Of a DNA stretch of 61,206 nucleotides, positions 1 through 61,206 are shown piece by piece. How positions within the stretch are numbered: position 1 is the stretch's first letter; each line of letters opens with the position of its first letter. The DNA is taken from the NCBI GenBank assembly GCA_017469265.1, contig JAFUGS010000081.1, positions 1 through 61,206 of the forward strand, read 5' to 3'. The position numbers and the translations under genes were made by a program. This stretch comes from Clostridia bacterium (GTDB taxonomy: Bacteria > Bacillota > Clostridia > Christensenellales > Aristaeellaceae). The notes under the pieces are model-generated. The model did no database searches and was not told where the DNA came from. It saw only the letters and a list, made by a program, of their open reading frames with translations.

Positions 1-325
1 CGAGGCGAAACTCCAATGAGCCACAGAGCTCTGCAAACGAAGTGAAGCAGAGCGACAATGGCGAATTGTGGAACGAAAACCGAAGAATAAAGACTGACAC
101 AAAAAGCCCTCCGATCTGCGGATGATCAATCCACAGCGGAGGGCTGAATCATACAAATCTGTAGTTTTTCCTGATTCCGTTTTCCGTTTTCGGTCATTTA
201 CCCCACAACCACTGGACGCTGGATCAATGTGACCTTTTTCCGGAAAACTTTATCATTTCTTTATCAGAGCCACTTTGGAGAGGGCTGAAAGCGTTGTGGC
301 ATAAGGGGTTTCGCCGTTCCGGCAC
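1..325. other. gene-free left edge
   Basis: I see no convincing gene here. The first hundred bases carry only short interrupted frames and a small hairpin (CTCTGC...GCAGAG), and could be the tail of a repeat or of a neighbouring feature cut by the window edge. A terminator hairpin lies at 101-145. Bases 146-325 are AT-richer sequence between that hairpin and the minus-strand guaA-like gene, with no tRNA, promoter pair or ORF that I can support. Confidence 0.5.
101..145 (-). terminator. terminator downstream of the guaA-like gene
   Basis: AGCCCTCCG at 105-113 pairs with CGGAGGGCT at 137-145. An inner imperfect stem (CTGCGGAT with ATCCACAG) closes the hairpin. On the minus strand the stem runs into a short T tract (the A run at 101-105). 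It would end transcription of the guaA-like gene about 180 bases past its stop codon. Confidence 0.6.
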
Positions 326-1306
326 TCATTCCCACTCGATCGTGGCGACGGGCTTGGGGCTCAGGTCATAGAGGACGCGGTTGACGCCTTTGACTTCGGC
401 GAGAATGCGGTTCGTGATTTTGCCAAGGAGCGCGTAGGGGATTTCCTCGATGGTGGCGGAGGTGGCGTCCACGCTGTTGACGGCGCGGAGAACGACGGGC
501 CAGTCCCAGGTACGCTTGTTATCCTTGATGCCGGTGGACTTCAGATCCGGCACGACGGTGAAATACTGCCAGACTTTTCCCTGCAGGCCGGCGCTGGCGA
601 ACTCTTCCCGAAGAATGGCGTCGGACTCCCGGACGGCTTCCAGACGGTCACGGGTAATGGCGCCAACGCAACGGACGCCGAGGCCGGGGCCGGGGAAGGG
701 CTGACGGTAGACCATGCTGTCCGGCAGGCCCAGGGCGTTGCCGACCACGCGGACTTCGTCCTTGTACAGGAACTTGACGGGCTCCACCAGCTCGAAGTTC
801 AGCTCCGGTGGCAGGCCGCCCACGTTGTGATGGCTCTTGACACCGTCGGATTCCAGAATGTCCGGATAGATGGTGCCCTGCGCCAGGAAGCGGATACCGT
901 CCTGTTTGGCGGCTTCCTCCGCAAAGACGTCGATAAACTCCTTGCCGATGATCTTCCGCTTCTGCTCCGGATCGGCCACGCCGGCCAGTTTATTCAGGAA
1001 ACGATCGACCGCGTCCACATAGACCAGATTGGCGTTCAGCTGATTCCGGAAAACCTCGATGACCTGCTCGGGTTCACCCTTGCGCAGCAGGCCGTGGTTC
1101 ACGTGCACCGCCACCAGATTCTGGCCGATGGCACGAATCAGCAGGGCCGCGCAGACGGAGCTGTCCACCCCGCCGGACAGGGCCAGCAGCACCTTGCTGT
1201 CACCTACCTGGGCGCGGATGGCCTGCAGCTGATCGGCAATAAACGCTTCGGCCAGGGCAGGGGTCGTGATCCGCTCCATGGATTCCGGACGCTTGTTGTT
1301 TTCCAT
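326..1306 (-). CDS. stand-alone GMP synthetase ATP-pyrophosphatase domain (GuaA C-terminal half)
   Basis: This 326-residue protein matches the C-terminal two thirds of GMP synthase. It has the PP-loop [11 protein letters not shown] near residue 41, the [10 protein letters not shown] and [10 protein letters not shown] blocks, [12 protein letters not shown], and the dimerisation-domain ending SPKPVATIEWE. It should adenylate XMP and aminate it to GMP, but it lacks the N-terminal glutaminase domain with the Cys-His-Glu triad, and no separate glutaminase gene is nearby. It could use free ammonia or a partner encoded elsewhere, as archaeal two-subunit GMP synthases do. A strong AGGAGG eight bases before the ATG supports a genuine start rather than a truncated remnant. 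A full-length guaA lies at 59533-61077, so this would be a second, divergent paralogue. The family is certain; the physiological role is inferred. Confidence 0.9.
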   Translation of the reverse strand: MENNKRPESMERITTPALAEAFIADQLQAIRAQVGDSKVLLALSGGVDSSVCAALLIRAIGQNLVAVHVNHGLLRKGEPEQVIEVFRNQLNANLVYVDAVDRFLNKLAGVADPEQKRKIIGKEFIDVFAEEAAKQDGIRFLAQGTIYPDILESDGVKSHHNVGGLPPELNFELVEPVKFLYKDEVRVVGNALGLPDSMVYRQPFPGPGLGVRCVGAITRDRLEAVRESDAILREEFASAGLQGKVWQYFTVVPDLKSTGIKDNKRTWDWPVVLRAVNSVDATSATIEEIPYALLGKITNRILAEVKGVNRVLYDLSPKPVATIEWE

Positions 1307-1445
1307 GATCGTTCCTCCTCATTCTCGGTTGGGGACTTATCCCGGGAAAAGAATAGTCAAAACAGGCTGATCTGTCAATGGATTTTTTCGGGGGACAGAA
1401 AACAAAAAAACGGCAGAAAACATCAAAAACACGGCGCTTGTACGC

Positions 1446-1473
1446 TTGACAACCAAGGCGGTTATGGTAAGAT
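1446..1473 (+). promoter_or_regulatory. sigma-A-type promoter of the amino-acid ABC operon
   Basis: TTGACA at 1446-1451 and TAAGAT at 1468-1473 are separated by 16 bases and lie about 55 bases upstream of the substrate-binding-protein start. Confidence 0.65.
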
Positions 1474-1528
1474 GAGGACAACTCGTCGGTCAGAATCCGG
1501 CGGGAATACGGAAAAAGGAGCGGAAAAG

Positions 1529-2314
1529 ATGAAGAAGACGATCATTACACTGCTGGCCATCATGCTGGCGGCGGCGTTGGGTGTATGCCTGGCGGAAGAG
1601 ACGGACCTGCTGGCGCAGATTCAGGAACGCGGATATATCATCATTGCGACCGAGGGGGACTGGGCTCCCTATACCTATCATGACGAGAATAACGTGCTGA
1701 TGGGGTACGACGTGGAGATCGGCCAGGCCATCGCCGACGCGCTGGGGGTGGAAGCTAGCTTCCAGGAGACGGACTGGGATTCCATCCTGGCCGGCGTGGA
1801 GGGCGGACGGTTTGACATCGCGTGCAACGGTGTCAGCTACACCGCGGAAAGAGAGGAAAAATACAATTTCTCAACCCCTTATCTGTATACGCCCAGCGTG
1901 CTGGTGACCCGGGAAGACAATGAGTCGATCCAGAAGGTAGAAGATCTGGCGGGGAAGAAGACCGCGAACACGATCTCCAGCATTTACGCGGGTCTCGCGG
2001 AGGAATACGGCGCGGAAGTCGTGGGCGTGAACACCCTGGCGGATACGATTCAGCAGGTGATCCAGGGACGGGTGGATGCCACCATCAACGCGAAGGTCAG
2101 CATTGAAGACTATCTGAAGGAGCATCCGGACGCCCCCATCAAGATCGTACAGTACCTGGAAGGAGATATCAACGTATTTCCCGTACAGAAAACCGCGCGG
2201 ACGGACACGCTGCTGGCGGCGGTGAATGACGCGCTGCAGGCGATGCGGGACGATGGCCGCCTGGCGGAGCTGAGCATGAAGTACTTCGGTGCGGATCTGA
2301 CCAATCCGGACTGA
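1529..2314 (+). CDS. polar amino-acid ABC transporter substrate-binding protein
   Basis: This is a 261-residue family 3 solute-binding protein. It has an N-terminal Sec signal (MKKT, a hydrophobic run, cleavage probably after CLA before EET); the cysteine near the end of the signal lacks a proper lipobox, so lipid anchoring is uncertain. The mature part begins with the typical IIATEGDWAPYTYHDENN and GYDVEIGQAIA blocks and later has the hinge segment FDIACNGVSYTAERE. It should bind one polar amino acid (possibly a cystine- or glutamine-like ligand) outside the membrane and deliver it to the permease encoded 109 bases downstream. An upstream in-frame extension exists, but AAAAAGGAG just before ATG 1529, the signal peptide and the promoter at 1446 all support this start. 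The substrate is not determined. Confidence 0.88.
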   Translation: MKKTIITLLAIMLAAALGVCLAEETDLLAQIQERGYIIIATEGDWAPYTYHDENNVLMGYDVEIGQAIADALGVEASFQETDWDSILAGVEGGRFDIACNGVSYTAEREEKYNFSTPYLYTPSVLVTREDNESIQKVEDLAGKKTANTISSIYAGLAEEYGAEVVGVNTLADTIQQVIQGRVDATINAKVSIEDYLKEHPDAPIKIVQYLEGDINVFPVQKTARTDTLLAAVNDALQAMRDDGRLAELSMKYFGADLTNPD

Positions 2315-2337
2315 GCAGGGCGCGGGGAGCCACACGG

Positions 2338-2366
2338 GGGGAGCGGTTGGAAAACTGCTCCCCTTT
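2338..2366 (+). terminator. hairpin between binding-protein and permease genes
   Basis: GGGGAGCGGTT (2338-2348) pairs with AACTGCTCCCC (2353-2363) around a GGAA loop and is followed by only three T residues. This looks like a leaky terminator or RNA-stabilising hairpin, of the kind that lets the binding protein be made in excess over the membrane and ATPase subunits. Confidence 0.55.
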
Positions 2367-2423
2367 CAAAAGCTGTGACGGACGGGTCAATCCGGGAAAA
2401 AAGACAGAGCGTAAGGAAGCAAG

Positions 2424-3095
2424 ATGAACGAAAGAGTTATCCAGATCGTGCGGGACGCCTTTCCTCAGCTGATTGAGAAGTTCTTCACGATGACCATTCC
2501 CCTGACGGTTCTCTCCTTTGCGTTGGCCATGCTGATCGCCGTGGCGACGGCAATGATTCAGTATGCCCATGTCAAGGGGCTGCAGCGGCTTTGCCGGATT
2601 TACATCTGGATTGTGCGCTGCACGCCCCTGCTGGTACAGCTGTACCTGGTATATTACGGGCTGCCAAGCGTGGGGATTTATCTGGACGCTTTTCCAACGG
2701 TGGTGATGGTTTTCGGTATCAACGAAGGCGCGTATCTGGCGGAAACCATGCGGGCGTCCATGGAGGCCGTGCCCAGCGGGCAGATGGAAGCCGGATACTG
2801 CGTGGGGCTGAATTACATGCAGATCATGGGGCATGTGGTGCTGCCGCAGGCTTTCCGGACGGCGTTTCCCTCCCTGTTCAACAGCCTGATTTCCATGGTG
2901 AAGGAGACCTCCCTGGCCTCCACCATTACGGTGACGGAAATGTTCCGGCAGGCCATTGTTATCAACGGCCGTGTCTATGAAACCCTGGCGCTTTATACCG
3001 AGGTGGCGCTGATTTACCTGGCCTTCTGCTCCCTGCTGACGGTGCTGCAGCGCTGGGGTGAGAAGAAGCTCAGCAGTTATGGAGGGGTTCGATGA
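2424..3095 (+). CDS. polar amino-acid ABC transporter permease
   Basis: This 223-residue membrane protein is of the His/Glu/Gln/Arg/opine permease family. It shows an N-terminal TM segment (LTVLSFALAMLIAVATAM), the early motif VRCTPLLVQLYLVYYGLP typical of the family, and the cytoplasmic coupling (EAA-type) loop around YMQIMGHVVLPQAF with the following SLISMVKETSL. It would form the homodimeric channel of the importer. The length is usual for the family. It overlaps the ATPase gene by four bases (ATGA), so the two are probably translationally coupled. A purine-rich GGAAGCAAG precedes the ATG. Confidence 0.92.
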   Translation: MNERVIQIVRDAFPQLIEKFFTMTIPLTVLSFALAMLIAVATAMIQYAHVKGLQRLCRIYIWIVRCTPLLVQLYLVYYGLPSVGIYLDAFPTVVMVFGINEGAYLAETMRASMEAVPSGQMEAGYCVGLNYMQIMGHVVLPQAFRTAFPSLFNSLISMVKETSLASTITVTEMFRQAIVINGRVYETLALYTEVALIYLAFCSLLTVLQRWGEKKLSSYGGVR

Positions 3096-3838
3096 GCATG
3101 CTGGAGATCCGGAATGTCCGGAAGAGCTTTGGGGACAATCCTGTGCTGAAGGACATCAGCCTGGAAGTAAACAAGGGGGACGTGATCGCGATCCTGGGTC
3201 CATCCGGGTCCGGCAAGACGACGCTGCTGCGCTGCATCAACTTTCTGGAGCGGGCGGACGGAGGCACGCTGACTCTGGACGGGCAGACGCATGACATGCA
3301 CAGCGCCCGTAAGGAGGAAATTGTGGCGATCCGGCGGAAAACGGCGTTTGTTTTCCAGAACTACAATCTTTTTCTGAACAAGACCGTGCTGCAGAACGTG
3401 ACCCTGGGACTGACCAGCGGCCGGGGAATGAACCGGGCGGAGGCGGAGCGGATTGCCCGGGACGCGCTGCTGCGGGTGGGCATGCTGGAAAAGGCGGACG
3501 CTTATCCCATCTCCCTCAGCGGCGGACAGCAGCAGCGGGTCGCCATCGCCAGAGGCATGGCCACAGGGCCGGAAATCATTTACTTTGATGAGCCCACCAG
3601 CGCGCTGGATCCGGAGCTGATCGGCGAGGTGCTGAACGTGATGCGGCAGCTGGCCCAGGATGGCATGACCATGCTGGTGGTGACCCACGAAATGGAGTTT
3701 GCCCGGAACGTGAGCAACAAGATCATTTTCATGGATGGCGGCCGGGTGATTGAAGCGGGGCCGACGGGGGAATTCTTCAGCAATCCGAAAGAGGAACGGA
3801 GCCGGAATTTTATTCGGAGCATCCTCAATAAGGAATAA
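3092..3838 (+). CDS. polar amino-acid ABC transporter ATP-binding protein
   Basis: This 248-residue ABC ATPase has Walker A GPSGSGKTT near residue 34, the Q-loop FQNYNLFLN, the signature LSGGQQQRVAIARGMA, Walker B IIYFDEPTSALDP, and the switch histidine in VVTHEMEFAR. It powers uptake by the upstream permease and binding protein. It closely resembles the GlnQ/HisP/TcyN group, which cannot be told apart from sequence alone. It is the last gene of a three-gene operon, and a hairpin shared with the convergent thrC lies about 80 bases downstream. Confidence 0.93.
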   Translation: MSMLEIRNVRKSFGDNPVLKDISLEVNKGDVIAILGPSGSGKTTLLRCINFLERADGGTLTLDGQTHDMHSARKEEIVAIRRKTAFVFQNYNLFLNKTVLQNVTLGLTSGRGMNRAEAERIARDALLRVGMLEKADAYPISLSGGQQQRVAIARGMATGPEIIYFDEPTSALDPELIGEVLNVMRQLAQDGMTMLVVTHEMEFARNVSNKIIFMDGGRVIEAGPTGEFFSNPKEERSRNFIRSILNKE

Positions 3839-3919
3839 GGAAGGCGTGGACAGGGCACTCCCGATGACAGTCTGGGGGAGGACCTGTGGAGACGGCTTGC
3901 CGGGAATGGCATAAGAAGA

Positions 3920-3953
3920 GCGCGCTGCCCTGTACGGGGCAGCGCGCTGCTTT
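3920..3953. terminator. shared terminator hairpin between the ABC operon and thrC
   Basis: GCGCGCTGCCC (3920-3930) pairs perfectly with GGGCAGCGCGC (3937-3947) around a six-base loop. It sits between convergent genes. The flanking T tracts are short on both sides, so termination may be partial. Confidence 0.6.
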
Positions 3954-4017
3954 CAGGAATGCTTTCACGCTGATTGGAATCAAACTGCGTTTCTTAAGCA
4001 CGGAGGATGAAGGACGG

Positions 4018-5511
4018 TCAGGTGAAGGCATCCAGCACGGCCTGGCCCATGCCATCTACTTCGCATTCCGCGCGGTGGCGGATGGGCAGATCCCGCAGGC
4101 GGCGGACCTGATCGGGCATGGGCACGCCGGAGCGCTTCTCCAGCTCGGCGCTGCAGGCGAAGGCATCCAGATGTTCCGCCGCGGCGGTGCCGGCGATGCC
4201 GGAGAGCACATCCCTGGAGAATTTGTAGGGGCTGGCGGTGGAAACCAGCACCGTGGGCGTGGGATCGTTCTTCGCCTGGCGGTACTGGCGCAGCACATTG
4301 CTGGCCACGGCCGTATGGGTGTCCATCAGATAATGATCCTGATGGAAACGGGTACCGATTTCCGCCAGGGTGGCGTTATCATCGGCGCAGCCGCCCCAGA
4401 AGACGCTTTCCATCCATTCCCGGCGCTGATCGCCCACACTGTAGGAGCCGCAGTCCTTCAGCAGCCGCATCCAGGTCTTGACCAGTTCGCCGTCCCGGTC
4501 CGCCGCCTCAAAGAGCAGCCGCTCCAGGTTGCTGGAGACCAGGATGTCCATGCTGGGACTCTTGGTCTTGAAGAACAGGCGATGGGTGGAATAGATGCCG
4601 CTGGTGAAGAAATCGGTCAGGACATTATTCCGGTTGCTGGCGCAGATCAGCCGGCCCACGGGCAGGCCCATCTGATGGGCGTAATAAGCGGCGAGGATGT
4701 TGCCGAAGTTGCCGGTGGGGACGCAGAAATTCACCGGATCCCCGCAGCGGACGGCGCCCCGGGCGACCAGGTCCGCGTAGGCGGAGAAATAGTACACCAC
4801 CTGGGGCACCAGACGGCCGAAGTTGATGCTGTTAGCCGAGGAAAGCACCCGGCCACGCCGGTCCATCTCCGCCGCGAATTCCGCGGAGCTGAAGAGGGCC
4901 TTGACGCCCGTCTGGGCATCGTCAAAATTGCCCTTCACGGCGATGACATGGGTATTGCCGCCGCCGGTGGTGACCATCTGCAGGCGCTGCACATCGCTGA
5001 CCCCGTCCAGGGGATAGAAGACGGTGCAGCTGGTGCCGGGCACATCCCGGAAGCCTTCCAGCGCGGCCTTGCCCGTATCCCCGCTGGTGGCCACCAGGAT
5101 GGATACCTCCCGCTGCTCGCCGTTTTTGCGGGCGCTGAGGGTGGTGAGGTGGGGGAGAAGCTGCAGGGCCATATCCTTGAAAGCCAGGGTCGGCCCGTGG
5201 AAAAGCTCCAGGACCCAGGTCTGATCATCCAGCGGCTTCAGCGGCGCGATGGCGGGATCGTCAAACCGGTCCGGGCTGTAGGCGGCGGAAACCGCTTCTT
5301 CGATTTCACGGCTGGAAAAATCCTCCAGATACCGGGCGAGAATATCCCGGGCCCGCTGCGGATAGGGCATCTGCCCCAGATCCGCGATCTCCCCCAGGGA
5401 AACCTGGGGAAACATGGCGGGAACAAAAAGGCCGCCGTCCGGCGCGAGACCCCGGAGAATGGCCTGGCTGGCGGTGACACAGCTGCCGCCGCGGGTGGAA
5501 AAAAAGGACAT
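4018..5511 (-). CDS. thrC: threonine synthase
   Basis: This 497-residue PLP enzyme converts O-phospho-L-homoserine to threonine. The N-terminal domain starts with the class-typical STRGG and LAPDGGLFVP. The PLP lysine is in FHGPTLAFKDMALQ, and the phosphate-binding glycine-rich stretch ATSGDTGKAALEGF and the PTGNFGNILAAYYA segment are present. The length fits the longer, fungal/E. coli-like type of threonine synthase (about 430-510 residues). No other threonine-pathway gene is adjacent; upstream on the same strand are a small P-loop gene and addB. GGAGG lies 12 bases before the ATG, a slightly long spacing. Confidence 0.94.
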   Translation of the reverse strand: MSFFSTRGGSCVTASQAILRGLAPDGGLFVPAMFPQVSLGEIADLGQMPYPQRARDILARYLEDFSSREIEEAVSAAYSPDRFDDPAIAPLKPLDDQTWVLELFHGPTLAFKDMALQLLPHLTTLSARKNGEQREVSILVATSGDTGKAALEGFRDVPGTSCTVFYPLDGVSDVQRLQMVTTGGGNTHVIAVKGNFDDAQTGVKALFSSAEFAAEMDRRGRVLSSANSINFGRLVPQVVYYFSAYADLVARGAVRCGDPVNFCVPTGNFGNILAAYYAHQMGLPVGRLICASNRNNVLTDFFTSGIYSTHRLFFKTKSPSMDILVSSNLERLLFEAADRDGELVKTWMRLLKDCGSYSVGDQRREWMESVFWGGCADDNATLAEIGTRFHQDHYLMDTHTAVASNVLRQYRQAKNDPTPTVLVSTASPYKFSRDVLSGIAGTAAAEHLDAFACSAELEKRSGVPMPDQVRRLRDLPIRHRAECEVDGMGQAVLDAFT

Positions 5512-5612
5512 GAAAAGGTCAAGCCTCCGTTCATGGAAAGAGGCGGCGCCAAACGGCGGCCGCCCCTTCCGTTTTACGGATGAAGAGAAGCTTCATCCGG
5601 CGAAAACAGGAA

Positions 5613-6023
5613 TCAGATCAGATACTGCTTCAGGAATTCGGGCAGCTCCTCCGGGTCTGCGCTGACGCTGAGCACGAAATCCACATTCTGCTTTGCGCCG
5701 AGGGTGGCCAGCAGATTGACCACGGGCTCCGTCTCGGCCAGATCCTTCCGGCAGAGCTTCAGGAAGGCATCGATAAAGATGGTGCCAACGTCGTAATTGG
5801 AGCTGAGAATACCGCAAACAAAACCGACGAACATATCCGTGGAATGAACAAAATAGTCTTCCGCGTTAATGAAGCGGACCTTGTGGTCCACATCGTACAT
5901 ATAGCGATTGTCGTCATCCAGGAAGATCACATCGTGGACGGCCTCCCGGGCGGTGGCGTTGGTCAGGTCAATCAGGCGCTTCGTTTTTCCGGAACCCTTC
6001 TTGCCCGCGATTACCTGTATCAT
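5613..6023 (-). CDS. small P-loop nucleotide-binding protein, function unknown
   Basis: This 136-residue protein begins almost directly with a Walker A motif (GKKGSGKTKR, near residue 7) and has a hydrophobic strand ending in aspartate (VGTIFIDAFL) that could serve as Walker B. Little else is recognisable, and there is no TM segment or signal. Similar short proteins in clostridia are sometimes labelled PilT-like in databases, but nothing here supports a pilus role. An upstream in-frame TTG would add three residues, but AAGGAGG at 6033-6039 sits nine bases before ATG 6023, which decides the start. It follows addB by 43 bases and precedes thrC, so co-transcription with addB is likely. Confidence 0.75.
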   Translation of the reverse strand: MIQVIAGKKGSGKTKRLIDLTNATAREAVHDVIFLDDDNRYMYDVDHKVRFINAEDYFVHSTDMFVGFVCGILSSNYDVGTIFIDAFLKLCRKDLAETEPVVNLLATLGAKQNVDFVLSVSADPEELPEFLKQYLI

Positions 6024-6066
6024 GGGGATCAACCTCCTTGTAGGTTTTTGCTGAAGTCATTATAGC

Positions 6067-9000
6067 CTATTTTTCCGGATTGCGCAATGGGTTATTTGCT
6101 TCCTCGGCCGCGGCATCGGCGAAGGTGATCCCTTTGGGCAGGGGGCGTTCGTCCTCCTTCCGCTTCGGACAGAGGGCGGAAAATTCACAAAAAGTACAGG
6201 CGGAGGAGCGATCGCTTTCCACGGAAGGAGAGGCCGGGATGACGCCGGAACGGATTTGCTCACAGAGGGCCGCGGCGCGGCGCACGGCGGCGTCCGTCAG
6301 GGCCAGGAGCGTTTTTTCTTCCAGCACCCATCTGGCGGATTTGGACAGGGAACCGTCCTGATTCAGCACCTTTGGCAGGGAGAAGGGGGACAGATCCCGA
6401 TCCATGGCATGGAGCACGTCTTCCTCCCGGCTGACGACGCCCCGGAGCTGCAGCTCCTTCAGACGCAGGGTTTCCGCTTCCTCCGGATCCTTTGCCGGAA
6501 CCTCCGCGTCCTGAATGGGAAAATACAGCGCGCCGGCGGGCCGGGCGCCGGGCTCGTTCCGCAGGGCGGCGCGCAGGTAGATCATCAGCTGCAGCTGCTC
6601 GCCGGTCAGCATTTTTGCCGGCTCCAGGTTCTTCTCGCTGCTTTTCAGATCCAGGACCCGGAGATAGCGGCCATCCGGCCCGTCGAAGCGGTCCAGCCGG
6701 TCAATTTTCCCCCGCAGGGCGACCCGGGAGCCGTCGGAGAGGGTCAGCACCAGCGGAGGGAGCCCTTCCGCCTCGCCGAAGGCGATTTCCGTTCCCACAA
6801 TTTCGAAGTCGCTGTTGGCGGCAAAACGGGTCAGCGTGGAGGCGGCATGACGCACGCGGCGCAGGTATTCATCCCCCTGCCAGCGGCTGAGGGCGTCCGC
6901 GTTCAGCGGGCTTTCGGCCCATTCCTCCGTCAGCCGGGAGAGAATCGCGTCCATGATCCGGCTGACCCGTTCCTCCGGCAGGGCGGGCCAGGCGGGTTCC
7001 CGGACAGCGGCGCGGATATATCGGTCCAGGGCCTGGTGGAAGAAATCCCCCGCATCCGCCGCGGAAAAGGTGTAGGCATCCTGTACCACGGGACGCAGCC
7101 CGTAACGAAGGAAATGCTTGTAGGGGCATCCGGCGTAGCATTCCAGGCGGCTGATGGAAACCCGTTCCCCATGGAAGAGGCGCAGGGCGGTTTCCGGGGA
7201 AATATGCCGGGGTTCGGCGGGGCCAAGACAGGGAGCGAGCATCTCCCGCAGGGCGGCCGAGGTGTCCGGCCGGCGCCAGAGCGTCCGCAGGGCGGCCTGC
7301 CATTCCGGGTCCAGATCCGGCCGGGTGCCGTCGGCCACGCTCCGGAGCTGATCGCCTAGCCCCGCCATGGCCAGTGCGGGCGTTTCCGGGTACGGGATTT
7401 CCTCCAGGAGGCCGCCGGACTGCCGCAGGGCCGGGAAGATCCGCCGCAGCTCGGCGACGGGTTCCCCGGGCAGCAGGGCGGAACCGGATTCATCCCGCAG
7501 GCGGAAACTGACCCACAGCCGTTTCCGGGGCAGGGTCAGCGTACGGTAATAATCGGAGCGGATCATCATGGCCATCCGGGCCTGATCCATGCCGGGCGCC
7601 TTGCCGGTGCGGTCCTCAATCTCCCGCCGCTCCGGGTCGCTGAGCAGCCCGCCGGCGCCGGGAGCCATGATGCCGTCATTCATGCCGGGAAGGATCAGCG
7701 CGTCCGTGCGGCCGGGAAGCATGTGGCCGATTTCTCCGATGCTGACGCCCTCCTCGTCCTCGGGCAGGGAGGAGAGCATGCTTCGCTCCAGCGCACCGGT
7801 GACCAGCAGGGCGATCTCCTTCAGGGTGGCCTTCCGGCCACCCAGCAGCGCCCAGAGCTGATCCAGCAGATTCATCAGCGCGTCCCAGACCTGGCGGTCC
7901 ACCACCGCTTCGGCAAAGAGCTCCTCGGTCATGAGCCGCTGCTGACGGGCGGCCAGCTGCGCGTGCACTTCCTCCTCCTGGAGGAAACGGAACACCGCCT
8001 CCACGCTGCCGGCCGCGTCCCGGGCGCCGCGCAGCGCGTCATGCAGGCGCAGGATGGGGGCGAGCAGGCGCTGCCGTAGCGCCTCCATTTCCTCCGCGTC
8101 CTCCCCGCGGGTGAAGGGCTTTCGCCAGCGGTTCCGGTCAATGCCGTGAAGGGTAACATAGCGGGTCAGGCGGGCGCCTTCCTCCCGGGAAAGACTGCCG
8201 AAGCCGCAGCAGGCGGCCTCAAGCAGGGGCTCGGTGCGGAGCCCCTGGCTGACACATTCCAGGGCGGCGGAAAGCAGCCGGCTGACGCCATGACGGGCGA
8301 TGGGCTCCTTCCGACTGTAAAAGAAGGGAATCTGATTCATGCGGAGCACGGCGGTCAGGGTGCTGGCGGAGGCGTCACCGCTGTGCAGGGCGATGGCCAT
8401 CCGGTTCCAGGGGATGCCCTCGGTGTGCCAGGCCCGGAGGACAGAAACGATGGTGAAGGCCTCCCCGGTGGGATGGGGGGCGGCGTGGAGGGAAACTGCC
8501 GGCGCGGGATCCCCCGTGAAGGGCGCGCTGCCCTCCGCGAAAAGGGAACGTTCCAGTGCGGCCAGGGCAGGTTCCGCCCCGTCCCGGGGAGTGGGCAGAA
8601 AACGAAGCGAGCAGGCTTTTCCCTGTTCCTCCAGGGCGGCGGAAAGCTTCGCGGCACTCTCCCGCTGGACGCGGAAAATCCGCCCGGCGGGCTCCATCTC
8701 CTCCGCCATGGTCAGCAGCACGCTGATTTCCGCGCAGCAGTTTACCGCGGCCAGCATCAGTTGGCGCAGATCGGGCCGGAGGGTATCAAACCCGTAAACA
8801 TACAGATCCACCCCGGCCCAGATCCCGCTGGCGCCGAGCCTGGCGCACAGATCCGTCCAGGCGGCCGCGGGATCGTCAAACCGATCCTGAAGCAGGCGGT
8901 CGTAGGTTTCCAGAATCAGGCTCAGATCATGAAACTTGGCCCGGCGCGCGCCGCTGCGGGAACCCTGCGCGAGCTCCCGCAGCGAGTCGGGGGTAAAGCC

Positions 9001-9390
9001 CTCCTCCCGAAGCTCGGACAGGGTCTGCTCCATGCGGGAGACGGCGCCGTACATTTCCCCCAGGTTCCGATAAAAAGTCAGGTCGGCGCTCCGGGCCTGC
9101 AGCGCCTGGTGCAGGGCCATGGCTCGGCCGCCCTCATCCAGGGCCCTCCGGCCGGAGGAGCCAGCGGCTTCCCGGACGAGGGTCTTCAGCTTGGTGGGGC
9201 TGACGACATCCAGGCTCAGCAGGCCGGGCAGCCGCATCCCGGTGAGCAGATCCCGCTCCGCCTGGAGGGTATACTGCTCCGGCACGAAAAGCACCACCGG
9301 GCGGCCGGCGGAACGGCTTTGCGAAATGGCGGAGAACAGCCAGGGCCGAAGGGCGCCGGCCCGCCCGCCCAAAATCCGGATCGGAGCCAT
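6067..9390 (-). CDS. addB: ATP-dependent helicase/nuclease subunit B
   Basis: This is a 1107-residue AddB/RexB-type subunit of the AddAB helicase-nuclease that resects double-strand breaks for recombination. The N-terminal helicase-like fold starts LGGRAGALRPWL and VLFVPEQYTLQAERDL. The C-terminal RecB-type nuclease carries VLDLKSSEKN and GEQLQLMIYL. The four iron-sulphur cysteines are visible: one in ECYAGCPYKHF and three in ACTFCEFSALCP (C-x2-C-x5-C, as in B. subtilis AddB). The frame is open 59 codons further upstream, but GGGAGG before ATG 9390 and the family's usual start place it here. AddA is normally encoded immediately downstream; it is absent, and a small P-loop gene and thrC follow instead. 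Confidence 0.93.
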   Translation of the reverse strand: MAPIRILGGRAGALRPWLFSAISQSRSAGRPVVLFVPEQYTLQAERDLLTGMRLPGLLSLDVVSPTKLKTLVREAAGSSGRRALDEGGRAMALHQALQARSADLTFYRNLGEMYGAVSRMEQTLSELREEGFTPDSLRELAQGSRSGARRAKFHDLSLILETYDRLLQDRFDDPAAAWTDLCARLGASGIWAGVDLYVYGFDTLRPDLRQLMLAAVNCCAEISVLLTMAEEMEPAGRIFRVQRESAAKLSAALEEQGKACSLRFLPTPRDGAEPALAALERSLFAEGSAPFTGDPAPAVSLHAAPHPTGEAFTIVSVLRAWHTEGIPWNRMAIALHSGDASASTLTAVLRMNQIPFFYSRKEPIARHGVSRLLSAALECVSQGLRTEPLLEAACCGFGSLSREEGARLTRYVTLHGIDRNRWRKPFTRGEDAEEMEALRQRLLAPILRLHDALRGARDAAGSVEAVFRFLQEEEVHAQLAARQQRLMTEELFAEAVVDRQVWDALMNLLDQLWALLGGRKATLKEIALLVTGALERSMLSSLPEDEEGVSIGEIGHMLPGRTDALILPGMNDGIMAPGAGGLLSDPERREIEDRTGKAPGMDQARMAMMIRSDYYRTLTLPRKRLWVSFRLRDESGSALLPGEPVAELRRIFPALRQSGGLLEEIPYPETPALAMAGLGDQLRSVADGTRPDLDPEWQAALRTLWRRPDTSAALREMLAPCLGPAEPRHISPETALRLFHGERVSISRLECYAGCPYKHFLRYGLRPVVQDAYTFSAADAGDFFHQALDRYIRAAVREPAWPALPEERVSRIMDAILSRLTEEWAESPLNADALSRWQGDEYLRRVRHAASTLTRFAANSDFEIVGTEIAFGEAEGLPPLVLTLSDGSRVALRGKIDRLDRFDGPDGRYLRVLDLKSSEKNLEPAKMLTGEQLQLMIYLRAALRNEPGARPAGALYFPIQDAEVPAKDPEEAETLRLKELQLRGVVSREEDVLHAMDRDLSPFSLPKVLNQDGSLSKSARWVLEEKTLLALTDAAVRRAAALCEQIRSGVIPASPSVESDRSSACTFCEFSALCPKRKEDERPLPKGITFADAAAEEANNPLRNPEK

Positions 9391-9487
9391 GATGGTTTCC
9401 TCCCTAAAGCCGTCCACGGCAAACAAGGGGACGGACAGCGATATCTGATCAGCACGGACGCGGCGCGAAAGCGCCGCCGGATAAAAA

Positions 9488-9516
9488 ATCTTATCATCTT
9501 CCTTAAAAAATCGCAA
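9488..9516 (-). promoter_or_regulatory. promoter of addB
   Basis: On the minus strand TTGCGA (9511-9516) and TAAGAT (9488-9493) are 17 bases apart. The leader then contains a perfect GC hairpin at 9459-9476, possibly structuring the 5' end of the mRNA. The promoter lies beside the divergent promoter at 9521-9549. Confidence 0.5.
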
Positions 9517-9520
9517 CAGG

Positions 9521-9549
9521 TTGTCAATCCCGCCAAAAAACGATATAAT
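9521..9549 (+). promoter_or_regulatory. promoter of the DUF3048 gene
   Basis: TTGTCA (9521-9526), a 17-base spacer and a perfect TATAAT (9544-9549) lie about 54 bases upstream of the start codon. Confidence 0.75.
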
Positions 9550-9602
9550 GCGGAAAGGTTTTTCCAATATGAAACTTTCTGTAAAAGGGAGAGGGGAGAT
9601 TC

Positions 9603-11969
9603 ATGATGAAGCGACTGATCTGCGCGCTGCTGTGTGTGCTGATGGCGGCGGGATGCCTGCCGGCGCTGGGAGAGGACGCGGCGCAGGCGGCGGACGCCCG
9701 GGTGAGCGCCTTCCTTTCCGCGGAGGCGGAAGGGCAGAAGGATGTCTGGGTAAAGGCGATTCTGCAGGCCGGAGCCAGAGACGTTTCCTGGGAAGGGGAC
9801 ACGGCCAGCTTCATGCTTCGCAGCTTTGATCCGGACGTGAAAACCCTTGGCACCTGGGCGAAGACGACGGATCCCGCTGGCTGGGTGAACCGGGCCTTCG
9901 CGTCGATCCAGGCCTATAACCTGCCGGCCTCCGTCACCTTCGAGGCGGACGGCTCCGTGGCGAAGAAGGCGGAGAACGCCTTTCTGAAAACGGTCAAGGC
10001 GGCCGCGAAGAACGCGAAGGCCGGTTTCACCGGCAAGGATTTCACCGCGGCCCTGACCTATTATCTCTTCCGGGTGCCGGCGACGGGCAAGAAACCCGCG
10101 GCCGCGGAGCTGATGACTGCGGATGCCTCCTTTGCCGCTTTTGTGGAAGCCCGGCCGGAAGTATTCCCCTGCGAAAGCGCCTCGGAGTGGGCGCCGCTCA
10201 TGTATGTGCAGCGGGCCTGGGAATTCACTTCCGCCAAGTCCGGCCCGCACAGCGTCACCCTGAAGTGGGACGCGCTGGACGCGGACACGCTGCTGAGCCG
10301 GGGCTATGATCTGGCCAGCGCCGCGCTGGCCGGCGTGCCGGCGGCGGAGCGGCCCGGGGAGGACAGCCTGCCCTATGTCTGGCGCAGCAACCTGGCCGAG
10401 GCGGCCATCAAGGCGAAAAAGGGGCGGCTGAAGACCCAGAAGCTGGTCTTCGACATCGATGACCTGATCGCGGGAAAGCTGCCGGAAGAGTATGTCAGTT
10501 ACTACGCGAAGTATCGGCCCGCCGCCTGGTTCTCCAAGCTGGTGGACGGATACAGCCAGCTGCCGGCGGAGGCCAGCCAGCCCATGCCGAAGACGGGGGT
10601 GATTTCCTCCGTGAACAAAAAGGGCCGTACCGTGACGGTGAAGGTGCCGTCCAGCGGCCGCTACACCTACGTGATTCTGCGGGACGCGGACACGGGCGTC
10701 ATCCAGTCCGAAGCCTTCGTGGAGCCCGGAAAGAACGTGAACATGAAGGTGGCCGAGGGCGTCTACGTGGTTCAGTACGCCACGGGCACCACCTGGTACG
10801 GCACGGAAGGCGCCTTCGGCCCGCTGGGCACCTATACCGCCAGCGACGAGTTCATCATCGCCAAGAAAAAGTGGGTTCTGACCTCCGAGCAGGAGCAGAC
10901 CGGCATCTCGCTGCACCGGGTGACTCTGGCGGACCTGGGGGCGATCGAGGATAAATCCGTGCATCTGCAGGGCATCCTGGATCCGGACATCAAGCTGAAG
11001 GCCAGCTACGCGGAGAACAACCCCGTGATCGACGGTGTGGATTCCTACACGGGTCTGGCCGCCTCCGGCGAGCCGCTGACGCCGATCGTCATGGTGCTGG
11101 ACAACGCGGAGGAAGCCTATCCCCACTGGGGTGTCCGGGACGCGGACATCCTCTTCCAGGTGCCCAATGCCGGGGCCGGCGCCACGAAGCTGTTGGCGCT
11201 GTTTGCCAACAAGTACCCGGCGCAGGCCGGCCCGGTTCGCTCCGGCCGCAGCTCCATGCTGCCAGCCTCCCTGATGTTCAACGCGGCGTTTGCCTTCGCG
11301 GGACCTCCCGCGGTGAGCGGCGGACAGGTGGACCTGATGGAGATGCTGACCTACTTCCGGATGAGTCAGACCCATCGGGTGTACAACCTGCTGAACAACA
11401 ACGGCTTTGCCGAGCGGGTGCACGGGATCGGCGGCGGCGGACACAATCTGTCCTGCCACATCGGCGAGATTCACGACAACCTGGTGAGTCAGCAGGTGGA
11501 ATTCGAGGAGCGGCCCTTCCTCTTCACCGATGAGCCGAGGACGGAAGGGGCGGACGCCAACATCGTGCGCGTTCTGCACCGGGGCGAGGATCCCAAGGCT
11601 GGTTCCAACTCCGCCAGCCGGGCGGTGTACAAGTACGATCCGGAGCTGAAGGCTTACACCCGGAACAATTCCAGCGGCGTTTACACCGACCGGGATACCG
11701 GGGAAGTGATTCCCTTTGCCAACGTGATCGTTATCCGCACCCGGATGTCCTATGAGAAGAATTATATCTACTTATATAAGCATCTGGTGGGCAGCGGCAG
11801 CGCGGAAATCTTCCAGAACGGGAAGTACGTCCGCGGGGCCTGGGTCCGGAACGACCCGACTTCCCGCCTGATCCTGGTGGACGCGGACGGGCAGGAGCTG
11901 AAGCTGCAGCGCGGGAAAAGCTTCTTCGTGCTGACCAACGACGTGACCGACGTCATCTATTCCGAATAA
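9603..11969 (+). CDS. secreted DUF3048 domain-containing protein
   Basis: This is a 788-residue exported protein. The N-terminal signal runs to about residue 24 (MMKRLICALLCVLMAAGCLPALGE). The AAGC within it is a weak lipobox, so it could be a lipoprotein or a soluble secreted protein. The C-terminal part (from about residue 495) fits DUF3048, the YerB-like family: PIVMVLDNAEEAYPHWGV, DADILFQVPNAGAGATK and AGPVRSGRSS are its hallmark blocks. The preceding roughly 470 residues are not recognised and make this protein longer than ordinary YerB-like members (about 330-350 residues). The family's biochemical role is not well known to me. ATG 9603 and ATG 9606 are both possible starts after GGGAGAGGGGAG. 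Confidence 0.8.
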   Translation: MMKRLICALLCVLMAAGCLPALGEDAAQAADARVSAFLSAEAEGQKDVWVKAILQAGARDVSWEGDTASFMLRSFDPDVKTLGTWAKTTDPAGWVNRAFASIQAYNLPASVTFEADGSVAKKAENAFLKTVKAAAKNAKAGFTGKDFTAALTYYLFRVPATGKKPAAAELMTADASFAAFVEARPEVFPCESASEWAPLMYVQRAWEFTSAKSGPHSVTLKWDALDADTLLSRGYDLASAALAGVPAAERPGEDSLPYVWRSNLAEAAIKAKKGRLKTQKLVFDIDDLIAGKLPEEYVSYYAKYRPAAWFSKLVDGYSQLPAEASQPMPKTGVISSVNKKGRTVTVKVPSSGRYTYVILRDADTGVIQSEAFVEPGKNVNMKVAEGVYVVQYATGTTWYGTEGAFGPLGTYTASDEFIIAKKKWVLTSEQEQTGISLHRVTLADLGAIEDKSVHLQGILDPDIKLKASYAENNPVIDGVDSYTGLAASGEPLTPIVMVLDNAEEAYPHWGVRDADILFQVPNAGAGATKLLALFANKYPAQAGPVRSGRSSMLPASLMFNAAFAFAGPPAVSGGQVDLMEMLTYFRMSQTHRVYNLLNNNGFAERVHGIGGGGHNLSCHIGEIHDNLVSQQVEFEERPFLFTDEPRTEGADANIVRVLHRGEDPKAGSNSASRAVYKYDPELKAYTRNNSSGVYTDRDTGEVIPFANVIVIRTRMSYEKNYIYLYKHLVGSGSAEIFQNGKYVRGAWVRNDPTSRLILVDADGQELKLQRGKSFFVLTNDVTDVIYSE

Positions 11970-11979
11970 GAAAAAAGGC

Positions 11980-12008
11980 TTTTCAAACCGCGGCAAATAT
12001 GGTAAGAT
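11980..12008 (+). promoter_or_regulatory. promoter of the M24 peptidase/efp operon
   Basis: TTTTCA (11980-11985), a 17-base spacer and TAAGAT (12003-12008). Because the -10 box overlaps the ATG at 12007, that ATG cannot be in the transcript. This supports ATG 12049 as the peptidase start. Confidence 0.5.
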
Positions 12009-12048
12009 GTCAAACGGGCTTTTGGCCCGGAAAGGTTTGGTTAAAGAA

Positions 12049-13122
12049 ATGACCGCAAGCGACAGACTGGCGGAGATGCTTCGCCTGAGCCCGAAAACGG
12101 GCGTGGTGATTCATGATCCGTCCAACATTTTCTATCTGACCGAGGGGTACGCAGGGGAGGGCCTGGTATACATCACGGCGGAGCGCCGGGTGATCATCAC
12201 CGACTTCCGCTATGTGGAGGCGGCCGGGAAGGCCGCGCCTGCCTTCGAGGTTGTGGTGACCAGCCATGATCGCCAGCAGACCAAATGCGTGGCGGAGCTC
12301 TGCGCGGCGGACGGGGTGACCGAGCTCCGCTTCGAAAGCAATTATCTGCCGGTGGACGCCTTTGAAAAACTGCGGGCCGCCGTGGGCGAGGAGGTTTCCT
12401 ACGTCCCGCTGAAGCAGGCGCCCCAGACGTTGCGCCAGGTCAAGACCCCGGCGGAGATTGTGACCATGAGGAAGGCCGCCGCCATCACCAGCGAGGCCTT
12501 TGAGGCGGTCCTGGCGAAGATTCATCCCGGCATGACGGAAACGGAGCTTCGGCTGGAGCTGGAAAACACCATGTACCGCCTGGGAGCGGAAGCGCTGGCC
12601 TTCGATACCATCATTGCCAGCGGCGAAAACGGGAGCCTGCCGCACGCGGTGCCGGGTTCCCGGAAGCTGCAGAAGGGCGACATGATTACCATGGACTTCG
12701 GCGCCAAGGTTGGCGGATACTGCAGCGACATGACCCGGACCGTGGCTCTGGGGGAGCCATCCGCGGAGATGCGCAAGGTGTACCAGACGGTGCTCCGGGC
12801 GCAGGCCATGTGCGAAGCGGCGCTGGCCGCCGGGAAGAACTGCTTCGAGATCGACCGGCTGGCCCGGGACTATATTGACAGCCAGGGCTACGCGGGCCGC
12901 TTCGGTCACGGACTGGGCCACTGCGTCGGCATTGATATCCATGAGGATCCCCGGCTGAGCCCCAGCTGCCACGACACGCTGAAGGCCGGCATGGTGATTA
13001 CCGTGGAGCCGGGCGTGTATCTGCCGGGAATCGGCGGCGTGCGGATTGAGAATACCTGCCTGGTAAAGGAAAACGGCTCCGAGCCCCTGACCACCGCCCG
13101 GAAGGAACTGGTGGTCCTGTAA
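12049..13122 (+). CDS. M24-family Xaa-Pro aminopeptidase
   Basis: This 357-residue protein has a creatinase N-terminal domain and a pita-bread metallopeptidase domain. Metal ligands are seen in MDFGAKVGGYCSDMTRT (two Asp), GHGLGHCVGIDIHE (His), TVEPGVYLPG (Glu) and GVRIENT (Glu). It would remove N-terminal residues preceding proline in the cytosol. It lies directly upstream of efp, the arrangement seen for yqhT-efp in Bacillus, and its length matches YqhT/PapA-type proteins. The longer frame from 12007 was rejected because a promoter -10 box overlaps it. No strong RBS is visible at 12049 (AAAGG about 13 bases away), so the exact start is moderately certain. Confidence 0.88.
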   Translation: MTASDRLAEMLRLSPKTGVVIHDPSNIFYLTEGYAGEGLVYITAERRVIITDFRYVEAAGKAAPAFEVVVTSHDRQQTKCVAELCAADGVTELRFESNYLPVDAFEKLRAAVGEEVSYVPLKQAPQTLRQVKTPAEIVTMRKAAAITSEAFEAVLAKIHPGMTETELRLELENTMYRLGAEALAFDTIIASGENGSLPHAVPGSRKLQKGDMITMDFGAKVGGYCSDMTRTVALGEPSAEMRKVYQTVLRAQAMCEAALAAGKNCFEIDRLARDYIDSQGYAGRFGHGLGHCVGIDIHEDPRLSPSCHDTLKAGMVITVEPGVYLPGIGGVRIENTCLVKENGSEPLTTARKELVVL

Positions 13123-13180
13123 TTCGGTTTCCAACGAAATTATATAAGCCTGTTTCAGGACGCGACAAGGAGGAAAAAAC

Positions 13181-13738
13181 ATGATCACAGCTGGAGATTT
13201 CAAGAAGGGCATTACCATCGAGTGGGACGGCGGCGTCTGGAACATCGTTGACTTCCAGCATGTCAAGCCCGGCAAGGGCGCGGCCTTCGTGCGGACCAAG
13301 ATCAAGAATGTCATGACCGGCGCGGTGGTGGAACGCAGCTTCAACCCGACGGACAAAATGCCCCGGGCCATCATCGAGACCAAGGAAATGCAGTACGTCT
13401 ACAACGACGGGGATCTGTACTACTTCATGGATGTAGAAACCTATGAGCAGCTGCCCATGACCCATGACCAGGTGGAGGATGCCATTCCCTTCGTCAAGGA
13501 AGGCACCAACGTGACCATGCGGTTCTTCAAGGGCAAGGCCTTCTCCGTGGAAGCGCCGAACTTCGTGGTGCTGGAAGTAACGGACACCGAGCCCGGCTTC
13601 GCCGGCGACACCGCCTCCAATACCTATAAGCCCGCTACGCTGGAGACCGGCTTCAGCCTGCAGGTGCCGCTGTTCATCAACACGGGAGACATGATTCAGA
13701 TCGACACCCGCACCGGCGAGTACCTGAAGCGGGCCTGA
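13181..13738 (+). CDS. efp: elongation factor P
   Basis: This 185-residue EF-P starts [10 protein letters not shown] and ends in the usual TGEYLKRA. It binds between P and E sites to relieve ribosome stalling at polyproline. The modification loop reads [10 protein letters not shown] with the target lysine at residue 32, the same position as the 5-aminopentanol-modified Lys32 of Bacillus EF-P. A YmfI-like reductase gene, a candidate for the last step of that modification, lies about 600 bases downstream. A textbook AAGGAGG lies seven bases before the ATG. It follows the M24 peptidase by 58 bases and is followed by the CD1247-like gene after 12 bases. Confidence 0.97.
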
Positions 13739-13750
13739 TCGGAGGCAGAA

Positions 13751-14182
13751 ATGAGCAAGCTGACAGATAAAATCGCCTACCTGCAAGGCCTGGCTGAGGG
13801 CATGAAGCTGAACCAGGAAAAGGACAGCAACCGCCTGATCCTGGGCATCCTGGATGTGCTGGGCGAGATGGGTGACAGCTTTGAAGCCCTGGCGGAATCC
13901 CACGGGGAGCTGAGCAACTACGTGGAGAGCATCGACGAGGATCTGGCGGATCTGGAAGCGGATCTTTTCGATGAGGAGGACGAGACCCTGGCCGAGGGCG
14001 AGGACGAGGATGAGGACGAAGACGAGGATGAGGACGTAGAGGTGGGTGGTTCCCTGGTATACGAGTGCCCCCACTGCCACACCCAGGTGGAGCTGGATCC
14101 GGAGGATCTGGATCTGGAGGAGGATCATCCCTGCCCCGAGTGCGGAAAGGAGCTTTTCCCGGAACTGCCGGAGGAAGTGTAA
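13751..14182 (+). CDS. CD1247-type protein with acidic linker and C-terminal zinc ribbon
   Basis: This 143-residue protein has three parts: an N-terminal helical domain (residues 1-65, KLTDKIAYLQGLAEGM onwards) that matches the CD1247 N-terminal family found across clostridia; a strongly acidic Asp/Glu-rich linker (about 70-97); and a zinc ribbon, YECPHCHTQVEL ... HPCPECGKEL, with four cysteines. The role is unknown. The zinc ribbon and acidic tract suggest interaction with RNA polymerase, nucleic acid or basic proteins, but that is only inference. It shares the efp operon (12-base gap, GGAGG) and ends at a strong terminator. Confidence 0.82.
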   Translation: MSKLTDKIAYLQGLAEGMKLNQEKDSNRLILGILDVLGEMGDSFEALAESHGELSNYVESIDEDLADLEADLFDEEDETLAEGEDEDEDEDEDEDVEVGGSLVYECPHCHTQVELDPEDLDLEEDHPCPECGKELFPELPEEV

Positions 14183-14197
14183 AATGGTTTCATGAAA

Positions 14198-14223
14198 CAG
14201 GCGCCGGACGGCGCCTGTTTTTT
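14198..14223 (+). terminator. terminator of the peptidase-efp-CD1247 operon
   Basis: CAGGCGCC (14198-14205) pairs with GGCGCCTG (14210-14217), with six T residues following. Confidence 0.85.
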
Positions 14224-14227
14224 CCGC

Positions 14228-14256
14228 TTGACGGGACGGTCTGAATCCGATAGAGT
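14228..14256 (+). promoter_or_regulatory. promoter of the YmfI-like reductase gene
   Basis: TTGACG (14228-14233), 17-base spacer, TAGAGT (14251-14256), beginning right after the preceding terminator. Confidence 0.6.
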
Positions 14257-14333
14257 AAAACCGTGAAGCGGGTCCGGGCGGAAGGGGCGCCCGACCGGGA
14301 AAAAGCTGAAAAAATCGAACGGGAGGCGCGTTC

Positions 14334-15050
14334 ATGCGGACGGTGCTGATTACGGGCGGCTCCAGGGGTATCGGCGCGGCAATGGTCCGCAGGTTCGCCG
14401 CCGCTGGAGACAAAGTCTTTTTTACCTATCTGAACGCGGCGCAGGCGGCGGAAGCGATCAGCGGAGAAACCGGTGCGAAGGCGGTCCAGGCGGACGCCCG
14501 CTCCGGGGAGGCGGTCAGGCGGGCGGTGAAAGCCGTGATGGATGAGACAGGGCGGATTGATGTGCTGATCTGCAGCGCGGGGGTCAGCCTGAACCGGATG
14601 CTGGCGGACACGACGGACGAGGAGTACCGCCGGGTGATGGACACCAATCTGTACGGCCCTTTTGCCATGATCCGGGAGGTACTGCCCGGCATGTTCTGGA
14701 ACCGACAGGGGTGCATCCTGACGGTTTCCTCCATCTGGGGACAGACCGGCGCCTCCTGTGAGGCGGTGTATTCCGCTTCCAAGGCGGCGGTCATCGGCCT
14801 GACCCAGGCGGTGGCGAAGGAGGCCGGGACGGCGGGGATCCGGGTAAACTGCATCGCGCCGGGAATGATCGATACGGAGATGAACCGTCACCTTTCCACG
14901 GCGGAAACCGCTGAGATTTGCGCGGAGATTCCGCTGGAACGGATCGGCCTGCCGGAGGAAGTGGCGGAGACCGCTTATTTCCTGGCCAGCGACGCGGCCA
15001 GCTATATTACCGGCCAGGTGATCCCGGTTAACGGCGGCTGGCGGATCTGA
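14334..15050 (+). CDS. ymfI: SDR-family reductase, likely EF-P 5-aminopentanone reductase (YmfI-like)
   Basis: This is a 238-residue classical short-chain dehydrogenase with the nucleotide-binding TGGSRGIGAAM, the catalytic Ser in TVSSIWGQTGASCE, YSASK (Tyr/Lys) and the C-terminal YITGQVIPVNGGW. FabG-type fatty-acid reductases share this fold. The SSIWGxTGASCExxYSASK variant and the position just after efp favour YmfI, which in Bacillus reduces the 5-aminopentanone group on EF-P Lys32. No fatty-acid synthesis gene is nearby. The choice between FabG and YmfI is an inference from motif and neighbourhood. GGGAGG precedes the ATG. Confidence 0.75.
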   Translation: MRTVLITGGSRGIGAAMVRRFAAAGDKVFFTYLNAAQAAEAISGETGAKAVQADARSGEAVRRAVKAVMDETGRIDVLICSAGVSLNRMLADTTDEEYRRVMDTNLYGPFAMIREVLPGMFWNRQGCILTVSSIWGQTGASCEAVYSASKAAVIGLTQAVAKEAGTAGIRVNCIAPGMIDTEMNRHLSTAETAEICAEIPLERIGLPEEVAETAYFLASDAASYITGQVIPVNGGWRI

Positions 15051-15127
15051 TCCCGCGGGGCAGGACTCCCGCGCCCGGGCCGAAGACGAAAATCCGTCCA
15101 CGCGGGAAAATTTCTTTTAAAAGAGGC

Positions 15128-15156
15128 TTGACAGCGGGGCGGAGATTTGATAATAT
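15128..15156 (+). promoter_or_regulatory. tRNA promoter
   Basis: TTGACA (15128-15133), 17-base spacer, TAATAT (15151-15156), about 26 bases before the first tRNA. Confidence 0.75.
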
Positions 15157-15181
15157 ATCTCCCGCAGCCAAGAGCTGCTGT

Positions 15182-15252
15182 TGGGGAATGGTGTAACGGC
15201 AGCACCTACGACTCTGACTCGTATTGTCTAGGTTCGAATCCTAGTTCCCCAG
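15182..15252 (+). tRNA. tRNA-Gln (anticodon CUG)
   Basis: The acceptor strands TGGGGAA and TTCCCCA pair over seven bases, with G as discriminator. The anticodon stem is TACGA/TCGTA with loop CTCTGAC (anticodon CTG). The T arm is CTAGG-TTCGAAT-CCTAG. CCA is not encoded. It is 71 bases long and in tandem with tRNA-Glu. Confidence 0.95.
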
Positions 15253-15266
15253 CTTTTATTTTTTCT

Positions 15267-15339
15267 GGCTCCGTTGTCTAGAGGCCTAGGACGCCGCCCT
15301 CTCAAGGCGGAAACACGGGTTCGAATCCCGTCGGAGCTG
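15267..15339 (+). tRNA. tRNA-Glu (anticodon CUC)
   Basis: The acceptor GGCTCCG pairs with CGGAGCT (first pair G-U), with G as discriminator. The anticodon stem is CCGCC/GGCGG with loop CTCTCAA (anticodon CTC). The T arm is ACGGG-TTCGAAT-CCCGT. CCA is not encoded. The gene is 73 bases long and 14 bases after tRNA-Gln. Confidence 0.94.
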
Positions 15340-15347
15340 CTCAGTTT

Positions 15348-15378
15348 CCTTGCGGAGTTGATCCTGCAGGGTTTTTTT
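15348..15378 (+). terminator. terminator of the tRNA pair
   Basis: CCTTGC (15348-15353) pairs with GCAGGG (15366-15371), including one G-U, and is followed by seven T residues. Confidence 0.65.
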
Positions 15379-15452
15379 ATTGCCTTCAGGCAGTGAAGGA
15401 CAGCCCGGATCCGTCGCGCGGCAGGACGGAATTCACAGAGCGTTTACAAACC

Positions 15453-15485
15453 CGCCTTGTCTGAGGCGCTTTTTTGGACTATAAT
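15453..15485 (+). promoter_or_regulatory. promoter of the foldase gene overlapping a terminator hairpin
   Basis: CGCCTT (15453-15458) pairs with GAGGCG (15463-15468) around GTCT and is followed by a T run, a small intrinsic terminator. The same bases hold a -35 box TTGTCT (15457-15462), which lies 17 bases from a perfect TATAAT (15480-15485). Confidence 0.6.
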
Positions 15486-15531
15486 GACAAACAGGCTGAA
15501 GCAATGGAATCAGCACCGAAAGGAGATGGCC

Positions 15532-17088
15532 ATGATGAACAATACCTGGAGCCGGAAACTGGCGGCGATGCTGCTGGCCGGCATGATGCTGCTGTGCAGC
15601 GTTTCCGCCCTGGCGGAGACAACGGAGGAAACCGCCGCGGAGGCTGCGGCGGAGACAAAGGAGGAAACTACCACGGCGGAGACGGCTGAGGAAGCTGCCG
15701 AGGCGGCCGTGGCGGAGGAAAAAGCCGCGCCTGTGCTGCTGGCCACGGTCAATGGCGAGGAAATCTGGAGCGACAATAAGGACCTGACGGAACTGACCCA
15801 GTATTATCTGGATTATTACGCGGCCTACGGGTATGACACGACGGAGGAATCCTTTCAGACATACCTGAAGCTGGCCGGCCTGCAGTGGGCCGTGGAAAGC
15901 ACCCTGTACCACCAGAAGGCGGAGGAACTGGGCGTTTCCGGCATGACGGAGGAACAGCGCTCGCAGATCGAGGCGGACGCGAAGGCGGAATGGGATCAGG
16001 CCATCAGCTACTACGCCGAGCAGCAGGGCAAGACGGATACCTCCACGGAGGAAGAAGCCGCCGCCGCGACGGTCGCCGCGCTGGCCTATGTAGAGGCCAA
16101 TTTCGGATACACCGAGGAGTCCTACATCAATGAGTATGTGGAAAGCTCGCTGGAAACCATGCTGCGGGAAAACGTGCAGAAGGCGGTTCTGGGCGACACC
16201 ACGGTGACGGACGAGGCGGTGACGGATTACTTCAACGAGCTGGTGGAGGAAGACCGGAGCAATTACGAAAACAATGTGCCCATGTATGAGTACTACATCA
16301 ATTACATGGGCAGCGAAAGCTACTATGTACCGGAAGGATACCGGGGCATCACCCATATCCTGCTGGAAGTGGACGCGGACCTGATGAGCAACTATACAAA
16401 GCTGGCCGCGGAGCTGGAGGAACAGCAGGAGCAGGAAACGGCGGATGAGTCCACCGACGCGGCGAAGACGGAAGAAACAGCCGCTCCCGCGGAGGAAACC
16501 ACCGAAGCGCCTTTGGAAGCGGAAACGACCGAAGAGCCGAAGGAACCCGTGACCCAGGAGATGGTGGACGCGGCCCGGCAGGCGATTCTGGACAGTGTGG
16601 CGGACCAGGTGAAGGAGATCATGGCCAAGTACGAAGCCGGAACGCCTTTCGCCGATCTGATCGCGGAATACGGCACGGATCCGGGCATGACGACCGAGCC
16701 GAACAAGACCAACGGTTATGCGGTGCATAAGGACAGCATCCTGTGGGATCCGGCTTTCACGGAAGGCGCCATGAGCCTGAACGCGGTTGGGGACGTGAGC
16801 GAACCGGTGCTGGGGTCCTACGGAATCCATATCCTGCATTACACCCGGGATATTCCCGCCGGCGCGGTGGAGCTGACGGAGGAGCTCCGGGGAAAACTGC
16901 GGGAAGAACTGCAGCAGGAGCAGGACAGCGCCGCGGTCTCCGCCATGGTGGAAGAATGGCGGGAGAAGGCGGATATCCAGTACACGGCGGAAGGACAGGA
17001 GATCCTGGACGCCGCGAGTGCCATGACTGACGAGGAGTCCGTGGAAGCCACGGAAGCCACTGAGGAAGCCCTGGCGGATGGAAACTGA
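15532..17088 (+). CDS. secreted parvulin-type peptidyl-prolyl isomerase (PrsA/SurA-like foldase)
   Basis: This 518-residue exported protein has a signal peptide (KLAAMLLAGMMLLCSVSALAE) followed by an Ala/Glu/Thr-rich linker. A SurA-like N-terminal chaperone region spans roughly residues 70-270. The parvulin domain begins at YRGITHILLEVD and resumes at FADLIAEYGTDPGM, and later reads GAMSLNAVGDVSEPVLGSYGIHILHYT. Between the first strand and the rest of the parvulin domain sits an acidic, low-complexity Glu/Thr/Ala/Pro insertion of about 60 residues, which is unusual. It should assist folding of exported proteins at the cell surface. The cysteine in the signal is not a convincing lipobox, unlike typical PrsA lipoproteins. 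The start follows AAGGAG; ATG 15535 is equally possible. Confidence 0.82.
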   Translation: MMNNTWSRKLAAMLLAGMMLLCSVSALAETTEETAAEAAAETKEETTTAETAEEAAEAAVAEEKAAPVLLATVNGEEIWSDNKDLTELTQYYLDYYAAYGYDTTEESFQTYLKLAGLQWAVESTLYHQKAEELGVSGMTEEQRSQIEADAKAEWDQAISYYAEQQGKTDTSTEEEAAAATVAALAYVEANFGYTEESYINEYVESSLETMLRENVQKAVLGDTTVTDEAVTDYFNELVEEDRSNYENNVPMYEYYINYMGSESYYVPEGYRGITHILLEVDADLMSNYTKLAAELEEQQEQETADESTDAAKTEETAAPAEETTEAPLEAETTEEPKEPVTQEMVDAARQAILDSVADQVKEIMAKYEAGTPFADLIAEYGTDPGMTTEPNKTNGYAVHKDSILWDPAFTEGAMSLNAVGDVSEPVLGSYGIHILHYTRDIPAGAVELTEELRGKLREELQQEQDSAAVSAMVEEWREKADIQYTAEGQEILDAASAMTDEESVEATEATEEALADGN

Positions 17089-17752
17089 CATCTGCCGTAT
17101 ATACTGCGCGGAGGTTACCCCGCTTTCGGATCCGGAATGCTTTGCGGACGCCCTGTCCCAAATGCCGGCGTACCGAAAGCGGAAGGTGCTTTCCCTGCGC
17201 CACGTGGAAAGCCAACGCCTGAGTCTGGGCGTTGGCCTTCTGCTGGTTTTGGCTCTGGAATCCCGCGGCGTGGAGGCCCGGACCGCGGCATTCGCGGAAG
17301 GCGCTTACGGAAAGCCTTACCTGCCAGCTTATCCGGAAATCCAATTCAGCCTGAGCCACAGCGGGATCTGGGCTATGTGCGCGGTCTGCGATGAGCCGGT
17401 GGGCTGTGATGTGGAACGGGCCGAAAGGGGATCGGAGCGGCTGGCGAGGCGCTTCTTTCACCCCGCGGAACAGGCGGCCCTGGCCGCGGCCGGGGAGGAA
17501 ACGGCCCGGGATAACCTGTTTACCCGCCTGTGGACCCGGAAGGAAAGCTATATCAAGGCAAGGGGAGAAGGTCTGTCTCTGCCGCTGGACAGCTTTTCCG
17601 CCCTCGCGGACGGACCGGACGTGCATTACGCTGAGGCGGAGCTTATGCCGGGATACCGCTTCTCCTGCTGCGTTCTGGGGAAGGCGCGCGCTGTCCAATG
17701 GCATCAGATTCCGCTGGGGACGCTCCTCCTGTCCCGGCGGGGAAAAGGATGA
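17078..17752 (+). CDS. 4'-phosphopantetheinyl transferase, Sfp type
   Basis: This 224-residue enzyme transfers phosphopantetheine from CoA to a carrier-protein serine. The family motifs are present: IQFSLSHSG, VGCDVERAE (the magnesium-binding Asp and Glu) and LWTRKESYIKARGEGL. Its length matches Sfp-like rather than short AcpS-like enzymes. No non-ribosomal peptide or polyketide genes are in the window, so its target could simply be the fatty-acid ACP or a carrier encoded elsewhere. The start overlaps the end of the foldase gene by 11 bases, so the two are probably translationally coupled. Confidence 0.9.
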   Translation: METDICRIYCAEVTPLSDPECFADALSQMPAYRKRKVLSLRHVESQRLSLGVGLLLVLALESRGVEARTAAFAEGAYGKPYLPAYPEIQFSLSHSGIWAMCAVCDEPVGCDVERAERGSERLARRFFHPAEQAALAAAGEETARDNLFTRLWTRKESYIKARGEGLSLPLDSFSALADGPDVHYAEAELMPGYRFSCCVLGKARAVQWHQIPLGTLLLSRRGKG

Positions 17753-17812
17753 CGGAGAGCCGTCTGTCCGCACGGGAAGCGAAGGAAAAAACAGGGAAAA
17801 TCAACCGAAAAA

Positions 17813-17867
17813 AGCCGCCGGAAAATGACCTCCGGCGCTTTCTTTTTGGCAAAAAATATGGTATAAT
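17813..17867 (+). promoter_or_regulatory. terminator of the Sfp gene overlapping the gyrB promoter
   Basis: GCCGGA (17817-17822) pairs with TCCGGC (17831-17836), extended by AGC/GCT across a bulge, and is followed by a T-rich run to 17847. That run contains a weak -35 (TTTCTT, 17839-17844). It lies 17 bases before a perfect TATAAT at 17862-17867, which is also preceded by the extended -10 element TGG. Confidence 0.65.
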
Positions 17868-17878
17868 AAAAAGGCTGA

Positions 17879-19972
<2,094 letters not shown>

Positions 19973-20088
19973 GCGCTGAGCGATTCCGGGGCAGGGGCGC
20001 CGCATGCCGCTTCCGCCCGGCCATGCCGGCGGGAGGACCGCGGCCGCGCGCCTCTGATGACACAGAAAAAACGTAAAGAGGACAAGCA

Positions 20089-22656
20089 ATGATTCAAGAT
20101 AAACTGATCCCGGTCAATCTGGAACAGGAGATGAAAAAGAGCTTCATCGCCTACGCCATGGCGGTGATTGTGGACCGGGCCCTGCCCGATGTGCGGGACG
20201 GGCTGAAGCCGGTTCACCGGCGGATTCTGTACGACATGTCCGAGGAGCTGGGCATGACGCCGGATAAGCCTACCCGGAAGAGCGCCCGCGTGGTGGGCGA
20301 CGTGCTGGGTAAATTCCATCCCCACGGGGATTCCTCCGTGTACGACGCCATGGTACGGCTGGCCCAGCCTTTCAACATCCGTTATCCCCTGGTGGAAGGT
20401 CAGGGCAATTTCGGCTCCGTGGACGGGGACGGGGCCGCGGCCATGCGTTATACCGAGGCCCGGCTGCAGAAGCTGACCATGCATCTGCTGGACGGCATCG
20501 ACAAGGACACCGTGGATTTCTATCCCAACTTTGACGAGACGCTGCAGCAGCCCTCCGTCCTGCCGGCCCGCTTTCCGAACCTGCTGGTCAACGGCTCCAA
20601 CGGCATCGCCGTGGGCATGGCGACCAATATTCCGCCCCATAACCTGAGGGAGGTTATCAACGGCGTCATCTGCATGATAGACAACCCGGACTGCTCCATT
20701 GACGATCTGATGGAGCATATCAAGGGGCCGGATTTTCCCACGGGCGGCCTGATCATGGGCCGGTCCGGCATTCGGGAGGCGTACTACACCGGGCATGGCC
20801 GCATCACGGTGCGGGCCAAGTCCGTCATCGAGGAAATGGGGCCCAACCGGAGCCGCATCGTGGTGACGGAGATTCCCTACCAGGTGAACAAGGCGGTGCT
20901 GGTCAAGAAAATCGCCGATCTGGTGCATGAAAAGCGCCTGGAGGGGATCAGCGACATCCGGGATGAATCCAATGACCGCCAGGGCATGCGGATCGTCATC
21001 GAGCTGAAGAAGGATGTGCAGCCCCAGGTGGTGCTGAACACCCTGTACAAGCATACGTCCCTGCAGGAGAACTTCGGCGCCAACATGCTGGCCCTGGTGG
21101 ACGGCAAGCCGCGGGTTCTGAACCTGCGGGAGATGATCTACTACTACCTTGAGCACCAGAAGGACGTGGTGACCCGGCGGACCCGTTTCGATCTGAACAA
21201 GGCCCAGAACCGGGCACACATTCTGGAAGGACTGCTGAAGGCCCTGGACCATATCGACGAGATTGTGGCCATTATCCGGGCCAGCAAGGACACGGGCACG
21301 GCCAAGGAAGCGCTGATGCTGCGCTTCGATTTCAGCGACCGGCAGGCGCAGGCCATCCTGGATATGCGCCTGGCCAGGCTGACCGGTCTAGAACGGGAAA
21401 GGCTGCTGGAGGAATACCAGGAGCTGGAGAAGACCATCGCGCGGCTGCAGGAGATCCTTGCGGACGAGCACGAGCTGATGAACGTCATCAAGACCGAGAT
21501 CTCCGAGATCCGGGACAAATTCGGGGACGATCGCCGGAGCGAACTGACCATCGTGGAGGATGAGATCGATGTGGAGGATCTGATCCAGGAGGAAAACATG
21601 GTGGTCACCCTGACCCATGAGGGTTACGTGAAGCGCGTGCCCTCCAGCGTCTACCGGGCGCAGCACCGGGGAGGCCGCGGCGTCAGCGGCATGAACGTGA
21701 AGGAAACGGACTACACGACGCAGATGTGCGTGGTGAGCACCCATCAGGAAATCATGTTCTTCACCAACCGGGGCCGGGTGTTCAGCCTGAAGTGCTACCA
21801 GATTCCCGAAGCCGGACGGCAGGCCCGGGGAACGGCGATTATCAACCTGCTGCAGATTGCCAGCGGGGAGAAGGTTTCCACCATGCTGCCCATGCCCCGG
21901 GAGACGGAGCAGGAGTTCAACCTGGTGATGGCCACCCGAAACGCCATGATCAAGAAGACTGCGCTGGAGGAATTCCGGAACCTGCGGAAGAATGGCCTGA
22001 TTGCCATCGCTCTGCGGGAGGAGGATGAGCTGATCGGCGTGCGGCTGAGCACCGGCACGGATGAAATGCTGGTCAGCAGCCGGAAGGGCATGTCCATCCG
22101 GTTTAACGAGCGGCATGTGCGCAACATGGGACGGAACAGCATCGGCGTCCGGTCCATGAAGCTGGCGGAGGGCGACGAGGTCATCGACATCGCGGTGATC
22201 GAGCCGGAGACCACGGTGCTCTGCGTCACGATGAACGGATACGGCAAACGCACCGATCCGGAGGAATACCGGGAGCAGGGACGGAACGGCAAGGGTATCC
22301 GCGCCATGAACCTGACCGAAAAGACCGGGGACCTGGCGGCCATGCTCTTCGTGCACGAGGAAGAGGACATCCTGCTGATCACGGATGACGGCACCATTAT
22401 CCGGGCCAGGGCTTCCGATATCCGCCTCTGCGGCCGGAATACCCAGGGTGTCCGGCTGATGAAGCTGGCGGAGGGCAGCCAGGTGGTGGCTGTCTGCCGG
22501 GCGGAAAAGGAAGAGGAAGAACCGGCGGAACTGCTGGGGGTGGAGGATGAAACGGACGGCGCGCCGCAGGCGGCGCCGGCGGAGGATCTGACCCTGGACA
22601 TGGACACGACCCCCGCGGCGGCTGAAGATGCGGTAGGGCCGGATACGGACTTCTAA
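20089..22656 (+). CDS. gyrA: DNA gyrase subunit A
   Basis: This is an 855-residue subunit that cleaves and rejoins DNA. The catalytic tyrosine is in [11 protein letters not shown] (about residue 121). The quinolone-resistance region reads [14 protein letters not shown], with the usual serine and aspartate in place, so no classic resistance substitution is seen. The C-terminal beta-pinwheel begins near residue 500 and carries a GyrA box ([11 protein letters not shown]), which marks it as gyrase rather than topoisomerase IV. The last about 50 residues form an acidic Ala/Glu/Asp-rich tail, a feature that can tune supercoiling in some gyrases. AAAGAGGACAAGCA precedes the ATG. A strong terminator follows. 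Confidence 0.97.
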
Positions 22657-22665
22657 GATCATGGA

Positions 22666-22702
22666 CCGCGCGGAAGGGAAAAAATCCTTCCGCGCGGTTT
22701 TT
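22666..22702 (+). terminator. terminator after gyrA
   Basis: CCGCGCGGAAGG (22666-22677) pairs perfectly with CCTTCCGCGCGG (22686-22697), followed by five T residues. Confidence 0.92.
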
Positions 22703-22756
22703 ATATCCTGAACGGTCTGGCTTTTGTTTCTTTCATGTTTTCTCTGCCGGAAGGCG

Positions 22757-22785
22757 TTGCGGGATTCGCTGCCAGGGAGTATACT
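22757..22785 (+). promoter_or_regulatory. promoter of putP
   Basis: TTGCGG (22757-22762), 17-base spacer, TATACT (22780-22785), 32 bases before the start codon. Confidence 0.6.
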
Positions 22786-22817
22786 TTAGCAGATTAATGA
22801 GCTAAGGAGGCAGCGTG

Positions 22818-24305
22818 ATGAACAGCAAAGCGGAAATTGCGGTCTTTGTAATCTATCTGGCCTTTATGATCGGCATTGGCCTGTTCTTCTTCCTGCGGAG
22901 CAAGAACGCGGGGGAGAAGGAATACTTCCTGGGCGGGCGGAAGATGGGCCCCTGGGTCAGTGCCCTGTCCGCCGGCGCGTCGGATATGAGCGCCTGGGTG
23001 CTGATGGGTCTGCCCACCGCGATTTACGCCATGGGCGTGGGCCAGGTCTGGATTTCTGTCGGCCTGGCGCTGGGGTATGCCCTGAGCTGGGTTTTTGAGG
23101 CGCCGCGGCTGCGGGCGTTCTCCATCGTGGCGGATGACGCCATTACGATTCCCCAGTACCTGACCCGGCGTTTCCGCTCCAAATCCTACGCGCTGCAGGT
23201 GACCTGCGCGGTGATCTTTCTGGTGGCGTATACCATCTACGCCGCCTCCAGCGTCAAGGCCGCCGGCACCCTGTTCCATACGGTGATCGGCATGGACGAA
23301 ACCGTGGCCATGTATCTGGCCGCTGGCATCATCATTGCGTACACCTTCCTGGGCGGGTTCTCCGCCGTATGCTGGACGGACTTTTTCCAGGGGCTGCTGA
23401 TGCTTGGCGCGCTACTGCTGGCACCGGTTTTTGCCGCTTCCCATCTGACGGTGAATGCGGACCAGATCACGGCGGAAACGCCCGCCTTCTTCAACCCCTT
23501 CACCAGCTGGCAGGACATTGCCTCCGGCCTGGGCTGGGGCCTGGGCTATTTCGGCATGCCCCATATCATCATCCGGTTCATGTCCGTGGAGTCCCAGAAA
23601 TCCCTGAAGAAATCCGCTGCTATCGGCATTACCTGGACCACGCTGATCCTGCTTTTTGCCGCGCTGGTGGGTATCTTTGGGCGTGAGATGCTGGGCTTCG
23701 ACGCGGAGATCAATGACAAGAGCCTGGTTTTCATCACCATGGTGCGGCGGATCTTCCCCTCCGTGATTTCCGGCGTGCTGCTTTCCGCCATCCTGGCGGC
23801 GTCCATGTCCACGGCGGACAGCCAGCTGCTGGCGGCGGCTTCCGCTTTCTCCAGCGATGTGTACAAGCCGCTGGTCCGGAACAATAAGGCCAGTGACCGG
23901 GAAATGCTGTGGACGGGGCGCATGGTGGTGCTGATCGTGGCGGTGGTGGCGCTGGTGATCGCGTCCAATCCCGGCGCCGGGACGATCATGAGCCTGGTGT
24001 CCAATGCCTGGGGCGTTTTCGGGGCCGCCTTTGGCCCGGCCATCCTGCTGAGCCTCTTCTGGAAAAGGTTCAACTTCCCCGGGGCACTGGCGGGCATCAT
24101 TGTGGGGGCGCTGGTGGATATTCTCTGGCTGGCCTTCCTGTCCGGCACCGGCCTGTATGAAATTATCCCCGGCTTCCTCTGCGGCGGGCTGGCCGCGGTG
24201 GTGACGACCCTGTGCACGAGGAAACCTTCCGACGAGGTGGAAGCCCTGTTTGAAAAAGGGATCAGCTTCCAGCGGGAAGCAAAGCAGACAAAACAGGAGC
24301 ATTGA
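22818..24305 (+). CDS. putP: sodium/proline symporter
   Basis: This 495-residue protein is a member of the sodium:solute symporter family with about 13 predicted TM segments. The PutP-specific pattern is visible: KNAGEKEYFLGGRKMGPWVSALSAGASDMSAW at the first two helices (sodium and proline site), APRLRAFS, TIPQYLTRRF, and the SSS signature region around GGFSAVCWTDFFQGLLM. It imports proline with sodium, for nutrition or osmoprotection. It is a single-gene unit with its own promoter and a perfect bidirectional terminator. AAGGAGG at 22804-22810 favours ATG 22818 over the GTG three bases earlier. Confidence 0.93.
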   Translation: MNSKAEIAVFVIYLAFMIGIGLFFFLRSKNAGEKEYFLGGRKMGPWVSALSAGASDMSAWVLMGLPTAIYAMGVGQVWISVGLALGYALSWVFEAPRLRAFSIVADDAITIPQYLTRRFRSKSYALQVTCAVIFLVAYTIYAASSVKAAGTLFHTVIGMDETVAMYLAAGIIIAYTFLGGFSAVCWTDFFQGLLMLGALLLAPVFAASHLTVNADQITAETPAFFNPFTSWQDIASGLGWGLGYFGMPHIIIRFMSVESQKSLKKSAAIGITWTTLILLFAALVGIFGREMLGFDAEINDKSLVFITMVRRIFPSVISGVLLSAILAASMSTADSQLLAAASAFSSDVYKPLVRNNKASDREMLWTGRMVVLIVAVVALVIASNPGAGTIMSLVSNAWGVFGAAFGPAILLSLFWKRFNFPGALAGIIVGALVDILWLAFLSGTGLYEIIPGFLCGGLAAVVTTLCTRKPSDEVEALFEKGISFQREAKQTKQEH

Positions 24306-24317
24306 AGAACCGTCAAT

Positions 24318-24373
24318 AAAAAGGAGCTGTGAAGAAAAGGATTGAAAAATCCCGGGCTTCACAGCTCCTTTTT
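24318..24373. terminator. bidirectional terminator between putP and sbcC
   Basis: A 17-base perfect inverted repeat, AAAAAGGAGCTGTGAAG (24318-24334) and its complement (24357-24373), supplies a T run on either strand for the convergent genes. Confidence 0.92.
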
Positions 24374-24408
24374 CATATCATCACAAAGGATCAGGCACAG
24401 GGGTTTTG

Positions 24409-27039
24409 TCAGTAACGCAATGTGACCGCGGATCCCCGGGTGGACTTGGTCACGAGGATCTGGCGGTCGATCTGATCCTCCAGCTCCTGCACGTGGGAAA
24501 TGATGCCGATCAGGCGGTCTCCTTCCGCCAGATCCGACAGAACCTGCAGGGCATTCCGCAGGGCGTTGTCATCCAGGGTGCCGAAGCCTTCGTCAATGAA
24601 CATGGCGTCCATGCGGATGGCGCCGCTCTGGGCCTGGACCACGTCGGAAAGGCCCAGAGCCAGGGCCAGGCTGGCGAGAAAGGATTCTCCGCCGGACAGG
24701 GTATTCGCGTCCCGCCAGAGGCCGGTACCCCGATCCAGCACGTCCAGGTCCAGGCCGCTCTGGCGCACCCGATCCCGGGCGGTTTCCTTGCATCGAAGCA
24801 CAAACATGCCATCGGTCAGCCGGGTCAGCCGCAGATTGGCGGCGGCAATGACCTGCTTGAAGTAATACTGCTGCACATAGGCCTCAAAGGTGAGCTTGGC
24901 CCGGGCATTGCCATCCGTGATGCCCGCGCAGCAGGTATAGAGATCCCGCAGCACAGCCCAGGTTTCCGCCTTTCGGGCCTGAAGCCTGCGCACCTCGCGG
25001 ATTTCCCGCAGCGCGTCCTCATGCAGCGCCAGCTTCTTCATCAGGGCGGCTTCTGTCTTTTCCGCCTGGCCGCGTTTTTCCGCTTCCGCCTTCTGGGCTT
25101 CCTCCAGGGCGGGCAGATCCGGCTTTTGCTGGCCGGACAGCCGTTCCTGAAGGGTGTCGATCTGGTCGCCCAGGGACTTCTGGCGCTCGCGCCATGCCTG
25201 CAGCCTGGATTCCAGATCCTGCAGATCCAGCTCCGGCAGCCGGGCCTGACGGTAATCCGCTTCCGAGGCAAAGCCCGCCTGGAGAAGCAGATCCTGGAAG
25301 CGGCGGGCCTGGGCGTCCGTGGCGCTGGCCAGCTCATCCCGCCGCCGCCGGCCTTCCGCGCCGGCGGCGCGGCCTTTTTCCAGCTGCAGCGCCAGATCCT
25401 GACTGGCTTTGCGGGCGTCCTCCAGCGCGGAACGAATTCGCGTGGCTTCCGTCCGCGCGGTCTGGACCCGCTGGGCCAGATGGGTTTCGGTTTCCCCGGC
25501 CGGGATTCGCGCGCGGAGCAGGCGCTCCTCGGCCGCGTCCAGGGAGGCCTGGGTGGCGGCCAGGGCGGCGCCGGCCTGATGCAGCGCGTCCGTCGCCTGG
25601 CGATGGCGCTTGTCCGCCCGCTCCATATCCGCCCGGGTCACGGGGCGCGCGGGCAGCTGCGCGGGAGCGGGATGGCTTCGGGAGCCGCACACGGGGCATG
25701 GTCCTCCCTCCCGCAGCTCCGCGGCCAGGAGGCCGGCCTGATTCCGGTAATAGCTTTCCCGCGCGGCTGAAAAGGCCTCGTCCGCCAGGCGGCAGGCGCT
25801 GAGCAATTTATCCACGTTTTCCTGACCAGCCTTTCGCGCGGCGCGAAGGGCTTCCGCCTCCCGCAGCACGGGGAGACAGTCCGCCAGCTGCTGGGCGTCG
25901 GCCAGCAGGCTGTCAGCCTCCGGCAGCCGGGCTTCCGCCTCCGAAAGCCGGGCGGTGGCGGCGGGCAGGGCGGCTTCCGCTGCCCGCTGAAGCCGGAGGG
26001 CATCCGCCAGGGCGGTGTCCTGCTGCAGAAGCTGATCCCGTAGGCTGCACAGCAGCGTTTCCTCCGGGGCGAGGGTCAGTGCCTTGCGGGCCAGGCTGAT
26101 CCTTCTGGCGGTGTCTTCCATGTCGGGCCGCTGGGCTTCCAGCTGACGCTGGGCAGCCCGCAGCCGGTCCAGGGTTTCCAGATCCCGCAGCACGCCGCGG
26201 GCCTGCTCCGCCGCGGCGATCAGCGCCGCGGTGCGATTTTCCGCCTCCGCCCTTGCCAGAGAGGCCTGTCGCCGGGCTTCCTTCTCCGCGGCGAGGAGAC
26301 GCTCCAGCCCTTCCACCAGGAAGGCGCTTTCCGCGGGATTGTCCCGGGCCAGCAGCAGCCGCTCCCGTTCGGGGAAATCCGGCTCGGGATCGATCTTCCC
26401 CGCGGCCAGGCGCACCCGCTGATCCAGCTGATCCCGCTCCCGGCTGGCTTCACTGTTCATTTCCTGCAGTCTGCGCTGCAGCGAAGCGTAGATCTCGGTG
26501 CTGAAAAGCTTCTGGAACAGCACCTTACGCTCATCGGAGGTGGCGTTCAGTATTTTCAGAAAATCTCCCTGGGCGATCATGACGGTGCGGGTGAACTGAT
26601 CCTGAGTCAGCCCCAGCAGTTCCCTGATTTTCCCGTCAACAGCCAGGGGTGTATCCACCACGGTGCCGTCCTCCAGGTTGGTCAGGGTGGCGCCGTGCGG
26701 CTGGGTGGTCATACCGGAGCCGTTCTTTCTGGCCCGCGGGTACTCCGGGTTACGCCGGACGCGCCAGTCGACGCCCCGGTGACGGAAGGTCAGCTCCACA
26801 AAGGTTTCCATATTCGCGGCGGCGTAATCGGAGCGGAAGGATTTGCTCTTCCGCCGCTCGCGCCCGCCGGAGGCTTCGCCGTAGAGGGCGAAGCTGATGG
26901 CGTCGAAGAGGGTCGTTTTGCCGGCTCCGGTGTCTCCGGCGATCAGGAACAGCCCGCTTTCCCCCAGCAGGGAAAAATCGATGGTTGTCTGCCCCGCGTA
27001 GGGCCCAAAGGCGGACAGGGTCAACAGCAGGGGCTTCAT
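24409..27039 (-). CDS. sbcC: exonuclease SbcC, SMC-like ATPase
   Basis: This 876-residue Rad50-like ATPase has Walker A IAGDTGAGKTTLFDAIS near residue 32, long coiled coils broken by the zinc hook CPVCGSRSHPAP (about residue 450), the ABC signature TLSGGESFLASLALALGLSD and Walker B AMFIDEGFGTLDD. With SbcD it forms a complex that opens hairpins and processes DNA ends. It is shorter than E. coli SbcC (1048 residues), mainly in the coiled coils, which is common in Bacillota. Its start overlaps the sbcD stop by four bases (ATGA). Confidence 0.95.
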   Translation of the reverse strand: MKPLLLTLSAFGPYAGQTTIDFSLLGESGLFLIAGDTGAGKTTLFDAISFALYGEASGGRERRKSKSFRSDYAAANMETFVELTFRHRGVDWRVRRNPEYPRARKNGSGMTTQPHGATLTNLEDGTVVDTPLAVDGKIRELLGLTQDQFTRTVMIAQGDFLKILNATSDERKVLFQKLFSTEIYASLQRRLQEMNSEASRERDQLDQRVRLAAGKIDPEPDFPERERLLLARDNPAESAFLVEGLERLLAAEKEARRQASLARAEAENRTAALIAAAEQARGVLRDLETLDRLRAAQRQLEAQRPDMEDTARRISLARKALTLAPEETLLCSLRDQLLQQDTALADALRLQRAAEAALPAATARLSEAEARLPEADSLLADAQQLADCLPVLREAEALRAARKAGQENVDKLLSACRLADEAFSAARESYYRNQAGLLAAELREGGPCPVCGSRSHPAPAQLPARPVTRADMERADKRHRQATDALHQAGAALAATQASLDAAEERLLRARIPAGETETHLAQRVQTARTEATRIRSALEDARKASQDLALQLEKGRAAGAEGRRRRDELASATDAQARRFQDLLLQAGFASEADYRQARLPELDLQDLESRLQAWRERQKSLGDQIDTLQERLSGQQKPDLPALEEAQKAEAEKRGQAEKTEAALMKKLALHEDALREIREVRRLQARKAETWAVLRDLYTCCAGITDGNARAKLTFEAYVQQYYFKQVIAAANLRLTRLTDGMFVLRCKETARDRVRQSGLDLDVLDRGTGLWRDANTLSGGESFLASLALALGLSDVVQAQSGAIRMDAMFIDEGFGTLDDNALRNALQVLSDLAEGDRLIGIISHVQELEDQIDRQILVTKSTRGSAVTLRY

Positions 27040-28160
27040 GTTTCCGCCTCCTCCAGCGCGCGCAGCACGCTTTTCAGCATTTTCTGGTGGGCTTCGCCCG
27101 GAAGCCGGTCATTGTTCTGCAGCCGGTAAAAATCGCTGAACAGCTCCAGAACGGTCCTGTTTTCCATCCGCTCCGCCGCCAGTACGTCCATGTCCGTCTT
27201 GGTGCGGGAATTACGGATAGAAAATTTCATCAGGTTGGGATAATTCGTGGACAGGGTGACCCGGGCGTCAGGCGGGGGCAGCTCGTCCCGCAGGGTGATC
27301 CACAGATAATCCTCCGAATAGGGGAGGCGCATCAGCTCCTCCAGGGTGCCCTCCAGACAGCGGACGTCCCGCAGGGGGTAGAGGGGCACCGTACGCAGAG
27401 CGATGTCCCCCTTCTCGTACAGATCCACCAGGGTGACGGATTTGGCATGATTCGCCTCGGAGAAGGAATACTTCAGCGGGGAACCCGCGTAGCGGAGGGT
27501 GTCCCGGCCTATGCGCTGCGGCTTGTGAATATGCCCCAGCGCCACATAATCAAAGGCGTCGAAGAGGGCGGCATCCATACCGTCCAGGCCGCCAACGCTG
27601 CGGTCCTCCGAATCCGAGGGCTCAGCGCCAAGGACAAACTGATGCGCCAGCAGGATGTTTCGCTTCCGGGAATCCAGGTCAGCCTGACGAAGCACGGCGG
27701 CCATGGCGTCCTGGCTGGTCAGAATCCGTTCCTCCGGCAGAAAGCGTTTTACCTGGACCGGGCGGAGGAAGGGAATCATCCAGATCACGATTTCCCCATC
27801 CGCGTCCCGCAGGGAGACGTGCTGCGGAGAACCGTCAAAAGCTTCCGTCACATATACCCCGGAGGCGCGGAGCAGGGATGAAAAATAGGAAATGCGCGGC
27901 GCGGAGTCATGATTGCCGCTGATGATGAACACAGGGAGCCCCATCCCCGACAGCCGGGAAACAAAGGAATCGAAAAGCGCCATGGCCTCGGCCTGTGGCG
28001 CGGCGCGCTGGTATACATCCCCGGCAATGAGGACGGCCTCAACCTTCTCCCGTTCCGCGATGTCACAGATCTGCCCCAGCATGTACGCCTGATCCGGCAG
28101 AAGGGACAGATCGTACATCTGCTTGCCCAGATGCAGATCCGCCAGATGCATGAATCTCAA
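27036..28160 (-). CDS. sbcD: exonuclease SbcD, Mre11-like nuclease
   Basis: This 374-residue metallophosphoesterase nuclease has HLADLHLGK, LIAGDVYQRAAP, IISGNHDSAPR and ALGHIHKPQRI, giving the two-metal ligands. It pairs with SbcC. AAGGAGG followed by seven bases points to a TTG start at 28160; an in-frame ATG three codons later is too far from the Shine-Dalgarno sequence. The order sbcD-sbcC with a four-base overlap is standard. Confidence 0.94.
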   Translation of the reverse strand: MRFMHLADLHLGKQMYDLSLLPDQAYMLGQICDIAEREKVEAVLIAGDVYQRAAPQAEAMALFDSFVSRLSGMGLPVFIISGNHDSAPRISYFSSLLRASGVYVTEAFDGSPQHVSLRDADGEIVIWMIPFLRPVQVKRFLPEERILTSQDAMAAVLRQADLDSRKRNILLAHQFVLGAEPSDSEDRSVGGLDGMDAALFDAFDYVALGHIHKPQRIGRDTLRYAGSPLKYSFSEANHAKSVTLVDLYEKGDIALRTVPLYPLRDVRCLEGTLEELMRLPYSEDYLWITLRDELPPPDARVTLSTNYPNLMKFSIRNSRTKTDMDVLAAERMENRTVLELFSDFYRLQNNDRLPGEAHQKMLKSVLRALEEAET

Positions 28161-28242
28161 GGGGTTTCCTCCTTTCTCCGCGAAAACAGCCTAATTATAC
28201 CACAGAATCTGGCGGGATTCGATGAAAACCGGAAAAAAGGGA

Positions 28243-28271
28243 TTGATTTTAGCGAAAAGATATGCTAATAT
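28243..28271 (+). promoter_or_regulatory. promoter of rpsB
   Basis: TTGATT (28243-28248), 17-base spacer, TAATAT (28266-28271). Confidence 0.6.
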
Positions 28272-28284
28272 GCATCCGATTACG

Positions 28285-28348
28285 CACCTTTCCCCTGCGA
28301 TGGCTTGTGCCGCACGCGCGGTGGCGGATCGCAAAAGGGGAGAGGGTG
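28285..28348 (+). promoter_or_regulatory. structured leader of rpsB mRNA, possible autoregulatory element
   Basis: In the 100-base leader, CCCCTGCGAT (28292-28301) can pair with ATCGC (28328-28332) and AGGGG (28336-28340) across an AAA bulge. CACC/GGGTG extends the stem outward, and a GC-rich hairpin region (GGCTTGTGCCGC onward) lies inside. Ribosomal-protein operons are often controlled by leaders that bind the ribosomal protein; whether this one binds S2 is speculation. Confidence 0.4.
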
Positions 28349-28371
28349 GAAAGAACAAGGAGGGAACCCCA

Positions 28372-29109
28372 ATGGCAGTCATTTCCATGAAACAGCTCCT
28401 GGAAGCCGGCGTGCACTTCGGTCATCAGACCCGCCGGTGGAACCCGAAGATGGCGCAGTACATCTTCACTGAACGCAACGGCATCTACATCATCGACCTG
28501 CAGAAGACCGTCCGCAAGGTGGACGAAGCCTATGCCTTCATCCGTGACGTGGCGATGGAGGGCAAGAGCGTCCTCTTCGTCGGCACCAAGAAGCAGGCGC
28601 AGGAATCCATTGAGTCCGAAGCCAAGCGCTGCAACATGTTCTATGTGAACAACCGCTGGCTGGGCGGCATGCTGACCAACTTCCGCACCATCCGTACCCG
28701 GATCGACCGGCTGAATCAGATCGACAAGATGGAGCAGGCCGGCCAGTTCGAAGTGCTCCCCAAGAAGGAAGTTGCCAAGCTACAGCATGAGCGTGAAAAG
28801 CTGGAAGCCAACCTGGGCGGCATCCGGGAAATGAAGAAGCTCCCCGGCGCGCTGTTCGTGGTGGACCCCCGCAAGGAGCACATCGCTGTGACGGAAGCCC
28901 GCATCCTGGGCATCCCGATCGTGGGCATCGTGGACACCAACTGCGACCCGGACGAGATTGACTACGTCATCCCCGGCAACGACGACGCCATCCGCGCGGT
29001 CAAGCTGATCGCCGGCAAGATGGCCGACGCCGTTCTGGAAGGAAAGCAGGGCGAGCAGATGGAGCCCGAAGCCGCTGAAGCGCCCGCCGCCGAAGCCGCC
29101 GCGGAATAA
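28372..29109 (+). CDS. rpsB: 30S ribosomal protein S2
   Basis: This 245-residue protein starts [27 protein letters not shown] and has the family blocks [22 protein letters not shown] and [10 protein letters not shown]. It is a component of the small ribosomal subunit that contacts S1-type factors. The C-terminal tail is rich in Ala and Glu, as is common. The frame is open 50 codons upstream, but AAGGAGG before ATG 28372 and the conserved start decide. It heads the rpsB-tsf-pyrH block. Confidence 0.98.
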
Positions 29110-29124
29110 TCCGGAAACCATCCA

Positions 29125-29153
29125 CCCATCGGGATCCTTCCCGATGGGCTTTC
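29125..29153 (+). terminator. hairpin between rpsB and tsf
   Basis: CCCATCGGGA (29125-29134) pairs perfectly with TCCCGATGGG (29139-29148) around TCCT, followed by CTTTC rather than a full T run. It is likely a partial terminator or processing site that sets the S2 to EF-Ts ratio. Confidence 0.6.
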
Positions 29154-29187
29154 AAAGACAACAGCAAAAGAAAGGACTGATTGAACA

Positions 29188-30114
29188 ATGGCAGCTGTGA
29201 CTTCTGCAATGGTAAAAGAGCTGCGCGAGCGCACCAGCGCCGGCATGATGGACTGCAAAAAGGCCCTCGTGGAAAGCGACGGCGATATGGACAAGGCCAT
29301 TGAATGGCTGCGTGAAAAGGGACTGAGCCAGGCGGCCAAGAAGGCCAGCCGCATCGCCGCGGAAGGCGTGGTCGCCCAGTACCTGAACGAGGATGCCACC
29401 GTTGGCGCGATCGTGGAGGTCAACTGTGAGACGGACTTCGTCGCCAAGACCGACAATTTCCTGAACTTCGCCAACAGCGTGGCCAAGCACATCGCCCTGG
29501 CCAATCCCGCGGATGTGGATGCCCTGCTGGCCCAGAAGTACATCGATGATGAGAGCAAGACCATCTCCGACATGATCAGCGACGCGACCGTCGCCATCGG
29601 CGAGAAAATCAGCGTCCGCCGTTTCGAGCGGTATGAGACCACCGGCGTCCTGTCCACCTACATTCATCTGGGCGGAAAGGTCGGCGTGATGGTGGAAGTG
29701 GCCGCGGATGCCAATGGCCGGCAGAATGACGAAGTGAAGACCTTCGCCCACGACCTGGCGCTGCAGATCGCCGCGGCCCGGCCCGAAGCGGTCCGCAAGG
29801 AAGAAGTGGACGTGGAGAAGCTGAACAAGGAAAAGGAAATCCTCCGTGCTCAGGCGCTGAACGAGGGCAAGCCCGAGAAGATCGTCGAGCGCATGGTGGA
29901 AGGCCGGATCGAGAAGTACTACAAGGAAGTCTGCCTGCTGGAGCAGCTGTTCGTCAAGGATGGGGACAAGACCATCCGCGGCCTCATGGGCGAGATCGCC
30001 AAGGCTGCCAACACGAACCTGGACGTGGTGAAGTTTGTCCGGTTTGAGCGGGGCGAAGGCATCGAGAAGCGCAAGGACGACCTGGCGGGCGAAATTGCCG
30101 CGATGATTAAATAA
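29188..30114 (+). CDS. tsf: elongation factor Ts
   Basis: This 308-residue nucleotide-exchange factor for EF-Tu carries the N-terminal UBA-like domain with [16 protein letters not shown] and the core motif [11 protein letters not shown], where the TDFV residues contact EF-Tu. It is located 78 bases after rpsB, as in most bacteria, and is separated from pyrH by an intrinsic terminator and a new -10 box. Confidence 0.98.
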
Positions 30115-30125
30115 ATCATTTTCAG

Positions 30126-30150
30126 GGAACCCGAAAGGGTTCCTTTTTTT
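30126..30150 (+). terminator. terminator after tsf
   Basis: GGAACCC-GAAA-GGGTTCC (30126-30143) with seven T residues following. Confidence 0.88.
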
Positions 30151-30165
30151 CGCCACGGAAAATGA

Positions 30166-30171
30166 TATAAT
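30166..30171 (+). promoter_or_regulatory. -10 box of a pyrH promoter
   Basis: A perfect TATAAT at 30166-30171 lies between the tsf terminator and pyrH. The matching -35 position falls in the terminator's T run and is weak, so the promoter strength is uncertain. Confidence 0.45.
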
Positions 30172-30292
30172 GCTTTCGGAAAAGCTCCGGAAGCGGACGG
30201 CGCGGCTCCGCGGGGCGGAAAGCGCGCGCCCGCGGGCTGACGGGCATAAAGCCTCGGATCGGTGGGCAGCAAAAAGAATGGAGGAAAAGATC

Positions 30293-31003
30293 ATGGCAGT
30301 TTATCATCGGATCCTGCTGAAGCTCAGCGGGGAAGCGCTGAAGGCGGAGAACGATCTTTTTGACTTTGACAAGGTGAACGGCGTCGCGAAAATCATCCGC
30401 CGGATGCATGACATGGGGGTGGAAATTGGCATTGTCATTGGCGCCGGCAATATCTGGCGGGGCCGTCAGGGCCCTTCCGCCCATATGGACGCGGTGACGG
30501 CGGATCAGATGGGCATGCTGGGGACGGTGATCAACTGCCTGTGCGTGGCGGACGCGCTGCGGAAGGAAGGGCTGGACGCGGTGGTGCAGAGCGCGGTGGA
30601 CATGCTCCGCTTCGCCGAGCCGTTTAACGCCATGGCGGCCCGGAGACACCTGCGGGAGGGCCGGGTGGTGCTCTTTGCCTGCGGCACGGGGAATCCTTTC
30701 TTCTCCACGGACTCCGGCGTGGCGCTGCGGGCGGTGGAGATGGAGGTGGACGCGGTGCTGATGGCCAAGAACATTGACGGCGTCTACACGGCGGATCCGG
30801 CCAGGGATCCGGCCGCCACCCTGATTAAGGACATTACCTATGCCGAAGCCTTGGCCAGAGGGCTGAAGGTGATGGACGCGTCCGCGTTCGCCCTGTGCGC
30901 GGACAATAAGGTGCCCATGGTGCGGGTGTTCGGGCTGGACGACCCGGAGAACCTGATCCGCGTGCTGGAAGGGGACGGGATGGGCACCTTCGTGCATCCC
31001 TGA
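30293..31003 (+). CDS. pyrH: uridylate kinase (UMP kinase)
   Basis: This 236-residue hexameric kinase of the amino-acid-kinase fold phosphorylates UMP to UDP. It shows ILLKLSGEALKAE, VIGAGNIWRGR, the FACGTGNPFFSTD nucleotide loop and AKNIDGVYTADP. GGAGG at 30280-30284 points to ATG 30293; the ATG at 30278 overlaps that site. Unlike most Bacillota, pyrH is not followed by frr (ribosome recycling factor): a terminator and prfC come next. Confidence 0.97.
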   Translation: MAVYHRILLKLSGEALKAENDLFDFDKVNGVAKIIRRMHDMGVEIGIVIGAGNIWRGRQGPSAHMDAVTADQMGMLGTVINCLCVADALRKEGLDAVVQSAVDMLRFAEPFNAMAARRHLREGRVVLFACGTGNPFFSTDSGVALRAVEMEVDAVLMAKNIDGVYTADPARDPAATLIKDITYAEALARGLKVMDASAFALCADNKVPMVRVFGLDDPENLIRVLEGDGMGTFVHP

Positions 31004-31031
31004 GAGCACATGCTTTGGAATACTTGAAAAA

Positions 31032-31076
31032 CGCCCGCCTGCGCCATTGACAGGCGGGCGCTTTCTGCGTTAAAAT
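31032..31076 (+). promoter_or_regulatory. terminator of pyrH overlapping the prfC promoter
   Basis: CGCCCGCCTG (31032-31041) pairs with CAGGCGGGCG (31051-31060), followed by CTTTCT. Inside the hairpin is TTGACA (31047-31052), which is 18 bases from TAAAAT (31071-31076), a likely prfC promoter. Confidence 0.55.
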
Positions 31077-31116
31077 TCCAAATTGCTGTTGTATGGACTG
31101 CAGGAGGAGGGATTGG

Positions 31117-32733
31117 ATGCTGCCAGCCAGGGAAACGGACGCTTTCAGGGACATGCTGCACGAAGAGGTGGAGAAACGGAGAACCTTCGCGATTATCTCC
31201 CACCCCGACGCCGGAAAGACAACCCTGACGGAGAAGCTGCTGCTGTACGGCGGCGCGATCCGCAGCGCCGGCAGCGTCAAGGCCAGGAAGACGGACAAGC
31301 ACGCCACCTCCGACTGGATGGAGATCGAGAAGCAGCGCGGCATTTCGGTGACCTCCTCGGCGATGCAGTTCGTGTACGACGGGTACCGGATCAACATCCT
31401 GGACACGCCGGGACATCAGGACTTCTCGGAGGACACCTACCGGGTGCTGGTGGCGGCGGACGCGGCGGTCATGCTGCTGGACGCGGCTCGTGGCGTGGAA
31501 GCCCAGACCATCAAGCTGTTTAAGGTCTGCCGCATGCGGAACATCCCGATTTTCACCTTCGTGAACAAGATGGACCGGGCGGCCAAGGATCCCTTCGCCC
31601 TGATGGAGGAGCTGGAGCAGGTGCTGGGCATCCGGTCCTGCCCCATGAACTGGCCCATCGGCGTGGACGGGGACTTCCAGGGGGTCTACCACCGGGATTC
31701 GAGAATGGTGGAGCTGTATACCGGCGGTGACCATGGCAAGACCATGGTGGAGAAAACGGATATCGGTATTGACGATCCCGCGCTGGAGCAGGCGCTGGAC
31801 CGGCATTACCGGGACCGCCTGCGGGAGGAGATCGAGCTGCTGGACGAGGCGGGGGATCCCTTCGACCTGGAAAAGGTGCGGGCCGGAGAGCTGACGCCCA
31901 TGTTCTTCGGATCCGCGGTGACCAATTTCGGCGTGGAGCCCTTCCTGGACCGGTTCCTGCGGTTTACGCCGCCGCCCCTGCCCCGGGAGAGCGATCTGGG
32001 CCTGATCGGGCCGGAGGAGCCCTATTTCTCCGGGTTCATTTTCAAGATTCAGGCCAACATGAATCCGGCCCACCGGGATCGGCTGGCCTTTATGCGTGTT
32101 GTGAGCGGTGCTTTTGAGAAGGGCATGGAGGTCTGGCACAGCGGCACGGGCAAGCCCGTAGCCCTGAAGCAGCCCCAGCAGTTCATGGCGGACGAGCGGG
32201 AAGCCGTGGAGGAAGCGTGGGCCGGGGATATCATCGGTCTGTTTGACCCGGGCATTTACCGCCTGGGCGACACCCTGAGCACCGGCCCCAAAATGCATTA
32301 CGCCAACATCCCCGTTTTCGCGCCGGAGTTTTTCAACCGGGTGCGGCCGCTGGACAGCATGAAGCGGAAGCAGTTCCAGAAGGGGATCAACCAGCTGGCC
32401 GAGGAAGGCGCCATCCAGACCTTCACCCGCACGGAAACCGGGCGGGAGGAGTTCATGGTGGGGGTGGTCGGCATGCTGCAGTTCGAGGTGCTGGAGCATC
32501 GGCTGAAGACGGAGTACCAGACGGAGATCGTCATGGAAGGCATGCCCTTCCGCTTCGTCCGCTGGGTGGCGGCGACGCCGAAGCCCGTAGACGCGCTGAA
32601 GCTGACTTCCACTTCGGGCCGGGCGAAGGACAGCCACGGCCGGGACGTGCTGCTGTTTGAAAACGAGTGGAGCATCCGCCTGGCCTGTGAGAACAACGAG
32701 GGCCTGGAGCTGAAGGAAACCGCGGAAAGATAA
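31117..32733 (+). CDS. prfC: peptide chain release factor 3
   Basis: This 538-residue translational GTPase recycles RF1 and RF2 after termination. The G domain has SHPDAGKTTLTEKLL (G1), the ILDTPGHQDFSEDTY switch II and FVNKMDR (G4). RF3-specific features are SVKARKTDKHATSDWM and EIEKQRGISVTSS. The domain order is G domain, beta barrel, and the C-terminal domain with IQTFTRTETGREEF. The GGAGGAGGG at 31102-31110 supports ATG 31117 rather than the ATG eight codons upstream. It is followed 40 bases later by another translational GTPase gene, typA. Confidence 0.96.
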   Translation: MLPARETDAFRDMLHEEVEKRRTFAIISHPDAGKTTLTEKLLLYGGAIRSAGSVKARKTDKHATSDWMEIEKQRGISVTSSAMQFVYDGYRINILDTPGHQDFSEDTYRVLVAADAAVMLLDAARGVEAQTIKLFKVCRMRNIPIFTFVNKMDRAAKDPFALMEELEQVLGIRSCPMNWPIGVDGDFQGVYHRDSRMVELYTGGDHGKTMVEKTDIGIDDPALEQALDRHYRDRLREEIELLDEAGDPFDLEKVRAGELTPMFFGSAVTNFGVEPFLDRFLRFTPPPLPRESDLGLIGPEEPYFSGFIFKIQANMNPAHRDRLAFMRVVSGAFEKGMEVWHSGTGKPVALKQPQQFMADEREAVEEAWAGDIIGLFDPGIYRLGDTLSTGPKMHYANIPVFAPEFFNRVRPLDSMKRKQFQKGINQLAEEGAIQTFTRTETGREEFMVGVVGMLQFEVLEHRLKTEYQTEIVMEGMPFRFVRWVAATPKPVDALKLTSTSGRAKDSHGRDVLLFENEWSIRLACENNEGLELKETAER

Positions 32734-32773
32734 AGGATCATCCAAAGGAACGCAGGAGGGAAACGTAACCAAC

Positions 32774-34603
32774 ATGGTTCGGGAAGATATTCGGAATATC
32801 GCGATCATCGCGCACGTGGATCATGGCAAGACCACCCTGGTGGACCAGATGCTGAAGCAGGGCGGCGTATATCGGGAGAACCAGCAGACCGTGGACCGGG
32901 TCATGGATTCCAATGATCTGGAGCGGGAGCGGGGTATCACCATCCTGAGCAAGAACACCGCTGTCCATTACGGAAAAACCAAGATCAACATCGTGGACAC
33001 CCCCGGGCACGCGGATTTCGGCGGCGAGGTGGAACGGGTGCTGAAGATGGTGGACGGGGTGCTGCTGCTGGTGGACAGCTTTGAAGGCCCCATGCCCCAG
33101 ACCCGTTTTGTGCTGAAGAAGGCGCTGGAGCTGAAGCTGAAGGTGCTGATCGTGATCAATAAGGTGGACCGGCCGGACGCCCGCTGCGACGAGGTGGTGG
33201 GGGAGATCCTGGATCTGCTGATCGACCTGGAGGCGGATGAGAGCACCATCGAGAATCCGATTCTGTATGTTTCCGCCCGGAAGGGTACCGCCACGCTGGA
33301 TATGGCGGAGCCCGGGGAGGATCTCCGTCCCCTGTTCGACGCGATCCTGAAGTACATTCCCGCGCCGGAAGGAGACATGGAAGGTCCGGCCCAGGTGCTG
33401 ATCTCCACCATCGACTACAGCGAGTATGTGGGCCGCATCGGCGTGGGGCGGGTGGTGCGCGGAAAGTTCACCGAGGGCATGAACGTGGTGCATACCAACC
33501 TGGAAACCGGCGTCACCAGCCCCATCTGGCGGCTGGGCGGCCTTTTCCAGTACGACGGGCTGAAGCGGGTGAACGCCGCGGAGGTCGGCATGGGGGACAT
33601 CGTAGCCCTGTACGGGGCGGAGGATATTTCCATCGGGGACACGGTCTGCGACCCGAGCCAGGTGGAGGGCCTTCCCTTCGTCAAGATCAGCGAGCCCACC
33701 GTGACCATGACCTTCTCTGTCAATGACAGCCCCTTCGCCGGGCGGGAAGGGCAGTATGTCACCAGCCGGCATCTCCGGGCCCGCCTGATGCGGGAGCTGC
33801 AGACGGATGTAAGCCTGCGGGTGAACGACACCCAGAGCACGGACGCTTTCGAGGTCTGCGGCCGGGGCGAGCTGCATCTGTCCATCCTGATCGAAAACAT
33901 GCGCCGGCAGGGATACGAGTTCGCCGTGTCCAAGCCTCAGGTTATCTTCAAGACCATTGACGGGGTCAAGTGCGAGCCCATTGAGCGGCTGGTGGTGGAT
34001 ACCCCCCAGGCCAGCGCCGGCGCGGTGATCGAGAAGATCGGCCGCCGCCGCGGCACCCTGGAACAGATGAGCGGATCGGACCGGGTGCGGATGGAATTCC
34101 TGGTTCCTTCCCGGGGACTCTTTGGCTACCGCAGCGAGTTCATGACGGATACCAGGGGTGAGGGGATCATGAGCTCGGTGTTTGAGCGGTATGAGCCGGT
34201 CAAGGGAGACATTCCCCACCGGAACGCGGGCGCCCTGATCTGCTTTGAGACGGGCGTGACCACCAGCTATGGCCTGTTTTACACCCAGGAGCGGGGCACG
34301 CTGTTCATCGGCGCCGGCGAGAATGTGTACGCCGGCCAGATCTGCGGGCAGAACGCCAGACCGGGAGACCTGGTGGTGAATGTCTGCAAGGCCAAGCATG
34401 TGACCAATATGCGGAACGCGTCTGCCTCCGAGGACGCCATGCGCCTGATCTCCGTGCATCCCCTGACGCTGGAGGAGTGCCTGGAGTTTATCGATGACGA
34501 CGAGCTGCTGGAGATTACCCCTCAGCATCTGCGCATGCGGAAGCGCCAGCTGGATCATCAGCTGCGGGCCAAGGCCCGGGGGCATCAGGAAAGCCAGGCC
34601 TGA
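32774..34603 (+). CDS. typA: translational GTPase TypA/BipA
   Basis: This 609-residue ribosome-associated GTPase has IIAHVDHGKTTLVDQ (G1), ERERGITILSKN (switch I), IVDTPGHADFGGEVERV and INKVDRPDAR. The C-terminal BipA-specific domain includes LFGYRSEFMTDTRGEGIM and CKAKHVTNMRNA. BipA assists large-subunit assembly and translation under stress or low temperature. A GGAGGG lies 13 bases before the ATG, a long spacing, but no better start is seen. It is probably transcribed with prfC, as the gap is only 40 bases. Confidence 0.96.
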   Translation: MVREDIRNIAIIAHVDHGKTTLVDQMLKQGGVYRENQQTVDRVMDSNDLERERGITILSKNTAVHYGKTKINIVDTPGHADFGGEVERVLKMVDGVLLLVDSFEGPMPQTRFVLKKALELKLKVLIVINKVDRPDARCDEVVGEILDLLIDLEADESTIENPILYVSARKGTATLDMAEPGEDLRPLFDAILKYIPAPEGDMEGPAQVLISTIDYSEYVGRIGVGRVVRGKFTEGMNVVHTNLETGVTSPIWRLGGLFQYDGLKRVNAAEVGMGDIVALYGAEDISIGDTVCDPSQVEGLPFVKISEPTVTMTFSVNDSPFAGREGQYVTSRHLRARLMRELQTDVSLRVNDTQSTDAFEVCGRGELHLSILIENMRRQGYEFAVSKPQVIFKTIDGVKCEPIERLVVDTPQASAGAVIEKIGRRRGTLEQMSGSDRVRMEFLVPSRGLFGYRSEFMTDTRGEGIMSSVFERYEPVKGDIPHRNAGALICFETGVTTSYGLFYTQERGTLFIGAGENVYAGQICGQNARPGDLVVNVCKAKHVTNMRNASASEDAMRLISVHPLTLEECLEFIDDDELLEITPQHLRMRKRQLDHQLRAKARGHQESQA

Positions 34604-34615
34604 GCACGCATACCG

Positions 34616-34657
34616 GCGGCGCCGGCGGATCTTCACGGATCGCCGGCGCCGCTTTTT
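34616..34657 (+). terminator. terminator after typA
   Basis: GCGGCGCCGGCG plus ATC pairs with GATCGCCGGCGCCGC with one bulged base, followed by five T residues at 34653-34657. Confidence 0.88.
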
Positions 34658-34704
34658 GTTTTCGCCGGATTATTGCGATGCTTTTCCCGCTTTTTGCGCT
34701 CCGC

Positions 34705-34733
34705 TTGCGCCGTATCTGGGAACAGGATATAAT
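34705..34733 (+). promoter_or_regulatory. promoter of the SDR gene
   Basis: TTGCGC (34705-34710), 17-base spacer, perfect TATAAT (34728-34733). Confidence 0.65.
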
Positions 34734-34774
34734 GCAAAAAAGCGTGTGTATCGCAAAAAGGAGGAAAAACGGAT

Positions 34775-35803
34775 ATGAAGGCTTTGTTTATCGGCGGAAC
34801 GGGCACCATCAGCGCTGCCATCACCCGGCGGCTGGTGAAGGAAATGGGCTGGGAGGTCTGGCTGCTGAACCGGGGCAACCGGCCGGAGGCCGTGCCGGAA
34901 GGCGCCCATTCCATCATCGCGAACATCCAGGACGAGCAGGATGTGCTGGCGAAGCTGGGAGATATGACCTTCGACGTGGTGGGAGAATTCATCGGCTTTA
35001 CCGTGGACCAGGTGAAGCGGGATGTGCGCCTCTTCCGGGGGAGGACGAAGCAGTATATTTATATCAGCTCCGCTTCCGCCTATCACAAGCCTGCGGCGGA
35101 TTTCCGCATCACGGAAGGCACCACCCTGGCCAATCCTCACTGGGAGTATTCCCGGAACAAGATCGCCTGTGAGGAATACCTGATGAAGGAGTACCGGGAG
35201 ACGGGGTTCCCGGTCACCATCGTCCGCCCCAGCCACACCTACGACGAGCGGAGCGTACCCCTGGGGGTGCACGGAAAGAACGGCTCCTGGCAGGTGATCG
35301 ACCGCATGATGAAGGGCAAGCCGGTCATCATTCAGGGGGACGGCACCTCCCTGTGGCATCTGACCTTTAATACGGACTTTGCCATCGGCTATATCGGCCT
35401 CATGGGCAACCGGCATGCGATCGGCGAAGCCTTCCACATTACCGGGGATGAAGTGCTGACCTGGAATCAGATCTATGCCACCATCGCGGACGCCCTGGGG
35501 GTGGAGCTGAAGACGGTGCATGTGTCCGCGGAATTTCTGGACGCGGTGGGCAAACCGATGGGGTATGATTTTGAAGGCAGCCTCCTGGGGGACAAGTCGG
35601 TTTCCGTCTGCTTCGATAACAGCAAGGTCAAGCGGCTGGCGCCGGATATGACCACCCATGTGCCCTATCATCAGGGGGTGCGCATCGTGCTGGATTACGT
35701 GCTGAGCCATCCGGAGTGCCAGGTGGCGGATCCGGAATTCGACGCCTGGTGCGATAAGGTCATCGCCGTGCTGGAGAAGGCGAAGCGGGAGGTTCTGGCC
35801 TGA
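34775..35803 (+). CDS. extended SDR-family NAD-dependent epimerase/dehydratase-like protein
   Basis: This 342-residue Rossmann-fold protein has the nucleotide-binding loop FIGGTGTISAAI at the N-terminus, IYISSASAYHKP in the region of the catalytic serine, and YSRNKIACEEYL matching the YxxxK pair. A C-terminal substrate domain follows. It resembles the atypical CSP41/isoflavone-reductase-like branch more than sugar-nucleotide epimerases such as GalE, and no sugar-nucleotide genes are adjacent. The reaction is not assignable from sequence. It is a monocistronic gene with its own promoter, AAGGAGG and a downstream bidirectional terminator. Confidence 0.75.
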   Translation: MKALFIGGTGTISAAITRRLVKEMGWEVWLLNRGNRPEAVPEGAHSIIANIQDEQDVLAKLGDMTFDVVGEFIGFTVDQVKRDVRLFRGRTKQYIYISSASAYHKPAADFRITEGTTLANPHWEYSRNKIACEEYLMKEYRETGFPVTIVRPSHTYDERSVPLGVHGKNGSWQVIDRMMKGKPVIIQGDGTSLWHLTFNTDFAIGYIGLMGNRHAIGEAFHITGDEVLTWNQIYATIADALGVELKTVHVSAEFLDAVGKPMGYDFEGSLLGDKSVSVCFDNSKVKRLAPDMTTHVPYHQGVRIVLDYVLSHPECQVADPEFDAWCDKVIAVLEKAKREVLA

Positions 35804-35827
35804 CAGTTCAGAAAAAGACAAAAAGAG

Positions 35828-35870
35828 AAAGCGCTCTGCCTGTCCACACAATGGATAAGCAGAGCGCTTT
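35828..35870. terminator. bidirectional terminator between the SDR gene and amt
   Basis: AAAGCGCTCTGC (35828-35839) pairs perfectly with GCAGAGCGCTTT (35859-35870), with a smaller TGTCCA/TGGATA-type stem in the loop. Confidence 0.75.
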
Positions 35871-35928
35871 GATTCATTCGATCCGCGCGTCAGGATATTT
35901 CTTTGTCCCAGACCGGCTGCGTCAGGAT

Positions 35929-37632
35929 TCATTCATCCGACTGCAAAGCGTCGTATCCTTCCTCGCCGGTGCGCACGCGCACCACGTTTTCCACATCCTG
36001 CACGAAGATTTTCCCATCGCCGATATGGCCGGTATGAAGCACGCCGCGGGCGGTGTCAATCACCTGGCGGACCGGCACTTTGCTGACCACGATATCCACC
36101 TGCACCTTGGGCAGCAGGGTTACTTCCACAGGGGTGCCGCGGTAGTATTCCGGCCTGCCCTTCTGCATCCCGTAGCCCATTACGTTGGTAACGGTCATGC
36201 CGGTGATGCCGATTTTATTCATGGCTGTTTTGAGACTCTCCAGGCTGGCGGGGCGGCAAATGATCTGTACCCGGGTATAGGCAGGCGCATCAGGCGCTTT
36301 TTCCTTTGCTTTGCGGGGTGAGTCCACATGATCGGCAGCCACCGCAACGGGTACGGTTTCCGTTTCGGCCGGACTGCCGTCCGGCAGGATGGAGAAGCCG
36401 GAATAGGCGGTAATCAGGCCGTGCTCGGAACGATCCAGCCCCATGATTTCATCCGCCGCGTCAGCCCGGAGACCGATCGTCTTTTTGATGAGCATAAAAA
36501 CCAGGGTAATGATGGCAGCCGTCCAGACGATGGTACTGCCCACGCCAAGCAGCTGGATGCCCAGGAATCTGAACCCGCCGCCATAGAACACCCCTTTCAT
36601 GGTGGATACGCCGGTGGCGAAAAAGCCGGTCAGGATCGTGCCCAGCGCGCCGCAGACCCCATGCACCGATATCGCACCGACGGGGTCGTCGATCCTGGCT
36701 GCCTTGTCGAAAAATTCCACCGAAAGCACCACCGCGATGCCGCAGCAAATGCCAATGATGGCAGCGCCAAAGGGATTCACCGCATCGCAGCCCGCCGTGA
36801 TGCCCACCAGCCCCGCCAGGGCGCCATTGAAAGTCATGGAAACGTCGGGCTTTCCGTAGCGCAGCCAGGTGAACAGCATGGTCACCAGCGTTGCCAGGGC
36901 TGCGGCCAGGTTGGTGTTGAAAAACACGAGACCGGCGGAGGTAATTAGTTCATCGGTGTCCATTCCCACGGTGGAAGCGCCGTTGAATCCGAACCAGCAG
37001 AACCACAGGATGAACACGCCCAGGGCGGCAATGGAAAGATTGTGGCCCAGGATGGCTTTCGGTTTTCCGTCCTTGCCATACTTTCCGATACGGGGTCCCA
37101 GCATCTTTGCGCCGATCAAGGCGCACACGCCGCCTACCATATGCACGGCAGTGGAACCGGCGAAATCATGGAAGCCCATCTCCGCCAGCCATCCGCCGCC
37201 CCAGATCCAATGGCCGGACACGGGATAGATGAACAGGGAAATCGCCGCGGAATAAATGCAGTAGGCGGAAAATCTGGTGCGCTCCGCCATTGCGCCGGAA
37301 ACAATGGTGGCGGAGGTGGCGCAGAACACCGTCTGGAAAATGGCGTAAGCCCATAGGGGAACGCCTGCGGGAAGAATGTGGCTGTAATCCCCCATGATGA
37401 AGGGATCGATCCAGCCAAAGGCCGCCGTACCCGCGCCGAACATGATGCCAAAGCCGAACAGCCAGTACAGGGGCGTGCCAATACAGAAATCCATCAGGTT
37501 TTTCATCAGGATGTTGCCGGTATTCTTGGCCCGGGTGAAGCCTGCCTCGCACATGGCAAAGCCAGCTTGCATGAAGAAAACCAGGGCCGCGCCCAACAGG
37601 ACCCAGATGGTGTTTGCGGGAGAATACGTCAT
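35929..37632 (-). CDS. amt: ammonium transporter fused to a C-terminal PII regulatory domain
   Basis: This 567-residue protein has two parts. Residues 1 to about 420 are an Amt/MEP/Rh channel with 11 TM helices (GFAMCEAGFTRAKNTGNIL, the pore histidines in STAVHMVGG and AISVHGVCGALG). A linker of about 35 residues leads to a complete PII (GlnB/GlnK) domain over the last about 115 residues: the GMTVTNVMGYGMQKGRPEYYRG T-loop with the usual modifiable tyrosine and Gln39 equivalent, LLPKVQVDIVV, and TGHIGDGKIFV (canonical TGKIGDGK, one Lys replaced by His). In ordinary bacteria GlnK is a separate protein that plugs the channel when ammonium is plentiful; here the plug is covalently attached. The start is ATG 37632 behind GGAAG. 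Confidence 0.93.
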   Translation of the reverse strand: MTYSPANTIWVLLGAALVFFMQAGFAMCEAGFTRAKNTGNILMKNLMDFCIGTPLYWLFGFGIMFGAGTAAFGWIDPFIMGDYSHILPAGVPLWAYAIFQTVFCATSATIVSGAMAERTRFSAYCIYSAAISLFIYPVSGHWIWGGGWLAEMGFHDFAGSTAVHMVGGVCALIGAKMLGPRIGKYGKDGKPKAILGHNLSIAALGVFILWFCWFGFNGASTVGMDTDELITSAGLVFFNTNLAAALATLVTMLFTWLRYGKPDVSMTFNGALAGLVGITAGCDAVNPFGAAIIGICCGIAVVLSVEFFDKAARIDDPVGAISVHGVCGALGTILTGFFATGVSTMKGVFYGGGFRFLGIQLLGVGSTIVWTAAIITLVFMLIKKTIGLRADAADEIMGLDRSEHGLITAYSGFSILPDGSPAETETVPVAVAADHVDSPRKAKEKAPDAPAYTRVQIICRPASLESLKTAMNKIGITGMTVTNVMGYGMQKGRPEYYRGTPVEVTLLPKVQVDIVVSKVPVRQVIDTARGVLHTGHIGDGKIFVQDVENVVRVRTGEEGYDALQSDE

Positions 37633-37664
37633 ACCACTCACTTCCGTTTCTTAAAAAATACCAA

Positions 37665-37748
37665 CAAAAAAGGCGCCGGGTGCGTTCAGCACACCCTTGC
37701 GCCTTGTTGGAATGATGGCATTTTATGCTGGAGAAAGCCTGCTGTCAA
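37665..37748 (-). promoter_or_regulatory. amt promoter followed by a leader terminator (attenuator)
   Basis: On the minus strand TTGACA (37743-37748) and TAAAAT (37720-37725) are 17 bases apart. About 8 bases after the expected start of transcription comes a two-part hairpin: outer stem AAGGCGC/GCGCCTT (37699-37705 with 37670-37676) and inner stem GGGTGTG/CGCACCC. It is followed by a T run, all upstream of the amt start. This layout implies regulated read-through. Confidence 0.7.
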
Positions 37749-37797
37749 GGGGGAAAACAACCGAAATACAAAATAGCTCCACCCCCAAATAGTCCCC

Positions 37798-37908
37798 CTG
37801 AAAAACAGAAGGAATGCAATCCAACTTCTTGACTTTGAAAATGACAGGCAGTAGAATGTCTGCGACAAGGCAAGGGAGCCATGTTGTGATGGTTCCCTTG
37901 CCTTTTTT
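37798..37908 (+). promoter_or_regulatory. gltB promoter and leader terminator (attenuator)
   Basis: TTGACT (37829-37834), 17-base spacer, TAGAAT (37852-37857); transcription should start near 37864. Immediately after is a 14-base-pair hairpin, GGCAAGGGAGCCAT (37869-37882) with ATGGTTCCCTTGCC (37889-37902, one G-U), six-base loop GTTGTG, then six T residues. An almost identical element precedes glnA. Confidence 0.82.
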
Positions 37909-37987
37909 GTTTTTGTGAAAGAGGTTCCTGCCATGAGCAGGCACAGCACGGAAGACCTCATTCGGATGGGGTGTGAAGATGATGGGG
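37798..37987 (+). repeat. duplicated glnA 5' region, copy upstream of gltB
   Basis: Aligned by hand without gaps to 56170-55981 (minus strand), I count 26 mismatches in 190 bases, about 86% identity. The copy spans the promoter, the terminator hairpin, the ribosome-binding site GAGGTTCCTGCCATG and the first about 18-21 codons of glnA. Confidence 0.9.
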
Positions 37988-38022
37988 AATGCCTGAAATC
38001 GCCAAGGGGGACGGAGGGATAA
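37933..38022 (+). pseudogene. 29-codon leader ORF derived from the start of glnA
   Basis: The frame starts MSRHSTEDLIRM against [12 protein letters not shown] in GlnA, continues to EDDGE against EDDVE, then diverges and stops at 38020-38022, two bases before the gltB ATG. The start keeps the glnA ribosome-binding site (AAAGAGG here, AAGGAGG in glnA). The gltB Shine-Dalgarno sequence lies inside its last codons, so translation of this small frame could influence gltB. It is either a mere fossil of the duplication or a functional leader peptide; the sequence alone cannot tell. Confidence 0.7.
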
Positions 38023-38024
38023 AC

Positions 38025-41000
38025 ATGCGGGACCAGCAATATCCGCTGTATCAAGAAGAACTGGAGCATGAAAGCTGCGGTGTGGGTGCCATCGTGGATC
38101 TGAGCGGGAAAAGCACCCACCGCACCGTGGATCAAGCGCTTTCCATCGTGGAGCGGCTGGCCCATCGGGCGGGCAGCGACGCTTTGGGCACCACCGGCGA
38201 CGGCGTGGGCATCATGACAAATCTGCCTCATGCCCTGTTTTCCGCCTGGGCTCAGGAGGAAGGCATCAGCCTGGGAAAACCCGGAGACTACGGTGTGGGT
38301 ATGTTTTTCCTGCCGGAGGATGATGTGGGCGTGAAGAACATCTGTCGGATTTTTGAGCAGCTTGCCCTGGCGGAAGGAATGCGGGTGCAGGGCTGGCGGG
38401 ATGTGCCCTGCCATCCGGCCCAGCTGGGCGCGGGAGCTCGCCGCACCATGCCCCGCATCCGGCAGTGCTTTTTGACCCGTCCTGCTTCCATTGGCTCCGG
38501 CGCGGATTTTGACCGGCGGCTTTATGTGCTGCGCCGGGTATTTGAAAAGCAGGACACGGATACCTACATCTGCTCTCTTTCCAGCAAAACCATTGTGTAT
38601 AAGGGCATGATGCTGGTGAATCAGTTGCGCTCCTTCTACGACGATCTCCAGGATGTACGCTATACCTCCCGGATGGCCCTGGTGCATTCCCGCTTTTCCA
38701 CCAATACCTTCCCTTCCTGGAGCAAAGCCCATCCTCAAAGGATGCTGCTGCACAACGGGGAGATCAACACCATCCGTGGCAACCATGACCGGATGAAGGC
38801 CCGGGAAGAAACCATGCGCTCGCCGGTCATGGGGGAGGAGATGCGCCGGGTGCTGCCCGTGGTGCAGGATGGGGGCAGCGACAGCCAGATGCTGGACAAC
38901 ACCCTGGAATTTCTGCACATGAACGGGTTCCCCCTGTCCCTGGCAGGGATGATCCTGATGCCGGAGCCCTGGCAGGGGCAGAGGAACGCTGCGCCGTGGC
39001 GGGATCTGTACCGGTATTACGCCACCATGATGGAGCCCTGGGACGGCCCGGCAGCCGTCCTCTATTCCGATGGGGACACGGTTTGCGCCTCTTTGGACCG
39101 GAACGGTCTGCGCCCGCTGCGCTGCGCCCTGACCGATGACAGACGGCTGATCCTCTCCTCCGAGGCGGGGGTGCTGTTTGAAGAAAACGCCCATATCCTG
39201 CGCCGCTGGAAGCTGAAAAGCAGCGACGTGCTGGAAGCAAACTTACGCACCGGGGAACTGCTGGAAAGTAAAGAACTGAAAACCCGCTACGCCAAAGCCC
39301 AGCCTTATGGGGACTGGATGCGGTGTTTGATTGCCTTAAACGATCTGCCCAAAGCGCCAGGGGGAAAAGACAATCTGGACGAAGCCCGGCGCAGGAAGCT
39401 GTGCAAAGCCTTTCACTATACCCAAGAGGATATGCAGCATATCCTCCTGCCCATGGCTGAAAACGCGGCGGAGCCCATCGTGTCCATGGGGGCGGACGTA
39501 CCCATCGCCGCCTTGTCGAAAACCCATCCTTCCTTATTCGATTATTTTAAACAGCGCTTTGCCCAGGTGACCAACCCGCCTATCGACGCCCTGCGGGAGG
39601 AAATCAAAACCGACTGCTCCATTTATATCGGGGATGACGGCAATCTGCTGTCGGGCGGAGCGGATAACTGCACCGTGCTGGAATTGCCATCGCCGGTGCT
39701 GACGGAGGAGGAACTGGGCCGCGTCCAGGCTTTGAATCATCCCGCTTTTTCCGTACGCACAATTTCCCTTTTATATGCCAGAGAGATGAGCCTGCGAGCT
39801 GCTTTGGAGGCTTTCTTCGCGGCCTGCGATCAGGCGTGTGGATCGGGCGTCAATATCCTGATTTTATCCGATCAGGGCGTGGATGAAGCCCATCTTGCCA
39901 TTCCCTCCCTGCTGGCGGTGTCCGCGCTGGAGCAGCATCTGATTCACATCAAGAAGCGGACGGCGGTCTCCGTGATCCTGGAAAGCGGCGAGCCTCGGGA
40001 CGTGCATCAGGTGGCTATGCTGATCGCCTACGGGGCCCGGGCGGTGAATCCCTATCTGGCGCATGACTGTGTCAGGGCTCTTTGCGAAAAAGGCCAGGTG
40101 CAAAAGGAATCAGAGGAAGCCATCCGGGATTACGATCGGGCGCTGACGGCCGGGGTGCTCAAAATTGCCTCCAAAATGGGCGTTTCCACCCTGCAAGCCT
40201 ATCAGAGCGCCCAGCTGTTTGAGGCCGTGGGTCTGGACGGGCAGTTTGTGGGAACCTGCTTCACCAACACGCCCTACGCTTTGGGCGGCGCAGACCTGAA
40301 CACCATCGAAATGGACAGCCGCTTTCATCATGCCGCCGCCTTTGAAGGGATGGAAGATGGCCTGCCCAGCATCGGCGTGCACAAGCTGCGTACGGGAGAG
40401 GGGGCGGAAGAACACCTGTATTCCCCGGAAACCATCCATCTCTTGCAGCAGGCTGTCTGGACAGGGAATAAAGAATTATTCGATCAATACGCGGACCGCG
40501 TGGAAAACGAGGGTCCCCGCACCATCCGCTCCATGCTGACCTTTGATTTTGACGCCTGCCGGGAAATCCCATTGGAAGAAGTGGAAGGCGCCGAAAAGAT
40601 CGTTCGGCGCTTCCGCACCGGGGCCATGAGCTACGGTTCCATCTCCCAGGAAGCCCATGAGTGTATGGCCCGGGCCATGAACCATCTGGGCGGTAAAAGC
40701 AACAGCGGCGAGGGCGGCGAATTGCCCGAACGCTACGGAACGAATCTTAATTCCGCCATCAAGCAGGTGGCCTCCGGCCGCTTTGGCGTTACTCGGGAAT
40801 ATCTGCTTTCCGCGCGGGAAATCCAGATCAAAATGGCCCAGGGCGCCAAGCCCGGTGAGGGTGGGCATCTGCCGGGGGCCAAGGTGACCGAAAGCGTTGC
40901 CAGAACCCGCTGCTCCACGCCGGGCATTTCCCTGATTTCCCCGCCGCCGCACCATGATATTTATTCCATCGAGGATTTGGCCGAGCTGATCTATGATCTG

Positions 41001-42341
41001 CAATGCGTCAATGAGCAGGCCAGGATCACCGTTAAACTGGTTTCCTCCACGGGCGTGGGCACCATCGCCAGCGGGGTGGCCAAAGCCGGAGCGGGCGGCA
41101 TCCTGATTTCCGGCGGCGAAGGCGGCACGGGAGCCGCGCCGCAGAGCTCCGTTCACCACGCGGGCCTGCCCTGGGAAATCGGTCTGGCCGAAGCCCATCA
41201 GGTGCTGTGCCGCAACAGACTGCGCCAGAAGGTGACGCTGGAAACGGACGGCAAGCTGATGAACGGCCACGATGTAATGGTGGCGCTGCTGCTGGGAGCC
41301 GAGGAATTCGGCTTTGCCACAGCGCCTCTCGTCACCATGGGCTGCCGGATGATGCGAGTGTGCCATCTGGGCACCTGCCCCTTCGGCATCGCCACGCAGA
41401 ATCCCGAACTTCGTAAGCGGTTCATCGGTAAGCCGGAATATGTGGAACGGTTCATGCTGTTCATCGCGGAGCAACTGCGGCGCATCATGGCAAAGCTGGG
41501 CGCGCGCACGGTGGACGAGCTGGTGGGGCGCAGCGACCTGCTGAAAATGAAGCCGGACGCGAAGATGGATCTGAGCGACCTGATCGGCTTTGCCCGGAAC
41601 ACGCATTATCAGCCGGACGCCAGGCACGATTTCCGCCTGAGCGAGCGCACCGACGCAAGGCTCTTCCAGGATCATGTGCAGCTCATGACCACAGACCGGG
41701 CCTTCGGCACGATGCTGAAGGGTAGCCGTCACATCCAGGCCCAGGGATGCGGCGGGCAATCCTTCGGGGCGTTTTTGCCGGAGGGACAGCAGATCACCCT
41801 GTATGGGGTAGCCAACGATTACCTGGGCAAAGGATTATCCGGCGGAACGATTGCCGTGTGCCCGCCGGTGGACAGCGTATGGAAGCCGGAAGACACTCTG
41901 ATCGGCAACGTGGCGCTCTACGGAGCCACCTCGGGCCAGGCTTTCATTGCCGGGATGGCCGGCGAGCGCTTTTCCGTGCGCAATTCCGGGGCCTGGGCCG
42001 TGGTGGAGGGTGTGGGCGATCATGGCTGCGAATACATGACCGGGGGCCGGGTAGCAGTGTTGGGCCCCGTGGGAGACAATTTCGCTGCCGGCATGTCGGG
42101 CGGTATCGCCTGGGTGCTGGATGAAAAGAATACCTTAAAGGATCACATGAACCCGGGCCACGTGAAAATCTACGCCGTTCCGCCCGACCGGGCGGGCGAA
42201 CTGCGGTGCCTTTTGCAGCAGCACGAACGGGCAACGAGCTCAAAAAAAGCGAAAGAGATCCTTGCGCACTTCGATGCATATCTGCCCAGATTCAAAGCGG
42301 TGATTTCCGATGAATATTTATCCTTCCTGAAAGGGGCATGA
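38025..42341 (+). CDS. gltB: glutamate synthase, large subunit
   Basis: This 1438-residue GOGAT alpha subunit makes two glutamates from glutamine and 2-oxoglutarate. A 17-residue propeptide precedes the catalytic cysteine in ESCGVGAIVDL, the N-terminal nucleophile of the class II glutaminase. Then come the central domain, the FMN-binding domain (TGAMSYGSISQEAHECMARAM and the GGTGAAPQSSVHHAG loop), the iron-sulphur cysteines around MGCRMMRVCHLGTCPFG, and the C-terminal GXGXG beta-helix (GQSFGAFLPEGQQITLYG). The start is fixed by GGAGGG and by the propeptide length; a frame 12 codons longer exists. It is first in a gltB-gltD-carA-carB/dapF operon. AAA and TTG codons are commoner than in the left half of the window. 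Confidence 0.97.
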   Translation: MRDQQYPLYQEELEHESCGVGAIVDLSGKSTHRTVDQALSIVERLAHRAGSDALGTTGDGVGIMTNLPHALFSAWAQEEGISLGKPGDYGVGMFFLPEDDVGVKNICRIFEQLALAEGMRVQGWRDVPCHPAQLGAGARRTMPRIRQCFLTRPASIGSGADFDRRLYVLRRVFEKQDTDTYICSLSSKTIVYKGMMLVNQLRSFYDDLQDVRYTSRMALVHSRFSTNTFPSWSKAHPQRMLLHNGEINTIRGNHDRMKAREETMRSPVMGEEMRRVLPVVQDGGSDSQMLDNTLEFLHMNGFPLSLAGMILMPEPWQGQRNAAPWRDLYRYYATMMEPWDGPAAVLYSDGDTVCASLDRNGLRPLRCALTDDRRLILSSEAGVLFEENAHILRRWKLKSSDVLEANLRTGELLESKELKTRYAKAQPYGDWMRCLIALNDLPKAPGGKDNLDEARRRKLCKAFHYTQEDMQHILLPMAENAAEPIVSMGADVPIAALSKTHPSLFDYFKQRFAQVTNPPIDALREEIKTDCSIYIGDDGNLLSGGADNCTVLELPSPVLTEEELGRVQALNHPAFSVRTISLLYAREMSLRAALEAFFAACDQACGSGVNILILSDQGVDEAHLAIPSLLAVSALEQHLIHIKKRTAVSVILESGEPRDVHQVAMLIAYGARAVNPYLAHDCVRALCEKGQVQKESEEAIRDYDRALTAGVLKIASKMGVSTLQAYQSAQLFEAVGLDGQFVGTCFTNTPYALGGADLNTIEMDSRFHHAAAFEGMEDGLPSIGVHKLRTGEGAEEHLYSPETIHLLQQAVWTGNKELFDQYADRVENEGPRTIRSMLTFDFDACREIPLEEVEGAEKIVRRFRTGAMSYGSISQEAHECMARAMNHLGGKSNSGEGGELPERYGTNLNSAIKQVASGRFGVTREYLLSAREIQIKMAQGAKPGEGGHLPGAKVTESVARTRCSTPGISLISPPPHHDIYSIEDLAELIYDLQCVNEQARITVKLVSSTGVGTIASGVAKAGAGGILISGGEGGTGAAPQSSVHHAGLPWEIGLAEAHQVLCRNRLRQKVTLETDGKLMNGHDVMVALLLGAEEFGFATAPLVTMGCRMMRVCHLGTCPFGIATQNPELRKRFIGKPEYVERFMLFIAEQLRRIMAKLGARTVDELVGRSDLLKMKPDAKMDLSDLIGFARNTHYQPDARHDFRLSERTDARLFQDHVQLMTTDRAFGTMLKGSRHIQAQGCGGQSFGAFLPEGQQITLYGVANDYLGKGLSGGTIAVCPPVDSVWKPEDTLIGNVALYGATSGQAFIAGMAGERFSVRNSGAWAVVEGVGDHGCEYMTGGRVAVLGPVGDNFAAGMSGGIAWVLDEKNTLKDHMNPGHVKIYAVPPDRAGELRCLLQQHERATSSKKAKEILAHFDAYLPRFKAVISDEYLSFLKGA

Positions 42342-42345
42342 CGGT

Positions 42346-43758
42346 ATGGGAAAAACCACAGGTTTTATGGAATATTCCCGGACGGAAAACCCGTATCGGG
42401 ACACGCGGGAACGCCTTCAAGATTTTCATGATCTGCATACAGCCCAGCCCGCGGACACGCGGCGTTGCCAGGCGGGACGCTGTATGGACTGCGGCGTGCC
42501 CTTCTGTCAGTCGGACTTCGGGTGCCCTTTGCACAACCTGATCCCCGAATGGAATGATTTGCTGTATCAGGGGCAGGAACAGGAAGCCCTGGAGCGTCTT
42601 CTGATGACTGCCCCCTTCCCGGAGTTTACGGGGCGTGTATGCCCCGCGCTTTGCGAAAAAGCCTGCAACCTGGCAGACAACGGCGTGACCAACCGGGATA
42701 ACGAACTGTACTTGATTGAAACGGGCTTTGTCAGGGGCGAGATTCAGCCACGGATCCCTGCCGTGCGCACAGGGAAAAAGGTCGCTGTGATTGGCAGCGG
42801 TCCCGCGGGATTGGCTGCGGCGGACCTGCTGAACCGGCAGGGCCATCATGTCACGGTGATGGAGCGGGCCGACCGTCCCGGCGGGCTGCTCATGTACGGC
42901 ATCCCCAATATGAAACTGCCCAAGGAGATTGTTGCGCGGCGTATCCGCCTGATGGAGGCGGAAGGCGTTTCCTTCCTGCTGAACACCGCTGCGGAGCCCG
43001 GTCTGCTGAACGCTTACGACGCGGTGCTCTTGTGCTGCGGCTCCAGGAAACCCCGTTCCCTGCAAGTTGAAAACATGAATGCTCATGGCGTGCATTTTGC
43101 CGTGGATTATCTCACCGCGGCTACCCGGAGCGTACTGACCCAGACCGCGCCCGGGATCACCGCCCAGGGGAAGCGTGTCGTCGTGGTAGGCGGTGGAGAT
43201 ACGGGCAACGATTGCGTGGGCACAGCTCTGCGTCAGGGTTGCTTTAGCGTTACGCAGCTGGAAATGATGCCCAAAGCCTCGGAAAACAGACCTGCCGGAA
43301 ACCCATGGCCAGCATGGCCTCTCACCCTGCGCACTGATTATGGTCAGGTGGAAGCCATCTTCCTGCAGGGCAGTGATCCCCGCGTTTATGAAACCACTGT
43401 TAAAAGCATTCAGGTGAATGCTGAAAACAGGATCACCGGTCTGGAAACAGTGCGGCTGCAAAAACAGTCCGATGGCAGGCTGACTTCCGTTTCAGGCACG
43501 GAACAAACGCTGCCCTGTGATTTGCTGCTGATTGCGGCGGGCTTCATCGGCTGTGAAGAGGAAACACTGTCCCGCTTTTCTCTCTCCGCGGATGCACGGG
43601 GACGGGTGCTTCCCAAGGATGGTTCCCATCACCTGGAGGGCAAGCTGTTTTCCGCCGGGGATATGCGAAACGGCCAGTCCCTGGTGGTGCGGGCATTGGC
43701 GGACGGACGTTCTGCCGCCAAAGAAATCCATGATTGGCTGAGGGGGACGCAAGGATGA
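42346..43758 (+). CDS. gltD: glutamate synthase, small subunit
   Basis: This 470-residue beta subunit passes electrons from NAD(P)H through FAD and iron-sulphur centres to GltB. The N-terminal ferredoxin-like cysteines are CQAGRCMDCGVPFC, then GCPLHN and CPALCEKACN. The FAD site is VIGSGPAGLAAADLLNRQGH and the second dinucleotide site is VVVGGGDTGNDC. It ends with the FAD motif GKLFSAGDMRNGQSLVVRAL. It starts four bases after the gltB stop, so the two are translationally linked. Confidence 0.96.
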   Translation: MGKTTGFMEYSRTENPYRDTRERLQDFHDLHTAQPADTRRCQAGRCMDCGVPFCQSDFGCPLHNLIPEWNDLLYQGQEQEALERLLMTAPFPEFTGRVCPALCEKACNLADNGVTNRDNELYLIETGFVRGEIQPRIPAVRTGKKVAVIGSGPAGLAAADLLNRQGHHVTVMERADRPGGLLMYGIPNMKLPKEIVARRIRLMEAEGVSFLLNTAAEPGLLNAYDAVLLCCGSRKPRSLQVENMNAHGVHFAVDYLTAATRSVLTQTAPGITAQGKRVVVVGGGDTGNDCVGTALRQGCFSVTQLEMMPKASENRPAGNPWPAWPLTLRTDYGQVEAIFLQGSDPRVYETTVKSIQVNAENRITGLETVRLQKQSDGRLTSVSGTEQTLPCDLLLIAAGFIGCEEETLSRFSLSADARGRVLPKDGSHHLEGKLFSAGDMRNGQSLVVRALADGRSAAKEIHDWLRGTQG

Positions 43759-43789
43759 CCCAAAAATCAAATAAAGGCAGGAAAACACC

Positions 43790-44854
43790 ATGGCTTTTCT
43801 GACGCTCAGCAATGGAACCATTTTCGAGGGACGCCGTATTGGCGCCCCTGTTGACCGCGTGGGGGAGCTGGTTTTCAGCACCGGCATGGCGGGCTATCTG
43901 GAAACCCTCACCGATCCCAGTTATTACGGCCAAATTGTCACCCAAAGCTTTCCATTGATCGGCAATTACGGCGTGATCCCGGAGGATTTTGAGGGTACGC
44001 CGCGGCTGTTTGGGTATATCGTTCGCGATTTATGCGATACGCCCTCCAATTTCCGAAGTGAGGGGAAACTGAATGATTTTCTGCTTGACTATGGCATTCC
44101 GGGCCTGTGCGGGGTGGACACCCGGGAGATTGTGCGCACCGTGCGGGAAGAGGGCGTCATGAACGCCATGATCTCCGACGCGCCGCCCGCGGATTTGGCA
44201 GCGCTCCGGGCCTTCCGGGTGGAAAACGCGGTGGCCGCCGTGACCGGCCGGGAAAAACGGGTGCTCCCGGCCGACGGTGAACGGCGCTTCCGCGTGGCGC
44301 TGATGGATTACGGCGTAAAGCGGGGCATAGTCCGCTCCCTGCGGGAAAGGGGGTGCGAGGTCACGGTATGGTCTGCCGGAACGAAAGCGGAGCAGGTGCT
44401 TGCGGAAGCCCCGGACGGCATCGTGCTGTCCAACGGGCCGGGGGATCCCAGGGAAAACAGGGACTGCGCGGCGGAAATCAGGAAAATACTGGGGAGTAAG
44501 CCGGTGATGGGTATCTGCCTGGGGCATCAGCTGATCGCCCTGGCCCTGGGCGGGGAAACGGTGAAGCTGAAATATGGCCACCGCGGCGGCAATCAGCCGG
44601 TGAAGGATCTGGACACGGGCCGCAGCTGGATCACCAGCCAGAACCACGGATACGCGGTGGTGGCGGAAAGCCTGCGGGGTGTCGGGCGGGAAACCTTCAT
44701 CAACCTGAACGACGGAAGCTGTGAAGGCATGGATTATCCCGATCTCCGGTGCTTTTCCGTTCAGTTCCATCCGGAAGCCTGCTCAGGCCCCAGGGATACG
44801 GGCTTCCTTTTTGACCGCTTCATCCGCATGATGGGAGGGAAGAAAGATGCCTAA
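43790..44854 (+). CDS. carA: carbamoyl-phosphate synthase, small (glutaminase) subunit
   Basis: This 354-residue class I glutamine amidotransferase subunit supplies ammonia to CarB. The N-terminal CPSase domain reads LTLSNGTIFEGRRIGA. The glutaminase domain carries VLSNGPGDPRE, the catalytic cysteine in MGICLGHQLI (about residue 243) and the His/Glu pair in SVQFHPEACSGP. It lies in the gltBD-car operon with a 31-base gap and overlaps carB by eight bases. No other pyrimidine or arginine gene is adjacent except pyrG further on. Confidence 0.96.
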   Translation: MAFLTLSNGTIFEGRRIGAPVDRVGELVFSTGMAGYLETLTDPSYYGQIVTQSFPLIGNYGVIPEDFEGTPRLFGYIVRDLCDTPSNFRSEGKLNDFLLDYGIPGLCGVDTREIVRTVREEGVMNAMISDAPPADLAALRAFRVENAVAAVTGREKRVLPADGERRFRVALMDYGVKRGIVRSLRERGCEVTVWSAGTKAEQVLAEAPDGIVLSNGPGDPRENRDCAAEIRKILGSKPVMGICLGHQLIALALGGETVKLKYGHRGGNQPVKDLDTGRSWITSQNHGYAVVAESLRGVGRETFINLNDGSCEGMDYPDLRCFSVQFHPEACSGPRDTGFLFDRFIRMMGGKKDA

Positions 44855-47800
44855 GGATACATCCATCCACAAGGTGCTGGTCATCGGCTCCGGCCCCATC
44901 ATCATCGGTCAGGCGGCGGAATTTGATTATGCCGGGGCCCAGGCCTGCCGGGTACTGAAGGAAGAGGGCGTGGAGGTGGTGCTGGTCAATTCCAACGCGG
45001 CCACCATCATGACGGATCAGCATTTGGCCGATCATATTTATCTGGAGCCCATGAACGCGGCCATCCTGCGCCGCGTCATCGAAAAGGAACGCCCCGATGG
45101 GATGCTGGCCAGCCTGGGCGGTCAGACTGCCCTGACCCTGGCCATGCAGCTCAGCCGGGACGGCACCCTGGATGAATTCGGCGTGCGGCTGCTGGGCTCG
45201 TCCATGGAGGCCATTGAAAAAGCGGAGGACCGGGAACAGTTCCGCAATATCATGCAAGCCATCGGCCAGCCCTGTGTGCCCTCCCAAATCGCCGAAACAC
45301 TTGACAGCGCCAGGCACGCCGCCAGGGAAATCGGCTATCCCGTGATTGTCCGTCCGGCCTACACCCTGGGTGGTACAGGCGGCGGCATCTGCGAGGATGA
45401 AGCTGCTCTGCTTTCCATTGCCAAAGTAGGCCTGGACGCTTCACCCATCCAACAAATTCTGGTGGAAAAGTGCATTGCCGGGTGGAAGGAAATCGAATTT
45501 GAAACTCTGCGGGATCATTTGGGAAACGCCATTGCGGTTTGCTCCATGGAGAACGTGGACCCCGTTGGCATCCATACCGGGGACAGCATCGTGGTGGCCC
45601 CTACGCTGACACTCTCCGACAAGGAATATCAACTGCTGCGCAGCGCCAGTCTGCAAATGATCGAGGCCATCGGCATCGAGGGCGGCTGCAACTGCCAGTT
45701 CGCGTTGAATCCTGATTCTTTTGAGTACGCCGTGATCGAGGTCAATCCCCGGGTGTCCCGTTCCTCCGCCCTGGCCAGCAAGGCCACCGGGTACCCCATC
45801 GCCAAAATCACCACCCGCATTGCTCTGGGTTATACCCTGGACGAGCTTCGCAACGACGTGACCGGGCAAACCAGCGCATTTTTTGAGCCAACACTGGATT
45901 ATGTGGTGGTTAAAATTCCCAAGTGGCCTTTTGACAAATTCCAGGGCACATCCCGCAGCCTGGGCACGCAAATGAAAGCCACCGGCGAAGTCATGGCCAT
46001 CGGGCAGAGCTTCGAAGAAGCGCTGATGAAGGCGGTTCGCGGCGCGGAAATCGGTCTGGACTCCTTAAACGCGCCGCCGTTGACCCATGAACCTGTCACA
46101 GCGCGGTTAGCGTGTCAGGATGACTACCGGCTGTTTACCGTGTTCGAGGCGCTAAAGGCGGGTATGACAATAGACGCCGTTTTCGCGCTGACGAAAATGG
46201 ACCGCTGGTTCCTTTCGCGTCTGCAAGCGATGGCGATGCTGGAAAACCGCATCGCCAATACTGGTTTGAAGGCGGGAGATTACGAACAGCTGAAGCGATT
46301 GGGATACCCTGACGGGGCCATCCGACGCCTGTTCCACGCCGATCAGCTTCCCGTCTGGTCTGCCAGCTACAAGATGGTGGATACCTGCGGGGCAGAGTTT
46401 TCGGCCCGCACGCCGTACTTCTATTCCTGCTGCGATGCTGCCTGCGATGCCCGCAGTTTCCTTCGCAGTGGCAAACCGGTGGTGATCGTGCTGGGATCCG
46501 GCCCCATCCGCATCGGTCAGGGCATCGAGTTTGACTATTCCTCCGTGCACTGCGTGTGGACTTTGCGGGAAATGGGCTATGATGTGGTGATTATCAACAA
46601 TAACCCCGAAACCGTGTCTACGGACTATGATACCGCTGATCGGCTGTACTTTGAGCCACTCTGCCCAGAGGACGTGATGAACGTCATCAGGGTGGAAAAG
46701 CCCATCGGGGTGGTAGTGGCTTTTGGCGGACAGACTGCCATCAAGCTGACCCAATATCTGGATCAGCATGGCATCCGCATTCTGGGCACCTCCGCTGAGT
46801 CTATAGACATTGCGGAGGACCGCGCCCGGTTCGACAAGCTGCTGGAGAAGTTCGGCATCCGCCGTCCCCGTGGCGTGGGCGTGAACACCTTGGAGGAAGC
46901 GGTCAGCGCCGCTGAGGAGCTGGGCTATCCCGTGCTGCTGCGGCCCAGCTATGTCATCGGCGGACAGAACATGACCATCTCCCGCACCCGGGAACACACG
47001 ATCGCCTATATGGAAAAAATCCTGGCCGGGGGCATCGACAATCCGGTGCTTATCGACCAGTACCTGCCCGGAATCGAGCTGGAGGTGGACGTGATATCCG
47101 ACGGCACCGATGTGCTGATCCCCGGCATCATGGAGCATATTGAGCGGGCGGGGATCCATTCCGGGGACTCCATCGCCGTGTATCCGCCTTATAACTTAAA
47201 CGACGTATTCCTGAAAAGAATCTGCGATTGCAGTGAAAAGCTGGCCCTGGCCCTGGGCACCAAAGGGCTGGTCAATATACAGTACTTGATTTACAATGAC
47301 GAATTGTACGTGATAGAGGTGAACCCCCGGGCCAGCCGCACGGTGCCCTATATCAGCAAAGTGACCAAGGTGCCTATGGTGGATTTGGCCTCCAGGGTGA
47401 TGCTGGGAGCGAAGCTGATCGATTTGGGCTACGGCGCTGGCCTGTATCATACGCCGCCCTATGTGGCCTGCAAGGTGCCGGTGTTCTCCTTTGAAAAGCT
47501 GAACGACGCCAACAGCATTCTGGGCCCTGAAATGAAATCCACAGGCGAGGTGCTGGGCATCGGCAAAACCCTGCCCGAAGCCCTGTTCAAGGGCCTCACC
47601 GCCGCGGGCTTTTCCGTGCCCTCTCCCCACAGCCAGAAGAAAACCGGCGTGTTCCTGAGCGTGGAGGAAAATGATTATCAGGAAATAATATCCTTAGCGA
47701 AGCGGTTCTTCGATCTTGGACTGTACCTGTACGCGACCCGGGGCACCTCTCAGGCCATCGACAGCCTGGGGATTCCCGTCACCGCCGTGGCAAACGCTAC

Positions 47801-48881
47801 AGAAAACGACGAGATCACTGACCTCATGGAAAGCGGCGGCATCCATTATATTGTGTACACCGGGGCCGTGAAGGATGCCACCATCGGGGATTACACCGTG
47901 CTGCACCGGAAAGCCATGCAGCTGGGCATTCCCTGCCTGACCAGCCTGGACACCGCCGGAGCCCTGGCGGATATTATGGCTTCCCGCTTCACGGGACAGA
48001 ACACCGAGCTCATCGACATCAACCACATGCGCCCCTGGCGGCAGAAAAACCACTTTGCCAAGATGCAGTCCTGCGGCAACGATTACATTTTTATCGAGAA
48101 TTTCGACGGGGCCATCACCTGCCCCGAATCCCTGTGTGTGCAGTTGTGCGAGCCTCATTTCGGCATCGGCGGGGACGGCATCGTGCTGATTGAAAAATCC
48201 AATATCGCCGACGCGAAGATGCGTTCCTTCAACAAGGACGGCAGCGAAGGAAAAACCGCTGGCAACAACCTGCGCTGCGTGGCGAAATATTTGTATGACA
48301 AAGGCTACGTCCACAGTGAGTACATGGCCATCGAAATGGCGGGCCGGGTGCACCATCTGAAAGCCTACCTGCGGGATGGAAAAGTGAATTCCGTATCCGT
48401 CAGCATGGGCAAGGCGTCCTTCACCGCAAAGGATATTCCAGTCATTGCGGATACAAACGAAGTGATCAATCAGCATATCAGCATCGGCGGCAAGGAATAT
48501 CCCATCACCTGTGTATCTGTTGGCAATCCCCATTGCGTGGTATTCTGCGACGCCATTGACGGCATCGATCTGAGCACCATTGGCCCGCAGTTTGAGTACG
48601 CACCGATATTCCCGGATCGGGTGAACGCGGAGTTTGTTCGTGTGATCGGCCCTCAAACGCTTCGCCTGCGTGTATGGGAGCGGGGCAACGGAGAAACGCT
48701 GGCCTGTGGGACCGGCGCCTGCGCGGCGGTTGCCGCTGCTGTGAAGACGGGCTTGCTTCCGGCAAAAAAGTCGATAGATGTCAGGCTGCCCGGCGGCACG
48801 CTGTCCGTGATGGTCACAGAGGATGGTATGTATCTGACCGGTGAGACGATGCTTACCTTTGAAGGCAGTTTTGTTTATTGA
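44847..48881 (+). CDS. carB: carbamoyl-phosphate synthase large subunit fused to a diaminopimelate epimerase domain
   Basis: This 1344-residue protein has two parts. Residues 1 to about 1062 form a complete CarB: two ATP-grasp halves (GSGPIIIGQAAEFDYAG near residue 10, GSGPIRIGQGIEFDYS near 550) and an MGS-like regulatory domain ending NTELIDINHMR. From about residue 1069 (base 48051) a full-length DapF-like domain of 276 residues follows in the same frame, with FAKMQSCGNDY, HFGIGGDGIVLI, GNPHCVVF and ERGNGETLACGTGACAAV. The second catalytic cysteine of DapF is present (about residue 1287), but the first, normally in CGNG, reads TAGN (Ala about residue 1138). A cysteine six residues on (LRC) remains. 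Carbamoyl-phosphate synthesis is secure. Epimerase activity on LL-diaminopimelate is doubtful without the first cysteine, although dapL is encoded nearby. Confidence 0.92.
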   Translation: MPKDTSIHKVLVIGSGPIIIGQAAEFDYAGAQACRVLKEEGVEVVLVNSNAATIMTDQHLADHIYLEPMNAAILRRVIEKERPDGMLASLGGQTALTLAMQLSRDGTLDEFGVRLLGSSMEAIEKAEDREQFRNIMQAIGQPCVPSQIAETLDSARHAAREIGYPVIVRPAYTLGGTGGGICEDEAALLSIAKVGLDASPIQQILVEKCIAGWKEIEFETLRDHLGNAIAVCSMENVDPVGIHTGDSIVVAPTLTLSDKEYQLLRSASLQMIEAIGIEGGCNCQFALNPDSFEYAVIEVNPRVSRSSALASKATGYPIAKITTRIALGYTLDELRNDVTGQTSAFFEPTLDYVVVKIPKWPFDKFQGTSRSLGTQMKATGEVMAIGQSFEEALMKAVRGAEIGLDSLNAPPLTHEPVTARLACQDDYRLFTVFEALKAGMTIDAVFALTKMDRWFLSRLQAMAMLENRIANTGLKAGDYEQLKRLGYPDGAIRRLFHADQLPVWSASYKMVDTCGAEFSARTPYFYSCCDAACDARSFLRSGKPVVIVLGSGPIRIGQGIEFDYSSVHCVWTLREMGYDVVIINNNPETVSTDYDTADRLYFEPLCPEDVMNVIRVEKPIGVVVAFGGQTAIKLTQYLDQHGIRILGTSAESIDIAEDRARFDKLLEKFGIRRPRGVGVNTLEEAVSAAEELGYPVLLRPSYVIGGQNMTISRTREHTIAYMEKILAGGIDNPVLIDQYLPGIELEVDVISDGTDVLIPGIMEHIERAGIHSGDSIAVYPPYNLNDVFLKRICDCSEKLALALGTKGLVNIQYLIYNDELYVIEVNPRASRTVPYISKVTKVPMVDLASRVMLGAKLIDLGYGAGLYHTPPYVACKVPVFSFEKLNDANSILGPEMKSTGEVLGIGKTLPEALFKGLTAAGFSVPSPHSQKKTGVFLSVEENDYQEIISLAKRFFDLGLYLYATRGTSQAIDSLGIPVTAVANATENDEITDLMESGGIHYIVYTGAVKDATIGDYTVLHRKAMQLGIPCLTSLDTAGALADIMASRFTGQNTELIDINHMRPWRQKNHFAKMQSCGNDYIFIENFDGAITCPESLCVQLCEPHFGIGGDGIVLIEKSNIADAKMRSFNKDGSEGKTAGNNLRCVAKYLYDKGYVHSEYMAIEMAGRVHHLKAYLRDGKVNSVSVSMGKASFTAKDIPVIADTNEVINQHISIGGKEYPITCVSVGNPHCVVFCDAIDGIDLSTIGPQFEYAPIFPDRVNAEFVRVIGPQTLRLRVWERGNGETLACGTGACAAVAAAVKTGLLPAKKSIDVRLPGGTLSVMVTEDGMYLTGETMLTFEGSFVY

Positions 48882-49139
48882 TGGTTTTCCGCGATTTTCG
48901 AGGGAAAAGGTTCGCCCGGACGGTTCGCTTATCGCGAATACGGCTGGCATCGTGATATTCGCCAGCATGCAAGCCTGGCAGCGGAGGATAAGGAAAAGTA
49001 TACCGCTTATCTGATGGAACGATCCGAGAAGAAATGGAACAGTGGAAAGACTTTTTACCAAGGAGAAGCGGATCATGCAGGCGCGGCATGCTTTGTAAAA
49101 AAATATCTTGCAAAAGCGGGACGTCCGGTTTATAACTGA
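48882..49139 (+). pseudogene. open remnant of an unrecognised gene after carB
   Basis: Directly after the carB stop, in the same frame, 85 codons stay open to a TGA at 49137. The first in-frame ATG is deep inside (LMERSEKKW), and no ribosome-binding site fits it. The peptide (FAYREYGWHRDIRQHASL, then YLMERSEKKWNSGKTFYQ, ending AKAGRPVYN) matches nothing I recognise. It could be the C-terminal fragment of a lost gene, or a read-through extension. Confidence 0.4.
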
Positions 49140-49270
49140 TATAAGGAAGTCCCGCATTTAATAGCTGTAGAAGAGTAAAAACCCGCCAGACGTTGTAAAT
49201 CAATGCTTGACGGTTTTGCTCAATGTTCCAAAATGTTGTATGGGAATTCTATTTCAAAATATGTACGCAG
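49140..49270. other. AT-rich intergenic stretch
   Basis: This AT-rich DNA lies between the remnant frame and the peptidase terminator. I find no gene, RNA or clear promoter in it; TTGACG at 49207 has no convincing -10 partner. Confidence 0.4.
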
Positions 49271-49311
49271 AAAAAAGGAGCGCGTCCCGCTGAAGGACGC
49301 GCTCCCTTTTT
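49271..49311. terminator. terminator of the clostripain-like gene
   Basis: GGAGCGCGTCC (49277-49287) pairs perfectly with GGACGCGCTCC (49295-49305), with A and T runs on both sides, so it can work on either strand. Confidence 0.88.
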
Positions 49312-49321
49312 GCCGATGGTA

Positions 49322-52186
49322 TTACTGCGCCGAAGAATAGATCCGGGCCGGGGTCCAGTACCGCTGCTGATAATAGTCGGTGAAGCAGTAGGTGACCCGG
49401 CAGGGATTGCTGCCGATGGGGGTGTTGGCGATTTCCACCTCAGTGCCCAGCACGACCGGCTGGCCCAGATAGTAGCTGTCCCGATAGTTTCCTTGATAGT
49501 CGTAATAATCGCAGAGGAACTGGAGCTGATCGCCCTGGCCGACCTGGATCAGGTTCTTGGCCTGGGCTTCGGTTTCCCCGGCGGTATAGACCGGCTCCGC
49601 CCCGGTGATGACGCCATAGGGATGCTCGTCGTCGAAGAGCAGCATCAGGTTGACCCGCGTGCCGTTCAGCAGGGCGGGGGAATAGCCGGAGATGGCGTAG
49701 GATTCCCCGTCATCCTCGGTGCCCAGATAATAGTAGGCGATGGGCTGCCCGTCAATGGAAAGGCAGGTGCCATCGAAGGTGTCCACCAGGGCGCCGTCCT
49801 CCAGGGTAAACTCGCTGTCCATGCCCAGATCAATATAGCCCTCGCCGTCATCCACAAAGACGTTCCGGGCCAGGCTTTCCACCTCGCCCCACTGGGCGTC
49901 GGACAGGGTGATCCGATCCCCGGACCAGGCCAGGGCAGCCACGTCCAGATGGTGCTGGCTCAGGTAGGCGGCAGCATGTTCCGCAGTCATGCTCCGCCCG
50001 GAGAAGAAGCCGAACAGATCATCGGAGGCGGAGGTGCCGAAGAGCCCGCCCAGCAGATCCGTCATATCCCCGGCGGAGGAGGGGATGCCAAAGCTGGCAC
50101 CGCTGGAGGAGCCGCTGCCGCCCAGCAGGCTGCCCAGCAGGGAGGGCATGCCGATCTGCTGGCTGCTGTAGCCGGTCATGGAGGTGCCGGCCGCGGCCTG
50201 ACCGCTGAGCTCCAGGCTGGCAAACTCCTGGATGCAGCGGGTATACTCCGCGTCCATGCCGATGGCCTGGTAGGTGGAAACCATCTGGTTTACCTTGCTG
50301 GTCCGCTTATAGGGGAAATAAATGCTCAGCCCGTAGGCATTGCGGATGGAGCCGCCGGTGCGGTTATACTTCACCGCGCCCTGCAGCGCTTTGGCCAGGT
50401 TCTTTCCGTCCGTCGTGCCCAGATTCTGGGCGAAGTGCACCAGATCGATCTGGTCGATGCGGGAGCTCTGGGCGAACTCCCGGGTCTGGCTGCGGGCGGT
50501 GGATACGGTTTTGTACTCGTTGTTCTGGATCAATTCATTGGTGGCCTTGCTGAAGGAGGTCAACTCGGAGGGCACCGTGGCCTGCAGCTCCGCCAGATCC
50601 ACCACCGAGAGGGTGGTCCCCTGGCCGCGGCACTGCCGGTCACACACGGCGACAAAGTCATCCGCGATCAGCTTGCCGATTTCCACCGTGGGCATGCTGG
50701 TGTTCTTGCCCAGCTGGGTCAGCCAGTTCGTGTAATACCAGCCCACGCCAGGCTCGGTTTCCTCACTGGCGATCATGTAATCGGCATACTGGCTCAGCAT
50801 GATGCCATTTTCCACTGTGGCCATGAGGCAGGCGTCAAAGCCGATAAAATCGAATTTCTGTCCGGCGCTCTTCAGGGCGGTATTGATACCCGCCAGGGAC
50901 ATGGATCTGCTGGAGGCGTACTTTTCATCATAGCCGTATCCGGAGACGGAGCCGCCGCCGTGATCCCAGAAGATGAGGCACATCCGGTTGGCCGGAAAAT
51001 GCTCCGCGCCGTAGCGGATAAACTTTGTCAGCGTGTCCGGGTTCGTCATGGAGACGGAACCCATGTCCTTCTCCAGACAATAAAGCTTGCCATCCTGAAT
51101 CTGATAAATCTGGTTGACGGAGCTGGAGAGCACGTTGTTCCGCCAGCGCTTGCAGCCGCCGGTGTAGACGATCAGGTTCACGTTTTTGCCCAGGGTGGCG
51201 GCGGCCATCTCCTTCAGGTCGGAGGTGCCCATGCCGTTCTGGCTTTCCAGATCCGTGCCGCAGAGATAGATCAGGATGGTCACCGTGTCCTTTTGCTTGC
51301 CCTGAATGGTGGTGTACTTGGCCCGGGCGGATTTGGAAACCGTATTGTCCGGCGTGTAGGCGCCGCTGGCCGCGGAGGTGGAGACGGAGCTGCCGCCGAG
51401 GGACGCGCTGCCGGAGGAACCGCCGCCCTGGAAAAGGGAGAGCACATCGCTGCCCGCGTCGTACACGGAGGAAGAGCTGGAGCCCATCAGCGCGCTGAGC
51501 AGATCCGTCAGGCCGGACGCGCCGGAGCTTTCCGTGCCGGTGGCGCCGCCGAAGAGCGAGGTTGTGTCGGAGGTTCCCGTGCCGGTGGCGCCGCCGAAGA
51601 GGGAGGAAGTTCCGCCGGAGGTGGTGGATGTTCCGGAGGTTGTTCCCTGTGAGGTGGACTGGGTGTAGCCGCCCGAGGGCAGGGATGTGCTTTCATCGCT
51701 GGTCAGTCCGCCGAAAAGCCCGCTGAAGCGGCCGCCTCCCAGCAGCAGCGCCAGCGCGATGACGATCAGGATCAGTTTGCCGCCACCGCCGCTGGAAGCC
51801 CGCTGGCCGCCGGAAGAGGCTGTCCCGCTGCGCTGCGTGCCGGCAGGACGGGCGCCGCCGGTCTGCTGGGGCCGGGACTGGGTGAAGGGACTCTGGGCGC
51901 CGCCGGTCTGCTGAGCGCCGCCGGTCTGCTGAGGCCGGGACTGGGTGAAGGGGTTCTGGGCGCCGGTGGGGCGCTGGGCGCCGCCGGTCTGCTGAGGCCG
52001 GGACTGGGTGAAGGGGCGCTGGACGCTGCCGGTCTGCTGGGGTCTCGCGGCCTGCTCCCGCCGGTCCGCGTAGCTGCCGGTGTTGTTCAGCGGCCCTGTT
52101 CCGAGTCCTTCGCCGCGCTTTTCAACGCCGCGGCCTTCGTTCACGACCTTTTTTTCCCGGGAACGGGGTTTTTTGCTTTCGTCCAT
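49322..52186 (-). CDS. membrane-anchored clostripain-family (C11) cysteine peptidase with repeat-rich N-terminus
   Basis: This 954-residue protein has a polar N-terminal region of about 135 residues with three copies of PFTQSRPQQTGGA (residues 58-70, 79-91, 100-112). A single TM segment (KLILIVIALALLLGGG, about 137-152) is followed by a Ser/Gly/Thr-rich linker containing two SLFGGATGT units, and then the C11 peptidase domain with the catalytic His in LIFWDHGGGS and Cys in IGFDACLMATVE. The C-terminal third is not recognised. The TM segment without a classical signal suggests a cytoplasmic Gln/Pro/Thr-rich tail and an external peptidase. C11 enzymes usually cleave after Arg or Lys and self-activate. 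GGAAGGAG precedes the ATG. Confidence 0.85.
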   Translation of the reverse strand: MDESKKPRSREKKVVNEGRGVEKRGEGLGTGPLNNTGSYADRREQAARPQQTGSVQRPFTQSRPQQTGGAQRPTGAQNPFTQSRPQQTGGAQQTGGAQSPFTQSRPQQTGGARPAGTQRSGTASSGGQRASSGGGGKLILIVIALALLLGGGRFSGLFGGLTSDESTSLPSGGYTQSTSQGTTSGTSTTSGGTSSLFGGATGTGTSDTTSLFGGATGTESSGASGLTDLLSALMGSSSSSVYDAGSDVLSLFQGGGSSGSASLGGSSVSTSAASGAYTPDNTVSKSARAKYTTIQGKQKDTVTILIYLCGTDLESQNGMGTSDLKEMAAATLGKNVNLIVYTGGCKRWRNNVLSSSVNQIYQIQDGKLYCLEKDMGSVSMTNPDTLTKFIRYGAEHFPANRMCLIFWDHGGGSVSGYGYDEKYASSRSMSLAGINTALKSAGQKFDFIGFDACLMATVENGIMLSQYADYMIASEETEPGVGWYYTNWLTQLGKNTSMPTVEIGKLIADDFVAVCDRQCRGQGTTLSVVDLAELQATVPSELTSFSKATNELIQNNEYKTVSTARSQTREFAQSSRIDQIDLVHFAQNLGTTDGKNLAKALQGAVKYNRTGGSIRNAYGLSIYFPYKRTSKVNQMVSTYQAIGMDAEYTRCIQEFASLELSGQAAAGTSMTGYSSQQIGMPSLLGSLLGGSGSSSGASFGIPSSAGDMTDLLGGLFGTSASDDLFGFFSGRSMTAEHAAAYLSQHHLDVAALAWSGDRITLSDAQWGEVESLARNVFVDDGEGYIDLGMDSEFTLEDGALVDTFDGTCLSIDGQPIAYYYLGTEDDGESYAISGYSPALLNGTRVNLMLLFDDEHPYGVITGAEPVYTAGETEAQAKNLIQVGQGDQLQFLCDYYDYQGNYRDSYYLGQPVVLGTEVEIANTPIGSNPCRVTYCFTDYYQQRYWTPARIYSSAQ
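51852..52040 (-). repeat. coding tandem repeats in the peptidase gene
   Basis: Three near-identical units of about 37 bases (near 51854, 51918 and 51979), plus partial copies, encode PFTQSRPQQTGGA and truncated GGAQ pieces. Spacing is irregular, about 61-64 bases, but stays in frame. Confidence 0.8.
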
Positions 52187-52306
52187 AGAAATGATGCTCC
52201 TTCCTTTTCATGTCGCAAAGGCGGAAAAACACAGGCCCGAAATCAGGCGGGCAGGGCAGGAGCCATGCGGGCCATGATTCACGGGTTCTTTTGATCCAAT
52301 GATTGT

Positions 52307-52334
52307 ATTTTACTATCCGTTTTTAAAAAGTCAA
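52307..52334 (-). promoter_or_regulatory. promoter of the clostripain-like gene
   Basis: On the minus strand TTGACT (52329-52334) and TAAAAT (52307-52312) are separated by 16 bases, about 120 bases before the start codon. Confidence 0.6.
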
Positions 52335-52363
52335 CAGTCTGGATGAAAGGATAAGGAGACAAT

Positions 52364-52390
52364 GAAAACGGGACGCCGGCGCGGCGTCCC
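52364..52390 (-). terminator. terminator after pyrG
   Basis: GGGACGCC (52370-52377) pairs with GGCGTCCC (52383-52390); on the minus strand the stem is followed by GTTTTC. Confidence 0.7.
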
Positions 52391-52437
52391 TCATGGCCCG
52401 CTGCCGCAGGGCGGCAGGTCTGTTCCTTTTTCAGCGC

Positions 52438-54045
52438 TTACGAACCGCCCTTTTCGATGGCGGCCTGGATAAAGCCCACAAACAGGGGATGGGGCCTGTT
52501 GGGCCGGCTCTTGAACTCGGGATGAAACTGGACACCCACGAAAAAAGCCTCGCCCGGCAGTTCGACGGTTTCCACCAGCCGGCCGTCCGGGGAGAGACCG
52601 GAGAGACATAATCCGGCCTGTTCCAGCGCTTCCCGGAAGCCATTGGCGAATTCATAGCGGTGACGGTGACGCTCACTGATTTCCCGGACGCCATAGCACC
52701 GGGCGATCACCGTGTTCTCCCGCAGCACGCAGGGATATTTTCCCAGACGCAGGGTGCCGCCTTTGTCGATTTCATCGTTCTGCCCAGGCATAAAGTCAAT
52801 GACCCTGTAAGGGGCATTTTCATCAAATTCCCGGGAATTGGCGTTGTCCAGCCCCGCCGCGTGCCGGGCAAATTCGATGACGGCGATCTGCATGCCCAGG
52901 CAGATGCCGAAGTAGGGCAGATGATGCTCCCGGGCATAGGCGGCCGTCAGAATCATGCCCTCGATCCCCCGGCCGCCAAAGCCTCCAGGCACGATCAGAC
53001 CGTCCATGGGGGACAGGACCGCGTCCACATTCTCCTCCGTCAGCGTTTCGGAATCGATCCAGGTGAGGTCAACCCTGGCATCCAGGGCGTAGCCCGCGTG
53101 GCGCAGGGCTTCGGCCACGGACAGATACGCGTCGTGCAGCTGTACGTATTTTCCAACCAGCCCGATTTTTACGCTCCTGCTCTGATGCCGGATGCGCTCC
53201 ACCAGGTTTTCCCATTCGGTCAGATCCGGGCAGGGTGCCTGAATCCCCAGCTCCCGGCAGACGATGGCGGAAAGGTTCTTTTTTTCCAGCATCAGCGGTG
53301 CTTCGTACAGAATGGGCAGGGTCAGATTCTCAATTACGCAGTCCGGCTTGACATTGCAGAAATGAGCGATTTTGGCGAAAATGCTTTCGTCCGTAATCTT
53401 CTCATCCACCCGCAGCACAATGATGTTGGGGCTGATTCCCATCCCCTGCAGCTCCTTCACGCTGTGCTGGGTGGGCTTGGATTTGTGTTCCCCGCTGGCC
53501 TTCAGATACGGCACCAGGGTGACATGGATGTACAGGGCATTTTCCCGTCCGACTTCCAGTCCCACTTCCCGGATAGCTTCAATAAAGGGCTGGGATTCGA
53601 TGTCGCCGATGGTGCCTCCGATTTCGGTGATCACCACATCCGCGTCCGTCTTTTCTCCCACCCGGTAGATGAAGCGCTTGATTTCATCGGTGATATGAGG
53701 GATGGTCTGCACTGTGCTGCCCAGGTACCCGCCCTGACGTTCTTTGTGGATCACATTGGAATAAACCTTGCCTGTGGTCAGGTTGGAATACCTGTTCAGG
53801 TCCTCGTCGATGAAGCGCTCGTAATGTCCAAGGTCCAGATCGGTCTCCGCGCCATCCTCGGTGACGTACACTTCCCCATGCTGGTAGGGGCTCATGGTGC
53901 CAGGATCCACATTGATGTAGGGATCCAGCTTCTGGGCCGCCACCTTGAGGCCCCGGGCCTTCAGCAGCCGCCCCAGGCTCGCGGCCGTGATGCCCTTGCC
54001 CAGACCGGACACCACGCCGCCGGTAACAAAAATATACTTGGTCAC
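52438..54045 (-). CDS. pyrG: CTP synthase
   Basis: This 535-residue enzyme makes CTP from UTP, ATP and glutamine. The N-terminal synthetase domain starts [22 protein letters not shown], with [25 protein letters not shown]. The C-terminal class I glutaminase has the Cys in YFGICLGMQ and the His/Glu in [11 protein letters not shown]. The start is a GTG at 54045, chosen because AAAGGA lies just upstream and because the family begins (M/V)TKYIFVTGG; an ATG eight codons earlier has no ribosome-binding site. It follows nitR by 93 bases on the minus strand and is probably the last gene of a glnA-nitR-pyrG unit. Confidence 0.96.
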
Positions 54046-54138
54046 GTCTTTATCCTTTCGGCCATACATGGATTTCCTGAAGGCGGGATGTCCGCCTGCC
54101 GGCGCGCGGACGGTCAGCGCTGCCGCCGCGCGTCAGGC

Positions 54139-54672
54139 TCATTCGGATGATTTCAAAATCCGAGCCGCGTAATCAGCCATTTTGAGACCATGGTTCATGG
54201 CGTATCGCTGCAGTGCCCGATGGGCTTCCGGCTCGGTGATGCCATGCCGCCGCATCAGGAGCTTTTTCGCTTCTTCCACCGTTTCCTTTTCCGTTCCGGC
54301 CCGTTTGGGCAGACGCATCTGATGCAGCTGGCTCAGCATCTGCACCGCGCCGATCAGCGCCTGGGAAGACAGGGGCAGCGGAAGGCGAAAAACCTCAGGC
54401 GACTCACAGCTTTCCAGCACCAAAGGCCGGGCGATCAGCAGAATCTGAATGCGGTCCCCACAATCCCATTGCAGATCATCGGGCTTGCAGTCCGGAAGCG
54501 TGCCCATCAGCACCACGATGCTGTCCTCGCATTCGTTGATGGCGCGCCGGAGCTCGCTTCCGGAGGCACAGCAGCGAAAAACGGTAAATCCGGAGGAAAC
54601 CAGCAGATGAGACAGCTTCGCCCGGCTTTCTTCCGCAACGCTGGCTATGACGATCCTTGCCACTGGCTTCAC
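54139..54672 (-). CDS. nitR: ANTAR-domain RNA-binding antiterminator next to glnA (NitR/NasT type)
   Basis: This 177-residue protein has an N-terminal receiver-like domain (RIVIASVAEESRAKLSHLL) that lacks the usual phospho-acceptor aspartate pattern. A C-terminal ANTAR domain (about residues 115-170) contains ETVEEAKKLLMRRHGITEPEAHRALQ and YAMNHGLKMADYA. ANTAR proteins bind leader RNA and prevent terminator formation. Proteins of this kind next to glnA in solventogenic clostridia have been named NitR and proposed to act on glnA and glutamate-synthase leaders; I state this from memory. The gene sits 31 bases after glnA, and both glnA and gltB here begin with a terminator. The start is GTG 54672 behind AGGAAGG. 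The symbol is assigned by analogy. Confidence 0.85.
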   Translation of the reverse strand: MKPVARIVIASVAEESRAKLSHLLVSSGFTVFRCCASGSELRRAINECEDSIVVLMGTLPDCKPDDLQWDCGDRIQILLIARPLVLESCESPEVFRLPLPLSSQALIGAVQMLSQLHQMRLPKRAGTEKETVEEAKKLLMRRHGITEPEAHRALQRYAMNHGLKMADYAARILKSSE

Positions 54673-54703
54673 CGTCCTTCCTGATCAGTCATAGAAGGCA
54701 GAC

Positions 54704-56035
54704 TCAATACATGACGAGGTACCGCTCAATCTCCCATCTGCTCACATGGGTGCGGTAGGCGTCCCACTCCTTCTCCTTGCCTTCCACGTACTGAGAAAGC
54801 ACATGTTCGCCCAGGCAGCGGCAGATCACGTCATCCGCCTTCAGGCAGTCAATGGCCTCCCGCAGGGTGCCGGGCAGAGAACGGATGCCTTTCGCTTCCC
54901 GGGTGGCGCTGTCCATGGCGAAGATGTTTTCGGTGATTTCTTCCGGGGGCGTCAGACCCTTTTCAATGCCGTCCAGGCCCGCGGCCAGGCACACCGCCAT
55001 GTTCAGGTAGGGGTTGCAGCTTGGATCGGGGCAGCGCAGCTCCACCCGGGTGCCCATGCCCCGGCTGGCAGGAATGCGGATCAGGGCGGAGCGGTTGCTG
55101 GCGCTCCAGGCCAGATAGCAGGGAGCCTCATACCCCGGCACCAGCCGCTTGTAGCTGTTTACCAGCGGATTGGTCACCGCCGCCATGCCCCGCACGTGAG
55201 CCAGCACGCCGGCAATAAAGGCGTAGGCTTCCCGGGAAAGGCCGCGCTTGTCGCCGGGATCGGCAAAAACGTTTTTCCCGTCCTTGAACAGGCTCATATT
55301 GGTATGCATGCCGCTTCCGTTGATGCCGAAAACCGGCTTCGGCATGAAGGTGGCGTGCAGGCCGTTCTTCTGGGCCAGGGTCTTGACTGCCAGCTTGAAG
55401 GTCATAATGTTGTCGGCGGCGGTGAGGGCGTCGGCGTACTTAAAGTCGATCTCATGCTGGCCCGCGGCCACTTCGTGATGGCTGGCCTCGATTTCAAAGC
55501 CCATCTGCTCCAGGGCCATGCAGATTTCCCGCCGGGTGCTTTCCCCATGGTCCAGGGGACCCAGGTCAAAGTAACCCGCTTCATCGCCGGTGGTGGTGGT
55601 GGGGCGGCCCTGATCATCGGTCTGGAAGAGGAAAAACTCCATCTCCGGTCCGACATTGAAGGAATATCCCATGTCCGCCGCCTTTTTCAGCATCCGCTTC
55701 AGCACGCCCCGGGGGTCCCCGGCGAAGGGCGTGCCGTCCGGGTTGTACACGTCGCAGATCAGCCGGGCCACCTTCCCGTGCTGGGGCCGCCAGGGCAGGA
55801 TGGCGAAGGTGTCCAGGTCGGGCCGCAGGTACTGGTCGCTTTCGTTGATGCGCACGAAGCCCTCAATGCTGCTGCCGTCGATCATGATCTGGTCGTTCAC
55901 GGCCTTTTCAATCTGGCTGGCGGTAATGGCCACATTCTTCAGCTGGCCAAAGATATCGGTGAACTGCATCCGGATGAACTCCACATCATCTTCCCGCACC
56001 ATCCGGATGATGTCTTCCTTGCTGTACTTGCTCAT
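54704..56035 (-). CDS. glnA: glutamine synthetase, type I
   Basis: This 443-residue enzyme makes glutamine from glutamate, ammonia and ATP. Signatures include [18 protein letters not shown], the metal-binding EMEFFLF, the [17 protein letters not shown] region, the ATP-binding [21 protein letters not shown], and [15 protein letters not shown]. Its length and the lack of the adenylylation-loop consensus indicate the Bacillota GSI-alpha type, which is feedback-inhibited rather than adenylylated. A GTG six codons earlier opens the frame, but AAGGAGG is contained in those codons and places the start at ATG 56035. The leader holds a promoter and terminator, and nitR and pyrG follow in the same direction. 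Confidence 0.97.
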
Positions 56036-56170
56036 GGCAGGAACCTCCTTCACAAAAATAAAAAGGGCGAGGGATCCATTCCAACATGGCTCCCTTGCCT
56101 TGTCGCGGACATTCTACAGCCTGTTTTTTTCAAAGTCAAGATGCCGGATTGTATTCCTGATGTTTTTCAG
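55981..56170 (-). repeat. glnA 5' region, parent copy of the element upstream of gltB
   Basis: This is the counterpart of 37798-37987, in inverted orientation about 18 kb away (26 mismatches in 190 by hand). Here the coding part is intact and continues into glnA, so this copy is probably the ancestor. Confidence 0.9.
56056..56139 (-). promoter_or_regulatory. glnA promoter and leader terminator (attenuator)
   Basis: On the minus strand TTGACT (56134-56139) and TAGAAT (56111-56116) are 17 bases apart. The hairpin GGCAAGGGAGCCAT (56099-56086) with ATGGATCCCTCGCC (56079-56066) has a six-base loop GTTGGA and two mismatches, and is followed by a T-rich run. It is weaker than the gltB version. Confidence 0.8.
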
Positions 56171-56199
56171 AAGGCACTGTTTTTTGCCTGTTTTTCGTC

Positions 56200-56229
56200 T
56201 TGACAAAACCCCCGCGCGGGTGCTACGAT
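56200..56229 (+). promoter_or_regulatory. promoter of asnB
   Basis: TTGACA (56200-56205) and TACGAT (56224-56229), spacer 18 (or CTACGA with 17), about 310 bases upstream of asnB. It is divergent from the glnA promoter. Confidence 0.65.
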
Positions 56230-56234
56230 GCCCG

Positions 56235-56530
56235 CAATTTCATAGATCAAAGCGATGCGGAAGCAAAGTACCCCGGAATCCGGCCATCCCAGAGAGCGGT
56301 TGATGATGGAAAGACCGTATGACGGCCTGGGGGAAGAACCCTTCCAAGCCCAAGCCGAAAGCGGAAGCGAGTAGGGGAGGCGGGACGGACGGCCCGTTAC
56401 AGCCGTCAGGGCTTGGCGGGAGCAAAGGGGCTCCCAAGAGCCTGACAAAGAAGCAAATCAGGTGGCACCACGGAGAGGCGGCCTTCGTCCTGAAATATCA
56501 GAGCGAATGCCGACCATGAACGGAGGTGCT
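56235..56530 (+). promoter_or_regulatory. T-box leader, probably asparagine-specific, upstream of asnB
   Basis: Stem I is closed by GGAAG (56259-56263) and CTTCC (56341-56345). It holds the AGTA of the specifier loop (56267-56270), CCCC/GGGG and GGCC/GGCC helices, AGAGAG (56291-56296), and a distal hairpin CGGTTGATGATGGAAAGACCG. The 3' side of the specifier loop reads GAAGAACC, giving AAC (Asn, 56337-56339) in the context of asnB. A strong stem III lies at 56406-56445. The T-box core GGTGGCACCACGG (56461-56473) has UGGC in the bulge, complementary to a GCCA tRNA end as expected for tRNA-Asn. Uncharged tRNA-Asn should raise asnB expression. The expression platform is not obvious: GCACC (56465-56469) can pair with GGTGC (56525-56529) over the Shine-Dalgarno sequence and next to a T5 run. 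Confidence 0.88.
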
Positions 56531-56537
56531 TTTTATT

Positions 56538-58118
56538 ATGTGCGCTATTTTCGGGGTTACCAGCAGAACCATTCCGGAAGCGGAACTGAAACCATTTTTT
56601 GACCGCACCATCTCAAGAGGCCCGGACATGAGCCGATTTGAGGAAATCCCCATCGGCTACCTGGGCTTTCACCGCCTGGCGATCATGGGCCTGGATGAAC
56701 GGGGCATGCAGCCCTTCCGCCTGAACGGGGACGCGGTGGTGTGCAACGGGGAACTGTACGGCTTCCGTCCCCTGCGGGACCGGCTGCTGGCGAAGTACGA
56801 GCTGCAAAGCCAGTCGGACTGTGAGATCCTGCTGCCCCTGTATCATGAATACGGGGTGGAGATGTTCAAGACCCTGGATGCGGAATTTGCCCTGATTCTG
56901 TGGGATGACGCGCGGCAGAAGCTGATCGCCGCCCGGGATCCTATCGGCATCCGGCCGCTGTATTACGGCAGGCTGAAGGATGGGGAATGGGCCTTTGCCA
57001 GCGAACCCAAAAACCTGGTGGGGCTGTGCGATCAGATTCTTCCTTTCCCGCCGGGGCATTATTGGATGGACGGACAGTTCATCCAGTACGCCGACCCGGC
57101 TTATGTGGGCTATTTCACCATGAAAACGGAGGAGGAGGTCTGCGCGAAGCTCCGCCGCCTGCTCATGGACGGGGTGGAAAAACGGCTGGACGCCGACGCG
57201 CCGGTGGGCTTTCTGCTTTCCGGCGGGCTGGATTCTTCCCTGGTCTGCGCCATCGCGTCCAAAATGCTGAAGCAGCCCATCCGCACCTTCGCCATCGGGA
57301 TGGATATCGACGCCATCGATCTGAAGTACGCCCGCCTGGTGGCGGATTACATCGGCAGCGATCATACGGAGGTCATTATCTCCGAGAAGGATGTCATCGA
57401 GGCCCTGCCTGCCGTGGTGGAGCTGCTGGGAACCTGGGACATTACCACCATTCGGGCCTCCATCGGCATGTATTTGGTATGCAAATGGATTCATGCGCAT
57501 ACGGACGTGCGGGTGCTGCTGACGGGTGAAATCTCCGATGAGCTGTTCGGCTACAAGTACACGGATTTCGCGCCTTCTGCCGCCGCTTTCCAGGAGGAGG
57601 CGGAAAAGCGCATCCGGGAGCTGCATGTGTACGACGTGCTGCGGGCGGACCGGTGTATTTCCGTCAACTCCCTGGAAGCCCGGGTGCCCTTCGGCGACCT
57701 GAAATTCGTGCGGTACGCCATGAGCATCGATCCCGAGCTGAAGATGAACAATCACAACATGGGCAAGTACCTGATCCGCAAGGCCTTTGCCGGGGACCAC
57801 ATCCTGCCGGATGAAATCCTGTGGCGGCAGAAGGCCGCCTTCTCCGACGCGGTGGGCCACAGCATGGTGAACGACCTGAAAGCCCTGGCGGAACGCACTT
57901 ATACCGACAAGGAATTTTCCGAAAAAGCGGCGAAATATGAGTACCGCAGGCCCTTTACCAAGGAAAGCCTGCTGTATCGGGAGCTTTTTGAGCGGTTCTA
58001 CCCCGGGCAGGCCACGATGATTCAAGATTACTGGATGCCCAACAAAACATGGCCCGGCTGCGATGTGGATGATCCCTCCGCCCGGGTGCTCAGCAACTAC
58101 GGGGCCAGCGGAGAGTGA
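56538..58118 (+). CDS. asnB: asparagine synthase (glutamine-hydrolysing)
   Basis: This 526-residue enzyme makes asparagine from aspartate, ATP and glutamine. After removal of Met, Cys2 (MCAIFGVTSRT) is the class II glutaminase nucleophile, which fixes the start at 56538 rather than four codons upstream. RFEEIPIGYLGFHRLAI and NGELYGFRPLRD belong to the glutaminase domain. The synthetase domain has the PP-loop FLLSGGLDSSLV and GEISDELFGYKY. Family length is about 525-555 residues. Expression is governed by the T-box leader upstream. It is divergent from glnA, so the two share a control region. Confidence 0.96.
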   Translation: MCAIFGVTSRTIPEAELKPFFDRTISRGPDMSRFEEIPIGYLGFHRLAIMGLDERGMQPFRLNGDAVVCNGELYGFRPLRDRLLAKYELQSQSDCEILLPLYHEYGVEMFKTLDAEFALILWDDARQKLIAARDPIGIRPLYYGRLKDGEWAFASEPKNLVGLCDQILPFPPGHYWMDGQFIQYADPAYVGYFTMKTEEEVCAKLRRLLMDGVEKRLDADAPVGFLLSGGLDSSLVCAIASKMLKQPIRTFAIGMDIDAIDLKYARLVADYIGSDHTEVIISEKDVIEALPAVVELLGTWDITTIRASIGMYLVCKWIHAHTDVRVLLTGEISDELFGYKYTDFAPSAAAFQEEAEKRIRELHVYDVLRADRCISVNSLEARVPFGDLKFVRYAMSIDPELKMNNHNMGKYLIRKAFAGDHILPDEILWRQKAAFSDAVGHSMVNDLKALAERTYTDKEFSEKAAKYEYRRPFTKESLLYRELFERFYPGQATMIQDYWMPNKTWPGCDVDDPSARVLSNYGASGE

Positions 58119-58140
58119 TTGTTCTTCAATTGTTTCTCGC

Positions 58141-58170
58141 TTGACATGATTTCAGACGTAATGATACCAT
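58141..58170 (+). promoter_or_regulatory. possible promoter of dapL
   Basis: TTGACA (58141-58146) with TACCAT 18 bases on (58165-58170). Downstream, GTGAACG (58195-58201) can pair with CGTTCAC (58223-58229) in the leader. The -10 box is weak. Confidence 0.4.
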
Positions 58171-58261
58171 GGTCAAGCAAGACAAGGGCGTCCTGTGAAC
58201 GGAATCCTTTGTCCTGTTTTTTCGTTCACGGCGCTTCTTCCCGACCTTTCGGAGGTGTTCC

Positions 58262-59449
58262 ATGCTGACGCCGAATTTATGTTACGCCAATTTGAAAGAG
58301 TCCTATCTCTTCCGCCATATCGCAGGGAAAACGGAGGCCTATCTGAAGGCCCATCCCGGCGCGCGCCTGTACCGGATGGGCATCGGTGACGTGTCCCTGC
58401 CGCTGGTGCCCGCGGTCATCCAGGCGCTGCACGCGGCGGTGGACGAGCAGGCAGAAAAAAACAGCTTCCACGGCTATATGCCGGAGTGCGGCGCGCCTTT
58501 CCTGCGGGAAACCATCGCGGAATACTATCAGCAGCGGGGCGTTTCGCTCTCCGCGGATGAGGTTTTCGTTTCCAGTGGCGCCAGCGATGAGCTGGGGGAT
58601 CTGCTGGACCTGTTTGACCGGAAAAACCGCGCCCTGATCATGGAGCCGGCTTATCCCGCCTATGTGGACGCGAACATCATGGCCGGGCGGGAGATCCTGC
58701 ATCTGCCCTCCGGCCCGGAGAATCATTTTCTGCCCATGCCGGATGAGCACCTGCAGGCGGATTTGATCTATCTGTGCTCCCCGAACAATCCCACGGGCGC
58801 CGCCTTCAGCCGGGAGCAGCTTTCCCGCTGGGTGCGGTGGGCCAATGAACGGGGAGCGCTGATCCTTTTCGATGCCGCCTATGAAGCCTTCATCGACGAG
58901 GAGAATCTTCCCCACAGCATCTTTGAAATCCCCGGGGCCAGAACCTGTGCCATCGAGATCTGTTCTCTGTCCAAGACCGCGGGCTTCACCGGCACCAGGC
59001 TGGGCTATACCGTGATTCCGAAGGAGCTGGAGCGGAGCGGCCTTTCCCTGAATGCCATGTGGGTGCGGAACCGAACCACGAAAACCAACGGCGTTTCCTA
59101 CATTCTTCAGCGCGGCGGGGCCGCGGTCTTCACAGTGGAAGGGCAGCACCAGATCCGTGAAAACATCATGGTTTACAAGGAGAATGCCCGGGTGCTTATG
59201 AAGGCGCTGGACGAAGCGGGAGCCCGCTACTGGGGCGGAAAGAACGCGCCGTATTTATGGATGGAATGCCCCGACCGTATGGACAGCTGGGCGTTTTTTG
59301 ACCGGCTGCTGAACGAAATCCAGGTCGTCGGTACCCCCGGCGCGGGCTTCGGCAGCTGCGGAGAAGGCTTCTTCCGCTTTTCCACCTTTGGGAATCCCGA
59401 TGACACCAGGGAGGCCGCCGCGCGGCTGCTGAAGCTGCTGAAACCGTAA
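58262..59449 (+). CDS. dapL: LL-diaminopimelate aminotransferase
   Basis: This 395-residue fold-type I PLP aminotransferase makes LL-diaminopimelate from tetrahydrodipicolinate and glutamate in one step, feeding lysine and peptidoglycan synthesis. The DapL-like N-terminus is [20 protein letters not shown] followed by [24 protein letters not shown] and the PLP lysine in [15 protein letters not shown] are in place. Its product is the substrate of DapF, and a DapF-like domain is fused to CarB in the same cluster. GGAGG lies nine bases before the ATG. Related aspartate-type aminotransferases are possible alternatives, but the N-terminal blocks favour DapL. Confidence 0.88.
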
Positions 59450-59532
59450 AACAGAGAAGGGAAGACGCCGGACCTGTGCGCGGCCATTCCCGTCACCGGC
59501 TCCCATTGCCCAAGATTAAAGGAGGCGTATGC

Positions 59533-61077
59533 ATGCCAGCCCATCAGACCATTCTCATTCTGGATTTCGGCGGACAGTACACCCAGCTGATTGCCCGGCG
59601 GGTGCGGGAGAACCATGTGTATTCGGAGGTGGTTCCCTGGCATGTTTCTGCCGACGAAATCCGGCAGCGCCATCCCGTGGGCATTATCCTGTCCGGCGGG
59701 CCGGCCAGCGTCCGCGATCCGGACGCCCCGCACTGTGACCCGGCCATCTATGACCTGGGCGTGCCGGTGCTGGGAATCTGCTACGGCATGCAGCTGACGG
59801 CGCAGCTGCTGGGCGGTCGGGTGGAACGGGCGAAGGAGCGGGAATACGGACGGGTCACGGTGCGGATGCGGGAGTCGGACGGCCTACTGGACGGTATGAG
59901 CGCGTCTTCCTCCTGCTGGATGAGCCATACCTGGCAGGTTTTCCAGTGCCCGCCCGGATTTCATCCCATAGCCGGTACGGATAACTGTCCCATTGCGGCC
60001 ATGGCAAATGAGGAGCGGCGTATCTACGGGGTGCAGTTTCACCCCGAAGTGACCCATACGGCGGAAGGAAAAACGCTGCTGCGCAATTTCCTGTATGGCA
60101 TCTGCCATTGCGCCGGGGACTGGGACATGACAGCCTTTGCAGAAACCGCCGTTCGCCAGATTCAGGATGCTGTGGGGGAGGACGGAACGGTACTGCTGGC
60201 TCTGTCCGGCGGGGTGGATTCCTCCGTGGCCGCGGCATTGATTTACCGGGCCATCGGCAGCCGCCTCACCTGCGTCTTTGTGGATCACGGGCTGCTCCGC
60301 AAGGGCGAAAGCGAGCAGGTATGTCATGTGTTCAGTCAGCTGTTCCCGGTGAACTTTATCCGGGCGGACGCGGCGGACAAATTCTTTGCCGATCTGAAGG
60401 GCGTTACCGAGCCGGAGGAAAAGCGGCACATTATCGGCCGGGATTTTATCGAAGTGTTTCGGCAGGAGGCACAGAAGCTCGGCAAACTGGATTACTTTGC
60501 CCAGGGCACCATCTATCCGGATGTGATTGAAAGCGGGCAGGGGACCAGCGCGGCAGTCATCAAGAGCCATCACAACGTGGGCGGCCTGCCCAGGGAGCTG
60601 GGCTTTACGGAGCTGATTGAGCCCCTGCGGATGCTGTTCAAGGACGAGGTGCGGGCACTGGGCGAAACCCTGGGTCTGCCCAGAGAACTGGTCTGGCGGC
60701 AGCCCTTCCCGGGGCCGGGCCTGGCCATCCGGGTGATCGGCGAGGTAACGCCCGAAAAGGCACAGATCGTCCGGGACAGTGACGCCATCTTCCGGGAGGA
60801 AATCGCCAGAGCGGGGCTGGACCGTCAGGTGAACCAGTATTTTACCGTCCTTACGGGCGTGCACAGCGTGGGCGTCATGGGCGATGAACGCACCTATGAT
60901 TATACCATCGCGCTGAGGGCTGTTACCACCGATGATTTTATGACGGCGGACTGGGCCCGCCTGCCCTATGATCTGATCGCCATCGTCTCCTCCCGCATTG
61001 TCAATGAGGTGGCCCATGTAAGCCGCGTGGTCCTGGATGTGACGAGCAAGCCCCCCGCCTCTATCGAGTGGGAATAG
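59533..61077 (+). CDS. guaA: GMP synthase (glutamine-hydrolysing), full length
   Basis: This 514-residue enzyme aminates XMP to GMP. The N-terminal class I glutaminase starts [20 protein letters not shown], with Cys83 in GICYGMQLT and [10 protein letters not shown]. The ATP-pyrophosphatase domain has [15 protein letters not shown], and the dimerisation domain ends [17 protein letters not shown] at 59518-59525 selects ATG 59533. A second, glutaminase-less paralogue lies at 326-1306. The 3' end of guaA is a known integration site for mobile islands in many bacteria, and the next frame after its stop codon looks like an integrase tail. Confidence 0.97.
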
Positions 61078-61206
61078 TCAATTCTTAACATCCTGTCCCT
61101 GGGACTGTTGATTTTCAACAGGTTCCGGGGACTTTTCCTTTTCTCTGGCTACAAAATGGCTACATTTTTCTGAATTTCCTGTAGCCGCCATTTTGTCCAG
61201 ATTCCC
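61078..61206 (-). CDS. C-terminal fragment of a probable site-specific integrase, cut by the window edge
   Basis: The 42-codon frame runs in from the right edge and stops at 61078-61080, immediately next to the guaA stop codon. The peptide contains GNSEKCSHFVAREKEKSPE. The CSHFVA stretch near the C-terminus is something I associate with tyrosine-recombinase integrases of gut clostridia. The catalytic residues would lie outside the window, so the call rests on this tail and on the position at the guaA 3' end. Confidence 0.45.
   Translation of the reverse strand, partial: GNLDKMAATGNSEKCSHFVAREKEKSPEPVENQQSQGQDVKN
61095..61136 (+). terminator. probable terminator after guaA
   Basis: GTCCC (61095-61099) pairs with GGGAC (61128-61132). 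An inner TGTTGA/TCAACA stem lies within, and four T residues follow. It lies within the putative integrase tail on the opposite strand. Confidence 0.6.

Follow-up and report, generated by a model that had tools for sequence, protein, structure and literature searches.

Gene Organization at the Locus

The window, by which we mean the whole stretch of 61,206 nucleotides analyzed here, carries in order amt with a P-II domain on the minus strand; gltB, gltD, carA, and carB-dapF on the plus strand; pyrG, an ANTAR gene, and glnA on the minus strand; and asnB, an aspC-like aminotransferase gene, and guaA on the plus strand. The gltB gene (38025–42341, +) encodes the large subunit of glutamate synthase, with the domains PF00310, PF01645, PF04898, and PF01493, and is followed by gltD (42346–43758, +), assigned to the small subunit by its domains, place, and synteny. 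As judged from the spacing, carA and a carB-dapF fusion (43790–48881, +) probably belong to one transcription unit with gltBD. The fusion itself (44847–48881, +) is a single frame of 1344 aa with a full-length match also in two other genomes, G018 and G036. On the minus strand lie glnA (glutamine synthetase, 54704–56035), which neighbors asnB here and in most mapped relatives, the gene of a NitR-like ANTAR-domain protein (54139–54672; PF03861), and, 3′ of the latter, pyrG (CTP synthase, 52438–54069). The product of amt (35929–37632, −), a gene divergent from the gltB leader, combines PF00909 and a C-terminal P-II domain (PF00543) in one protein, and the aspC-like class I/II aminotransferase gene (58262–59449, +) was assigned by a domain search. 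With Rfam models at gathering scores, two tRNAs and nothing else were called in the window; genes for tRNA-Gln(ctg) and tRNA-Glu(ctc) adjoin each other at 15182–15340. Upstream of asnB, at about 56461–56473 (+), there is a GGTGGCACCACGG stretch, which received no Rfam call at gathering scores and which we take to resemble a T-box.

The ANTAR protein matches PF03861 at 60.7 bits (cut-off, 27.3) in its C-terminal residues 125–173 and is the single match to this domain in the genome of the window (G000), which is 91.75% complete. In protein alignments, for which we took 6wsh to be EutV and assumed a numbering offset of 2, the equivalent of EutV Met172 is kept and that of Tyr164 is His, as in AmiR. 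No Asp was seen by eye at the expected place of the receiver phospho-acceptor in 30 aligned ANTAR proteins; AmiR is described as having a pseudo-receiver (PMC3369936).

Two Copies of the glnA Leader

The leader of gltB (37798–37987, +) and that of glnA (minus strand of 56170–55981) align without gaps with 26 mismatches in 190 positions, exactly the count given in the original prediction, and BLASTN of the two copies gave 165/191 identities (86%, E 3e-64). A search of the whole genome with the gltB leader found strong matches to itself and to the glnA copy (E 4.5e-60), followed by matches at E 0.035, on the reverse strand of the hairpin itself, and at E 0.065; no third copy appeared in the 103 contigs of this 91.75% complete genome at E up to 10. 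The differences are scattered over the whole segment, with 6/31 upstream of the -35 box, 3/29 within -35 to -10, 7/52 from -10 to the T-run, 1/23 from there to the ATG, and 9/55 in the coding part.

The predicted gltB promoter (37829–37857, +), which carries with it a predicted start site, consists of the -35 box TTGACT (37829–37834), a 17-nt spacer, and the -10 box TAGAAT (37852–37857), and the predicted glnA promoter (56111–56139, −) has the same boxes, TTGACT at 56139–56134 and TAGAAT at 56116–56111, 17 nt apart. A GGGAATACAAAGGGAATACAATC-like stretch 5′ of the latter -35 box, at about 56145–56157 (−), was also seen by eye in many glnA leaders of the genus and is a possible activator site. 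Downstream of the gltB promoter is a P2-type hairpin (37865–37884, +) with the loop AAGGGA (37872–37877; A1, G4) and a stem of GGC/GCC that is extended, beyond an A-A mismatch, by three outer pairs. It overlaps an intrinsic terminator (37867–37908, +) with a 16-bp stem, a 6-nt loop, and TTTTTT, whose 5′ arm holds the loop and the 3′ arm of the P2-type hairpin. The glnA leader has the corresponding hairpin and overlapping terminator at 56060–56103 (−), with the loop AAGGGA at 56096–56091 and two internal mismatches in the terminator. Reading this structure as a plain terminator, as was done originally, was right as far as the terminator goes and missed the probable switch, in that the 5′ arm bears an ANTAR-type hexaloop and an ANTAR gene lies directly 3′ of glnA.

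The similarity reaches into coding sequence, as had been claimed. A check for identity confined to the promoter and the hairpin failed, because 46/55 nt of the glnA-like coding stretch before gltB are identical. From the ATG, this stretch (37933–37987) covers 18.3 codons (MSRHSTEDLIRMGCEDDGE, the stub peptide of the gltB leader) and stops after about 19 codons, so that the copying of glnA codons was confirmed at a length of 18–19 instead of about 21. The frame runs on for 10 codons past the glnA part, giving a 29-codon mini-ORF (37933–38022, +; MSRHSTEDLIRMGCEDDGECLKSPRGTEG) of glnA codons 1–19 and then unrelated sequence, with its TAA at 38020–38022, 2 nt before the likely gltB start at 38025. 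GGAGG at 38013–38017 and the relatives point to 38025 as the gltB start, and the mechanical ORF start at 37989 is probably not real. Since the stub frame stops 2 nt before gltB, translation could be handed over, and ribosomes loaded at the old glnA RBS may reach the gltB start by way of the mini-ORF; the mini-ORF product itself has no evident function.

Gene Order in Related Genomes

A search with the leader DNA at E 1e-4 gave matches in 7/61 genomes, G000 included; these were too few to follow the history of the leader, and protein searches were therefore used. With the cut-offs used and the own genome counted, GltB was found in 32/61 and GlnA in 46/61 of the genomes searched. Among the 36 other genomes of the genus, 27 were retrieved because their GlnA and GltB matches lie together, G018 has the two genes apart, and eight could not be placed (G005, with both genes partial and on separate contigs, and G006, G022, G024, G028, G029, G032, and G034, with no GltB match at E 1e-100). 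Thus, glnA and gltB are neighbors in 27/28 other genus genomes with both genes placed. The ANTAR gene lies between them in 26/27 of the retrieved relatives, G036 being the exception, and the three genes are consecutive in one orientation in 26/27 of these relatives, an arrangement found neither in the window nor in G018.

In 10 of 12 more widely mapped genomes, asnB and/or aspC lie 5′ of glnA on the opposite strand, with amt between glnA and asnB/aspC in G014 and G027. Because glnA of the window stands beside asnB as in these relatives, it appears to be still at its old place, and the gltB block to have been relocated against amt. The junction of amt, leader, and gltB is common to G000 and G018 and occurs in none of the other 12 mapped genomes. 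The two also have pyrG after glnA-ANTAR, in G018 with glmS first. Upstream of glmS in G018 (L124), a further hexaloop-like hairpin with a T-run was noted as a pattern match at C15:63935–63978.

A Remnant of the Ancestral Order in G018

In G018, glnA and gltB are on two contigs with different neighbors, and the gltB leader runs from glnA codons 1–17 into the last ~41 codons of the ANTAR gene and then into gltB; by eye, the stub region contains three short frames overlapping end to start. G018 is the sister of G000 for GltB, with 91% identity, and both the GltB and the GltD trees join the two genomes at 100/100. The ANTAR fragment of G018 is closest in DNA to the intact ANTAR gene of G000 (85.3% identity over 102 nt, the best DNA match) and is 73% identical to the intact copy of its own genome; as protein, the fragment (41 residues) is no closer to G000 (73.7%) than to G031 (77.1%) or G002 (74.3%). 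By eye, the two gltB leaders and G000 glnA seem to have in common a promoter type that is private to them. In trees, the intact glnA and ANTAR genes of G018 are placed with those of G007 (99/97 and 97/98), and the asnB of G018 falls with G002/G010/G027/G007, none of them with G000, which suggests that the glnA-ANTAR-asnB block of G018 was probably replaced.

In a comparison of 49 nt of stub sequence, a single position separates G000 glnA from G018, and the G000 gltB stub differs from these two at eight and nine positions, most of its differences altering amino acids. The stub peptide thus appears to be drifting, with the RBS and the start kept. No significant ANTAR trace was detected in the mini-ORF tail at 37988–38024 (781 and 1043 of 2000 shuffles were equally good), and a candidate ANTAR C-terminus at the mini-ORF end (LKS) was dropped, as it had no support in the shuffle test. 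The evidence for a deletion in G000 is therefore that from G018 and from the gene order.

A Probable Path for the Split of the Operon

Comparison of the genomes shows the remnant and the ancestral order, and from these we infer the path and the sequence of events. The stretch of leader, glnA, and ANTAR would have been duplicated, probably in the common ancestor of G000 and G018, when the gltB block left its place near asnB, by a move or an inversion, and came to adjoin amt. The copy beside asnB would have kept glnA-ANTAR and the other copy gltBD, after which the redundant glnA-ANTAR body before gltB would have been deleted, leaving the glnA stub. Seen from asnB, an inverted block from gltB to pyrG together with a duplicated leader-glnA-ANTAR stretch would yield the present order. 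The leader and mini-ORF before gltB would accordingly be left over from a second glnA-ANTAR copy that underwent rearrangement and deletion. The remnants of G000 and G018 end at different places and could reflect separate deletions, and an inversion with staggered breaks, leaving inverted copies at its ends, could stand in for duplication plus inversion.

The split of an operon is well supported, and we consider it quite probable that the gltB leader of G000 goes back to that of an ancestral glnA-ANTAR-gltB-gltD operon, which has since been divided, its leaders serving as ANTAR switches. The original prediction had described the capture of a regulatory cassette; the whole leader, with promoter, terminator, RBS, and glnA start, is indeed present twice, but gltB was not newly placed under glnA control, as the two genes are adjacent in 27/28 of the other genus genomes in which both could be placed. 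That a gltB gene transcribed from another promoter picked up a duplicate of the glnA leader, and with it glnA control for the first time, would agree with the finding of two copies in one genome, 86% alike, that end abruptly within glnA. It is nevertheless very improbable, as gltB already follows glnA-ANTAR in 26/27 of the retrieved relatives and as G018 has ANTAR coding sequence between stub and gltB, which capture of the glnA leader alone would not bring. Since gltB was already behind glnA-ANTAR in the genus, and G018 retains the remnant, no foreign cassette was captured by gltB.

We also regard as unlikely a history of two independent events, in which the glnA-ANTAR pair of G018 decayed in place after a foreign block had arrived beside asnB, and the native pair of G000 was copied separately. 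The grouping of G018 glnA and ANTAR (with G007) and of G018 asnB apart from G000 would fit such a history, as would the different deletion ends, but the two genomes have in common an amt-leader-gltB junction absent from the other 12 mapped genomes, pyrG after glnA-ANTAR, and gltB leaders of one promoter type. An artefact of an assembly in 103 contigs is hardly conceivable, as both copies are on one contig with different flanks and a homologous stub exists in another genome, G018. The gltB gene very probably shares its control with glnA.

Conservation of the Leader Hairpin

In the glnA, gltB, and amt leaders of the window, the A1/G4 hexaloop hairpin lies wholly within the 5′ arm of the terminator, and the two folds therefore exclude each other. 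The amt hexaloop is AAGGGT (37693–37698, −), with the stem GGCGC/GUGCU, and the aspC leader has the hexaloop AAGGGC (58184–58189, +) with a weaker terminator-like fold of -10.2 kcal/mol in the cut stretch. The same element was found upstream of amt, aspC, and, where asnB is divergent from glnA, asnB. The terminator stretch of gltB folds at -33.6 kcal/mol (z -5.67), a stability reached by 0/200 shuffles, and that of glnA at -25.4 kcal/mol (z -1.81), reached by 15/200 shuffles, so that the glnA fold alone is not unusual; the two stretches were 76 nt each, with offsets that were not identical.

The distance from the -10 box to the loop is 14 nt in 19, 15 nt in 11, and 16 nt in one of 31 glnA/gltB leaders. 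The hexaloop of these leaders (n = 31) is AAGGGN, with AAUGAC in G036; as the loop was located by pattern, its constancy is partly built in, and that of the spacing is not. Among 40 leader tips of four gene kinds, chosen by loop pattern, G4 is present in 40/40 rows and A1 in 36/40. The hairpin stem pairs in 88.5% of the cells of these tips, compared with 27.5–42.7% when slid. Double-change cells in the stem numbered 19, compared with 7.0 in shuffles, although rows that are related can exceed shuffles on this and the other measures that stand out; some stem changes are common to one gene kind, so there were fewer events than cells. Two of the five measures showed no excess, namely stem pairs changed on both sides (4 vs. 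2.8 in shuffles; 86/500 as high) and further pair types in the stem (7 vs. 6.1; 170/500 as high).

A P1 hexaloop was sought in the 67 nt upstream of the 31 glnA/gltB leader hairpins; 21 had no A1/G4 hexaloop there, and the matches in the other 10 leaders fall on the -10 or -35 boxes. With the loop 14–16 nt after the -10 box, there is no room for P1. A palindrome near the -10 box in some relatives was rejected as P1, being neither conserved nor of the A1/G4 type and untranscribed if the promoter is right. In exact-pattern searches of genomes, matches did not clearly outnumber those to the reversed control (G000, 22 vs. 11, with places counted repeatedly, and 26 vs. 33); when the G000 matches were inspected by eye, those of amt, gltB, glnA, and aspC alone looked like structured leaders, in a search that would miss loop variants.

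glnA Leaders across the Class

The class sample comprised 391 genomes; GlnA was matched at E 1e-180 in 91 of these, and 90 loci were examined, 89 of which had 120 nt or more of upstream sequence. The strict form of the hairpin, C[AANGRN]G with at least 4 pairs, was defined after the class loci had been seen; it occurred in 26/40 leaders with an ANTAR gene directly downstream of glnA and in 19/49 without (Fisher p 0.019), compared with 0.2 per 40 in first-order resampled sequences. Loose A1/G4 hexaloops (stem at least 4) separated the groups poorly (32/40 vs. 30/49), the strict motif modestly. Among the 45 strict-hexaloop leaders, 39 have one hexaloop and six have two, of which four (L156, L158, L170, and L179, all from one family) show a P1/P2-like spacing; the second hexaloop lies near the start codon in L201 and inside the terminator in L228. 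The four leaders with classical dual spacing have no ANTAR gene directly downstream.

Within the 26 ANTAR-adjacent strict leaders, the best promoter (at most 2 mismatches) ends at most 22 nt before the loop in 16, too close for P1, and three (L142, L147, and L155) have a weak 3-bp P1 candidate. The loop lies within a terminator-like fold in 19/26, and 7/26 have no overlapping fold. Five leaders (L153, L154, L160, L165, and L169) have a long-stemmed AATGGG/AAAGGG hexaloop and no overlapping terminator-like fold; their control may act on translation. In Clostridium paridis (L057), glnA, an ANTAR protein gene, and gltB follow in order, with a 7-bp stem and the loop AACGGC before glnA.

A Predicted Single-Hexaloop Antitermination Switch

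The leader is best read, from its predicted folds, as an ANTAR antitermination switch, and the following mechanism is likely. Each transcript would start with the small A1/G4 hexaloop hairpin; the ANTAR protein would bind and hold it, the 5′ arm of the terminator would become unavailable, and RNA polymerase would read into glnA, gltB, amt, and aspC. With the hairpin unbound, the terminator would form. One diffusible ANTAR regulator could thus keep the GS/GOGAT pathway together despite the split. By a slight margin, we favor the view that the clostridial glnA, gltB, amt, and aspC leaders are ANTAR antiterminators of a class of their own, for which a single hexaloop at the very 5′ end of the transcript, set at a fixed distance from the promoter, suffices, recruitment by P1 being unneeded because the binding hairpin emerges first.

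The leaders might instead be ordinary attenuators or constitutive terminators that act independently of ANTAR, the hexaloop being incidental. Such a reading takes some weight from the fact that read-through and binding are predictions from the sequence, from the motif's occurrence without an adjacent ANTAR gene (19/49), and from the two covariation measures that did not rise above shuffles. We hold it to be rather doubtful, since both hairpin arms lie in one terminator arm, so that termination does not require them to match, yet they pair in 88.5% of cells, and since the distance to the -10 box is fixed, the class motif count is above shuffles, and the ANTAR gene adjoins glnA.

Relation to Known Systems

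The nitrogen cluster of Clostridium saccharobutylicum, the subject of Stutz et al. 2007, reportedly has the order glnA-nitR-gltA-gltB. It resembles the genes described here in combining glutamine synthetase, an ANTAR protein (NitR), and glutamate synthase, whereas the cluster of the window is in two parts, each with a leader, and has a glnA stub before gltB. Antitermination by NitR is described as inducing the GS/GOGAT genes upon nitrogen limitation (PMC6316151).

For EutV/eut, NasR/nasF, and AmiR/amiE, the described target is a pair of hexaloops (PMC3369931, PMC3369936), and dual-hairpin matches have been listed before nitrogen genes, namely those for ammonium transporters, P-II, and glutamate and glutamine synthases (PMC3369931). 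The leader of the window shares with these systems, as they are described there, an ANTAR-domain protein, an A1/G4 hexaloop, and an antiterminator hairpin over the 5′ arm of the terminator; unlike them, it has one hexaloop, placed at the predicted transcript's 5′ end, with no P1 and no linker. According to Walshe et al. 2022 (PMC8934654), the minimal binding motif is redefined as one hexaloop, antitermination in vivo needs both, and single-hexaloop sites are expected where the time limit set by the transcribing polymerase is absent; here, by contrast, the lone hexaloop stands in terminator leaders. The published searches, as described, demanded two stem-loops (PMC3369931, and the actinobacterial ANTAR survey of PMC8164766) and could therefore have missed leaders with one hexaloop. 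As judged by titles and the beginnings of abstracts, the papers listed by our literature searches named no one-hexaloop ANTAR leaders, and "single hexaloop" together with ANTAR returned Walshe et al. 2022 alone.

What looks new is thus a probable ANTAR-type antitermination system with an unusually small, single-hairpin leader, on a split nitrogen operon. The locus shows the splitting of an operon, with both halves keeping one leader that looks regulator-responsive, and the G018 remnant fixes the direction of the change. In effect, the split has transplanted the leader naturally, a hint that it is portable. The leader also bears on the question, raised in Walshe et al. 2022 (PMC8934654), of why EutV needs two hexaloops and yet binds one at a time, and a natural one-hexaloop regulon would let this question be tested directly.
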